Assembly (NCBI GenBank): GCA_963924555.1
Contig: OZ004583.1
Span: forward strand, 9,252,582 to 9,316,581
DNA: 64,000 nt
From: Crambe crambe
Taxonomy: Eukaryota; Porifera; Demospongiae; Poecilosclerida; Crambeidae
Direction of reading: 5' to 3'
Below, piece by piece: positions 1 to 64,000 of the stretch (position 1 is the first letter of the stretch; each line of letters opens with the position of its first letter). The position numbers were made by a program, and so were the translations under genes. Under the pieces are notes generated by a model, which saw nothing but the letters and a program-made list of their open reading frames with translations, was not told where the DNA came from and made no database searches.

Positions 1-235
1 TTCCCACTCATACTGTGGACAAGCCATACTGGCTTTCCAAAAATTTCTTAAGTATGAAAAGAAAAACAGCCTACCAAAAAGGCTTCCTTCATCTTTATGC
101 TTGTGGCAAGTGCTTATTTACATTGGCACATGATCCAGCAAGTTCATTGGGTTTTAGTACCTTCACTCAACTCATGAATATGATTAACCTCTACTTCCTT
201 ATAAGTCAAGTCAAATTACCTATTATCACGTGCAG

Positions 236-1686
236 GCTGGGTACCATTCTTTGCACCATCAGGCGAACTTTGTACTTGACTTGGTGACGTATCAAGTGGA
301 TTACAGACAACAGCAACTACTGAACACTTGCAACCAGGAGCTGTTCGAGACACGCAGACTGGCTCTATCTCCTCTCATGCCCATGAAGGTAAGAAGTGTC
401 CTGATTAGAAGTGTCCTGATTAGACGTGTCCTGATTAGAAGTGTCCTGATGAAAGTGTCCTGATTAGAAGTGTCCTGATGAAAGTGTCCTGATTAGAGAG
501 CGGTCCTCAGTTCTTACACATAGGCAATCAAACAGAAAAATTAATGTTCCCCAGGGGGGTCCTCTCATTGATGGGGATGCCTATGCTCTCAGGATTTTAT
601 TCCCCATTGCTTGCAGACTGAGCCTGGTCCCTGTTCTCTGTTCCACGCCTGCTCCTTGGCCTTTTGGGGCGTCCACGACCGCACCTCTCTCCTGAAGGAC
701 GCAGTGGACTACTGTCTGGCAGACCCCAAGGCACAGTTCCTCCTCTACGATCGATGGAGTCAGCAACTAGACACCAACTCCGCAAAGAAGGTCAGAGGGC
801 AATGCAACATTCTGAATGCTGTACGATCAAGTGTATTTTAATAACAGGAATTTCCCCAATGGGAGGCAGCAAAGAAAGAATGCTCTCCTTGCCTCTACCT
901 CTTTGCTCTCGCAAACATCGTCCAGCGACCAATTATCGTGTATGCTCACTCTGATTGCAATATCAGGTGAGGGGACCTCAGTCAGTAGATATGCACATCC
1001 CAGTTATCCCTTCTCTCTGCGTGCTCTAGTGGTGTGTATCTGCCATTGCTGTGGAAGGATTCTTGTGGACAGTACGTATGCCATGCCCACCCCCATCTTC
1101 GCAACCCCATCGCCCTAGGCTATAGCAGTAAGCACTCTGTTCTATTAAAGCACTGAAATTGCACTTTAATCTCCATGAATTTCATCACTTTTTAGCTAGC
1201 TGGTTGTTGATCCTTATCTTTCATTGCAGCTGTGACATGTCACTACACTCCTCTGGTCACCTTTAAGGGTCAAAGGGTCAGTACTACATACATACATACA
1301 TAGTATACACAGCACCATTATTATTACACCATGACAACTATAGGGACCACACCCACTACTCCTCCCTCTTATGACTTCTTCTGGAAAGCGTCTTCCAGTT
1401 CATTTTCTACTGCCAGCAGAGGTATATAATTTAAGTTCAATTTTAAATGATTTTATTTTTGTTTGTTTCTTTACAGCGTAGCAGTGACCCTGACGCTACC
1501 CAAATCCTCTCAGAGCTGATGTTCATAGATCTGATACCTCCTACTGCCACGCCCATAACTCCTCTCTCCCCCTCCTCCTCTTCCTCTTCCCTTCCATCCC
1601 AGATGTTAGTGGCCGTCTCCTATGCAGCTGAACTTCCTGAAGTGATGGACAGTCTCATCAAGCAATATCAGAGTCTCTTCCTCTGA
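236..1686 (+). CDS. ZRANB1: OTU-family deubiquitinase, TRABID/ZRANB1-like (5' end missing)
   Basis: Exons seen: 236-388, 617-790, 848-966, 1030-1127, 1230-1276, 1344-1421 and 1477-1686, all with GT-AG junctions and matching phases; the stop is TGA at 1684. The family cleaves polyubiquitin chains; TRABID prefers K29/K33 linkages. The second exon carries the OTU cysteine helix (PGPCSLFHA, then WGVHD). The third gives RPIIVYA, the fourth GVYLPLLWK and NPIALGYS, and the fifth CHYTPLV with the catalytic-type His. The last two correspond to the TRABID C-terminal segment (LPLM...VHFLLPAE, then MLVAVSY). The usual DGNC before the nucleophile reads PGPC here. Upstream exons, including any zinc fingers, would lie left of the window; I could not place one in bases 1-235. 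The overall OTU match is strong. The assignment to TRABID rather than another OTU member rests on remembered alignment. Confidence 0.75.
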
Positions 1687-1907
1687 TTGGTCAGTGTGAC
1701 GGTCTGGGACTCACCACACAATGACCTTTGAACCTACTCATTAATAGAGCAAGTCATCATTGCATTGTAGCCATAGTTTCATATACAAAGAAAAGAGAAT
1801 TATTTTTTTACTGCTTACAATTCAAAATTATTTAAGCCATGGACACAGAAAGAGAAAGTGTGAACTGTAGGTGTGGTACACTTCAATGTACATAGCATGC
1901 ACTCTCC

Positions 1908-1977
1908 AGCCCTAGCCCTAGCCCTAGCCTACCCCTACCCCCCCCTAGCCCTAGCCCCCTAGCCCCTAGCCTGCTAG
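1908..1977. repeat. CCCTAG-rich short tandem repeat
   Basis: Irregular array of CCCTAG and CCCTA-like units between the deubiquitinase gene and collagen 1. It resembles a degenerate telomere-type repeat but is not the canonical CCCTAA unit. Confidence 0.7.
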
Positions 1978-2050
1978 CTAACTACTTTGTTAGTCTCGTG
2001 GGACTCAATTCTTTCCTTTTTATTGAGTCTGGCCTGCAAGACTGCTACTT

Positions 2051-2134
2051 TGTGTCAGGGCATCATGCACCTACTGCAAGGAAAGGGGTGAGTTGTGTCA
2101 GGCATCATGCACCCACTGCAAGGAAAGGGATGAG
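2051..2134. repeat. two-copy direct repeat of about 42 bp
   Basis: Copies at 2051-2092 and 2094-2134 differ by a few bases. The rest of 1687-2430 shows no convincing exon or gene. Confidence 0.75.
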
Positions 2135-2431
2135 GCCAATAGCGTAATTAAAACCTTTTTTGGCTCTCTCTGTCTAAAGGAAGGAAGGAGAGCTAATCTA
2201 AATAGAAACTTTACTTCAATGGTTAACAGATGGATTCAAGGAAGTAGAGACAGCTGTGGGCACTGTTGTCTTAGTCTTGCAGGCCACATGTATAATATGA
2301 GACTACTGTTGTCTGAAGGTGAACAGATGGCACAAGTGGGTTGGTGACAGTCCTGGACGTAGGTGACCTCAGTGTAGATCGTAATTATACCTTCTAAGGA
2401 AAAATCCTGGCACATCCATGAGTCGATCCGG

Positions 2432-2439
2432 TATAAAAG
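2432..2439 (+). promoter_or_regulatory. TATA box of collagen 1
   Basis: TATAAAAG lies 48 bases before the ATG of collagen 1. The same octamer or a near match sits 48-68 bases upstream of every intact collagen copy in this window, so it is the likely core promoter. Confidence 0.75.
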
Positions 2440-2479
2440 TAGATCTTTCCACCATCTGTTATCTGAGAGAGTTGACATT

Positions 2480-3473
2480 ATGAAGGTTCTGATACTAGCA
2501 ATAGTTCTGCTGCAAGCAATAACTTCAATTCAAGGTATCATCTCCTTTCTGATATGTTATTGTATAATTGTTATTGTTGTGTGGTTGTTATTGTTGTTGT
2601 ACTTCTTGTCATTGTGTGGTTGTTGTGTGGTTGTTGTGGTTGTAGTTATTGTATAAGGTTTTATTAATTGTTATGTTAGGGCAAAGTCCAGGTCTCCCAG
2701 GTCCTCCAGGTCCCCCAGGCCGTGATGGCTTTGATGGACCAAGGGGGGACCCAGGTCCTCGAGGGGCACCAGGGAGGACAGGATCATCTGGCCCACCTGG
2801 AGATGTGGGACCTCCTGGTCCACAGGGACCTAAAGGATCAATAGGAATGATTGGACCACAGGGAGATGTGGGTCCTGTGGGTGTACCGGGAGAGCCCGGC
2901 CAATGCTTGACAACTTGTCCCCCAAGCTCTCCTGGTCCACTGGTGGGTGGAGTCACTTACACCAGGTGGGGCAACTCCAGTTGTCGTTCAGGAGCAGATC
3001 TGGTATACGCTGGCAGGACTGGAGGGACTTACGGTCAGCATCGAGGAGGAGCTGCCAACCACTTGTGTTTACCAGAAGACCCAGACTACATTGGTTTCAC
3101 CCCCGGAGTCCAGGGCTACAGTCAAGTCTATGGAGTGGAGTACGAAAAAACCATTGCTTCTGGTGATGCACAATATAATGCTCCATGTGCTGTCTGCAAT
3201 GTTCCTGACAAGTCCACCACTATCATGATTCCAGCTAAAACCACCTGTCCAACTGGGTGGATCAGAGAGTACTATGGATACCTCATGACCGAGCGCAAGG
3301 AGTACAGACGTTCCATGTTTGAATGTGTGGATATCAGCATGGAGGCTATTCCTGGGAGTCGTGGTCATCAAGATGGAGGTCATTTTTACCCTGTTGAGGC
3401 TGAATGCAGTGGAATAGCATGTCCTCCTTACAACAACTTCAAAGAACTCACTTGTGCAGTGTGCACCAAGTGA
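2480..3473 (+). CDS. short-chain collagen C4-like protein, copy 1
   Basis: Two exons, 2480-2534 and 2680-3473, encode 282 residues. Exon 1 is exactly a signal peptide ([18 protein letters not shown]), so the product should be secreted. About 24 Gly-X-Y triplets follow, then a cysteine-rich C-terminal globular domain. That domain starts at [11 protein letters not shown] and contains [16 protein letters not shown]-like and ELTCAVC motifs, the hallmark of the sponge short-chain collagen family, which is thought to contribute to spongin and basement-membrane-like matrix. An RGD triplet (GPRGDPG) could bind integrin. This is the most divergent copy, with the shortest collagen stretch and an extra Cys pair (CLTTC) before the globular domain. 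It is also the only copy outside the CADPS gene, facing its 3' end tail to tail 196 bases away. Confidence 0.9.
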
Positions 3474-3493
3474 AGATGAAAGTGACTATTTTA

Positions 3494-3499
3494 AATAAA
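3494..3499 (+). other. polyadenylation signal of collagen 1
   Basis: AATAAA lies 21 bases after the stop codon of collagen 1, before the convergent CADPS stop at 3670. Confidence 0.6.
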
Positions 3500-3669
3500 T
3501 GACTAAAAAATGTTGGTTTTAAAATTTGAATTAAAATTATTTGGTAAAAATGATAATTATGAAATACATGAATGGTGAGAAGGTATGAATTAAGATGTAG
3601 CCAGCTATGACACACGGTTGAGCTAAAAGCATCGTTGTTGTTTTTTTTTTTAATTTGAGGGGATAAAAA

Positions 3670-5415
3670 TCATGATTTGCCAACAGAGAGTAAGTCAATA
3701 TGTGAGTTCTCCACACGAATCCTATTCTGGACGGTGTCGTAGGTCTCTGACTCAAGCTGACCCGTTGACACATCACATGACAAAAAACTCTCGTAAAGTG
3801 TCTGCATCAGTAAACACCAGCTTAAAATAGAGGTCACTATAACACATGCAAACACCAACACATGCATGTCAAACTACATGTACATGTAACACCTCGTTAC
3901 ATGCATGTCAACTACATGTACACACCTTGAAGAGTGTCTGCGTGGAGCTGAGTTGTATTGGGTGGAGGGAAAACTCTGGTCTCTTCTCCAGCCACTGGGA
4001 GAGTAACTGCATCTGACACTCGTACCAATTCTAGGGGAGTAAAATTAGCAATTAATGTGGCATTGGTAGTATTTTAAGATGTACACTTACCACCACAAAG
4101 TTGTTGAAGATGGTAGTGACTAGGTGAGTGGAGATTAAGGTCAGGTTGGAGGAGAGGAACTCGGCAAAGGCATCTGTGGAGATGTGTGTGGGAATCTGAA
4201 GAGAAAATAAGGAAGCAAAGGTGACGAGGAAAAGAGGATGATGTGTGAATGTATCACAAAATTTAAGGTACTTATTGAAAATGATCTTGTAAAAAAGGAA
4301 AAAAAAAAAAAAAAAAAAAGTCAGGATTGGACCTGACCACTTTATATTCAAGTTTGAATTCTTACCATCATTTTGAGGGATGCAAGGAAACCCTCGCTGG
4401 GGTCAAACTTGTTGAGCTTGGTCAAGATGTCCTTGATGGGAGTGCAGAGTTTGTTGATCGCCATGGCTAGGGTAGCATTGAGGATGCTGGATAAATGTTC
4501 TTCAATGTTGAGGGTGTTGGCAAACTCCAGTGTTGACTCCTAAAGGAAAGAACCATGCAATTTTAAAAAGTTCTTACTCACACACTGGACTGTATTCTCA
4601 CATTTTGTGTCTCGGTTAGCTGTATTCTCTGAGAGGCACACACCTGCATCACCTGCATTTACAGTCACATGATCGTCACAAGATATCACATGATACCCAT
4701 TAGCCTATTAACTGACCTGTGCACTGAGGTAGACAAGGGTATTGATCATTGTGAAAGACTGGGGCTTCAGAGTGTAGTTAAGTGAAGACCCTTTACCTGA
4801 TGAAATCATGCTGCTGAATTGCACTTGGATTCTACGAATAAATAAACAACAATAAACAAATAAAGATAAATAAAATTCTACACTTGTGTACATGCTAGTG
4901 TCACATACACTTCAGCAGCCTCCTGGAAGCGATCGGCAGAAATGGCTGCCACCTTCTGGTCCAAGAAAGCGGCAAAACTCTCTTCAGGCCAACTCAATTC
5001 GTTGAGGAAACGTTTGAAAGAGAGAAGAGAGTTCATGGCTCCTTCGATGGCACCACAACATTTGAGACTGCAGGGAGGAAGGGAGAGGGGAAGGGAGAGG
5101 GGAGGGGGAGGGGAGAGGGGAAGGGAGAGGGGAGGGGGAGGGGAGGGGAGGGGAGAGGGGAGAGAGGAAGGGAGAGGGGAAGGGAGAGGGAGGGGAGAAG
5201 GAGGGAATATAACTTTGAGGTGCTTGTAGTATCTCTCTGCTCACGTGACTGGAAGCCATGTTTCATGTGCGAGGGAAACGGCCAGTTCTTTTTTAAGTGT
5301 CTGTTCTAGAGTATCGATGTAAGAGATCACCACAGGAGTGAATTCTTTCAGGAAGTCACAATGGAACTCCTCCATCATCATGGTGGCTACAATACAGAGT
5401 TATAAAGAGTGAGTG

Positions 5416-5486
<71 letters not shown>

Positions 5487-8400
5487 ATACTAACACTGTG
5501 ATGAAAAGTAGTGGTTTAAGATATGGAAGAGTTGTAGCTTGAGGATGATATCATCATCACGAGCCATGGCTTCCCTCATATCCACTAGGAAGAATGACCA
5601 GAATGCATTGATGTGTGCTGAAAACACCTTTGATTGGTTGAACTCTTCCCAGTAGAAGTCGTGCAACTCGTACATAAATTCAATACAGAGTTTCGCAAGG
5701 TCAAACAACTTAGTCATAGGGAGAGGATCACCTTGTACAGAGTCCACAACTACAGTAAAACATCTAGTAAATCTAGTAATTTATCCAGTAATCTATAAAA
5801 TACTGATACTGGATTATAGTAATTTATCCAGTAATTTATAAAATACTGACACTTGTCTTACACTCAAGCTTGCTGTAGACCTGTTTGTAGTTGATGAGTG
5901 CTGCCTTCTCCATGGAGAGGGTGAGCAACTTCAGGGGACTGTCTTCCATAGAGCCTCTGGATGAGTGGTTGATGGTGGACACCTGGAAGAGGGGTGGGAC
6001 AAAGGGGAGTGGCAGGGGGTGTGGTATATACTGCACGTTAAGGAATGACGACAGGCTTACCAAGTCAAAGAGTTTGAGAGTTGTCCTGAGGTCTGCTTTA
6101 GGACAACAGAAGGGGAAGTATATCCTAAAGTTCTGTAGCTGGTAAACAACCACTTCCTCTATGCGTTGACACACCTCCACAAACACTTCCCTCTCCTCTG
6201 TCGTCACAATCACTGACTTCTCGGGGGGGCTGCAGGGGACAGTAAGGGGGAGGAGGGACAGTAAGTGGGGCTCAGGAGGGAGGGGGGACATTGAGGGGGC
6301 TAGGGACTCAGGAGGGAGGGAGGGGGGACTGAGGGGGTTCATGACTCAGGAGGGAGGGGGGATTCATCATTATTTTAATTAACAGGGGCTCACTTCATTC
6401 CACCCACGTGCATCTGACAGAATCTGAATGAGGATTGAATCATGACGGGCCAAATGGAGACACCATTTTCCAAGTGGTCCAGCCAGTCCTGGAGACAAGT
6501 GAGATGTCTGAAGGGGTCACGGATCCCATAGCGAGCACAGAACTCGTCCAACACATACATCTGGGGAGGGGAGAAGAGGCCTCGACTAAAGACATCCTCC
6601 GAGAGCCTGAACTCCAAAGTGGTCCGGAAGAGACGGATAAAGAGTTTGTGGAAGTCCATGGAAGTGATGTCATTCACACTGTCTACCACCTTCTTCAGAC
6701 CATAACGCTCAAGATCAGTAGAACCAGCTGTGGATATGGGAGGAAGAGGAGGGAGAATAATAGGGAAAGAAAGATGGTGCGGGAGAAAGTTAAGGGGATA
6801 ACTTTATGGTTGGCTGCATTAGACTGACCTCTCATGACCTCTTGGACCCCAAGTTGCTGGGGTTGGTAGCTTTGCCCCGTCCCTCTTACCATCCACTCAA
6901 TCCAGCTCTGTCTCTCTGCATCATCACGACAACCAAAGTGGATGCGACCCATTTCAGAACGCTCAAAAACAAGATCAAACACAAACTTGGCATCCAGTTC
7001 ATCCTTCAAAGGACCTAGTATAGAGGGGCAAGAAGTTAATTGACAGTATCCTGGTAGTCTACCGAGTATCCTAGTAGTATACTGAGTAAGTGAGTAATAG
7101 TATACTAATATACTTTAAGTATCCTGGCAGCTAGGGAATTACCATCATCAGAGGCATATTCGACAGTGAGTCCATCAAGGAGGACACTGTCCTTGGGTTG
7201 GGTGCCATTGGGCTGGTAGGAACACAGGAGAAACTTGTATTGGGAGAGTTGGATCAGGGTGAAGAACCGTCTCTTGCACTGTTTGAACATGGAGTCACCA
7301 ACAGCCACTAAGTAGCTGGAAAGAAATGAAATACAAGAATAGTACTTACCCACACTCTATTCCATACCATGTTATAGTACTTACCCACACTCTATTCCAT
7401 ACCATGTTATAGTACTTACCCACACTCTATTCCATACCATGTTATAGTACTTACCCACACTCTATTCCATACCATGTTATAGTACTTACCCACACTCTAT
7501 TCCATACCATGTTATAGTACTTACCCACACTCTATTCCATACCATGTTATAGTACTTACCCACACTCTATTCCATTCCATGTTATAGTACTTACCCACAC
7601 TCTATTCCATACCATGTTATAGTACTTACCCACACTCTATTCCATACCATGTTATAGTACTTACCCACACTCTATTCCATACCATGTTATAGTACTTACC
7701 CACACTCTATTCCATACCATGTTATAGTACTTACCCACACTCTATTCCATACCATGTTATAGTACTTACCCACACTCTATTCCATACCATGTTATAGTAC
7801 TTACCCACACTTCTTAATGCTACTTGGTCTCTCCACTATGGTGGATATCTTTAGCTTGGCGACAGGTGGGGTACTACTATCCTTCTTCAAGTCCTTCTCT
7901 GTCAGGTAGAAACCAATGGTGGAGTACAGGTCAATAGAGCTGGGCACGGCTGTGTGAACATGCTGAAGAGAAGGAGGTCATTTCATACTTACTACTGTGG
8001 CAATAAGTGTGTGGACCACTGTGCTAACCTTGGACCACTGTACTAACCTTGACTATGAGGACCACTGTACTAACCTTGGCAATGAGGACCACTGTACTAA
8101 CCTTGGCAATGAGGACCACTGTACTAACCTTGACTATGAGGATCCACTGTACTAACCTTGACTATGAGGATCCACTGTACTAACCTTGACTATGAGGACC
8201 ACTGTACTAACCTTGGCAATGAGGACCACTGTACTAACCTTGGCAATGAGGACCACTGTACTAACCTTGACTATGAGGACCATTGTACTAACCTTGGCTA
8301 TGAGGACCACTGTACTAACCTTGACTATGAGGACCACTGTACTAACCTTGACTATGAGGACCATTGTACTAACCTTGGCTATGAGTTTGCTGTCACGTAG

Positions 8401-11400
8401 CAGACCCTTAGAGACACTCCTCAACTCCAACTTGATCATGGGGGTGGGAGAGTGTACCCAGAACTCACCCTCCTCACCAAACCTGCAGGAGATACAGATC
8501 CTCTTGTAACAAGACGAGACAATGTCTATATCTACAGACTAAGGGGAAACACTCTTCACTTTAATAATACCCATATCTAAGGGAAAGCTTCAAGATAGAC
8601 TTAATTCCTTAGAAAAGTAGGGAGAGTTATATGCTTACGTTGCACTTGCATATTCTGGTTCAACCGGTTGAGTCCGCAAGGGGTCACCTCCACCTTCCAG
8701 CAGCTACAATGGAGTTAATCAATCAATTACATTGCACCTACTCCTTAATTAATGCATGCATGGGTTATCATTATTGCACCTACTCCTTAATTAATGCATG
8801 CATGGGTTATCATTATTGCACCTACTCCTTAACTAATGCATGCATGGGTTATCATTATTGCACCTACTCCTTAATTAATGTGATACTTACTCCAAACACA
8901 CAGAATAGGTTTTTCCCTTCATATGCTGGTTGGATCTCTGTGATCTCATGGATAGTGACCTTTATCTTCAGGTTGAAATGGAGGTCTTGCTTAGACACTG
9001 GCATGTTCCCAGACTCTGATACGATACCCTTCCTATAAGGGTGTGTGGTCAAAGGGTGTGATCAGTAATCATGATAAACTCTAAATCTAGATTAATGGTG
9101 AACGAAACAAGCCACTAGGGGGTTCAATGAGAGGGTGCTATTAATAATTTATATCGTACATATGTTTGTCCTTTGCAGTTCCAATAAGGTGACGTCAACA
9201 GCTTCGCTCGCCACAATGCCTAGTTAGTGAACACGCTTACGGTAATACTGGATGGTCTAGTTAGATAGGTTTTATTAAAATAACAAACAGATGGACACGT
9301 GTCAGTCTCGTGCTATTGGGCTAGCGTTATCACCACCAAAAGGAATGACCAATCAGATTGAGTCTGGGCTAGCATCATCATTATTGCCAAAAGAAATGAC
9401 CAATCACATTGAGGGACTCGCATAAAAGCACAGATTCTTCCATCCCGCGTCTATTTTCTGAGAAGTGAAGCAAAGGAGAGTTGAAATCATGAAGGTTCTG
9501 ATATTAGCAATAGTTGTGCTGCAAGTAATAACTTCTATACAAGGTAGGTACTGTAGTCTTTGAGCTACAATTATCTTCACAAGACCAGCTGTGGAATTTC
9601 CTATGTGTCTGTATTTATAATTTATTTGTTGTTGTTGGTATTATTATTATTATTATTGTACTGTCATCCTCATAATGTACACAGGACAGCAGCGTGTATC
9701 GAGTGGGGATGGGTCTAATGATGTGAATCGTCAGCGAGTTAGATTCCTTCATGGACGTGATGGTCTGCCGGGAAGAGATGGTAGAGATGGACCTCCAGGT
9801 TCCCCCGGTTTCCCTGGCTTCCCTGGACACAAGGGAGAACCAGGCCTTCAAGGACAAGTTGGGAAAAAGGGAGAACGTGGTATCCATGGTGATCAAGGAC
9901 CACAGGGCAATGTGGGTCCACCAGGAACTAAAGGGGAACGTGGATTATCAGGACTAACAGGATCACCCGGTCTCCCTGGACACAAGGGAGAACCAGGCCC
10001 TCGGGGACAAGTTGGAGAAAAGGGAAAACGTGGTTTTCGTGGTGATGCAGGGCCGCAGGGCACCTCAGGACCCCAAGGAAATTCAGGTTTGCAAGGAGTT
10101 GCTGGACCGAAGGGAGACATGGGTCCACCAGGACGAAATGGGCTGCGTGGATTACCAGGACCAACTGGTCCTCAAGGAGTGGTTGGACCGAAGGGAGACA
10201 TGGGTCCACCAGGAATAAAAGGGGCCAAGGGATCTCCCAGTCCACTGGTGGGTGGAGTCACTTACACCAGGTGGGGGAAGTCTAGCTGTCGTTCAGGGGT
10301 CAACCTAGTGTATGCTGGAAGGACTGGAAGGTCCAAATATAACAATGGTGGTGGTGCTGACGATTTGTGCATGCCAAACAATCCACAATACAGCAACTAT
10401 AGACCAGGAGTACAAGGTTACAGTCATGTGTACGGAGTGGAATATGAAGATACTATTACAGCTGGAGGTGCACAACACAATGCTCCATGTGCTGTCTGCA
10501 ATGTTCCTGACAAGTCCACCACTATCATGATTCCAGCTAGACTCGATTGTCCCACTGGGTGGACCAGAGAGTACTATGGGTATCTCATGACTGAACGCTA
10601 CAGTCATTCTTTGTTTGAATGTGTGGATGTCAGCATGGAAGCCATACCTGGGACTCTTGGTCATCATGATGGAGGTCACCTTTACCATGTAGAAGCTGTC
10701 TGCAGTGGAATACCATGTGGTCCCTATAACAACTACAAGGAACTCACTTGTGCAGTGTGCAGCAAGTAAACAGAAATTTTTAAAATATTGTGTAGATAAG
10801 ACATGCTGATTTCACACTTTACTAACCTTACCCTTGATGATTTCTTGTATACGTTTATAATGATCAGTGCTACATTTCTGAGCATGCGCATAAAGTGGGT
10901 GCATCATGAAAACAGGTGGGTGGCTTCAAGTGTGAGTATGAAGTGTGAGTATGCCCCCTGGTACTGGAGAAGTTAAATTAGGACTTTATGAAGAAGGGGC
11001 TCTTTCCTCTTTCCTTGAACACAGTGTCATAATCTCAGGAATCCAGGAAACTCCATAGAGAGTCACAAGGCCCAACATACTCTTCTCATCACCCTGGCTA
11101 AATTAGGTTTCAGTGGTGGGTGGAGTCACTTACACCAGGTGGGGGAAGTCTAGTTGTCATTCAGGAGTCAACCTATTGTACGCTGGAAGGCCAAACATGA
11201 CCATGGTGGTGGTGCCAACTCCCAACAATCCACAATTATATACCAGGAGTACAAGGTCACATTTTTATGTACAGAGTGGAATATGAACACACTGTTACAG
11301 CTGGAGGCGCACAACACAATGCTCCATGTGCTGTCTGCAATGTTCAATGTTCATTCATCATACACAAAATTTTATGTATTATTTCGTGTCTAATTAAGCG

Positions 11401-14400
11401 CATGCACATGCAACTTATATACCAGGCCCTTCGCTTTTCCACCGCCCCGTGAAAAAAGCAGGCCTGGTTACGAGGCTAGTCCACCTCTATCATGATTCCA
11501 GCTAGACTCGATTGTCCCACTGAGTGAGTGGACCAGAGAGTACTATGGATACCTTATGATGGCTGAACATAAGACCTACAGATGTTTCATGTTTGAATGT
11601 GTGGATGTTGCATTGCCTGGGACTCGTGGTCATCATGATGGAGGTCACTTTTACCATATCGAAGTAGTGTGTGGTTCAATGCCATGTGGTCCCTATAACA
11701 ACTACAAGGAACTCACTTGTGCAGTGTGCAGCAAGTGATATGAACTTTATTGCACATAATTATGTCTAATTACATGCCATACTGTGCATCTGGTTCCAAA
11801 AAATGGTAGGTTTTCAGGTTACTTATTCAGCTGCTGCATGTGGTAAGATAAAGTGATAAAGTCATTCATCATCATGAACTTCTCTGAACCTGGAGGGTTA
11901 GGAGGCAGAGATAAGCCGGAATGGTAAGGTCAAGAGTAGGGTGATAAGACTCATTTCATTGTGCCAGACTAAATGAACAGCTGAATAAGAGAGTTCGTTA
12001 CCATGGTTAGAGCCCTTATCATGCTGAGGGGGAACAAAAGCTACCACGTCCTAATTGGTTTTAGTATAAAAGTACTGATTCTTTCCATCTTTTTCCATTG
12101 TGCCTGTCATCAGAGAATAGGAGATGGACATTATGAAGGTGCTACTAGTGGCAATAGTCGTGCTGCAAGCAATAACTTCAATACAAGGTATATCTGTACT
12201 ATGATAGTTAAAATCACTATGGTTCATTACGTTTGCACACAGGACAGCAGCGTGTATCGAGTGGGGATGGGTCTGATGATGTAAATCGTCAGCGAGTTAG
12301 ATTCCTTCATGGACGTGATGGTCTGCCAGGAAGAGATGGTAGAGATGGACCTCCAGGTTCCCCCGGTTTCCCTGGCTTCCCTGGACACAAGGGGGAACCA
12401 GGCCATCAAGGACAAGTTGGCGAAAAGGGAGAACGTGGTATCCATGGTGATGCAGGGCCACAGGGCACCTCAGGACCCCAAGGAAATTCAGGCTTGCAAG
12501 GAGTTGCTGGACCAAAGGGAGACATGGGTCCACCAGGACGAAATGGGCTGCGTGGATTACCAGGACCAACTGGTCCTCAAGGTTTTCAAGGAGTGGCTGG
12601 ACCGAGGGGAGAGATGGGTCCACCAGGAATAAAAGGGGCTAAGGGCTCTCCCAGTCCACTGGTGGGTGGAGTCACTTACACCAGGTGGGGGAAGTCTAGC
12701 TGTCGTTCAGGGGTCAACCTAGTGTATGCTGGAAGGACTGGAATGCCCAAACATGACCAAGGAGGTGGTGCTGACTATTTGTGCATGCCCAACAATCCAC
12801 AATACAGCAACTATATACCAGGAGTACAAGGTAGCAGTCATGTGTACGGAGTGGAATATGAAGACACTATTACAGCTGGAAATGCACAACATAATGCTCC
12901 ATGTGCTGTCTGCAATGTTCCTGGCAAGTCCACCACTATCATGATTCCAGCTAGACTTGATTGTCCCACTGGGTGGACCAGAGAGTACTTTGGATATCTC
13001 ATGACTGAACATAAGATATACAGACGTTCCACGTTTGAATGCGTGGATGTTGCATTGGAGGTTATTCCTGGGACTCGTGGTCATCATGATGGAGGTCACC
13101 TTTTCCATGTTGAAGTAGTTTGTGGTTCAATGCCATGTGGTCCCTATAACAACTACAAGGAACTCACTTGTGCAGTGTGCAGCAAGTAAACTATGAACAG
13201 AAATTTTAAAAAATATTGTGTAGATAAGACATGCAACACACACTGATTTCACACTTTACTAACCTTACCCTTGATGATTGCTTGTACACGTTTATAATGA
13301 TCAGTGCTACATTTCTGAGCATTCATGAAAACAAGTGGGCAGTTTTAAGTGTGAGCATGCCCCCTGGTGGACTAGAGAAGTAAATTAGAACTTTATGAAG
13401 AAGGGCTCTTTCCTCCTTCCTTGAACACAGTGTCATAATCTTAGGCATCCAAAGAGAGTCACAACCTTACATCTTCCCAGAGGCCCAACATCTCTTCTCA
13501 TCACCCTGGCTACAATTAGGTTTCAGTGGTGGGTGGAGTCACTTACACCAGGTGGGGGAAGTCTAGTCAACCTATTGTACGCTGGAAGGACTGGAGGGTC
13601 CAAACATGACCAAGGTGGTGGTGCCAACTCCCAACAATCCGCAATTATATAGCAGGAGTACAAGGTCACAGTTATATGTACGGAGTGGAATATGAACACA
13701 CTGTTACAGCTAGCTGGAGGTGCACAACACAATGCTCCATGTGCTGTCTGCAATGTTCCTGACAAGTCCACCACTATCATGATTCCAGCTAGACTCGATT
13801 GTCCCACTGGGTGGACCAGAGAGTACTCATGGCTGAACATAAAGATTTAAGATGTGCTACATATGAATGTGTGGATATCAGCATGGAGGCAGTTCCTGGG
13901 ACTCGTGGTCATCATGATGGAGGTCACCTTTACCATGTAGAAGCTGTCTGCAGTGGAATACCATGTGGTTCCTATAACAACTACAAGGAACTCACTTGTG
14001 CAGTGTGCAGCAAGTGAAGAACACACAGTGACTGGCTACATTAGAACCATCTATAATATGTTGTGGTAAAAAATTAATGCTTCTGATTTCATACTGAGCA
14101 TGTGCAGTAGCAATTATACAAATATAAGTGGTTTCACCATCCCCAGGTGACTATAAGATCAATGTTAAAAAGGAGGAGCTGATTCAATATTTTTGCAAGG
14201 GTAAAAGTAGGCTTGAAGGACTGGCCTTGACGTGATGGAACAGATGGTGACACGCCATCAAAATGTAAGAGAATATGACCAGAGAGTGAAAATGTAAGAG
14301 AATATGACCAGATAATACGGCTAGTGGTCACTATCAAAATGACCTGATGATTGAATCACCATCAAGCCATATCCCGATTGGAAATATGACCTGACTCTAG

Positions 14401-17400
14401 CAGATGTAACATTAACAGATGGTATATGTCTGTAACCATCAACTGATTACACAATGATTGCATGACTACACGTGTACACTTAATAGATCAAAAAGGCTCG
14501 GTATAAAAGACTTTCAGCCTCATTCTATCAGAAAAGCAAAGGAGAGTTGTTATTATGAAGTTGCTATTAGTTACAATAGTTGCGCTGCAAGCAATAACTG
14601 CAATACAAGGCATGTGATAAAGTTATATTGTGTCTGTGGTCACCTTTTTTCCCTTTAAAATTGATTTCCTTAATGAACACAGGGCAGCAGCATGTATCGA
14701 GTGGGGATGGGTCTAATGACGTGAGTCGTCAGCGAGTTAGATTCCTTCATGGACGTGATGGTCTGCCGGGAAGAGATGGTAGAGATGGACCTCCAGGTTC
14801 CCCCGGATTCCCTGGCTTCCCTGGACACAAGGGAGAACCAGGCCTTCAAGGACAAGTTGCGAAAAAGGGAGAACGTGGTATCCATGGTGATCAAGGACCA
14901 CAGGGCAACGTGGGTCCACCAGGAACTAAAGGGGAACGAGGGCTAACAGGATCACCCGGTCTCCCTGGACACAAGGGAGAATCAGGCCCTCGGGGACGAA
15001 TTGGAGAAAAGGGAGAACGTGGTTTCCATGGTGATGCAGGGCCGCAGGGCACCTCAGGACCCCAAGGAAATTCAGGTTTGCAAGGAGTTGCTGGACCAAA
15101 GGGAGACATGGGTCCACCAGGACAAAATGGGCTGCGTGGATTACCAGGACCAACTGGTCCTCAAGGTTCTCAAGGAGTGGCTGGACTAAAAGGAGACATG
15201 GGTCCATCAGGAATAAAAGGGGCCAAGGGATCTCCCAGTCCACTGGTGGGTGGAGTCACTTACACAAGGTGGGGGAAGTCTAGCTGTCGTTCAGGGGTCA
15301 ACCTGGTGTATGCTGGAAGGACTGGAGGATCTTATCAAAGTCATGGAGGTGGTGTCAACTACTTGTGCATGCCCAGCAATCCACAATACAGCAATCATAT
15401 ACCAGGAGTACAAGGTTATAGTCATATATACGGAGTGGAATATGAAAACACTATTACAGCTGGAGGTGCACAACACAATGCTCCATGTGCTGTCTGCAAT
15501 GTTCCTGGCAAGTCCACCACTATCATGATTCCAGCTAGACTCAATTGTCCCACTGGGTGGACCAGAGAGTACTATGGCTACCTCATGGCTGAACATAAAG
15601 ATTCAAGACGTGCTACATATGAATGTGTGGACATCAGCATGGAGGCAGTTCCTGGGACTCGTGGTCATCATAATGGAGGTCACTTTTTCCATGTTGAAGT
15701 AGTTTGTGGTTCGATGCCATGTGGTCCCTATAACAACTACAAGGAACTCACTTGTGCAGTGTGCAGCAAGTGAAGAACACACAGTGACTGGCTACATTAG
15801 AACCATCTATAATATGTTGTGGTAAAAAATTAATGCCTCTGATTGTATATTTTTCATACTGAGCATGTGCAGTAGCAATTATAAGTGGTTTCACCATCCC
15901 CAGGTGACTATAAGATCAATGTTAAAAAGGAGGAGCTGATTCAATATTTTTACAAGGGGTAAAAGTAGGCTTGAAGGACTGGCCTTGACGTGATGGAACA
16001 GATGGTGGCACACCATCAAAATGTAAGAGAATATGACCAGATAATACAGCTAGTGGTCACCATTAAAATGACCTGATGATTGAATTGAGAGAGTGGTCAC
16101 CATCAAGCCATATACTGATTGGAAATATGCTCTAACATTAACAGATGGTATACGTCTGTAATCATCAACTGATTACATAATAATTATGATGATTCCTTAA
16201 TAGATCAAAAAACTCGATATAAAAGACTTTCAGCTTGTCTGTAGAAAAGCAAAGGAGAGTTATTATTATGAAGTTGCTACTAACTACGATAGTTGTGCTG
16301 CAAGCAATAACTGCAATACAAGGTATGTGATAAAGTTACAGTTCAGTTATCGTGTACTTCTGTTATAACAGTGGTCACCATTTTTTCTTTTCTTTTTCTT
16401 TATAATTGATTTCCTTAATGAACACAGGGCAGCAGGTGGGGATGGGTCTAATGACGTAAGTCGTCAGCAAGTTAGATTCCTTCATGGACGTGATGGTCTG
16501 CCGGGAAGAGATGGTAGAGATGGACCTCCAGGTTCCCCAGGTTTCCCTGGCTTCCCTGGACACAAGGGAGAACTAGGCCATCAAGGACAAGTTGGCGAAA
16601 AGGGAGAACGTGGTATCCGTGGTGATGCAGGGCCACAGGGCATCTCAGGACCCCAAGGAAATAGAGGTTTGCAAGGAGTTCCTGGATCGAAGGGAGACAT
16701 GGGTCCATCAGGACAAAATGGGCTGCATGGATTACCAGGTCCTCAAGGTCCTCAAGGTTCCCGAAGAGTGGCTGGACCGAAGGGAAACATGGGTCCACCA
16801 GGAATAAAAGGGGCCAAGGGATCTCCCAGTCCACTGGTGGGTGGAGTCACTTACACCAGGTGGGGAAAGTCTAGCTGTCGTTCAGGAGTCAACCTAGTGT
16901 ATGCTGGAAGGGCCGGCGCACCTTTTGAAAGCCAAGGAGGTGGTGCCAACTACTTGTGTATGCCCAACAATCCACAACATACCTGGAGTACAGGGTCAAG
17001 TCATATGTACGGAGTGGAATATGAAGGAAACATCGTACATGGAGGTGTACAACACGATGCTCCATGTGCTGTCTGCAATGTTCCTGACAAGTCCACCACT
17101 ATCATGATTCTAGCTAGACTCGATTGTCCCACTGGGTGGATCAGAGAGTACTTTGGATATCTCATGACTGAACATAAGACATACAGACGTTCTATGTTTG
17201 AATGCGTGGATGTTGCATTGGAGGCTATTCCTGGGACTCGTGGTCATCATGATGGAGGTCACTTTTACCACGTTGAAGTAGTTTGTGGTTCAATGCCATG
17301 TGGTCCCTATAACAACTACAAGGAACTCACTTGTGCAGTGTGCAGCAAGTGAAGAACAGACAGTGACTGGCTACATTAGAACCATCTACTATATTGTTGT

Positions 17401-20400
17401 GGTAAAAAATTAATGCATCTGATTGCATATTTTCATACTGAGCATGTGCAGTAGCAATTGAATAAATTATACAAATGTAGGTGAGACTATAAGGACCAAT
17501 GTTAAAAAGGAGGAGCTGATTCAATATTTTGCAAGGGGTAAGACCTGTAAGAGTTATAAAGTAGGCTTGAAGGACTAGCCTTGATGTGGAATCTATAATC
17601 ACTGGACTGGACTGGACTACTGGACTCCAAAATTTAACCACGAAAACCAATTATTGGCCTATCATTCTAACTTGCCTCAGTCCTTGTCTTGCTTTTCAAA
17701 GTCTCAAGCATGGCTATCTCTATGCTCAATGAAAAATGGACCTGGAGAGGTTATGTATCAGCCCCCTAAAGTGTGCATCATCACCAGTGGTCTGATCCAG
17801 AAAGTTTGTCATCAGGTCTGGATGTTGATCCAGAAAGGTCCTTGTAGTAAGAGTTACCTAAGCACAGAGTCCTTCAAAAGGAAGGAAATAGATTGATGGC
17901 TACAGCATAGCTAGTGTTCATTGCACATTAGCAATCCTTTCAGCTCTCTCACTGTTTCACAGTGACCTCTAGATAGTGCTTTAGGACAAGGACTGAGGCA
18001 AGTCCAGTCCAGTGATTACAGACTCCCACCTTTGACGTGATGGAACAGATGGTGGCACACTATCTAAATGTAAGAGAATATGACCAGAGAGTGAAAATGT
18101 AAGAGAATATGACCAGATAATACGGCTAGTGGTGAATTGAGAGAGTGGTCACCATCAAACCATATCCCAATTGGAAATATGATAAGATTGTATGACTAGA
18201 TTAAAAAGGCTCGGTATAAAAGACTTTCAGCTCGCCTGTCAGAAAAGCAAAGGAGAGTTGTTATTATGAAGTTGCTATTAACTACAATAGTTATGCTGCA
18301 AGCAATAAGTGCAATACAAGGTATGAGATAAAGTTACAGTTCAGTTACTGTGTCTTTGTGTACTTCTGTTATAACAGTGGTCACCTTTTTCTTTTCTTTT
18401 CTTTTTCTTTATAATTGATTTCCTTTATGCACACAGGGCAACAGCATGTATCAAGTGGGGATGGGTCTAATGACGTGAGTCATCAGCGAGTTAGGTTCCT
18501 TCATGGACGTGATGGTCTGCCAGGAAGAGATGGTAGAGATGGACCTCCAGGTTCCCCCGGTTTCCCTGGCTTCCCTGGACACAAGGGAGAACCAGGCCTT
18601 CAAGGACAAGTTGGAAAAAAAGGAGAACGTGGTTTCCGTGGTGATGCAGGACTGCAGGGCCCCTCAGGACCCCAAGGAAATAGAGGCTTGCAAGGAGTTG
18701 CTGGACCGAAGGGAGACATGGGTCCACCAGGACAAAATGGGCTGCATGGATTACCAGGACCAACTGGTCCTCAAGGTTCTCAAGGAGTGGCTGGACCGAA
18801 GGGAGACATGGGTCCACCAGGAATAAAAGGGCCCAAGGGATCTCCCAGTCCACTGGTGGGTGGAGTCACTTACACCAGGTGGGGGAAGTCTAGCTGTCGT
18901 TCAGGGGTCAACCTAGTGTACGCTGGAAGGGCTGGAGTATCCAAACATGACCAAGGAGGTGGTGTCAACTACTTGTGCATGCCCAACAATCCTGACTACA
19001 TTGCCTATATACCAGGAGTACAGGGTCACAGTTATTTGTATGGAGTGGAATATGAATTCACCGTCTCATCTGGAAGTGCACAACATAATGCTCCATGCGC
19101 TGTCTGCAATGTTCCTGACAAGTCCACCACTATCATGATTCCAGCTAAAACCACTTGTCCCACTGGGTGGACCAGAGAGTACTATGGATATCTTATGACT
19201 GAATCTAGGATCTATAAACGATTTACATTTGAATGTGTGGATGTCAACATGGAGATGGTTCCTGGGACTCGTGGTCATCATGATGCAGGTCACTTTTTCC
19301 ATGTAGAAGCAGTCTGCAGCGGAATACCATGTGGTCCCTCTGCCTATAACAACTACAAGGAACTCACTTGTGCATTGTGCAGCAAGTAACTATGAATAGA
19401 GATTGGTTATTTGTAGATAAGATATATCACTTTACTACTACTTTCTTGATTATTTCATTTCTGAGCATGCGCATGAAGTGGGCGTATCATGAAAACAGGT
19501 GGGCAGCTTCAAGTGTGAGCATGCCCCCTGGTGGACTGGAGGGACTTTATGAAGAAGGGGCTCTTTCCTCCTTCCTTGAACAGAGCATCAAAATCTTAGG
19601 CATTCAGGAAACTCCATAGAGAGTCACAACCTTACATCTTCCCAGAGGCCCAACATCTCCCTGGCTACCAGTGCCCGAGCATGGAATTTTGTAAACCACA
19701 CACACAGACACACTTCACTTGTTATGTCAACAGGTAATGTTAATTGTGTACATAAGTCACATATGCTATGTGTATCAGTATCAAAAATTTTTTCCTTTAA
19801 AATAAACACTCTTTCTGGTTTTAAAGCCACCCCACCTTCACTCCAGAATAAGACTACATGCTAGAGCATGCCAAATAAATCCCCCCATATAATTCTCTTA
19901 CTTTTTCTTTCTGTCGATGGTGCCTATGTTGGAGCCCCCCTGAAGAGAGAGCTGGTCCAGGTTGTTGTTCAAATGTTTCAACATCTTATGCTGCTCCTCT
20001 CTGTAAATCTCCTCCACCTTACGACTCCCAAACTTGTCTCCCCCACTCACAATATTCTGTCAGTTGAAGGACACACACAAGTAACCGGAAGTGAAGGAAA
20101 GGATGCAATTAAACTCACCCTATCCAGCATTTTCTTGCGTGCTTGCAACTCTCTTCGGACCACTGCCTCTTGCTCCTCTGGGTTGCCAAGCTAGAGGACA
20201 GATTTGAATGACCAACTCCTATAACGTCTGTTCTTCCATACCCCACCCACTAACACTCCCCACCCCCTACAATCCTGCCAAACCCACTCACCAAATGCAT
20301 GCATGATCACATGACACTCCACTTCTGCCACACCTCCTCCTGCCCACTCACCCAATGTGTATCATATCTCCACACAGATCACATGACATTCATGTGATAT

Positions 20401-22253
20401 GACATCACACCCCCCACTCACCTTACACTCCCTATAGAGGACCTGGTGTTCTATACTCCGTATCTTGAGAATCTGCTGAAAGAGCTTGTACAACTTGTCC
20501 TGGTTGGGAACAGCTGCAGAAGAAGTACCACTAGAAATAGAAGCTTTAGTCTGGTAGGTGGGGCTACCTCGCCCCACAAAAGCCCGGCTACACTGCTCCA
20601 CAATCTTCCGGAACGTGCAGCACCAAAGAGATACTTCAGAACTCTTCACATCATTCTTAGCATCTGTCAAAAGAGTGACTGCTTTGATCTTAAAAATAGC
20701 TTCCAATTCCTTGGCAGAGAAGCCTCCATTCTTGATCATATCGACCACTTCAGGACAAGCTAACACCACATCCAACATCCACTGCACACAAAACCTGAAA
20801 TTCTTACTCTTGGCAATGTCGTTTTCCTGAGCCGTCAGCTTACTCTGACACTCCCGAGCTATCTTTTGAAAGTCTTCCACTGTTGCTCTAAGTGTCCGAT
20901 AAATGTGACCAAACCGTTCTGAATTGAGTTTAGCAGGAGGAGGGCAGTTCTCTATCTGATACTTTGCGTTGAAGGGGTACGCCACACATCGAGCGACCAA
21001 CAGATAGAGTTTCTTCTGCTCCATGTCTTCACTATCCTTTTTGTTATCCTCTGAAACGTTTTCTTCGTCTCCACTTTGACCTCCTTCAATCATCATCCAG
21101 TCATCCAACAAAATGGTGGATGATCGTTTATCTGAACAGCAAAAGAAATAGATTTGTTGTTAGTAAAGGGTGATGACGTAGTAACCACATGGTCACAAAA
21201 GAATGTTATTGGTGCTTTTTCCCCTCATTTTATAGTTAGTTATGTGGAGTTTATGAGATGCAGGAACTTCCTTGGCAACCACATGTGGACAGGATGTCTA
21301 ATCCTTTGAAGGCATTCTGTCTGGAAAAGGGTCAAACAAGTGCAAATTCTTTGATACAAGGTGTCTGTTATAAGAATGGCCACTGATCAAAGTGCAAATA
21401 AATATTATTTAGCAGAAGTTGAAGTGGTAACAGTGCAAGAATAGGCTTCTTGGAATTGACAGGTCTGCAAAGTGAACAAGGTAGCATTTAGCCTCGTTCC
21501 CAGGCCCATTAAAAAAAAATAGGCCTGGGAACGAGGCTAGGTAGCATTGAGCACATGTTGTATGACTGCTGACATTTCCATGGCAATGAAAATTAATGTT
21601 TCTGTTTCGGTATGCTTCAGAATGATAATGTTTTCATAGTGCAATCTTTGGTATGTTTCCTATGCAAACCATATGTGGTTCTGTCCACTTGTAAACAAGG
21701 GCTAGGGTTAGTTATGACAACATCAACTATTGGAGCTTCTCTGGAATCTTAATGTTAAACCCACTTCTACAAGCAATACCACTCAATGCTAAAATGTTTT
21801 TGGAACTAAGATTAGAGAGGCATCTCACCACAACATACATATACACATACCTTTGGAGACGATGACATAGTCATCTGGAAATGGGGACCCAGATCTCGAT
21901 CCTGGCTGTGACCCCTGGTATGACCCCCGTCGTGACCCCTGGTATGACCCCCGACGTGACCCCTGGAGGGAGCCCTGCAGCGAATCTCCAGAGTCCGAAT
22001 CCTTCCCCTTGAGGCTGAGGAAATTGCCACCAATACTCCCATGTCTATCCGCCTCGATATCACCCATGTCAATGCTTTTCAGTGAGAGGGTGAGGGAAGC
22101 AGTGGAGTCCTGGGTAATAACACTTTTAAACTGCCCTGGGCCCACAGAAATAGAAGTCCGAGGGGTGTCTGTAACCTTCCGACGGTGAACCATGTACAAG
22201 GAGCCCTCCTCTTCATCACTACTCTCCGAGCTATCGGCTTCTTCCGGCATCAT
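3670..22253 (-). CDS. CADPS: calcium-dependent secretion activator (CADPS/CAPS)
   Basis: Twenty-one coding exons on the minus strand, in transcript order: 21851-22253, 20422-21132, 20119-20190, 19902-20056, 8891-9032, 8639-8703, 8374-8482, 7805-7962, 7143-7315, 6829-7014, 6394-6727, 6061-6229, 5862-5982, 5497-5749, 5245-5386, 4911-5067, 4717-4831, 4366-4539, 4091-4195, 3926-4030, 3670-3801. The sum is 3,981 nt, or 1,326 residues, close to the roughly 1,350 of vertebrate CAPS. CAPS primes dense-core vesicles for Ca2+-triggered exocytosis at the plasma membrane. Residues 1-134 are acidic and Ser-rich with a repeated GSYQGSRR block. Next come the CAPS N-terminal region ([16 protein letters not shown]), a C2 domain near 455-550, a PH domain near 603-710 (ending RGTGQSYQP), and the MUN/CAPS region ([35 protein letters not shown]). 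Intron 4, 10,869 bp, holds five collagen genes. The start chosen is the first of two adjacent ATGs, after an acceptor-like CCCTAG; any 5' UTR exon is unplaced. Confidence 0.9.
5069..5206. repeat. polypurine GGGGAGA-type tract in a CADPS intron
   Basis: About 140 bases almost purely of A and G on the plus strand. On the sense (minus) strand it is a long polypyrimidine tract directly before the acceptor at 5067/5068, so it also serves as an extreme polypyrimidine tract for that exon. Confidence 0.85.
5418..5483. repeat. (GA)n microsatellite
   Basis: About 33 uninterrupted GA dinucleotides in the CADPS intron between exons 5245-5386 and 5497-5749. Confidence 0.95.
7341..7804. repeat. 35-bp minisatellite, about 13 copies, each with a 5' splice site
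   Basis: Near-perfect 35-bp units fill the intron between CADPS exons 7805-7962 and 7143-7315. On the sense strand every unit contains GTGTGG|GTAAGTAC, which is the donor of the upstream exon. The array is therefore an amplified exon/intron junction. One unit near 7575 differs by a base. Confidence 0.95.
8011..8373. repeat. 27-bp minisatellite, about 12 copies, each with a 5' splice site
   Basis: Units of 27 bp (two of 28) abut CADPS exon 8374-8482. On the sense strand each carries CAAG|GTTAGTAC, the same donor as the exon edge. Because 27 is a multiple of three, reading through gives an open stretch of 9-residue hydrophobic repeats (VSTVVLIVK type) until the first 28-bp unit. Confidence 0.95.
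8732..8880. repeat. 42-bp tandem repeat, about 3.5 copies
   Basis: Units containing ATTAATGCATGCATGGG lie in the CADPS intron between exons 8891-9032 and 8639-8703. This is a third tandem array within three neighbouring introns, but unlike the other two it does not contain the splice donor. Confidence 0.9.
9421..9428 (+). promoter_or_regulatory. TATA-like box of collagen 2
   Basis: CATAAAAG lies 68 bases before the collagen 2 ATG. The shared leader motif AGCAAAGGAGAGTT follows at about 9471, just ahead of the ATG. Confidence 0.6.
9489..10769 (+). CDS. short-chain collagen C4-like protein, copy 2
   Basis: Exons 9489-9543 (signal peptide [18 protein letters not shown]) and 9685-10769 encode 379 residues. 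A short linker ([10 protein letters not shown]) precedes 54 uninterrupted Gly-X-Y triplets, including GFRGDAG with an RGD site. The globular domain beginning [12 protein letters not shown] and ending LTCAVCSK follows. The triplet region is 16 triplets longer than in copies 3, 5 and 6; the extra block repeats the [13 protein letters not shown] segment, suggesting internal duplication. It is the first of five copies inside CADPS intron 4 and is transcribed against CADPS. Its 3' flank (10770-11110) recurs after copies 3 and 6. Confidence 0.9.
10770..11111 (+). repeat. duplicated 3' flank of collagen copies 2, 3 and 6
   Basis: Non-coding sequence with landmarks CTGAGCATG, ATGCCCCCTGGT and GGGCTCTTTCCTC. 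The same landmarks recur in order at about 13200-13520 and 19400-19660, which marks the boundaries of the duplicated units. No gene is seen in it. Confidence 0.7.
11112..11738 (+). pseudogene. collagen C-terminal-domain fragment A
   Basis: Only the globular domain is represented, from GGTGGGTGGAGTCAC to the terminal LTCAVCSK codons and TGA. It has no promoter, signal exon or Gly-X-Y region. It is disrupted by small indels and by about 130 bases of foreign sequence at 11346-11478. The 3' end remains in frame over the last 60 codons. A non-functional relic is likely. Use of its 3' part as an alternative exon cannot be excluded, since TTTCAG immediately precedes the homology. Confidence 0.8.
11346..11478. 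mobile_element. small foldback-type insertion in collagen fragment A
   Basis: This segment replaces about 7 bases of the collagen sequence (CTGACAA). Its end contains CCAGGCC...AGGCCTGGTTACGAGGCTAG, closely resembling the hairpin element at 21491-21540. The left limit is set only by loss of collagen homology. Confidence 0.55.
11739..12064 (+). other. intergenic spacer before collagen 3
   Basis: No coding exon, RNA gene or repeat is recognised here. It is upstream sequence of collagen 3 within CADPS intron 4. Confidence 0.5.
12065..12072 (+). promoter_or_regulatory. TATA box of collagen 3
   Basis: TATAAAAG lies 68 bases before the collagen 3 ATG. Confidence 0.7.
12133..13189 (+). CDS. short-chain collagen C4-like protein, copy 3
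   Basis: Exons 12133-12187 (signal peptide) and 12243-13189 encode 333 residues. The intron is only 55 bp. Thirty-eight Gly-X-Y triplets precede the conserved Cys-rich globular domain. The position that reads GFRGDA or GIRGDA in copies 2, 5 and 6 reads GIHGDA here, so the RGD is lost. The C-terminal stretch contains the [15 protein letters not shown] variant also found in copies 4 and 5. It lies antisense inside CADPS intron 4. Confidence 0.9.
13190..13523 (+). repeat. duplicated 3' flank of collagen 3
   Basis: Homologous to 10770-11111 with small indels. Together with copy 3 and fragment B it mirrors the arrangement of copy 2 plus fragment A, so gene, flank and fragment were duplicated as one unit. 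Confidence 0.7.
13524..14017 (+). pseudogene. collagen C-terminal-domain fragment B
   Basis: Globular-domain relic without promoter, signal exon or triplets. Relative to intact copies it lacks about 14 bases after GGGGAAGTCTAG, lacks part of the Cys-containing loop, has an AGCTAGCTGG insertion-like change, and lacks codons around the GYLM site. These disrupt the frame. The last 70 codons are open and end LTCAVCSK. Its 3' flank (GAAGAACACACAGTGACTGG) matches the flanks of copies 4 and 5. Confidence 0.8.
14018..14501 (+). repeat. duplicated upstream region of collagens 4, 5 and 6
   Basis: Landmarks such as AAAAAGGAGGAGCTGATTCA, GACGTGATGGAACAGATGG and GTAAGAGAATATGACCAG recur at about 15780-16210 and 17353-18210. 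These are long duplicated promoter-side blocks, with no gene seen. Confidence 0.7.
14502..14509 (+). promoter_or_regulatory. TATA box of collagen 4
   Basis: TATAAAAG lies 53 bases before the ATG. The leader motif AGAAAAGCAAAGGAGAGTTG, shared with copy 6 and nearly with copy 5, lies between the two. Confidence 0.75.
14555..15773 (+). CDS. short-chain collagen C4-like protein, copy 4
   Basis: Exons 14555-14609 (signal peptide beginning [12 protein letters not shown]) and 14683-15773 encode 381 residues. Unlike its sisters, the intron donor is GC (CAAG|GCATGTGA) instead of GT, with the usual AG acceptor. There are 54 triplets, with one Gly-to-Ala break (GQVAKKGER); copies 2 and 6 read GKK and copies 3 and 5 read GEK at that triplet. 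The RGD position reads GFHGDA. The globular domain is complete. It lies antisense inside CADPS intron 4. The GC donor is a legal minor class and the gene otherwise looks intact. Confidence 0.87.
15774..16217 (+). repeat. duplicated spacer upstream of collagen 5
   Basis: Clear homologue of 14018-14501 with deletions. No gene is visible. Confidence 0.65.
16218..16225 (+). promoter_or_regulatory. TATA box of collagen 5
   Basis: TATAAAAG lies 50 bases before the ATG of collagen 5. Confidence 0.75.
16268..17352 (+). CDS. short-chain collagen C4-like protein, copy 5 (shifted splice acceptor)
   Basis: Exon 1 is 16268-16322. Exon 2 is probably 16436-17352, giving 323 residues. A 10-base deletion removes CATGTATCGA just after the usual acceptor. 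Splicing at the family's normal AG (16426-16427) would meet a TAA within about ten codons. Two further AGs, ending at 16432 and 16435, restore the frame; splicing there loses 5 or 6 linker residues only. The 38 triplets have a Gly-to-Arg break (GSRRVAGPK) and an RGD site (GIRGDAG). The globular domain differs at several places ([14 protein letters not shown]). It is probably functional through the shifted acceptor; otherwise it is a recent pseudogene. Confidence 0.7.
17589..18031. mobile_element. non-autonomous DNA transposon (hAT-like MITE)
   Basis: A 443-bp insertion interrupts the collagen upstream block. Its ends are inverted repeats (TCTATAATCACTGGAC at 17592, the inverse of GTCCAGTGATTACAGA at the right end). 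It is flanked by 8-bp near-identical target repeats TTGATGTG (17581-17588) and TTGACGTG (18032-18039). No transposase is encoded. The 8-bp duplication is the basis for the hAT suggestion. Confidence 0.7.
18040..18214 (+). repeat. remainder of the duplicated upstream block of collagen 6
   Basis: Continues the homology interrupted by the MITE, with GTAAGAGAATATGACCAG present twice, and leads into the promoter of copy 6. Confidence 0.6.
18215..18222 (+). promoter_or_regulatory. TATA box of collagen 6
   Basis: TATAAAAG lies 51 bases before the ATG of collagen 6, with AGAAAAGCAAAGGAGAGTTG between. Confidence 0.75.
18266..19389 (+). CDS. short-chain collagen C4-like protein, copy 6
   Basis: Exons 18266-18320 and 18437-19389 encode 335 residues. 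A signal peptide ([12 protein letters not shown]), linker and 38 uninterrupted triplets with GFRGDAG are followed by the globular domain. The domain is the most diverged of copies 2-6: [11 protein letters not shown] in place of the ITAGGAQHN type, a two-residue insertion (GPSAYNNYK), and ALCSK rather than AVCSK at the end. It is the last array member, about 510 bases before CADPS exon 4. Confidence 0.9.
19390..19901 (+). other. spacer between collagen 6 and CADPS exon 4
   Basis: The first roughly 270 bases repeat the 3' flank found after collagens 2 and 3. The rest shows no feature apart from the CADPS donor at 19900-19901. Confidence 0.6.
21491..21540. mobile_element. 50-bp hairpin element with target duplication
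   Basis: Perfect 16-base arms (GCCTCGTTCCCAGGCC / GGCCTGGGAACGAGGC, the second at 21522-21537) surround an A-rich loop. The flanks GTAGCATTTA (21481-21490) and GTAGCATTGA (21541-21550) look like a target-site duplication. It lies in CADPS intron 1 and shares its right end with the insertion in collagen fragment A. Confidence 0.75.
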
Positions 22254-22440
22254 CTTGAATAAGTAGTAGGGCAGAAAAGCTTGAAACACTAGGGAAGAAA
22301 GTCTGAAAGATAAACTTTATGGTACTCTATAAACTCTATTATAAACTCTTGTCACTTTGCAAAAAAAAAAAGGGCCAACCCTGTAATTATTATTATGCGA
22401 CTCGGCCGGGTGAAAGGTCAAACACATGGTCGACTAGAAA
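22254..22440. promoter_or_regulatory. bidirectional intergenic region, CADPS and the Ser-rich gene
   Basis: Only 187 bases separate the divergent start codons, so the two genes probably share a promoter. No TATA box is obvious, and a poly-A run lies at about 22360. Confidence 0.5.
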
Positions 22441-25400
22441 ATGGGGAAAGACACAGTAGTATTCAGGTATGACGAAAACCCACCAGGGAAGGTGACTCCA
22501 GATGACATGGCTCTTAACTTGAGGTGAGTAGCGTTCCAGAAACAGTAGTGGCCCTGATGACTGATCTTTTGTATAGGGACTACTTTTGCCGGGGGTATGG
22601 GGATTGTGAGGTCCTCCATGTGTGGAGGAACCAAGGGAACCTCATTGACAATGATGGTGTCCCTGTCTCTACTAAATTTGCCATCGTCCTCAAGTTCACA
22701 GTCAGCCCCATTGCCAACCAAGTCAAACAAAAGTTAGTTTTCAATACTAGTGAGGTGTAGAGAGGGTGTGTTATTTACTTCACCATGACAATTGTTATAG
22801 CAACCATTACCATAAATAATGCACCCTCTCTTTTAGTTCCAGCCAAACACAACACTTCTGTCTGCATAAAATTAGGAAGAAGATTGACTGAAGTTGCAAT
22901 AAAGCACCGAAATATGAGTGATTTGTTAAAAGGAATTATTCCATGCCTGCAGGTACCATGGCCGTTTATTGTTTGACCTTCGGGTGATCACGTCATGGCT
23001 GGATTACAAGGACATAGTGGAGATGGACATGTCCGAGTCCCAGTACGAGGGTATATTTGGTACCAAGAAATACAACAAGTGGAGCAGTGGTGGTAGTTCA
23101 GGCGGAGGAGGGGGAGGTGGAGGAGCAAGTGGGAGAGGATACTGGGGCAGAGAACGAGAGAGGACATACCGATATAGTTCTTATCGTGGTCACAGTCCCA
23201 GTAGAAGTAGTGTTGCCTCCAGGTCTCATTCATCTTACTCCCGTGGTCACTCGCCCATTGGAGACCGGATGCTGAAGACATCTGGTCGTTCCTCCCCCTC
23301 TTTCCATAGTTCACGTGGATACTCTCCACCATCTGCAAGGGCTCGTCACTCCTCTCCAACCAACTCCCCCCGATCCCATTCCCCCATCCGAGGACATCGG
23401 AGGTCCATCACTTCAGGCCACTCTTCCCCAGTCAGTCCCCCTCGTTCCCATTCTCCCACAAGAACACGACGTCCATCCAACACCTCAAGCCACGCCCCTT
23501 CTGTGGTGGACTCGCCTCGCATCTCTCCCATAGAGGAAGGGGAGAGACCATCCTCACATTCCAGTCAAAATTCAGATTCTGGATCCAAAGTTAGATCTAA
23601 GAAGAAAGCCGACACTGATGATAAAGTGGAGAAGAAGATGGATAACCGGGACAAGAGGGGGGATGTCCCCAGAGCCAAACCCTTGCCAGAGTCCTTCAGT
23701 GATATGTATATCAGCGGTGCTTCTGGGAGCATGCTCAGTGAAGATAAGGGAAAACAGTCATCGATGATGGTGGAGAAGGAAGTGATGAGAGGGGAGGAAG
23801 AATTAGAAAGTGAGAATAGTCCTCTTGTCCACATCAGAAAGATCAAGACAGAAGCAGTAAGTTGTTCTTCGCCTGTGAACATCAGCAACACTGCAATGAA
23901 TAATGAGTCTCAGCCTCTACTGATAGATGCCTCCACCATTGAGGAAAGTGGTCCACTTGTCACCTCGTTCTCCAGCACCAGCTACATGATGCCATGTTCC
24001 CAACGCCACCAATCTGAGCAGTTGAATATGCCAAGATCAGACACTAATCATCCAGGTTCTTCCTATTCCCAAGCTCTGGACATCAGCAGTGCTTGCAACG
24101 ACACCAGGTCTCATTCTACCCTCTTCCCGTTTCCAGCTTCTAGCAGCAATGAGCAAGCCTATATGGAGCAACTGAGCGTGCTCAGTGAAGTTGAGAGGCA
24201 GCGGCACATTCAGTCCATCACTTCCAATCAGAGTGAGTTCCAGTCCCTTATGGAGGGGAGTGTGGACTATGCAAGGTGTGAAAGGGACGAGACTCCGCCT
24301 GCAGATCTGCTGGAGGCTAGTCACCATTTGGCACAGGGAGACTACACCGAGTGGTACACAAAGGCATTTCAGAATAATCCTCAAGCCCTCCAGCAGTTTC
24401 TGGATTATTACAACACCATGATGTCCTCAGGGGATGGGGCTGGAGGGGTGCTGTCGTCTGAGGGTGGGACTGGAGGGGAACGAGACGCAGCATCGCTTCC
24501 AATCACTGGAGAAATGGGCGTGGTACTTGGAGAAGGTGGTGTGGATGGTGCCGGCTCAAAAGATGAAGTAGCACTTCACTCCTTCACCTCGAAACAATTT
24601 TCCTCTGTTTCCCAAACTATGGACTTCAGTCGCTTCCAAGATGGCTCCTCACAGAATCAGAGGCAGAATGTGGTACAATCTCATGCTCCATCAGCTGAGG
24701 AGCAAGGCTTGAGCAGAGCAGAGAGTAACCAGTACTGTGAGCCCACTGAGATGAGAGGTAGAGGGGCTATCAGTGAGAGAGAGGACAGCCAGTCTGTCGT
24801 CATGCTTAATGCGTTAAAGTCATCCGACATCAGCATTGTGGAACTGACCGATATTGTCTGCAAAGCAAAATCCTTCAACAAATTGCCTCCTGAATCGAGA
24901 CACAAATCCATCCCTCCGGACAGTCAGTTGTCCGGTCCTCACATACGAGGGAGGGACACAAAGAGCATGCCTCCCGAGGCCAGTGGAACAGTCAAGAAGT
25001 TTGGTCCCGCCCTGCCACCAGATTATCCACCAGTTCTCTCACAAGACAACTTTGAAACGCCAAGGAGTAAGAATTCATCTCCCATTGGTACAACTGGACA
25101 CCCCCCTGTGATGCAGGGACCAACATTGGACACACCTTCCATGGTGGATCGCCCTGGGGCGTTAACAGGGAGGGGTGTGGAGAGTGAACTTCAAATCCCC
25201 TTGCCCCATCAGTATGATGTCACATTAGGGACCACTACTCAGAATTGGACTAATAGTGGTCATGTGATGGAGACCACACCTTACCAAATCCCTCTCACTA
25301 ATACCACTGGAGGGGAGGGTGGAGTCTGCAATGCTGATGAAGAGTTTCTCTATAGTGGACATCAATCATCTATTACAACTGAAGACATGCTGATTCCACC

Positions 25401-26170
25401 CCCAAGCCCCACCTCCTTGAAGGCTTTAGATGATGGAATAGACACTGAAGATGAACTGTATAACAACCACGGCAAGACCTCCACACATCATCTAACAGAC
25501 ACCAAAAACCAGGCAATTAGCAATCAAGAAGCTAGTGGAGGGGACCTCTTCCACTCTGATCCTGTCTCTTCGACTAATCTTTCCACCACCTGTGAAATGT
25601 CTGTACAAACCTGCGAGGAAATGCTTGTTCCCCCTCCCCCTTCTCCTCCTCCTCCCAGTCTCAGAATGCCCGGGGATGTAGACGAGAAACACACCCACCT
25701 CAGGACAGCCGCCATGCAGGAGTTCAGCACCAAATCAAGGACGCTCATAGTCAGCACTCTAACATTCATTGAGTAAGTCAAACTATATGTCTCTGATAAA
25801 GGACCCTCCACGAAAAGGACAATCTCCCAGCAAAGTGCGCTCTTTTGGGTCCCTTTCCCATAGCATTAGAACTTCCGAGAAAGCGACAACCTCTTTGCAA
25901 AGGACAAAGTGGCTGATCCCAAAGTGTCCTTTACTTGGAGGTTACACTGCATACTAAGACACCATCACATGACTACATCCAACGATGCTGTTGGTAGTTT
26001 TGTGTTTGCGATAATAATAATAATGTGAATGATGGTTTGCATGCAGAGACAACCCAGCTATGGAGGACATTTTGTCTGCCACGCTTGCCGCCTCTCTGCA
26101 GAAACTAGCCAATGAAGTGGAAGAAAAGTTCTGGCAGCAAGTCGACAAAAATGAAAGTGGGAATTCTTAA
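22441..26170 (+). CDS. unrecognised Ser-rich, partly disordered protein
   Basis: Four exons (22441-22523, 22577-22732, 22953-25772, 26047-26170) encode 1,060 residues in phase. The first roughly 120 residues look folded (DYFCRGYGDCEVLHVW, VSTKFAIVLKF, LLFDLRVITSWLDYKD), alternating beta-like and helical segments. A Gly-rich linker follows, then an RS/SP-rich stretch (HSPSRSS, RSHSPIRG, RGHRRS) reminiscent of nuclear RNA-processing proteins. After that comes a long acidic, Ser/Pro-rich region with short conserved-looking islands (SYMEQLSVLSEVERQRHIQ-like, LAQGDYTEWYTKAFQNNPQA, LPPDYPPVL), and a C-terminal helix in the last exon (ILSATLAASLQKLANEVEEK). I do not recognise the family. A nuclear role is an inference from composition only. 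It ends tail to tail with the LOG-type gene 159 bases away. Confidence 0.8.
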
Positions 26171-26329
26171 CAGTTACTATAGCAACCCATTATATTTTCA
26201 GTTTTCTATTGCTTTGTCAAATTTTGATAAACTTGTCAGCTCATAGTTCAAGATTGCAGAGCTTTAAAAATAAATAATACAATTGTTAATGAATCACCAA
26301 TGATTTTTAGTATCCCATTAATTTGAATT

Positions 26330-27289
26330 TCACTTAGTGGCGTTACATTTTGTCCATTCAGCACAGAGCATGTCCACCAGCAGTTTAGGGTCATGTGACA
26401 CCAGCAGCAAATTATTAATGCTCTTCACATCAGGGATAAACTCCTCATCAATAGCTTTTTGCAGCTGCAGGGACCAAGCAATGAATGCATGTTTGATATT
26501 ATTTGTCTTATGAATACTTACCCACAAGAGGAAATGGTCATAATAACCATCTATGTTGAGAAGGGCGACGAGTTTGGAATGCAGGTCAAGTTGGGACCAG
26601 GTGATGATCTCCGTCAGTTCCTCCATCGTACCAACACCTCCAGGCAATGCTATGAATGCTTCCGCCTGCAGTGATGAAAGTAATGTACATAGGGCTAATG
26701 TACATAACTAGCTAGAGTCTATCCCTTGACCACTAAAGGGTCTTGAATGCAAATAGACTTTAGTGTAATAGCACACCATATCAAAGACCATTTTCTTTCT
26801 GGTGTGCATATCTGGGACGACTACTTCTTCACCAGGAGCGGAATAGTTCTCGTATTCTGTAGAGGAAGGATGGCAGGGGTGGTTTGTAGGAGTGGACACT
26901 GGTGGTCATGTGACTAGCTTATAATATGTACCTGTGAAGAACTTTGGGATGATTCCAGTGAGTTTGCCACCAGAAGCCAATACACTGTCAGCCATTTTCC
27001 CCATGATTCCGAACCGGCTACCTCCATACACCACAGCTATCTTCTTGCTGGCCAAGTAACCTCCCAACTCTATCATTTAATATAGCCATAGCATTTATAA
27101 CTTGCAGTCCCACCATGGTGTTAATATAGTTAGCCAGAAGCCCTTCTACCTAGCCAGCCCTGAGGACAATTCACCTTCAGCTTTCTCTCCAAATATAGTC
27201 CTCTTTCCATTCTGTGCTCCGCAGTAGACAGCCACGCAGGACAGGCCATTCTTGCTGCAAGCATTCGCCTCACTTTCACACACTGCCAT
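26330..27289 (-). CDS. LOG-type cytokinin-riboside-monophosphate phosphoribohydrolase
   Basis: Five exons (27175-27289, 26932-27069, 26777-26856, 26522-26665, 26330-26464) encode 203 residues, the normal size for the LOG/TIGR00730 family. Motifs are in order: [10 protein letters not shown] at the N-terminus, [25 protein letters not shown], the signature MHTRKKMVF, and [21 protein letters not shown] (the PGGxGTxxE active-site motif, spanning Glu and Arg positions known from the family), then [13 protein letters not shown] enzymes release free base and ribose 5-phosphate from N6-modified AMP; a cytosolic location is likely. The family is common in plants, fungi and bacteria and absent from vertebrates. 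Four introns show this is a host gene, not contamination. The ATG follows no other in-frame start in the exon. Confidence 0.88.
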
Positions 27290-27565
27290 TCCAAAGTTAC
27301 TCACCAACCCCACAACCAACACTATTGAATCACTCTAATTTTGCCACAAGGCTTCCTCAAACAATTGGGTTCTTGTAGGAATTCGTGAACTATACCAACT
27401 TCAAAGAAAGGATCTCTTTCATCTATGAACATGTCCATCATATTATTATAAAAAAGATAGTTTGAAATAAATAAAATAGCAGCTCTAATATTAATATCAT
27501 CTCATAAATGCAAATCCTGATGAAGATGTAAAATTGAACCTATTGTGTTGAGTTTGGAGGTTGGG

Positions 27566-30500
27566 TTATAATTCATCCCGTGTTGTTGACTCGGTATTCT
27601 TTAAATGTGCATCATTCTCTCCATCACCAACTCTTCCTTCCATGTTAGTTGAGGGGTCATTGGGCACCACTTCTTCCCTTCCCTCCTCTCGATCTCTTAC
27701 TCTTTCGACTTTTTCTGGTGACAAAGTGACATTCTCCTTTGAAACACCACCCTCTTCCTCTCCTTCCCCCACCTCCTTCTCCTTTGGGACTCCTCCCTCC
27801 ACCTCTTCACCTGATGGAGACTTCTCTAACCCTCCCTCTTCCACCATCTCCCCCTTTTTCATTTCCTTCTCTCCTTCCTCCTCCTTCTCTTTTGCAACGG
27901 CTCCTCCCCCCACTTCCCCCTTCCCCACCTCCTTCTCTCCCTCTCCCTCTGGCAAGGAAGCCTTGCGGGAAGCTGCAGGGAAAGAAAGAGATGGAAATTT
28001 AAGTGATGGCAATGAGAGAGGAGGGAGGGAGAAGAAATGATTCTCATTAGCAAAATGGTGCATAATTTTATGATAAAAAAAATCTCACTGCTTTACAAAA
28101 TAAGAAATTAACATTGCACACAATCACATTCTAGAGAGTGCATCGGGACTGAGGGTGGATGATACACAAATGAACAGGATTATCCCCATAGATGTGACTA
28201 GATTAGGTTTCCAGTACTTGTAGACTAAGTAGGAGGAGGTGAGTGGGGCCAGAGCGTAGTACCAGGAATAATGCTGTCTCATCTCCTCCTCTCCAACATC
28301 ACCCTCCACTTTACCTTTCTTTGATTTCTTCTTCTTCTTCTTTTTCTTCTTTTGATTTTTCATAGTTCTCTCTCCCACCTGTCTATCCCTTTCTTCCTCT
28401 GTCACACATTTCCCGTCTTCCCCCTTGACCAGCCCTTCCTTGCATTTGCAGACATATGTTCCAACGAGGTTACTGCACACCTCCTTCTCAGAGTCACAAG
28501 GGCTTGGCTCCACTTCACACTCATCAATATCTATCACCATATAAAGATAAAATGTATTGCTAAAAAACACCATCATCAAAAAGCAATGCTTTCCAAGGAG
28601 AAATGAAATGCCTGGCATATGCATACCTTTACAGCCATCGTCTTCATTCATGCTATAGCCTTCTTTGCATGCTATACAACCTTTCCCTCCAGGGCCGTAA
28701 CAACCAGATAAGCATGCAACATGGCAAGCTGAGAGAAAGAATGGAATCATTACGGATAACTTGAGAGAGCTTGGAGGAGGATACCTTTGCAGACGTAAGA
28801 TCCAGGTGAATTATCACAATATGTCCCTTCACTGCATTTGGCCCCTCCACTGCTACACTCATCATCATCTATTTATAGAAATAGCCTTGTACCCAGGCTC
28901 TGGGGCAGTTACCATTCAGAGGGCTAACCTTGGCAGACACCTTGTTCATTGCGGGTGTAACCAACTGCACACTCAGCACATTTAGAAGGGCCTGGCCCAT
29001 TGCAAATTTTCTTGCATGCTTTGTCACAATCTATGGGAGGAAAATGGTAAAGGGTAGATATAGTTATAAATCATTGTCTATGTGACTGACCCAAGCAACT
29101 GAATGAACCAGGATTGTTGAGACAGTAATCTCCTTCCTTACAGCGGGTATCACCATCTATCTTACACTCATCAACATCTGAAACAAGAAATGTGATTCCA
29201 TCAGAATCTGGCAGCATAGTCCCTACCTTCACATACACCATCTTCACTTGCTTTGTAGCCTTCAGCACACGAATCACAATCTCCCGGTCCAGGTCCATCA
29301 CATGACTTATCACATGACCTGTCACATTCTATATTACAGGAAGTTCAGAGTTAAAAGATGATGTTCTGTAGAGACAGACTCACCTTTACACACTAGGTCA
29401 CCAGATTCTTCGTCCTCTTTGTCACCCTCGGCATCTTTCTCCTGGAAATACTTTGAGTCACACGACTGGCACAAGTCTCCAGCATAACCTGTGTCACATT
29501 TGCATGTTCCTTTACCATCCTTCTCCCCCGAACCCTATATCACAACAATAAACAAAAGAGTAAACAAGGCAGTCTCTCTCTCTCTCTCATACTGACCTCA
29601 CATCTTCCTCTCCCTCCACAAGTGTTATTGGGTGACCCAGGACAGTCCTGGCATGAAGGCCCAAATGTATTCTCCGGACAACACACTAAAGGTAAGAAGA
29701 GATACAGAGCTATAAATCATTTTGCCTTCTCATGCATAGACAAGGGGAACAGTCATACCATCAAGGTGAGTGAAGCAAAGCCAGCTATCTAAGTCACCCT
29801 TTCCATCTTGCTTCCTCCTAATGAGACAAAGGGGAGATGCAAGGTATAACTCCTCTTTAATTAGCTGTTTAATACACACCATTTGAGCCACCATCTCTCT
29901 ATGTCCTCCTCTGCTTCCTCCAGCAACCTGTGGCACTACAGATGACATGTGATAGTCATGTGATTTATCATAAATCCACTGTCCCCAAGGGCTTACATTG
30001 TAGTCAGACTTGCTGCATATCGCATCTAACATCTCCACCAGTCTCACTTCACTGCACCGACACAGAGAGAAGATAAGAGACATTTTAAATACCACATTCC
30101 TTGATCAAGGTAGGAAAATTAGTGAGGGATGAAATCTATGGCATTAGCATTTGGAAATTGGCCTAATCTGGCATTCATATTAGTGAAGGGGAAATAGATG
30201 CCACTTAATTATTATTCTTATTGCCACAGGGGTCTACCCACCTGTTGGAGTAAGAGCCAAGGTTCTCCTCTTCCCAACTGGTGTCTCCCCCTGCATAGTT
30301 TGAGTTGGCAGTAGCCTCCAATCTCTATGGAAACACAGACAGTCATAAGTAACGAACAGGAGCACTGAATAAATCTTGAAGGATGATGAGATGTTGTGTA
30401 AGCATATTATATTCAATATAGGAGATGATCAATTGCTCTTCTTCATTACCTCATGAAAAGACTTGACAAACTCCTTGCAAGTCTTGCAGGATATTTTAGC

Positions 30501-30572
30501 TGAGTCAGCTTTCTCCAGAAGCAACCCTCCCTCCAAAATCGTGATTAAGCACAGAAATAGCACGCGATCCAT
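27566..30572 (-). CDS. CRELD: CRELD-type ER protein with two alternative last exons
   Basis: Common exons: 30450-30572, 30242-30324, 29997-30051, 29880-29935, 29759-29817, 29597-29685, 29384-29534, 29227-29328, 29091-29177, 28929-29030, 28785-28868, 28627-28728. After a signal peptide (MDRVLFLCLITILEGG) comes the CRELD WE-type region (SWEEENLG, ERWWLK), then EGF-like and furin-like Cys repeats including calcium-binding DVDEC and DDDEC modules. Last exon a (28124-28530) adds a DIDEC EGF module, a Lys run and two hydrophobic segments, as in membrane-bound CRELD1. Last exon b (27566-27972) joins in the same phase and gives an acidic Glu/Gly tail ending RDEL, an ER-retrieval signal, as expected for soluble CRELD2-like protein. 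Each form would have 499 residues. CRELDs are ER chaperone or disulphide-isomerase-type proteins. An in-frame ATG at 30626 is a less likely start, since it would bury the signal peptide. Confidence 0.88.
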
Positions 30573-30593
30573 CTTCCTTCTCCCTCGAAGTCT

Positions 30594-30601
30594 CCACGTC
30601 A
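30594..30601 (-). promoter_or_regulatory. UPRE-like site (TGACGTGG on the minus strand)
   Basis: CCACGTCA on the plus strand is the exact complement of TGACGTGG, the XBP1/ATF6-type unfolded-protein-response element. It lies 22 bases before the CRELD ATG. Confidence 0.5.
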
Positions 30602-30763
30602 CAAATGCTCCATATATAGATGTCAACAGCAGTGAGCAGGTCCCTATTTCTTTAGATGTGCATCAATTCTGTTAGCAGTTAGTTTCTTCTGCCCACAAAT
30701 TTCCTGGCCACAGACCGGATGCACGCGCCATTATTTCTAAATTTTCCCCTCTGCCAATTTCAA

Positions 30764-30782
30764 CCAATCAGCTTTGCGCACG
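30764..30782 (+). promoter_or_regulatory. ERSE-like element 1
   Basis: CCAAT, nine bases, then GCACG, one base off the ER-stress-element consensus CCAAT-N9-CCACG. It lies in the 370-bp region between CRELD and GRP94. Confidence 0.5.
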
Positions 30783-30806
30783 CAAACAAGGGTCATCTCA
30801 TTTCGA

Positions 30807-30825
30807 CCAATCAGATCGCACCAGC
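30807..30825 (+). promoter_or_regulatory. ERSE-like element 2
   Basis: CCAAT, nine bases, then CCAGC, two bases off the consensus half-site. It is followed at 30829 by ACACGTGGG. Spacing and orientation match element 1, 43 bases away. Confidence 0.45.
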
Positions 30826-30942
30826 TCAACACGTGGGTATTCATCCAGCAGCAGCTTCTAAAAAAGCTGAAGAAGGGGTGTGCTGAGCTAACAGTGTTGT
30901 GGACCTTTGAAGTTTTCTGGGAGTTTTACCTCTTCAGTCAAC

Positions 30943-33900
30943 ATGGCGAGAAAATTCATGCTGATAGCAGTACTTGGTCTGCTCTGCTTTGCAGGTAAGT
31001 ATTTGACTGAAAGAATAGCAGAACAGGTAGCTAGTAGTGTTAGTATGTTTGTACTGCTAGCACCGAATGCACTTGACATAAAGTATTACTGATAGTTAAT
31101 GCAGTGTTCCAATAGAATAGGATAAGCTGCTGAACTTTTCAGGAGTATTTTGCTGAGTGAAGTATTAACCGTTAGCAATAATTGTTTGCAGGATGTAGGG
31201 CTGATGATGTTGAGGATGAAGCACCCCCTACAGCGGATGAGGACTTGGGAACAAGTAGAGAAGGATCTCGGACAGATGCAGAAGCAGTGGAAAGGTGAGG
31301 TTTTTTTTTTTAACTTTGATTTTGACTTTGAGGTTTTTATTATCACACTTGAAGTTCCATCCAATCATGAGTTGCTAAAAAATTTAGCATTTCTTTAAGC
31401 TTTGAAGATTGTGGTTTGAAAGTTTTCAAGTTGGTATATTTTCAGTATTATTCCTGTGGTTTTCTCATTGACATTGGTTCATTTTGGGAAAGCATCTCTT
31501 AAAGTCACAGTTTACTCTTGTGTGATAAGATGATTATAATGCAGCAACGGTTACCATGGACAGTGGACTTGGAGGGGTGGGGTAGTCTTGTGGGCGGCGT
31601 AATAAGTTTGGTGGTCCACTATTAGGGGGAGGGGAATTGAGGTTATATCCACCCCTTTTCGTAACTATTTTATTGAGAATGGTTTATTATTACAACTGAA
31701 ATTAATAACATTGAGAGGATAAAGCAAACTGAAAATATTTTATGAAGAGTTTATGTCATAGTGAAACAATTCACGAAACAGTTTGTTATAATGAGGAAAT
31801 TCTTTTGCAGGGAGGAGGAAGCTATCAAGTTGGATGGTTTGAGTGTGGCAGAGATGAAGCAGCTTCGAGACCAGGCGGAGAAGTTTGTATTCCAGGCTGA
31901 AGTCAATCGCATGATGAAACTCATCATCAACTCTCTATACAGAAACAAAGAGGTGTGGCAGTGGGTGTGGTCTTCCCAATCAATGTACATTCAAATGATA
32001 TATTTATACTTGTTTTTAGATTTTCTTGAGAGAATTGATTTCGAATGCATCAGATGCATTGGACAAGATACGGTTCATGTCCTTGACTGACAAGACAGTT
32101 CTGGCAGCCACAGATGAAATGAGCATAAAGATCAAGGCAGACCGAGACAACCATGTCTTGCACATTACAGACACTGGAATAGGTGAGGCAATAGAGTCTA
32201 CCCCTGGGCCCTGCTGACAGATTTATCCTGCCACATGGCATATTTTTTTCCCTTCTACTTCTCTCTCTTCACTGCATTGAACGTTCCTTTTTGTTTCAAA
32301 GGTATGACAAAGAAAGATTTGGAGAGCAATTTGGGTACCATTGCAAAGTCTGGGACAACTGAGTTCTTCGAGAAAATTGAGTCAGCTGCCACAGACTCTG
32401 CTGCCAGTGATCTGATTGGACAGTTTGGTGTCGGGTTCTACTCCTCCTTTTTGGGTAAGAAGAGAAGAGTAGTAGCAGTCTCTCCTTGTATATGTTGTAG
32501 TTAAAAGTATCTTCAGTTTTATGTTGTAGTTACAAGTATCTAGCCTGCATTAGAAAGACCCTTTACCGACTTCTACCTTTCACTTGCTTTTGTCTTTTCG
32601 TAGTTGCTGACACTGTGGTGGTGACATCCAAGCATAATGATGATAAACAATACATCTGGGAGTCCAATGCAAGCGAGTTCACCATCGTGGAAGACCCCCG
32701 TGGCCCTACCCTCAAACGAGGGACTACTGTATCCCTGTACCTGAAGGAGGAGGCACAGGAGTTTCTGGAACCATCTAAGCTGAGGACACTGGTGGAGAAG
32801 TACAGTCAGTTCATCAACTTCCCCATCTACCTCTGGGAGAGCAAGGTAAGACTTGGAGGGGCTTATTAGCAGTAGCATTTTCGGAAGATACCTTTCATGT
32901 TGGGTAAAGGAAAAATTTTTGAAAATGTACTTGAAGCCTTAAGGTATGCTGGGGAGAAAACTACTATGTTTTTTTTTCTTTTTCTTTTTGCAGACAGAGA
33001 CAGTAGAGGAGCCAATTGAAGAGGAGGACGAGGAAGAGAAGGAGAAAGAGGCAGCTAGTGAGGATGGAGAGGAGAAGGCCTCTAAGGATGAAGATGAAGA
33101 TGCAGTGGTAGAAGAAGAAGGTGACAAGGAGGACAAACCGAAGACCAAGAAGGTGGAGAAAACCACATGGGATTGGGTCCTCGTCAACGATACCAAACCT
33201 ATCTGGCTCAGAGGGTGAGTATGACTCGCATAAATTCACTGATGAATTTTACTTTTCTTTGTGTATGCAGCCCCAAGGAGATTGAGGATGAAGAGTATAA
33301 TAGTTTTTACAAGTTGTTTTCGAAGGATAGCAAAGACCCAATGGCCAAGACTCACTTCACTGCCGAGGGGGAGGTCACCTTCAGGTCCATCCTCTTCGTT
33401 CCAGGAGTACGTTGGTTCTTCCCCTAATTTTATGGAGGAAAAAGGAATTTATCCTTTTTTTTTCCTTTTTTTTTTTTTTTTTCCAGACCACTCCTACAGA
33501 TATGTTCCAGAGTTACTCAAAGCAATCGGACAGGATCAAACTGTATGTCAGAAGAGTCTTCATTACAGACAACTTTGAGGACATTATGCCTCGCTACCTC
33601 AACTTCATCACTGGAGTTGTAAGTCACTCACCATGAGTTACAAGGACTGGGAAAATGTTTTTAATATTCAAGTGTGAATCTAAGCATTCAGTATGATGCC
33701 TAGGCTCACTTTTGGGTGTTGAAACCTAAAATTGGTCGCAAAATTTTTACAGAAACTTTGCTGAGTCTGTAGACTCAGGGAAATGTCAGAATGCAAGATC
33801 ATGTCTTCCTGTGTCTGTAGGTGGACTCTGATGATCTTCCTTTGAATGTGTCTCGCGAGATGTTGCAGCAGCACAAACTGATCAAGGTCATCAAGAAGAA

Positions 33901-35979
33901 GCTGGTCAGGAAAGCACTTGACATGTTCAAGAAACTAGACCCTGAAGTCTACGAAAAGTTCTGGAAGGAGTTCGGAACCAACTTGAAACTAGGAATCATC
34001 GAAGACACAGCCAACAAAACACGTCTTGCTAAACTCTTGAGGTCAGTCAGTGAGAGATCTTGTGTTTTTGCTGAACCATTTCCCTCCAACTCTCTTTTAT
34101 AAGAGCATTATGTCCTTGTCAGAGCCTCCAAGTAGCTCCACAGATCTGGTGTGCCTTGCATATAATTACGCTTTAGTAGCATTTGCATATTTCTTCAGAA
34201 CTGTGGTGGATTATCCAAGATGAGCACTTTCACTTCCACAGTGGAATTTTTGAGCCCAACAGAAGCATATTTTTATATCACATTTGGTTCAGTTCCATGC
34301 TCTTTTCTTTCTCCTGATTGTCTTGTGTGATCCAGTACTGTCCCCATACAGATTCCAGTCCAGTAACCATGCTTCAGAACTGACCAGTTTGGAGGCGTAC
34401 TTGGAGAGAATGAAAGACAAACAGGAACACATTTACTTCATGGCTGCTTCTAGTAGACGTGAGGCCGAGTCCTCCCCCTTTGTCGAGAGGCTGCTGAAGA
34501 AAGGGTACGAGGTCCTCTATCTTGTAGAGCCAGTTGATGAGTATGCCACTCAAGTGAGCAAATCTTACCCTTGATTAAGGGGCAATATATTCATATCCTG
34601 ATGTATAATACATCCCAGGGTCTGCCAGAGTTTGAAGGCAAGAAGTTTCAGAATGTAGCCAAAGAAGGTTTGGAGTTCTCTGATGAGAGTTCACAACAGA
34701 AAGAGCAGTTTGAAGAGCTTTCTGAGTCCTACAAGGACCTCACTACTTGGCTGAAGGATGATGCTCTCTCTGGTCTCATCGACAAAGCTGTGGTTTCCAA
34801 CAGATTGTCCGACTCGCCCTGTGCCCTGGTGGCTGGCCAATATGGATGGTGTGTTTGGTTATGTGGATATCATGTGACAGTCATGTGATTTATGCAATGA
34901 TTGTAGGTCTGGAAACATGGAGAGAATCATGAAGGCACAAGCCTATGCTCAAGGAAAAGACACAGAGTAAGTTTAGGCGTGCACATACGTACGTACGTGT
35001 ACACATAGAAGCATGACCCTTTACCAGATTTTCATCATTTTTGCTAGATTCTATGCTGATCAGAAGAAGACTCTTGAGATTAACCCCCGCCATCCCTTGA
35101 TCAAAGAACTTAAGCGTCGTGTGGGGAGTGAAGAAGCAGACAAGACCACCATGGATCTTGCTCGTGTAATGTACGACTCTGCCGTACTGAGATCAGGCTA
35201 TGGACTGAAGGATTCCAGCGATTTTGCCTCCAGGATTGAGAGAATGTTACGGCTGAGTTTGAATGTGGATGTAGAAGCTGAGGTCAGCTAATGTTGCTTC
35301 CATGATGACTGTTTAATGATGATCTCATGATGCGATGTATCCAGGTGGAACAGGAAGTATTTTCCACTGAAGAGGAAGAAGAGGAAGAGGAAGAGGAAGT
35401 AGAAGCTGATGCAGGAGAATCAGAAGATACGCAAGATGGTGAGTCCACCTTTCCCACTTTAAATGAGAGAGCATTGGTTGCTAACTAGGTTGGGTAAAGG
35501 GTTAGGAACTGTATGCTGGTTCAAATAAAAGAGCATTGGTAGAAGTTAGGAACTGTGTGCTAGTTCTATATACTGCACTGCAAATAAGAGTATTGGAAAA
35601 GGTTAGGAACTATGTACCAGTTTTACTGCACTGCTGCAAATAAGAGGATTGGTAAAGGGTTGGGAACTGTGTTCCAGTTCTACTGTAAATAAAAGTGTTG
35701 GTTGTTAGGAACTGGCACCGATTGTGTTTCTCTCCCCTCCCTTCTGTTTAATATTTTTTCGCGGAGCAGGGAAGTTCTCTTTTGCCATTACTTCCAATGA
35801 TCCTCCCTCCTTTAGGTGATGCTGCTGATAGTGGCACTGAGGAGGCAGGGGAAGAGACAGCAAAACAAGATGTGAGTTAGCACTGTGTGGCAGCAATCTT
35901 ACCAAGTACTGTGACCCCTTGATCTTTCTTTCTTCCTTAGACCGCTGACGAGACATCCACCACAAAGGATGAACTATAG
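30943..35979 (+). CDS. HSP90B1: endoplasmin (GRP94, ER-resident HSP90)
   Basis: Seventeen exons (30943-30994, 31192-31294, 31811-31952, 32020-32182, 32302-32454, 32604-32845, 32994-33214, 33271-33406, 33487-33618, 33821-34041, 34352-34553, 34619-34848, 34907-34966, 35048-35282, 35345-35438, 35816-35871, 35941-35979) encode 826 residues; human GRP94 has 803. A signal peptide ([18 protein letters not shown]) occupies exon 1. The GHKL ATPase motifs are [19 protein letters not shown] and GQFGVGFYS. An acidic charged linker fills exon 7, and the middle domain has YVRRVFITD and [11 protein letters not shown]. The dimerisation domain precedes an acidic tail ending KDEL, which is encoded in the 39-base last exon. 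It folds secreted and membrane clients in the ER. A shared divergent promoter with CRELD fits joint induction by ER stress. Confidence 0.97.
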
Positions 35980-36243
35980 AGCAACAGATTTTATTGTTTT
36001 TAGGTAGAAGATTATTAACTTATTGTTTTCACTCTTAAAACATTTACCAGTATCAAGTACATGGTCCAGTAATATAGTGGGTGTGGTTTTATTTTGGAGT
36101 GTTGTGCATTAAATAGAAATGATGGATGTCGGTTGGCAATGGTCATCACTGGTACAAGTACAGCGCGCTCGCTATTTTGGAGTGCTGTGCATTAAATAGA
36201 AATGACGCCGTTGGGTTGGTAATGGTCGTCACTGATATTGATC

Positions 36244-36551
36244 ATGGAGGAGTCACACCTGAAAGGTGTCCTTCAGAGTATTGATAGTATAAAGGCAGAT
36301 CTCAGTAAGTGCACATATCATCAACATATTCTTAAGGAATCTATTCTTAGATCAAGTGCATAACACCTTGAAGATTTGTCGTGATCATGTGGCGACTCAG
36401 GTGGACACCCAGCGTCAACTTAACCAGGTATTGAGCATATGAACACATGACAGTTTGTTATGGTACTGGTTCTTATCTTTTCCAGGCAATTCAAATGGCA
36501 AGCAACTTCAGAGAAACAGAAAAGAATGGAACAAAGTTGACCTATGATTGA
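36244..36551 (+). CDS. small coiled-coil-like protein, 67 residues
   Basis: Three tiny exons (36244-36304, 36351-36427, 36486-36551) with GT-AG junctions and matching phases give a protein starting MEESHLKGVLQSIDSIKADL and ending GTKLTYD. It is almost entirely predicted helical, polar and charged, with a heptad-like pattern, resembling small subunits of adaptor complexes. I do not recognise the family. It ends tail to tail with QNG1, leaving 55 bases between stops. The GRP94 stop is 264 bases upstream. Confidence 0.65.
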
Positions 36552-36606
36552 TTGCAAACAGAGGAGGAGTAACTGTACTGATTCATGTAAATATGCTGAG
36601 ACTGGT

Positions 36607-38073
36607 CTAGTAGAAGATTGTGTGTGTTCTATGGATGGGGTATTGCTCCATATCTTTGCTGTATGATTTAGCATAGTTCCAGAGGAAGAAGTCAAGGGTT
36701 ACAGAATTCACTACACCCTTCTGTTCTTGGTCCACAGATGATGGTGGGAGGGACTGTATTAAGCCGCATATTCTTTGCCGTATCAGCTACATAGAAATTT
36801 AGAGCAAACTGGTATGGTAACCATCAACTCATATAAGATGCACACAAGAAGGATGACGGCTGCCAACTCACACTAACCTCGAGAGCCCAAATGGAACAGC
36901 CACGTATCTCAGCCTCCATCTCTCCTCCGGGCTCCAGATGTTCTCCTGCCAATAACTTCTCCTTCAGCTCAGGACTATACTCCAACACTTGCAGGTAGAG
37001 GAGGCACTGTGGAACCCTGGGGGTGGGGCACATACTTGTAAAAAAGAAGGGGGGCTCTGCGAGACTAGGTGAGGAGGAGAGTGGAGAAGTGTATAAACAT
37101 AGAAGTGTGCATTAAAACTAACTGTCTGGATATATTCCACACGCACCTATAGTCAGCAAACATTGTCAATGTGTCGATATCATGAAATTCTCCATAATCT
37201 TGGCCACCGAACCGATGCCAAACATCAGCTGCAAAGATTTGCGCCCTCTTCAAGTAAGAGACTACATGAAAAGAGACAATGTTCACCTCATGATACGAGT
37301 TCCCAAGTGAATATATATCATAAAGGGTCACCTCTTCTGCCCCTGTATGTTCCCACATCTCTGTAACTAGGAAAGTGTTCCACTAACAAAGACACTAGCT
37401 TCTGAGCACTCTTCTGACTGCGTTTGATCAGTTCAGATACTTTCCCATCAAACTCCTATATACAGACAGAGGCTGTGGGATGAAGCAATCAAATGACAAA
37501 TTCACCCCACCTTTTCCAAAACTGATGCTGCCTCGATCAAGTTCCGTCTTCGCCAACCAATCAGGGGCAACGAAATATCCGTTTCAGATCTAAATACAGA
37601 CCGCATTGTCTCCTCGGAGATGCTACCATAAAAGGAAGGTTTATATATAGGAATACCATCCTGTACTGCCTTGACGAGAGCAGCACACATGGAGCGGTAA
37701 CCTGTCCACTTGATCCCACCATAGCTGACAGTGAAGAGGGTGGAGTCATCTGACCAAAAACAAAAGTTGAGCGTGTCCAACAGGAAAGTCCACTCCAGGA
37801 CTTCGTTGGGGGAGAGAGAGGGAGGTTCCAACATGGGAACACCTTCAGGTGACTCATGACTGGACACTGGATGAAGTAGAGGCAACAGCTAAGAAATACA
37901 GCACTGATGAAATATGACCCAGGGTAAAGTTCAGCTGAAGGCTATGGGTAGTCTACCTTTTCGGACGTGTCTTCCACGGCTTTCATATTAATCTGTACGT
38001 GACTAGCCTTAGAGGTAATGAACTGAGCTGACTCGAGTACCTGCTGTGACCCGTACCCCTCGACCTCGGCCAT
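36607..38073 (-). CDS. QNG1: queuosine 5'-phosphate N-glycosylase/hydrolase (queuosine salvage)
   Basis: Six exons (37957-38073, 37511-37888, 37332-37455, 37147-37261, 36878-37016, 36607-36786) encode 350 residues; the human protein (C9orf64) has 341. Family landmarks in order are LLDTLNFCFWS, YSGYWSLCA-like KWTGYRSMCAAL, SETDISLPLI, FPSYRDV, YLKRAQIFAADVW, LTMFADYRVPQ, EAEIRGCSIWALE and the C-terminal DFFLWNYAK with YPIHRTHTIFY. The enzyme releases queuine from queuosine nucleotides for reuse in tRNA modification. The conserved FWS, Asp and TMFADYR residues of the active-site pocket are present. The start lies 84 bases from the divergent kelch gene, so a shared promoter is likely. Confidence 0.93.
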
Positions 38074-38157
38074 TTAAACACGTGTAAGGTTAGCACCAAT
38101 TAGAATAATCTGAGTTCTCCGCCCATTATTTTTTTAACTTCACCCACGAAAATAGAG
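38074..38157. promoter_or_regulatory. 84-bp bidirectional promoter region, QNG1 and kelch gene
   Basis: The two ATGs point away from each other with only 84 bases between. It is AT-rich (TTATTTTTTTAAC), with no clear TATA or CCAAT box. Confidence 0.5.
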
Positions 38158-39496
38158 ATGGCCAGTTTAGAAGCAGCAGGATCAGTGGGCAGTGAGTACG
38201 AATGGGACCGACTTCCAGACATGCCTACAGCGAGGTGTTACACTGCTGGTGTCCACCACCAGAATAAACTGTATATCTTAGGTAAGTCACTAAGCAGTTT
38301 AATAGCAGTTAGGTGGAGCTGGAGTGACAAGTGGGAGGAACCACTATCTATGGGATAAATGATAAAAGCTCATTGGATTAGCATGAAACACAGTCTAGAC
38401 AAGTTGTGTGCAGTCATGTGTATCAAAAATGGGTGTATCTCAGAGATTGCTTGCTCTCTGTTTTTCGTTCATTTATCATGCTATACACTTCTGTACTGAC
38501 TCTACACCATCAAAGTTATCATGTGATCACCTCTCTTTTTCCTGTACAGGTGGTTGTAATGAGCGTGGCCTGCCTATCAAAAAGGCTGAGGTGTTCAACT
38601 TCGAAACTAGAAAATGGTCTACTCTACCCAAAATGCCTACTCCCAGGGCAGCTGCTAGTGGAGGAGCTGTTGTCAGGGACAACCAAATCATAGTAGTGGG
38701 TGGAGTCACCACTCAACAGGTGCCTCTGGACAAAGTCGATTGCTTTGATATCGCAAAGAACCAATGGGTAGACTTCCCCTCGCTACCCATTGGAGTAGTG
38801 GGACCATTCGTGGCTCTGATTGATGATAAACTGTACTGCATAGCTGGTACCGATAAGAAGGATTGCAACCAATCTGTAGTATTTGATTTCGATAAGAAGG
38901 AATGGTTGAATTTGCCCACCAAACCATCTCCGTGTTATTCCTGTGGGGGGTACATTTTTGATCGCAAGATTTTCATCATAGGGGGACGACACGGAACATC
39001 TCCTGTGCAAGATGTGGAAGCATTTGATCTCGAGACACAGCAATGGGAAAAACTTGCTCCCATGAATGCTGTGAGGGTGTTTTACAGCATAGTGGGAATC
39101 GAGGATCAAATTTACGTCATGGGGGGTCTGGTGCCAACCATTGGAGTGACGAAGGTGGTGGAACGGTACAACATTCACGAGGATATGTGGAGCAGAATAA
39201 AAGATTTGACAGAACTTCGTTCTGATTGTGCAGGTGGTGTTGTCGGCAATCGTGTGGTGGTCGCTACTGGACTTGGTGGGGCCCCTGACAAACCAAGTGT
39301 AATGGACACTGCAGAATGCATCGAATATAACGGGAAGAAGTTCAAGAAGCTGCCTGGTTTGTCCCTGGGCCGGTCGTCAGTGACTACTATTTGTTTTGAT
39401 GGGAAAATGGCGGTAGTAAATGGGGTGGGTGAAGGAGGTCCTCAGCCTGTCGTGGAGATTATACAAGTCAAAGAAGAAAAAGATAAAAATATTTAG
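38158..39496 (+). CDS. KLHDC8: kelch-repeat protein, KLHDC8-like
   Basis: Two exons (38158-38281 and 38550-39496) encode 356 residues, close to the 350 of KLHDC8A/B. Six or seven kelch blades are visible from the repeated GG with downstream W: ILGGCNERG, VVGGVTTQQ, CIAGTDKKD, IIGGRHGTS, VMGGLVPTI and VATGLGGAP. Characteristic features are LPDMPTARCYTA, KMPTPRAAASG and LETAEAF-like MDTAECIEY. No BTB, BACK or other domain is present, so it is a stand-alone beta-propeller and presumably a cytosolic protein-binding scaffold. In vertebrates KLHDC8B is linked to cytokinesis; I infer nothing beyond that. An AATAAA lies at 39543-39548. Confidence 0.88.
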
Positions 39497-39752
39497 ATCC
39501 TAGTGACATTTTGTGTAATGTGTGGAAAATTTTTTTTAAATTAATAAACGCCTTCAGTCACGTGGTTTCAGCAACCAATGAGATTATAGGATGTTGCACA
39601 ATTAAAATATACCACATGGCCACCCAGCACAGCAAAGATTCAAAGATGTGAACAAGCTTACTTGACAAATAAGTTAAGTGTTTATAATTTACTGTTCGTA
39701 CCGACAAGTGGGATGTGCGATAGCAAGCTTTGCTGAACGTCCGAACATAAGC

Positions 39753-42700
39753 ATGGATGATTTTGAAGAGGAGTTTGACAGCACATCTTGCAGCAGTTCA
39801 AGCGAGAGTGGAGGAGGCAGCGGGTGAGTCTCCCGGATATAAATGCAGGCCTGCTCGAGCAGTAAATTGTATTCATAACAATCTACCCATATGCATACTG
39901 GCTGTATTACAGCTGCTGCAACTGTGGTAGTGTTACTAGAGCAAATCATTTGTATACTACTGGCAGGTTAAGCTGTACTTGGCTTCCGTCAATACAAATG
40001 CATGAGCTGAATCTTGATAAGTTCATAGTAGAAGTCCTGTGATAATGATGCAGTTAAGATCCTGCTATTTCAGATTCCCTATGGATCAGTTGCATCACTA
40101 TTGCTATCAATAGGCAACTCAATTTTTTGCATGCCGAGATCATAAGTTGCTTTGTCTGTTATTACTTGTGCAGCATTCTAACACATCTGTTGAACTTTGT
40201 ACTTTCTATCAAAAGAAAGGTTAAGATATCAAATGTGTTGACTTTATTCCCTCACAGCATGTAAGATCTGAACTCCCCTGATAGCAATACACAATGATGC
40301 TATAATCTTGACCAATAACTTTTCTTTTGCCATACCCACATCACACCCACCTGTAGTGAGAGCTCATGTGAAGGAGGAGAGAGTGAGCTGAATGAATCTC
40401 AGGAAGAGCTCAGCGTCTCGTCCTCCCATCTCCTCCCCTCTTCCTCCCAGTCTGGTCCCTCCTCCTCTTCAACCACCAAACGCAAGAGGCTGTCCAAACG
40501 TAAGGGGGTGGGGCTGCGGAAGAAACTGCGTACACACATAGAATCGGTAGAAGAGTTTAACCCTGAGGCTCGAGATGCCCAAAGTGCCGAATTGGAGCGC
40601 ATCAGGCGCCTCAAGTTGCAGCAAAGCATTGGCACTGACGGGATGGAACCTGTGGAAACATCCCAGTCTACTTGCAAGCGGGACCCTGGTTTCATCGGTG
40701 GCCGGGCTGGTGAACGGTTCACTGGGGACCCTGGTCTCATTGGTGGCCAGGAAGAGGTGCTAGCACTGCGGGAAGAGCAAGTTGCTACACAGAAGAGAAG
40801 TTCAAGTCCAGAGATCTTACAGGTGGAGAAGATAGACTTTTCTCACACAGTGGCAAGTGAGGCAAAAGGTCCATCCATCGATCCCATCATCATTGACAGT
40901 GGCTCATCTGATTCTGATGATGCTAGCGTTAATTACCAGGGGCAGTCTCTTCCTCGAGGGGTTGCACATAGTGGTCGCGTCGGAGGTCCTGGGCCGGGGG
41001 GACAAGGGGTGGGGCAAGTCCTGCCTCCTCCTCAGAGAGAGATGCGTGGAAAGTACGATGTGGTAGTACCTCGTCCTGATGGGCGTGTCCTGGTCAACCT
41101 AGGACACTTGCCAAACGAGACTGACGTGTTTCTAGCTCCTCAAATTGCCCGTGTTGCTAAAGCACACCAGGTATTGTTACATTAGCAGTTGAAACCTAGT
41201 TATACCGGTTATCGAACCACGAGGATTATGTGCAATTTTTTCTTGTGGTGGCTATAACTCCCTGAAATACAAAGAGCTCTATATTCAGGGGATCTCCTTG
41301 CAGTACGAGTATTACAGAGAGATCCCAAAGAGGAGGTGCCCCTGAATTAAGGACACCTCGTTAATCAGGACACTCCCAAAAGTTAGAGTAGAGTTACTGA
41401 CAGGTAGCTAGAGTGGTTATCAGTGATTGTGTGGTTTTTAATGAGAAGTCTGTACCTGGGGTTAAATTCTTTGAAGTGTAGAGTAAACAACTCAATGGTG
41501 AAGAATGCTAGACATTAGGTCAAGGCACAATAGTGTCATATCCTGCCTAGTCACCAAAGCATTCACCCGACACCTTGATCATTCGAGATTTCAAACACCA
41601 GCAGAGAGAGAGAGTGAATCAGATACATTAGACTAGAAGAATTGAGTTGTAGCAGTTATAGTGAATGACCAAGGTGCCAGGTGGACTTTTAGCCACCTGA
41701 CTATACACTTAACTAGCTTCTGCACATAAAGTGCAAATGTATCCTTGTCACGTTTATCACATGTTGACTGCTAGTTTGTTTTAGTGGTGTGGTCCACTTA
41801 GCTTACTGGCTGTGATGTGAGAGCTAGAGGTTGTAATGGGTATTTTGCAGGAAGAGCACTGTTGAGTGCTCCTGGAATTCTACCTCAGAGCCGCTATCTG
41901 TCTTTCCTATACCAAATATAGATGTTTTCTCATGACTTCATACCAGCATTTCACCCTCCCCTCCCTCCCACCTCTCCTCTCCCCATTCTCCCCACCTCTT
42001 CTCCCTCTAACTCCCCCCTCTTCAGATTGGCGGTATTCGTTTCCTGTATGACAACATCATTGAATCTCTCTCTCGCTTTCCCTCGTCGTTGGGTTTTGGG
42101 TGCATCTTGGCCCACTCCATGGGTCTGGGCAAGACCATGCAGGTCATTGCTTTCATGGACATTTTTCTCCACTACACTCCCTCACGTTTCATCCTCTGCG
42201 TCGTCCCTGTCAACACCCTGCAAAACTGGGTCAGTGAGTTTGACAAGTGGCTGCCTCCTGCTGATCAAGTCTCGTCAGACACGCCCTCTGATGTGCTCTC
42301 CCCCCGAAGCTTCGATGTGCGAGTGCTGTCCGAGTCAGCAAAAAATATGAATGCAAGACTCGAGGTTGGTAATTGTAGAAGGCCCTTAATTGCCTTACAA
42401 GTCAGGGGCTCCCTCTGTAGAAGCTAATTAAGGCCCTTAATTGCCTCATAAGTCAGGGGTTCTTAGAAGCTAATTAAGGCCCTTAATTGCCTCACAAGTC
42501 AGGGGCTTCCTCTATAATGAGTGGAAATCTAAGGTGTACTTTGTGTATGCTTCAGGTGATAGAGGACTGGCGTCAGTCAGGTGGTGTGCTCTTAATAGGA
42601 TATGAGTTGTATCGTTTGCTCTCCCTCTCTGTACCATCCCTGGGGGGTAACAAGATGGCCACCAAGAAGAAGAAGTCTGGAGCTTACCTCTCCTTGCCAT

Positions 42701-42781
42701 CTTCGTCAGCTGCCACCATTGACCTGGACAGGAACGAGAAAGAAATGGAATCACTCATGGGTACATATTCTGGCTGGGAAA

Positions 42782-42819
<38 letters not shown>

Positions 42820-45800
42820 TCCTCTCCTCTCCTCTCCTTTCCTTTCCTTCCCTCCCCCTCCCTCCTCTCCTCTCCTCTCCTGCCCTCTCTCTCCTCTCCT
42901 CTCCTTCCCTCCCCTCCCCTCCCTCCTCTCCTCTCCTCTGCCCTCTCTCTCCTCTCCTCTCCTCTTCTCTGTATGTAGAAGGCACAAACATCATTTTGGA
43001 TAGGTGCCTGTGGGATCAAAGGTCACGGGGAAGAGATAGTTTTAAAGTGTTGTTTTTATTTGCTCAGCGATCCAGCAAGCTCTGTGCAATCCTGGACCAG
43101 ACCTGGTAGTGTGTGATGAAGGACACAGGATCAAAAACGACTACTCAAACATATCTCAAGCCCTCAAGGCCATCAAGACAAGGTGAGCAGACATACTCTA
43201 CCCGGCATGCACACCCTAATTGTCCTAGTATTTATATCATGTTAGTAAACTCAGTAACTAATGTGACCTTTGTTGGCATGGCAGGCGTCGCATAGTGATG
43301 ACGGGGTACCCTCTACAGAATAACCTGACGGAGTATTGGTGCATGGTGGACTTTGTACGTCCCAAGTACCTTGGAACCAAGCAGGAATTTGCCGATCTCT
43401 TTGAGAGACCTATCACCAATGGTCAGTGTGTTGACAGCAATGCAAAGGTGAGTCATGTCACCAGGAAAATGTGAGCAAGACAGTAGGAAAGTCATGTGAT
43501 GGAAAAATCATGTGATCAAGGAAATCATGTGACGTGTCTACATGAAAGTTATGATCATGACTATAGTTTGTGAAAGTCATGTGACTATATAGCATGTCAT
43601 GTGATCAGTTGAGGTTCACTGATAGAGAAAATTTATTCCCATGGCAGGTCATGTGATATCATGTGACCAATGATTATCTTCACTGTAGGATGTACAGCTG
43701 ATGCGCTATCGTTCCCACGTGCTCCACTCCCTCCTCGAGGGATTCGTCCTCCGTCATGGGCACGAGATCCTCCGCAGCACCCTCCCCCCAAAGTTTGAGC
43801 ACGTGTTGTTCCTGAGACCTTCCCCTGTCCAGGCTGCCCTGTACAATCATGCCATAGAACAGATACGCAGTGGCCCAGGGTCTACCTCCGCTGGTCCCCT
43901 CAAGGCATTCGCTATGTGTAGCAAGGTAGGTAACACTAGAACGTTAGGACAAGTAAGACATGAACCAACACAATCCTGAGTGTCCTGTAGGACAACCAAC
44001 ACAATCCTGGGTGTCCTGCAGGACATAGGGTTAGGACAACAAATAAGACATGAACGAACACAATCCTGATGAATGTTCTATAGGACTCAGGGTTAGTTAG
44101 TTTCTCCCATGGAGTTTGTTGTAAGTCATGGAGTCTTCTGGGATTCTAAAGAGTTGTTTTCCCTTCCTCTAGATCTGGAATCATCCTGACATTTACCACA
44201 CTGAAGTCACTGCACAAGAAGCAAGAAAGGACTCTCCTGTAAGTTACAATCCACCTCTTTCCCTAGCCTGGACTCTTCCATTTTTCAACAGGTACCATTT
44301 GAGGTGGGTGTGTCCAAGCAGATGAGCAGGAATGGTGGGGGGGAGTCGACCATGAAGTTGGAGTGGCCAACGTCCTCACTCCCTGACTATGTCCCAGGAC
44401 AGATCAAAGATGGTTCCAAGATGGTAGTCCTTTTGGAACTGATTTGCCACTCTGTCCACCTGGGGGAGAAGATGCTCATCTTTAGGTATGTCATGATGGC
44501 TGGACAGACAATATCAACAGTGATAAGTAAATGTTATAGCATGCCTTCAGGGTTGTATGTGATTTATCACATGAGCCTGAGGGCAAAGGTGATAAATCAC
44601 ATACTGCCCGAGGTAAAGGCTTGCTATAACTATTTTACAGCCATCTGGTAAATGTTTACATAGCTACAGCTACGGGTCTACAGCTGCATGTCTAGAAAGT
44701 ACTAGGTAGCTATGTGACTAGCTGTATCTAGGCAACTCAATGACCTCTGTAAAGATTTTGGTTACTAGCTAGCTAGCAATTCATGCTTGGGGGGGGGGGG
44801 GGGGGGGGGGGGGGGGCTGCACCGCCAGACTACTAGCTAGCTGGCTGGCTAAATGGACAGTATCATCGATATTGACCTTGAGAAGCTGCCGGTGATATCA
44901 CCTTCTTTATTAAATATAGTAGTAGCTGAGATTGTTCTGCATTGGACTGAAAGATTTCTGTGTAAATTGCATTTTTTGATAGGCCTATAGCTTCAATTTT
45001 AATGTTTCTCTTGTTAAAAAAAAATTTTTTTCAATATTTCTCAACACTTAGGCACCATCAATAAATTTCCAGGGCTGATATAGAAGTGTCTAGACAGGCA
45101 GGCCTAATAAATTGTCGTTGTATAGAGATGTACTATCACAAACCATAAAATTCAATTGGACATGTTATAATAGTAGCCACTTCATATCAACTGTCTGGCC
45201 TTTGAAGTAGCCACAATGTACTAGAATTACAACTGGTGGCTTCCCTTTGATGTAGCACTCTAATAGTTACTCTCCTCCCCTTAAAATACAGTCAGAGCTT
45301 GGCTACTCTCTCCTACATAGAGAAGCTGCTCACTCAGCATCAGATTCCCATTCCCCATTCCAATAGTCCTGGTGGAACTGGAATGCAATTCGCCAATTCC
45401 AAGTGGACAAAGAACAGAAATTTCTATCGTGAGTACATAATATGACTTAAGTATAGGTCAAAGGTCAAATTGTATGGCGGTGCAGGTCTTGATGGGAGTA
45501 CTAATAGTTTTGAGAGAGACCGTCTGATTAACAACTTCAACTCTGCTAGCAACATGGAATGCTGGGTCTTTCTCCTCTCAACAAAGTGAGTGAGAGGGAG
45601 AGAGAGAGAGAGAGAGAGAGATAACAATTGTTGTATCCTCTAGGGCTGGTTGTCTTGGTGTGAATCTTGTGGGTGCTAATCGAGTAGTGGTCTTGGATGT
45701 GTCTTGGAATCCGTGCTATGATGCACAGGCCGTCTGTCGGGTCTATCGCTATGGACAGACCAAACCTTCCTACATCTACCGCCTGGTGTGTGATGGCACC

Positions 45801-48800
45801 ATGGAGAGAAAGATGTACGATAGACAGATCTCCAAGCAAGGAATGTCCAGTAAGAGAAGTGTAATGTTCTATGGTATCAGTCGATGATTGGCTCACTTGT
45901 TCTTTAGATCGTGTGGTGGATGAATTGACTCCAGAGCGTCACCTGACTGTCAATGACATCATCACTCTCATGACCCCTCTGGTGAGCTACTAACAAATCA
46001 CACACCTTTCCAGCTCTTTTTCTATACGGTACAGAATGTGTTGACCACTTTATAGAAGTGATAATTATTGAATAGAAAGATGCACTTCTACTACTGCCGC
46101 TTTATGGTTTGCGCTCTGTACCCTTTAGACCAATTTGCCTGAGCCGAGGGATTTTTCTCCCCACATGAAGGAGTACCAATTTGACCCCGTGCTAGTGGAA
46201 TTGTGTAAGAATTCAGGACACCTCATGACAAAGGTCAGTGAATTAAAACAAACAAAAATAACAACAATAAACAAACAAAACAACAACAATAAACAAACAA
46301 AACAATGACAACGATCTCTGCTGAAGTTACAAGTTTCTTTTGCTCGACTTGCAGCTGCCTTTCAAACACGAATCTCTGTTGCTTGACAACAGGGATGAGA
46401 GGATCACAGAAGTGGAGAAACATGTTGCTCTCAAGAGTTTCCAACAGGACCTCCGATTACTAAGGGGCGGTACAAACCCGGGGACTGTTGGGGGAGGAGG
46501 GGTGATTGGCGTTGGACGAGGAGGAGGAGGAGGGCCGTACCAAGGGCCACAGCTACAACCAAGGAGTCAATCAGTTACTCGGTGAGAAATTTTAGTATTC
46601 ATACTCATGCTTTCTAATTACTGTTATACAGGTCAGAGGTCAAATCTGAACCACAGGTTGTAAGCCACGCCCCTCCTGAAGCCACACCCCATGGAGAAAA
46701 TGTAGTGATTTGCCTTGACTCCAGTGATGACGACGATGAGGAAGAGAGTGCAAGTGACCTGACACCTTTATCCCAAGTCTCTCTGGAAGATGGGAGGACA
46801 CTCAACGCCCCTCGTTTCCTCCCTGGTGGGCATGGCATGTCGCCTCTTGTTCCCCCTCGTGCACAGGTCCTACTCAACCGTTTTCTTGCAGCTGGTAGTC
46901 AAAGGGGTGGGGCAGGGAAAGCCCCTCAACAGACGAGACCCCCAGGGGGTACAACCCCTCCCCCTCAATCCAAATCCTCTCATGGAAACATTGCATATAC
47001 CCAGCTGGATGGCTTAGCTCCATTCTTCTCTCTCCAACAAGAAATTCATGACCTCATCAAGTCAGAAGTGGACATAGACGATCTAACTCCTCAAGGCTCT
47101 CCAATTATGGAACCAATTCCTCCGGAACCAGAGCATGTTTTCCACGCTCTGGAACCAACTTCTCAGGGCATATCAAATCTAGAACCATCATCTCATGATT
47201 CTCCCGTTCTGAGCTCACCCCCTCTCCTTAATGTGGTGAGTGCTGGATCCACACCTGCAAATCTGCCCTCGCAACCCTTTGCCACCCCTCACTCTAGTGT
47301 CACTAAACAGCTGCACCTTACTCCTCCTTCTGGCAAGACCTCTCTCTCCCCTTCCAGCGATAGTGATGGTCTCTCTTCCCCCGATTATAGTCACAGGTCC
47401 AGGGTCCAGCGTAGGCTGTCCAGTTTCAAACCCTCATCTTCTGTTGCACCACTGCCTACCACGCCCATCTGGAAACCTGGTTCTGACTCCACCCCTCACG
47501 AAGGAGTGGGTGTGGTTACCCAGCAAAGTCACAGGCACTTGCATACATCAATCCCTCTCTTGCAACTCTCAGGGCCAGGGGATTCCCCTGCAGGCATGTC
47601 ACAAGAAAGTAATGTACATTCAACAAAAAGTTCGCAGGACAGTAGCAATGGACAGTGCACCTTCTCCATCAAAAGCATCACTCCCTCACCTCGCATCCCT
47701 CTGCTAAGTCCGGTGACAGCAAGACTCCTCTTCCTCTCCACAGGTACATCCCTCCCTTCCAGCCCCCCGGAAGATGTGGACAAATATTTCACTCTCACCA
47801 ATTCAGTTGGAGTGAGTCCACTCACTAACCCTCCTGCTGTGGCTGTCAGTTCCAACAGGTGCGAGGAGTCTCAATCCAGGCTCACACCTTCCACAGGAGT
47901 CAGGCTAAGTACCCAAGAGTGTGGGACATTCTGCCTCCAGGAAAGTGGAGTACCTAGTATCCAGGGAAATGGACCGCTCAATACTCGGGAAAATGGACTG
48001 AGGGAGAGTGAAGCAAAAGAGAGAACCATGGAGGGTACAAAGCAAAAGTTAGTGGCAGTGAGAAGTGGAGGTGGGAAAGAAGAGGAGACTAAGAAAGATG
48101 CAGAAAAGGATAGATGCTTGACAAGTGCTAATGAAGAGAGGTCAAAGGTTACTTCTGAGACATTGGATGAGGAAGAAGTCATTCCAATGTTGTGTTCACC
48201 ACTTCCTCTAGTAAGGCCATCATCAGAAGCAAAGTCACCTGGTGTGTCACAAGCACCATCATCTCTCCCAGCTGCATCCAAGGGAAGTCGAAATAAATCT
48301 TCCACCTCCTCCATTACTGCTAACTCTTGTTCCCAAGGAACAACAGCTCTGATCAGTATGAACTCTTCCTTAAGCAAGACAACAATAAGTAACACGAAGT
48401 CTGCCATGACACAGGTCCAAAGCACACAACCAAAGCTTCAAGTCTTTCAGTCTCATCCTCTATCACTTCCCCCTCCACGTCCCTCCATTACGACTCATCA
48501 GACGAAAGCAACAGTCTCTTTATGTAAAGTGTCAAATGCTGCATCTCTTTTCCCGTCACAGATAGCAACAAGTTCTCCATGTATCACTACTCCTACTAGT
48601 CAACTAATGGATGTATCTTCAACACAGGTCATGAGCTCCACACCCCTTCCTCAGAAAGTAAAGCCAGAGACCATTTGCACCTCCTCCTCCTCCTCCTCTT
48701 TTCCCCTTATTCCTCAACAAGCACCTCCGATACAGGTCCCCTCAAGCAACTCCCCCCGGTCTCTCCCTCCACTGCAACAAGCTACTGGCACCATTCAACC

Positions 48801-51800
48801 CTTCCACACTACTATGACCCCTGCATATCAAGTCACTAACATCATCCCTAACTTCTCCTTCTCACAATCTACTCTGAACAGTGATTCATCTCTGCCTCGA
48901 CAAACCAGCTTCACTTGTCCTCAACACACCCCTCCTCCTGGTACCATGAATAAACCTTCACAATCTCACTCATCAACTCCTCACTTTGACTCCACCTTCC
49001 CAATTAAGCAGCAAACTCCACCCACTACATCTAACCCTTGCACAACAGCTGCTCTCCATTTGGGGATGCCCCTCCCAATTAAGCAGCGAACTCCACCCAC
49101 TACATCTAGCCCTCGCACAACAGCTGCTCTCCATCTGGGGATGCCCCTCCCAATTAAGCAGCAAACTCCACCCACTACATCCAGCCCTCACACAACAGCT
49201 GCTCTCCATCTGGGGATGCCCCTCCCAACTAAACAGCAAACTCCACCCACTACATCCAGCCCTCACACAACAGCTGCTCTCCATCTGGGGATGCCCCTCC
49301 CAATTAAGCAGCAAACTCCACCCACTACATCTAACCCTCGCACAACAGCTGCTCTCCATCTGGGGATGCCTGTAGCATCCAAAATGTCCCAGTCTTCTAG
49401 AACTCTCTCCCAAACTCCACCACCATACAAACAATTCTCTGTGGAATCCATTCTGGCTACTTCATCTTCTCTCTCTTCTAAACCCTCTCTCTATTCCAAT
49501 AGAACTTCACTCCAGACCACACCCACTCCAATACAAGCCACACCCTTCCTGGCCGATGCTAATACATGCCTTGAAATGGAGTTCCTTACAGTAGAACAAC
49601 AGGAGAAGCAGAGAAAAGAACATCCTCACGATCTCCCTCTATGGAACCAGGTGACATCATCTGTCGCCAAGGCAACTCAGGGAAATGCAGTATCTTGTGC
49701 CGATGTCAGCATTTCTGAGTGGTTTGCTTCTTATGGCCCAAGTTTGGACTTCATTTCGTCTCAAGCTGCTTTGTCTGAGCATGTGCAGATGAACACCATC
49801 CGCTCGAGCACAGAGCTCATTGCTCCAGTAATACAGCAGAATTCAGTGACTCTATCTTTGTCTTCTTTGTTGCAAGATGCATGCACCAGTTCCCTCACTG
49901 TGAACCCCTGTGCACGAAATATGTCCCCCATATGGTCCACTATGTCTGCACGTCCTTGCCCATCTGGATATGCAGGGCCTGCACGTCCTTGCCAATCTCG
50001 ATATGCAGGCTCCTTGCCAGCATCAGGACATCAAGCACCTACTACACCTGTGTCCACTAGAGATTCATTAATTACCTCGTCTTGGGAAGAAGAAGTGTCA
50101 ATGTTGGGACGACTCTCTTCTTCACTGCCCTCTGGTGGAGCTTCTAGACAAGTGAGTGTGCCTGATGCTTCCTCAGGCACTAGACAAGTGAGTGTGCCTG
50201 ATGCTTCCTCGGGCTCTAGACAAGTGAGTGTGCCTGATGCTTCCTCGGCCTCTAGACAAGTGAGTGTGCCTGATGCTTCCTTGGGCTCTAGACAAGTGGG
50301 TTTGGCTTCTAGACCAATGGGCATGGCTTCCTTGGGCTTGAGACAAGTGGGTGTGCCTGTAGTTGTCCCTAAAGTCTCGGCTTTAGGACAAGTAACTTCT
50401 TCCAAATTCCCGTCCACAAGATCATCAGTTTCAACCTTGAAACAATGCAACACTTCTGGAATGATTTCCATGGCACCAAAAATAGGAGAAACGAGTGCTT
50501 CTGCCTTCTCAAGGATAACTGCAACCTCAGGGCAGCCTCCCTGTTCTGCATGTCCAGGATCCACATGCTTAAAGCCTACTGGAGTCACAGTGGCTACATC
50601 AGCATATCTTTCATCAATGCCTTCCAGACCAGCTTCAGTAGCCATAGTTACCACGGCTGGTTCAGGAAAACAAATTTCTTCTCTATCTGCATCATCAGGA
50701 CATTTGACTTGTCCCTCAGGGACAGCAGGACAAACCATACCTCTTTCCAGACAGCTTGTTTCTCCCCTGTCGTCAAGACTAACAGGACACGATATGATGG
50801 ATAGTATCCTTAGGACGTCACTACCATCTGACTCAAGACCCAACATAGCAACAGTTACCAGTCGTCAGCAATCTACTTCCCCTTCACTTGTGTCTAGAGT
50901 GTTACCCTTGGAAGGCAATGTGGCACTATGGAAACCATCTTCATGTATCACTTCTACTACCCCAATTCCCAAGTCCACCAGCTCTGCAAGCTCCAGGCGT
51001 TTGGTATCTAAGAATTTGACAGCTGTGCATTCCCAATCATGCCCGTCATCAACTAATAAGACCCACACTCCAAAGGGGGAGGCCATTTTCAAATTCCCAG
51101 TCCCTAGTAGTGAGGGCTACTGCCCTTCATTTTCTAGCAAGAACCTTACTCCAAAGGGAGAGGGGGCATCTCAGTCCCCCATGGTTAAGGAAATTCTCCG
51201 CTCCCCTGTTGCTAAGGGATCTAGTAGCAGTGACAAAACAAGTGTGTTTCAGTTCCCTATCTCCATGGAAGACTCATGGGCAGTGTCTAACCCTCAGGCT
51301 AAAATTGTACCGCTTCCTTCCCACCTGATATCTTCTTCACGAAGCTATGGCTCCATTGGAAGCCCAGGCTTACCTCACAGCTCCATCTCTCTTCCTCCAT
51401 TCTCCAGCAATCTGATATCCCCTCCTGCTCCCCGTGCTGTCTGCTCACCCCTCCCTTCTCCCCTCTCTTCACCAACCATCTCTCCTTCCCCCTATTTGGC
51501 TTCTCTCCTGAGCAGTATGCAACCTCCAGCTGTAACTGCCAGTCCCCTCAGGTCAAATTCTCCACCTGTAACCTCCAGTGCCCTTAGGTCAGCACCTGTG
51601 GAGCGTATGAGGCGACATAGTTCATCTTCTAGCCTGGGGCATGTCTCCCCCTCTGGTGGGGGGACGAGTCCTCTCGTGAGAAGCCAAGGTACCCCCTATG
51701 CCACCGCTGCTGCCTCAGGCCATTCCCAGCAACTTGTTAGTCAGCATGATAAGGGCAGGATCCGAAATGGAAGTGTGTCTTGTGTTTCTCATGCCACACC

Positions 51801-54800
51801 CACTGATGCTCTTCCATCATGGCTGTCTGTGCATCCCACCTTGAAGGAAGTTCTTTCAACAAACGTCCAAGGTCCCCAAGCACCACTCATACAACAACAA
51901 CAACAACAGCAAAAGATGGTACATGGATTCTCAGAGGTACCACTGCCAACGACTACATCTCTGACACACTTGACACCACAGACCACTAACACACACACAA
52001 AACATCTGACACAAGCACCTGCAATAATGCCAGAGACACAGACTAACACATTGATGCCAACTGGGCAAAATGTGCTTGAAAGGGTCCCTCTTCCTTCCAA
52101 CATTTCCTCCATTGTTGGAAGCAAGCTCCAGAACGTGACATCAGTTTCAATACCGTATAGTCACAGTAGCAGTAGAGCAAAGTCATCATCCACCCCTCTC
52201 TCTCTCAGCAGGGAAGCACCCAATAACAGTGTTAAAAGTGTCAGTGGTTGTATCAGCAGTATCAGAAATATCCAGAGTGCTAGCATCAATAGTGTCAGCA
52301 ATGGTAGCATCAACTGTGCTAAGAATGTCAGCAGTGTCCAAAATGGTAATGTCAACAGTATTAGTTTCCAAAGTGGTAACATGAATAGTATCAGTGGTGT
52401 CAATAGTGTTAGCAGTGTCCAATGTGTTACTAACATCAACAGTATCGATGGTGTTGACTATTACGATGACAGTTTTCTGGCTACAGAACTGTTGTCTGAG
52501 GAGATGAACGAGGTTTCCAATCCTCTTAAACTGGAAGATTATCATGCACTGCAAGGTCATCAAATCACTCGTCATAAGAGCTCCAGTTTGACTTCCCAAG
52601 CACCACTCTCTCTTCCTCCACCCTCCCTGCAACAGGATAGTACATCTTTACCCAATGTTTCCACAGTGAAAGGAACTTTGGCTCAACATGTTTCCACAAA
52701 CACGGCTGATCTCCAGACACTTTCTGTCCCCCAACCAAGCAAATTAAGTGATCTAAGTGACCTTTCAACTTCACACGGTAATGGTCTCCGAACCGTCTCA
52801 GTCTCAAAGCAACATAACACTCTGAATGATCCAGAGGCTCTGCACAAGAACATTCCTCATAAAATCAAAGGGTGTTCCCGCACACAACCTGTGGACAAAG
52901 TGAAGAAGAAGCAGTCCCATGTGGCACAAGGACGCAAACCTTTACAAGGAGTTCTCCCTAAGCTGAAAGGGCGTGTATATCCATCTCAAGATTCCAAAGC
53001 ATCTTCACTGAAGAGGTCAGCTTCTGCCAGTTCTTCTCGCCCAAATGACATACATGTAGGCAGTGGTGTTGCTATGCCCAAAGGGAAGGACGTGATTAAC
53101 GATTTGCCACCGACTCTGAGTGAGCAGTTGCAGCAAGTGCTGGACTCTGCTCAAGAGTTTATCAGATTAGAGCAGTTGAGGTCCCAAGGAAACATGGCCT
53201 CTACCTCACAGCAGTCGGAACACTTGGGCAATATCTCTTTGGCTGTTTCGCAGAATGTGCAAGAAGATGGCCACCCTTTGCCACGTTTAGGTGAAGGCTC
53301 TTTATATGTGTCTCCAAATGTCCTTGGAAATTCCTCATCTAAGTCACAGCATATCAGCACCAATTCTTTAACATTGTCCAAAAGTTCTTCCCAACATTAC
53401 TTAGGTAACTCCTTGCCTACATCACAGCAGTGTTGTATGGTGGGTAATTCTGTATCACCACACTTGGGAAGTAACTCCTTGCCCACATCTCCTAACTTTG
53501 AGGGCAACTTTTCCCCTTTGACCTCAAATCTTGATGCTAACTCTTCACAGAGCTTGGGTGTTAGTTTATCGAGGACCAATTCTTTGCCTATTTCACAGAA
53601 CTGCGAAATTAACTCCTTCACTCGGTCACAAAACTTAAGGAATGAGTCCTTGCCAGTTTCACATAACTTAGCGTTGTCAAGGACCAGCTCTTTGCCCGTC
53701 TCACAAAACTTGACATTGTCAAGGAGCAATTCCTTGCCTCTTGCAAAGAACTCAAAGCTGAATTCTTTGCCAGTGCCACTTCAGGATATGGGGAAGAACT
53801 CCTTGAAGGAACCCTCTCTTCCAAAGAAAAAGATGGCTGTCGTTGTTCCCTATAGGAAAGACTCGACTACTACTCTGCTGAGTCAGCAAGATTCAACCAC
53901 TCGCTCGAATTCTTCAAACAGTAAAGTGAATTCTTTGGGATCTACGTCAGATATGAAAGCCCAATTCAACGTTCCTTCTGCTTGGAAGTCACCTGATCAA
54001 TATGCCACTCCCCTTCTCCCAAACACACCCACTTTAAATTCTAGTACGTCGCATTCTGATGTTAATTGTGCCAATTCTGGTCCCACTATTAAAACCTCAA
54101 CTAGCAGCTTTACCAGTACTAGGGCAATGCCATCTCATCCACAAAGGGCAACACCAAGTGGCTTTAAGCTTCAGCAAAATGAAGCTCCCAGTTACACCAT
54201 GGCTGGTCAATCTCTTCAGGCCAACTATCCAGCTCCTGTTAAGAGTGTGCAAACACCTCCACACAGGAAATTGTTATTAAGTCCATCACCAAAGCATAGT
54301 GCAGGGATGTCGCCTTACAAACAACAACCTACTAGTCAGGCAGCCATGTTGAGTCCTCCTTCACAACCAAGTGTAGTGAGGTCGACTGCTAATGCTAGTC
54401 AGGAAGTCATGTTGAGTCAGAGTGTAGTGAGGTCACGTTACCAACAGCCTACTGCTCAGGCAACCATGTTGAGTCCTCCTTCACAACCAAGTGTAGTGAG
54501 GCCACCTTACCAACAACAACAACAACTTAGAGCTAATGTTAGTCAGGCAGCCATGTTGAGTCCTCTTTCAGTGGTGAGGCCACCTTACCAACAACAACCT
54601 ACTGCTAATGCTAATCAGGCAGCCATGTTGAGTCCTCCTTCAGTAGTGAGACCACCTTACCAACAACAACCTACTGGTAATGCTAGTCAGGCAGCCATGT
54701 TGAGTCCTCCTTCACAACAAAGTGTAGTGAGGTCACCTTACCAACAACAACCTACTGCTAATGCTAGTCAGACAGCCATGTTGAGTCCTCCTTCACAGCA

Positions 54801-56892
54801 AAGTGTAGTGAGGTCACCTTACCAACAGCAACCTCCTGCTAATGCTAATCAGGCAGCCATGTTGAGTCCTCCTTCACAACAAAGTGTAATGAGGTCACCT
54901 TACCAACAGCAACCTACTCCTAGTCAGGCAGCCATGTTGAACCCTCCTTCACAACCAAGTGTAGTGAGGCCACCTTGCCAACAACAACCTACTGCTAATG
55001 CTAGTCGGACAGCCATGTTGAGTCCACCTCTGCCGCAAGATATAGTGAAGTCACCTTATCAACAACCTCCTTCTGTCACAATAGCACATGCTACTCAGTC
55101 AAGTCCACCTCAGCAGCCATGTGTAATGAAGTCACCTTCTCACCAACATCCTCTTCCTACATGTCGGGCAGCCATGTCAAGTCCACCAAACAACCAAGCT
55201 AGGGTAGTGAACCACTCCCATTCAGCCATGATGAGTCCACCTCACCATCAAACTGTGTTAGGAAGTCCCTCTCAGCAGCCATCACTTTTGACAGTGTCTT
55301 CCAAACAGTCAACTCCACCTTGTCATCAGCAAACTTCTGTTGCTATGGCAAGTCTTCCTTCACTACCATCCATATTAAATCGTCCTAACCAACAACCTTC
55401 TGCTGACATGGCAACTCCTACATATTCAGCATCGTTGAACCAGCAACCTGCCGTTACCATGGGAAAACCAACTACAAAGAGTCCACTTTACCAGCAACCG
55501 CCCATGACTATGGTCAGCCCTTCTGCACAATTAATGTTGAGTCCACCTCTGCATCAATCTAGATCAAGTCCCTCTCGACAACAATCCAATTTATCAGGCT
55601 CCTCCTATCACCAGCAGCTTTCTGTTTCCACAGCACGTTCTCCTACACTCTCACCTCTCCTCAGTCCACCCCATCAGCCTCCCATTTCCATGGAAATCCT
55701 ACCCACAAGGTCATCAGGGCCAACTATTCATGTGCCAAATTCACCCTGTCGCACACAACCTAGGACCATGACAACTTCTGCAGTGCCATGCTTGAGTTTG
55801 AATCCAGTATTGACTTCATTGCAGCAGCAGCAACAACAACAGTTGCTACCTCCCATTACAACCTTCTCAAGAGCAACCACAGAGAGTTCTCCTTGGCAAT
55901 CCAATTTGTCACTGTCATCAGGTCACCAGCAAACTTCCATGAATATTGCAAGTGTACTTGTACCATCATCACAATCCCCGGTTGTCTCTCCTTATCACCA
56001 GTCTCCATCAAACAGGCCAGCAATATCAAAAGCTGTGCCAAACAGGCAATCAATATCGAGTCCATCTCTTCAGCAGCCAGGTCAACCTTGTTACCAGCCG
56101 TCTTCCGTTGCATTATCAAGTGCTTCTACGAGATCTCATCTTCTGTCAATGCTAAACTCACCTTCTCACCAGTCAAGTATACAGAATTCTTCTAGCCAGC
56201 AATCGTTTCTGACAAAGAAAAGTGCCCCTCATCAAATGACAATCCCAGCAGCAACAAGTTTTTCCAGGCACCAACAATCACCAGTCCTAGTCCAGAACTC
56301 CCCGACTACCACGGCCGGCCCACCTCAGCACCAGCAGTCTCATGTAACCATGGTCAGCCCACCTCAAAGTCGGCAGGCCCTGGGGAATCCACGTCAACAG
56401 CAAGTTGCACCTGAACCCCTTGCAACCATGTACCATCAGCAACCTCCTATAAACAGATCTGCTAGTAAAAAGACTGGACATGGTCAGATGTCTTTGCAAG
56501 ATTTCCCAGTGCATCATGATGTAGCTGGAAAACCGTCTTTTGTCGGTACCTATTCATTATGCAGTAGCAAAGTCCAGAATGGAGCAGAGGGTAAAGTTCA
56601 GAATGGAACAGAGGGAAAAAGTAGAGATGAAGGAAACTGGTCTGGTCTTTATTCCGTTCCAAGGATAGAACAGAATCTTGGTTCCATTCCAAGGGTAGAA
56701 CAGAGTCTTCATTCTATTCCCAGAAGAATAGGACAGAATTCCGTTGAAACAGCTGGCATGGTAAGAGGGAAAATATCTACAAGTATCCTGGATGGAACCA
56801 AGACTAGAGTGAACAATGGAATTGGAACACAACAGCCATACTATCCCCTAGTGGGTGGGGCTAATGCATCAGCAATATCACCATGGGAATGA
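39753..56892 (+). CDS. RAD54L2: SNF2-type helicase ARIP4/RAD54L2 with giant C-terminal exon
   Basis: Sixteen exons (39753-39823, 40357-41170, 42026-42364, 42556-42760, 43068-43182, 43285-43447, 43689-43925, 44173-44238, 44292-44485, 45292-45428, 45486-45585, 45644-45849, 45908-45981, 46129-46233, 46355-46581, 46632-56892) encode 4,437 residues; human RAD54L2 has about 1,470. An acidic N-terminus precedes [17 protein letters not shown] and the ATPase core: Walker A ([10 protein letters not shown]), DEGH box ([10 protein letters not shown]), GYPLQNN, then helicase C motifs ([29 protein letters not shown]). SUMO-interaction-like acidic motifs occur twice ([26 protein letters not shown]). The last exon is 10,261 bp of Ser/Pro/Thr/Gln-rich, presumably disordered sequence with several internal tandem repeats. 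ARIP4 is a nuclear, DNA-dependent ATPase that modulates transcription and acts on TOP2 lesions. Confidence 0.93.
42786..42970. repeat. (CT)n and CCTCT-rich polypyrimidine tract
   Basis: Pure CT dinucleotides followed by CTCTCCT-type repeats in the RAD54L2 intron before exon 43068-43182. Several long apparent reading frames here are low-complexity artefacts. Confidence 0.9.
44533..44630. mobile_element. 98-bp foldback element in a RAD54L2 intron
   Basis: Two imperfectly complementary arms (44533-44570 and 44589-44630) pair over most of their length, for example GTTATAGCATGCCTT against AAGGCTTGCTATAAC, and GTGATTTATCAC against GTGATAAATCAC. They enclose a loop of about 18 bases. It has the form of a very small MITE. 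No clear target duplication was found. Confidence 0.65.
44789..44816. repeat. 28-base G homopolymer
   Basis: Uninterrupted G run in the same RAD54L2 intron (44486-45291). The exact length is likely unreliable in assembly. Confidence 0.85.
45592..45621. repeat. (GA)n microsatellite
   Basis: About 14 GA units lie right after the donor of RAD54L2 exon 45486-45585, in an intron of 58 bases, so half the intron is repeat. Confidence 0.85.
48999..49369 (+). repeat. 78-bp coding repeat in RAD54L2, five copies
   Basis: Five 26-residue units of the type [11 protein letters not shown]...[10 protein letters not shown], nearly identical in DNA. They keep the frame and therefore look recently amplified. 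Confidence 0.9.
50143..50320 (+). repeat. 36-bp coding repeat in RAD54L2, about five copies
   Basis: Twelve-residue units [12 protein letters not shown], the last ones degenerate. Confidence 0.85.
54300..55080 (+). repeat. about 75-bp coding repeat in RAD54L2, roughly ten copies
   Basis: Units of the form [19 protein letters not shown] followed by Gln runs and TANAS. Length varies between units by whole codons. The SPP and SPY elements could be proline-directed phosphosites. Confidence 0.85.
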
Positions 56893-56987
56893 AATTTATT
56901 ATCATGCTCCTATATTCAAGACACATTTTTTTTTGATCACACTATGATTCTTGTTGATTTATTCACATGTCACATACTAAATTTCAG

Positions 56988-56993
56988 AATAAA
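56988..56993 (+). other. polyadenylation signal of RAD54L2
   Basis: AATAAA lies about 95 bases after the stop codon and before the next gene. Confidence 0.6.
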
Positions 56994-57133
56994 AGGTTTT
57001 CCTTAGGTAAGGAGTCGTCACCAGTTAACAGCTAGATATATATAGACTCGACACCGCATTTCTAATTGACGATCCTTACCTGCTGGCTATGATGCAACAA
57101 TAGGATGTGGCCTTGTGGGTATGAACTTCCAGA

Positions 57134-58159
57134 ATGTTTTTGTTACGGATAAGAAATATATTCACACCTGCTGTACGCATAGTGAAACGGAACATGGCTA
57201 CTTCACAGCTAACGGACAGAGTCATGATGGTGAGACCAAGCTGTTTCTATTCCAACCCTGAAACAGCTGCTGATAACTCTTTTCAGTCGTCCATTCAGCC
57301 AGCTATTACCCCTGAACAGGTCCAGAAACAAGCCCTTATTGAGTTTGATGCTATGGTGGAGAAACTAAGGTTGGAAGGAGTACATGTTAGCATAGTGGAG
57401 GACACCATCAAAACGCCTGACGCCATATTCCCGAATAACTGGATATCATTTCATAGCCCCATAAAAAAGAAATCGTACCCTACCATTGTCTTGTATCCAA
57501 TGAAGAGTGAATTGCGTAGGAATGAGAGACGCGAGGACATTGTTCAGCAATATACGGACATTCTTGGTTCTGAAGTCAAAGATTACACTTCATATGAGGC
57601 CAAGGGGATGTACTTAGAGGGCACTGGAAGTATGGTATTAGATCGTGTAAATAACACGGTCTTTGCCTGTCTATCACAAAGAACGAACATCAATTTATTG
57701 AAGCAGTTTTGTAAAGATTTTGGATCCAAACTGGTGTTCTTTGAATCTCATTCTGTATTACCAGATGGGTCATTGTCACCTATCTACCATACCAACGTGA
57801 TGATGAGCATAGGCACGACTTTTGCTGTGGTATGTTTGGAAAGTATCACAGATAAGGCACAGAGAGATACTGTGCAAAGGACCCTCAAAGGACTTGGGAA
57901 AGAAGTAGTTCCTTTAACTCTTCAACAGGTCTCTTCCTTTGCAGGTAATGTGCTCCAATTGAGAGGAAGTGATGGACATGCAATATTGGTCATGTCAACA
58001 CGAGCATACAAGTCACTGACACCCGAACAACTGCAGGTGTTTACTAAGCATTCTTGTTCTGTATTGCATTTCGATGTGAGCACTATTGAGACATATGGAG
58101 GGGGTGGAGTCCGCTGTATGATTGCAGAGGTATTTCCTCCTTTGAAGTCACATGACTGA
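57134..58159 (+). CDS. CtlX-like guanidine-group hydrolase (arginine deiminase superfamily)
   Basis: One uninterrupted reading frame of 341 residues, in a neighbourhood where every other large gene has introns. Motifs fit the bacterial citrulline-utilisation hydrolase CtlX: VMMVRPSCFYSNPETAADNS at the N-terminus, PDAIFPNNWISFH (catalytic-type Asp), YPM...RRNERR, YEAKGMYLEGTGSMVLDR, PIYHTNVMMSIG (catalytic His) and ETYGGGGVRCMIAEVFPP (nucleophilic Cys). The superfamily hydrolyses guanidino or ureido groups of arginine derivatives. The preceding 20 residues (MFLLRIRNIFTPAVRIVKRN) are basic and amphipathic, like a mitochondrial presequence; a second ATG at 57194 would remove it. Bacterial origin by transfer is likely but unproven. 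Confidence 0.82.
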   Translation: MFLLRIRNIFTPAVRIVKRNMATSQLTDRVMMVRPSCFYSNPETAADNSFQSSIQPAITPEQVQKQALIEFDAMVEKLRLEGVHVSIVEDTIKTPDAIFPNNWISFHSPIKKKSYPTIVLYPMKSELRRNERREDIVQQYTDILGSEVKDYTSYEAKGMYLEGTGSMVLDRVNNTVFACLSQRTNINLLKQFCKDFGSKLVFFESHSVLPDGSLSPIYHTNVMMSIGTTFAVVCLESITDKAQRDTVQRTLKGLGKEVVPLTLQQVSSFAGNVLQLRGSDGHAILVMSTRAYKSLTPEQLQVFTKHSCSVLHFDVSTIETYGGGGVRCMIAEVFPPLKSHD

Positions 58160-58480
58160 ATATTATAACATTAACAGTGCAGATTCTTTCAATCATCAGG
58201 AATTTAATTATCGGTTATAATTTTAATGCGCATGCGCCAACTCATTTTGGAACCGGAATATGATAAGTGGACCAACCCACCCACGTGGCATGCGGTGCTG
58301 ATCGATCGATGATTAGTAAACATAACACCCCCAGCGGCGTAGATCGACCAGAGCATGCAAGTAAGCCAGCCGGCCAGCTACTGGTACTGACGTCTTGAGC
58401 AGGTGCATATATTGGCACACTGCCCTTCCATATTCTCTCTGTACATAGTACACCAGCTAGGTGGCAACTCGAATCGCTAA
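58160..58480 (+). other. spacer before the last gene
   Basis: No exon is recognised. There is a palindromic GATCGATCGATGATTAG near 58300, and CTAG/GCTAGC-rich sequence begins here and continues for about 1 kb. Confidence 0.4.
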
Positions 58481-61400
58481 ATGGCTTGGCAAGTAAAGAG
58501 GTAAGGTAATCTTTAATTGGTCAAAGCAGCTATTAGCAGTGTTGCAGTTTTTAATAGTGCCAAAGTGAAGACAATGGTTGCTAGTTAATGTGTGCATAAG
58601 TACCTTTGCGTGCAATACACCAGCGCCCCTCTGTCTAGCTTTGAGTTTAGCTAGCAATAAATTGATATGAGCCTGGCTATAAATTGATATGAGCTAAAAA
58701 TTAGCTAGCTGTAACGAGTGTTAACTCTTGTTAATATCCTTCTGCCGAGGCAGTCGCTAAAATGGAGCAAACAGCATACACTGCAGGGGGGCCTTTGATA
58801 TGAATTGATTAGGAATTTCTATTTTTGAGACAGAAGGTCTAATGAATGAATTGCATGCATGAGTGGGCAGCTGTTACATTCCTGACAGGTGTTGTATGAC
58901 AGATGATAGTGGTGGAGGGCCTGTCAGTGGCTATCTAAACTACTGGACTTAAATCTGTGTTAGTGATAGTTTATTGAATAGCTAAAACTTTTTACATAGC
59001 CATAAACTAGAACTAGCTACTGCTAGAATTTGTTGTATTCAAGTCTTGGTTTGGTGTGAGTGCTGACTTTGGAAAGGGAGTCTTCTTCAGTTAGTAAGTT
59101 GTGGTTAGTTAGCTATGACATGGCTGCAGTAGTCAACTAGATGATGTTGTAAGATCTCCCTGTACTAAGCTAGCTAGCATCTGCTCTGTGAACTAGCCGC
59201 ATTGTTGCTATGCTACAGCCTAGTGAGATATTTCCATTTTGTCAGTTGGTATTGAGGTGGCGTAATGGGGCTGTATTGTCTAGTGACAGTGTGAGGAGTG
59301 ATGTGATGTAAGGACTTAAGTGTTGAGAGACATGGGTTCTGAGTCAGTTGCTGGCTAATCATAACTTTATCAGTATTAAAAGTCACATATTTATGAGGAC
59401 TGTACATGCTAAAGATGTTTATTAGAACAAAAACTGCTTATGATATGCCTCATGTGTGTCACCATTATAAGCTCTTGGTCTTCTAGTTCACATGATATGT
59501 TTCTCTCTTAGCCCTCCCCTTTTTGTATTTCTGCAGCTCAGCCTGCGAAAACACTTGTTCAAAGAACAGCAGTAACCTCTGACCTCAATTAATTCCCATA
59601 TTGACACATGACATTCTCTCCTTTTGCAACTCCTTCCCCAGATGAATTTGGTTCTGTTTTCCATTTCCCACACATGCTTTAATTGGTGAAGTGAGAAGTT
59701 GGCCATTCCCACACTAGTAAAAAATTCCCTGTTCCCACACTAGTAAATTCCCTGTTCCCACACTAGTAAATTCTCCTGCCATCTTTGTAGCTAGCGAGAG
59801 TTCCCACACTCTCAAAGATGAAGTTTTTCTCGTCTTACAGTATACCAAGCATAAACTTCAAGTCAGTGCACTAGAATTAGCATTAAATACTGGAAGATTG
59901 CACTGGATGGTGTCGAGTGAAGTGTGAAACGTGTAGTGAGTATGCTAGCATGGTGGTTCAAAGTTAGTGGATAAGGAGCTCTCGGGTTACAAGAATGTCT
60001 CCCATTTGCGAGACTCCTGGTCTCAGGGGACTTGCCAAGCTATTGCTAGGAGCAACCAAAGACGTGTACGAGACCAAGTGAGATCCTGTGCTGCAAGGAT
60101 CCCCGTGCTAATTGGATAGGATCCTGTGCAAATAGATGTGTGATTGTGTTTCAGTTGCAATAAGATCTTATCAATTATAGATCATCATGTGAGAGGTGAT
60201 TATTACTAATTAGTATATTTGATTATCATTCTCAAAAGTGAGGGTTTGGGCTCATCAGCTATTTTACAAGTGTGTAGACGGACTTTGGCCTTTGGGGGGA
60301 GGGGGAGAAGGAGGGGAGGGGAGGGGAAGGGAAGGGGGAGAAGAGTTGAGGGGAAGGGAGGGGAGGAAACCTTATGCAACCTTTACCAGGGTTTTCCCTT
60401 CCTGCCGATCTCCTAGTCCAGTCTGTCTATCTTCTCCCTGGACCCACGGGCCCTTTGATCCCCTAGACCTTTCCTTCTTAACCCTCAGGTCAAATGATGT
60501 CGTGTGATATCAGGTAGGGTATTAGCTGACTCTGGCAGCTGCTGTAAGCATTGCGCAATGTGACCTTGCAGTGGATGATGCATCAGTTCTTGTATGTGTG
60601 TGTGTCCATTGTGATTTGCTTGTGTGGTAGTGTGGGTGGTATAGGGTGGTGGCACCACCTCAGCACACACTGTACTGTGTCTCCATGCCTGGTGGGTATA
60701 TGTAGCTTCTTTGTGTGGTATGACCTGGTATGGACGTTGCAGTGGATCTCTCTCTCTCTCTCTCTCTCGTGCATCGATGGCAACATTGAGCTCATTATTG
60801 GAGCGTGGCAATGCATGTGCAGTAGCTACTGGACTTAACAGTGCTCTATGTGTGTATGTATGTATGTATGTATGTATGGTATTGTTGGACGGTCCACTGG
60901 ATGGTCTGATTGTGGCTGTATAGTTGAGTGTGCATCGCTCCAGTGGATAAAGTAATTGCTCATAAACATTGAAGCAGCTTGCTTGGAATGGAATAGTTGA
61001 CTGCATGAAATGGAATGGGGATGATGCGTGGAATGGAATGGAGTGGTACATGGAACGGAATGATTGGATGGTATGCATGGAATGGAATTGTGCATGGAAT
61101 GGAATGGTGGATTGGATTATGCAATGGTGCATAGAATGGTGCATGCATGGAGCATGCAGTGCACATGCATGGCGACAGATGGCTGCCCTCAGGGTGTGGC
61201 TGACATTGGCGGGGTGGGTTACTATGGTGAGGGGGTGCATGGGATTGGGTTACTGAAGTGTGATGGGTGTTACATCTGGTGCATGTGTGCCATACACAAG
61301 AGGTTATGTCTGAAGCAGTAATAGTACGACCCTCTTTGCCTGTGAACTATGACCTTTCCCGTCCCTTTCAGGTCAGAGAAGGCTGCAAAGAGAATGTCCG

Positions 61401-61496
61401 GCCACAACTTTGAGGACTATCCAGGCTCTGAGTCAGGGGATATCCACGAGGAGGTCCCTGGAGGACGCAAGCCTGTGAGTATGAGATTATGCTTAA

Positions 61497-61570
<74 letters not shown>

Positions 61571-62864
61571 GGGGAGGTACCTAGCTATTATAATTATAGG
61601 GAGGGACTGAAGGGAGAGCATTGATGACATTCTTGCTTGACAACATGAGACAATTGGCATCAAAAGAGCCTTGACTTAAACAGGGGTGGGGGTGGCTGCT
61701 TTCTTCTAGGCATGACTGTTTAGAGACACCTATGTAGCTGCGTACGTAAATATCTTTCGGTTTTGTTTCTGATATCAAGCAAGCGTTCTTCCCCATCAGG
61801 TATTAAGGTTTCCTTAATGTGTATCTATAGAGATAACATGTAAATGGCATGTACATGTACATGCATGGCCATTGCCCTTTGGGTACAGCTTCACGAGCAC
61901 TTGTCGATGGAGGAATTCTGTAATTAAGGAGTTAATTGCATTCATGACCACATCAAAAACATTCCTTGTCACTTGAACGACTGATAGAGAAATGGATTTG
62001 TAATATTATTTGGACAGTACCATCCAGACTCTCTTATAATAAGGAAGCTGGTTAGCAGTCATGTGTCACTAATTCAGCCGCATAGCAGAATTATATAATA
62101 TAACAGTCTGCTTGCCTGCAGCGAAGGCTTCCAATATTTATAATGATCTCTGCATCTGTTTTTTTTTAAATTTTTATTTTTTATTTTATTTTTATTTTTT
62201 TTAAAGGGAATTGCACACATCAAGGCATTTAATATTTTATAATATTGTGTAATGTCCCGTCTGTGCAAATGCCACTGGTGAGTGTTGAGTCTTCTGCTAG
62301 ACATAATTTTCCTAGGTATGAGGCCAGGGGTCAAAGCAGCTGCTGGTAGGCCAATCTAAGTTTGTGTCTGGTCTAAAGCGTTGTTTCCTCAAATGGCCAC
62401 CCAGGTGGCAGCTGGGGAGTTAGAAACAAAGCTTCACTCCTTGCACTTGGCAACCACAAGTTGACCTGATGTCTTAATAATGTTATTTCACCTCTTGGGA
62501 TTCCTGCTGGCCACCATGCATATTTAGTCTGTATAATTCAATATTGGAATTCCATATTCATCCTTTCCTCCTCTCCCCTCCCCTCCCTTCCTCTCCCCTC
62601 CCCTCCTGCTCCCTTTTCCCCCTCCCCTTCCCCTCCCCCTTCCGCTCCCTCTTCTCCCCTCCCCTCCTCTCCCTCTCCTCCCTCTCCCTCTCCTCCCTCC
62701 TCTCCCTCTCTCTTCCTTCCCTCCCCTTCCCTCCCCCTTGCAGTTCTCCCCCATTGTGGAGGAAGATGAGGACAACATGGAAGACTTGTCCAGGAGACAG
62801 AAGAGCAACATGGAAGGTGTGGTGGGGGGTGTGGTAACAGGACGTAGGAGAAACTCATCACCAA
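58481..62864 (+). CDS. 5' part of an unrecognised gene (continues beyond window)
   Basis: Three phase-compatible exons are seen: 58481-58500 (MAWQVKR start), 61372-61474 and 62744-62864. The deduced start contains SEKAAKRMSGHNFEDYPGS, then GDIHEEVPGGRKPFSPIVEE, an acidic run DEDNMEDLSRRQKSN, and a basic RRRNSSP site resembling a PKA phosphosite. The second and third exons have strong acceptor and donor sites and clear coding character. The 20-base first exon is the weakest link. The introns (2,871 and 1,269 bases) are much longer than elsewhere in the window and full of simple repeats. No family is recognised. Confidence 0.55.
60291..60368. repeat. polypurine GGGGA-rich tract
   Basis: G/A-only sequence within the long first intron of the last gene. 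Confidence 0.8.
60747..60768. repeat. (CT)n microsatellite
   Basis: About 11 CT units. Confidence 0.8.
60850..60877. repeat. (TGTA)n microsatellite
   Basis: About six TGTA units. Confidence 0.8.
60985..61135. repeat. GGAAT-rich pentamer-like satellite patch
   Basis: Repeated TGGAATGGAATGG-type words, interspersed with TGCATG, over about 150 bases. It resembles pericentromeric GGAAT satellites in unit only. Confidence 0.75.
61506..61566. repeat. (GA)n microsatellite
   Basis: About 30 GA units just after the donor of exon 61372-61474. Confidence 0.95.
62560..62743. repeat. polypyrimidine tract before exon 62744-62864
   Basis: About 180 bases of almost only C and T lead into the acceptor CAG at 62741-62743. 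It resembles the polypyrimidine run before CADPS exon 4911-5067. Confidence 0.9.
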
Positions 62865-64000
62865 GGTGAGGAGATGGGGTGGTTGGGTGGGTGGGATATA
62901 GCACCCCTTATTCTGGCTGTACGTACGTGTGTGTGTGTGCATGTGTTCACAATCGCATATAGAGTTACATTACAATCTAGATGAAGTGGGAGCCCAGTTT
63001 CCACGGTGATAGGATTACTCCAGCATTTCTCCAAAGATCGATATGTTGATAGCTGAGAATATGTACATACATACATACATACATACATGATACATGCTTG
63101 TATTATACAAGCATCGCATCATACATGCATCATGCCATGCTTGTATTATACATGCATGATACATGCATGTGATATATACATGTGATGCATACATTGTTCC
63201 AACCTGATGTGGTACTATAACATTGTGTGGCATTGATTAGATACCTTATAACTGTCTGTGGATAGGCCCGCAGTGGGGAGGCACGAGCAGACAGACATAC
63301 AGACAAAAACACCTGCCCCCTTCCCCTCCCATGTGTATTAAGTGACAGGGGGGGTGGAGGGAGGAGATACGGCCCCCGACTGCCGCTAGTCACAGCAGCG
63401 GAAACCTAATCTGCTTTGTTTTGGCATCAGTTAGGCACCCATAGCAACTCTCTGTGTCTGATCGCTTAATAAGCCACTGCTGCCTGGTATTCAGTGCAGT
63501 AAGGCTGCAGAGGGTGGGTCAATGATGTTAGGATGGGGATGTTTATGGGGTATGTCATCTCCCTAATGGGGTATGTATTATCATAATAGGCCCTGGTCAC
63601 CACAGAAACCACACCAAACCCTCAATGTCCTTAAGGAATAAACAACCTGTTTGACTGTGTATAAAATTACAGGATCATCCCCTCTATACTGTCTGCTATA
63701 TCATATAATATACCCAGGGGCTTTTTTTAAAAGACACACTGGAAATGAAATTAGTCATAATTCTTGAGCAACATCAATGAAATCATAATCTGAGCTCCAG
63801 GTTGACATATGGTCACGAGGGGGGTACAGTACGTGGGGAGAATGTTCGTGGGGTCTCGGACAATGGGGATCAGGTGCTGTATAGTCTTAGTTGTGTCCAT
63901 AGTCCGGACCAGTGACGCCAGCGCAAATATACACAGATGTTATAGCTGTGATCCCACCAGTGAAGCATTTATAAAGGGAGCCACATATATTAACACACAC
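62865..64000 (+). other. intronic or 3' sequence of the last gene
   Basis: After the donor at 62865 I find no further exon that I can support. Low-complexity ATGCATG-type words and C-rich patches only. Confidence 0.4.
63067..63088. repeat. (CATA)n microsatellite
   Basis: Five CATA units, followed by ATGCATG-rich sequence to about 63200. Confidence 0.8.

What the first reader, a model, noticed from the sequence alone, without database searches (positions are those of the whole stretch)
9033..19901. Array of antisense collagen genes nested in one CADPS intron
The CADPS N-terminal exons (19902-22253) and the rest of the gene (3670-9032) are separated by one intron. The split codon across it joins in phase (AA|G), and the total coding length is a multiple of three. 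Within this 10,869-bp intron lie five intact short-chain collagens and two fragments, all transcribed against CADPS. A sixth copy sits just past the CADPS 3' end. A matrix-gene family expanding inside a secretion-machinery gene is unusual. It raises questions of transcriptional interference and of joint regulation in secretory cells.
Basis: partly seen in the sequence, partly recalled or inferred. Interest (0 to 1): 0.85.

Follow-up and report, generated by a model that had tools for sequence, protein, structure and literature searches.

The report
Collagen gene array inside CADPS intron
A row of short sponge-type collagen genes sits backwards inside one intron of the CADPS gene, and the same collagen family turns out to sit backwards inside introns of at least five other unrelated genes of this genome.

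Summary
The array is real. CADPS is one 22-exon, 1344-codon gene on the minus strand, the only CADPS found in this genome. Its 10,869-bp fourth intron (9033-19901) holds five plus-strand short-chain collagen genes and two fragments; a sixth gene lies past the CADPS 3' end.

Corrections: four intronic copies are intact. Copy 4 has lost 10 bases and is out of frame unless an acceptor 5 bases downstream is used; copy 3 has a GC donor.

The collagens belong to a very large family (150 scored matches, fragments included).

New here: repetition. Of 15 places examined, 6 are antisense in a host intron (CADPS, an NPHP4-like gene, a CaV-like channel, RAD9, a xylosyltransferase, a dynein heavy chain), none was seen sense-nested, 1 is intergenic, and 8 have no host established. 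The hosts share no obvious function, so a special tie to secretion is unsupported.

Best reading: small genes with their own TATA-like promoters land in introns, survive in antisense and multiply by unequal crossing-over. Nested genes are common in sponges; repeated nesting of one matrix family may be new. Expression and synteny were not testable.

The parts
   Evidence: Splice model, one frame, GT-AG at 21 of 21 introns; Pfam PH and MUN; PDB CAPS chains 7vs3, 1wi1, 6a68; 21 of 21 genome matches at this locus
9033..19901 (-). CADPS intron 4, 10,869 bp, phase 2, host of the array
   Evidence: the other 20 introns are 60-719 bp
2480..3473 (+). Collagen gene C0 (exons 2480-2534 and 2680-3473), outside CADPS, past its 3' end; TATAAAAG box starts at 2432
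   Evidence: Two-exon model, open frame; Pfam Collagen
9489..10769 (+). Collagen gene C1 (exons 9489-9543 and 9685-10769); CATAAAAG box starts at 9421
   Evidence: Pfam Collagen
11110..11738 (+). Collagen fragment F1: two pieces of the C-terminal domain (11213-11347 and 11523-11735) split by an inserted stretch; outer limits approximate
   Evidence: the stretch is partly similar to repeats in L007, L008, L013, L014
12133..13189 (+). Collagen gene C2 (exons 12133-12187 and 12243-13189); TATAAAAG box starts at 12065
13523..14017 (+). Collagen fragment F2: C-terminal domain only, with stops and frame breaks; outer limits approximate
14555..15773 (+). Collagen gene C3 (exons 14555-14609 and 14683-15773), GC donor; TATAAAAG box starts at 14502
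   Evidence: Pfam Collagen
16268..17352 (+). Collagen gene C4 (exon 1 16268-16322; exon 2 from 16428 is out of frame, from 16433 in frame; to 17352); TATAAAAG box starts at 16218; doubtful
18266..19389 (+). Collagen gene C5 (exons 18266-18320 and 18437-19389); TATAAAAG box starts at 18215

Best explanation
A tandem array of short-chain (spongin-type) collagen genes nested antisense in one CADPS intron, and one instance of a repeated pattern in which this matrix-gene family occupies introns of unrelated genes. Shown: the array, the host frame across it, strand, paralogy, constraint on the copies, and the same arrangement at five other hosts (one of them by domain order only). Inferred: a small two-exon gene with its own TATA-like promoter arrives by DNA-based duplication (its intron is kept, so not by retroposition); it is tolerated because its splice and 3'-end signals are not read from the host strand; it then multiplies inside the intron by unequal crossing-over, leaving fragments; each copy is transcribed from its own promoter and the host transcript splices the whole array out.
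For: CADPS frame unbroken across the intron. Two-exon collagen copies, each with a TATA-like box 48-68 bases before the ATG. dN/dS 0.32-0.63 over 15 pairs. One clade. Shared spacers and flanks along the array. The same antisense nesting at an NPHP4-like gene (11 exons, 558 aa, no stop), RAD9 (the genome's only three Rad9 matches), a CaV-like channel, a xylosyltransferase and a dynein heavy chain. Poly(A) signals readable by the host in the intron are few: 3 seen, 7.9 expected from base composition, P=0.045.
Against: No transcript is available for host or collagens. No library model covers CADPS exons 1-4. After C1, C2 and C5 no AATAAA or ATTAAA lies within 300 bases. The NPHP4-like and CaV-like names are partly by eye, and the CaV frame was not spliced across its array. 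Of 15 places, 8 have no host established and 1 (L032) is not nested. How copies reach new introns is unknown.
Confidence: 0.75

Rival explanations
1. Ordinary nesting by chance: in a compact sponge genome many genes are nested, and a very large family of small genes falls into introns at the general rate; nothing about collagen is special.
For: Nested genes are 12.4% in A. vastus, 3358 of 43,615 in Amphimedon and 5032 of 32,309 in Sycon (PMC10282587 passages). 5 of 14 places (window left out, unresolved counted as not nested) has P=0.003 at 7.7%, 0.022 at 12.4%, 0.054 at 15.6% and 0.13 at 20%. Opposite strand in 6 of 6 is within a mammal-like bias of about 76% (P=0.19). The three further arrays were the nearest relatives of the window array, not a random sample.
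Against: All four arrays whose two flanks were read are nested, in four unrelated genes, and unresolved places may hide more.
Confidence: 0.4
2. Functional coupling: the collagens stay in CADPS because host and guest are regulated together, or against each other, in secretory cells.
For: CADPS acts in regulated secretion; Nematostella spongin-like proteins are mostly expressed in neuroglandular cells (PMC12549020 passages).
Against: Other hosts of the same family include RAD9, an NPHP4-like gene, a dynein heavy chain, a channel and a xylosyltransferase. C0 lies outside CADPS.
Confidence: 0.07
3. Two separate genes, or an assembly join: exons 1-4 and 5-22 are not one gene and the array is merely between genes.
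For: Exons 1-4 match no library model used; exon 5 holds an in-frame ATG; repeats can mislead assemblers.
Against: Phase fits, no stop in 1344 codons, one locus in the genome, no N in the window. Other hosts show the same split, in the xylosyltransferase inside a single Pfam domain.
Confidence: 0.05

Closest known systems
Spongin short-chain collagens (the 'short-chain collagen C4' kind of sponges; Aouacheria et al. 2006, known here from papers citing it)
   Same: Signal peptide, short Gly-X-Y stretch, C-terminal cysteine-rich domain with ten conserved cysteines, no HSQ motif (PMC5395295 passages).
   Different: Homology to the collagen IV NC1 domain was not detected here by Pfam or PDB profiles. 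Likeness to the Ephydatia C4 chain is recalled. Nesting of the genes is not described in the passages seen.
Nested genes of compact sponge genomes (Aphrocallistes vastus, Amphimedon; glassin nested in another gene)
   Same: Small gene wholly inside an intron of another gene; common in sponges (PMC10282587 passages).
   Different: The passages seen describe no tandem array of one family nested antisense in several hosts; collagens there lie in tandem pairs at two loci.
Drosophila pupal cuticle gene in Gart; EVI2A, EVI2B and OMG in NF1 (recalled; a search for the first found no paper)
   Same: Opposite strand, unrelated function, within one intron; a structural matrix protein in Gart, several genes in one intron in NF1.
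   Different: Not a tandem family and not repeated over several hosts, as far as recalled.

Membership tests
Spongin short-chain collagens | Short collagenous domain joined to a C-terminal non-collagenous domain, with a signal peptide | tested here: met
   Pfam Collagen in the 3 copies scanned (C0, C1, C3); exon models of all six; signal peptide judged by eye
Spongin short-chain collagens | C-terminal domain homologous to collagen IV NC1 | tested here: inconclusive
   Pfam: no collagen IV domain in 18 of 18 members at E<=1; PDB profile search: nothing at E<=10; one single-sequence hit to a collagen IV NC1 domain at E=0.085; structure prediction failed
Spongin short-chain collagens | Seven cysteines shared with collagen IV plus three of their own; no HSQ motif | tested here: inconclusive
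   Ten conserved cysteine columns (8 in 18 of 18, 2 in 17 of 18) and HSQ in 0 of 18 rows; the number and the lack of HSQ fit, positions were not compared with collagen IV
Nested genes on opposite strands | Internal gene wholly inside an intron of an unrelated external gene, on the other strand | tested here: met
   the same at five more hosts
Nested genes on opposite strands | Internal and external gene both transcribed and processed | not testable with these tools
   No transcript data are held; TATA-like boxes are only suggestive
CADPS / CAPS | C2, PH and MUN domains in this order in one chain | tested here: met
   PDB CAPS chains over residues 467-714 (7vs3), 599-715 (1wi1) and 948-1105 (6a68); Pfam PH and MUN
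CADPS / CAPS | CADPS N-terminal region (exons 1-4) | tested here: inconclusive
   No Pfam or PDB match over exons 1-4; likeness to other animals' CADPS is recalled only

The most novel reading that the evidence does not exclude
The short-chain collagen family of this animal lives by preference in introns: antisense residence in host genes is its normal genomic niche, entered many times independently, and either aided by a mechanism of insertion or kept because host transcription or open chromatin gates which copies are expressed.
Probability: 0.25. Interest if true: 0.75.

Novelty: new variant of a known kind. Interest (0 to 1): 0.5.

Why it matters
Nested genes are usually treated as scattered accidents. 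One structural-protein family that sits antisense inside introns of six unrelated genes, in four of them as an array, would be a replicated natural test of how antisense arrays affect host transcription and why same-strand nests are purged. It is also a warning for annotation: gene finders that forbid nesting would split the hosts or drop the collagens.

Tried and rejected
Retroposition of the collagens: rejected, all six genes keep the first intron.

A mobile vehicle: no inverted repeat of 18 bases or more at the intron edges, and the edges match nothing outside the array in the sequence held. The stretch inside F1 is partly similar to repeats in L007, L008, L013 and L014.

Prokaryote relatives of the C-terminal domain: 13 pattern matches in genome contigs, none a relative by tblastn.

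Structure of the C-terminal domain: failed (mean pLDDT 27.3 on six near-identical rows); not repeated.

A codon-usage score for host exons was too weak to use. The bacterial-type promoter scan is not meaningful here. Frame-by-frame Pfam and PDB found no named relative of the NPHP4-like gene, and its spliced 558 aa gave no Pfam match and no PDB match better than E=0.81: the name is recalled from likeness, only the continuity of the frame is shown. The names of L032's neighbours and the CaV reading of the channel are by eye; Pfam says Ion_trans.

Literature: no paper holds 'short-chain collagen' with 'nested' and 'intron'; 'Gart' with 'cuticle protein', 'nested', 'intron' gave none. Other searches. 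Passages seen: PMC10282587, PMC3447736, PMC5395295, PMC12549020, PMC8467205, PMC5928047, PMC4704026. All other papers only as listings.

Fetched but left out of the count of 15: L039 and L044 (partial matches), L031 (one flank of a C11 array, read), L045 and L046 (left of the window).
Full report
The host. I rebuilt the minus-strand gene exon by exon. The final model has 22 exons from 22253 to 3670, GT-AG at all 21 introns, 4035 bases and one frame of 1344 codons. The finding's split codon holds: exon 4 ends at 19902 and exon 5 starts at 9032, both in phase 2. Residues 467-714 match a solved CAPS1 chain that includes the PH domain, 599-715 the PH domain and 948-1105 a further CAPS1 chain; Pfam gives PH and MUN. 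A search of the 143-Mb genome with the protein returns 21 matches, all at this locus. The array intron is 10,869 bp and the other 20 are 60-719 bp. Exons 1-4 match no library used; I place them in CADPS by phase and continuity. CADPS is listed among gene groups highly retained across animals, in a data set that includes sponges (PMC5928047 passages).

The array. Six collagen genes and two fragments lie on the plus strand. Each gene has a 55-base first exon coding a signal-peptide-like start, an intron of 55-145 bases, and a main exon with Gly-X-Y repeats and a C-terminal cysteine-rich domain. A TATAAAAG box (CATAAAAG in C1) starts 48-68 bases before each ATG. C3 has a GC donor. C4 lacks 10 bases just inside exon 2: with the acceptor used by the others it runs into a stop, with an acceptor 5 bases downstream it stays open. 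So 'five intact' should read four intact and one doubtful. F1 and F2 hold only pieces of the C-terminal domain; F2 carries stops, F1 is split. Shared spacers and flanks along the array fit unequal crossing-over.

Selection and descent. Pairwise dN/dS among the five intronic copies is 0.41-0.63 and against C0 0.32-0.39; dS is 0.14-0.22 and 0.63-0.70 (C4 with the downstream acceptor). In a tree of 41 C-terminal domains (6 window copies, 24 fetched relatives, 11 dispersed copies; not the whole family) the window copies are one clade (99/94), and they join the array at C5:5.66-5.72M in a clade of 99/97. C0 splits from the intronic five with weak support (85/56), under midpoint rooting. The genome search with the domain lists 150 matches, fragments included (195 candidates, 150 scored), mostly in tandem groups on C5, C6, C8, C9, C11 and C19.

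Other places. I examined 15 places: 4 arrays and 11 dispersed loci (L032-L038, L040-L043). Six are antisense inside a host intron. (1) CADPS. (2) An NPHP4-like gene on the minus strand: eleven exons join into 558 residues without a stop, and its 14,759-bp intron (C5:5701289-5716047) holds plus-strand matches at 5705589, 5709074, 5709210, 5710996, 5712598 and 5714726. Further exons down to about C5:5696880 were read by eye; six more matches of this array lie beyond, five on the plus strand and one (5688114) on the minus strand. The gene name is recalled. (3) A channel, CaV-like by eye, on the plus strand: Ion_trans pieces at C5:1243333-1244154 and 1257432-1257836 flank seven minus-strand matches at 1247707-1254997. 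The frame was not spliced across; the case rests on domain order and strand. (4) RAD9 on the plus strand: the genome's only three Rad9 matches lie at C19:5388535-5388741, 5401363-5401638 and 5402103-5402195. The frame joins at phase 0 across 5388739-5401494, with six minus-strand collagen matches between. (5) A xylosyltransferase on the plus strand of L034: Xylo_C positions 1-58 and 59-132 before and 124-179 after a minus-strand collagen; 3,157-bp intron. (6) A dynein heavy chain on the plus strand of L033: AAA_8 positions 227-258 before and MT 80-169 after a minus-strand collagen; 1,475-bp intron.

Against the pattern. L032 lies between two other genes on their strand and is not nested (by eye). 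For L035, L036, L037, L038, L040, L041, L042 and L043 I could establish no host; L037 and L042 have recognisable same-strand neighbours. No sense-nested case was seen. The further arrays were the nearest relatives of the window array, not a random sample. L039 and L044 were fetched but not examined.

How unusual. Nested genes make up 12.4% in A. vastus, 3358 of 43,615 (7.7%) in Amphimedon and 5032 of 32,309 (15.6%) in Sycon; the paper warns that the count depends on the annotation method (PMC10282587 passages; percentages for the last two). With the window left out and every unresolved place counted as not nested, 5 of 14 has P=0.003 at 7.7%, 0.022 at 12.4%, 0.054 at 15.6% and 0.13 at 20%. Antisense in 6 of 6 has P=0.031 against an even chance but 0.19 against a bias of 76%, about that of human and mouse. 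So the strand is as expected from purging of same-strand nests; repetition in one family is suggestive, not proved.

Mechanism. Shown: position, strand, frames, paralogy, constraint. Inferred: DNA-based dispersal of a small gene with its own promoter, survival in antisense because host splicing and 3' processing do not read its signals, then growth by unequal crossing-over. Host-strand poly(A) hexamers in the intron are few (3 seen, 7.9 expected from base composition, P=0.045), which fits but weakly. Not shown: any transcript. After C1, C2 and C5 no AATAAA or ATTAAA lies within 300 bases, so their 3' processing is open. The hosts (vesicle exocytosis, probable ciliary protein, ion channel, DNA-damage checkpoint, proteoglycan synthesis, motor; functions from general knowledge) share no obvious function, which speaks against a special tie between collagen and secretion. 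Leaning the other way, Nematostella spongin-like proteins are mostly expressed in neuroglandular cells (PMC12549020 passages).

Relation to known kinds. The collagens fit the spongin short-chain collagens in layout, number of conserved cysteines and lack of HSQ, but homology to collagen IV NC1 was not detected by the profiles used (one weak hit), so that point stays open. Sponges are known for many nested genes, glassin among them. In Amphimedon short-chain collagens are jointly upregulated in adults, and another family, scavenger receptors, lies in tandem arrays (PMC3447736 passages). I found no paper that joins short-chain collagens with nesting in introns (that library only). That the animal is a sponge fits all this but was not tested.

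Noticed in passing
L011 (C5:5688114-5689298, minus) and C5:5708684-5709265 (plus, in L048): The same C-terminal domain is joined to what looks like a membrane anchor and coiled-coil repeats in place of the collagen helix: possible membrane-bound relatives inside the sister array.
   Followed up: no
C13:6583816-6586338 (plus), outside the window: One 872-aa open frame holds collagen matches at a regular spacing of 297 bases.
   Followed up: no
window 7339-7811 and 8035-8387: CADPS introns hold tandem repeats of 35 and 27 bases; the repeated units carry copies of the donor-like sequence of the exon before them.
   Followed up: no
C19:5.39M array (L015, L017-L019) and C5:1.25M array (L020-L022): The copies nested in RAD9 and in the CaV-like gene are mixed in the tree, which suggests exchange between two hosts on different contigs.
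   Followed up: no
L041, 4173-4778 and 9154-9759 (plus): Two copies of a divergent member, alike over the residues printed, lie 4981 bases apart: a recent tandem duplication or an assembly duplicate.
   Followed up: no
window 46618-56892 (plus): An open frame of 3424 codons rich in Ser, Pro and Gln, with internal repeats.
   Followed up: no
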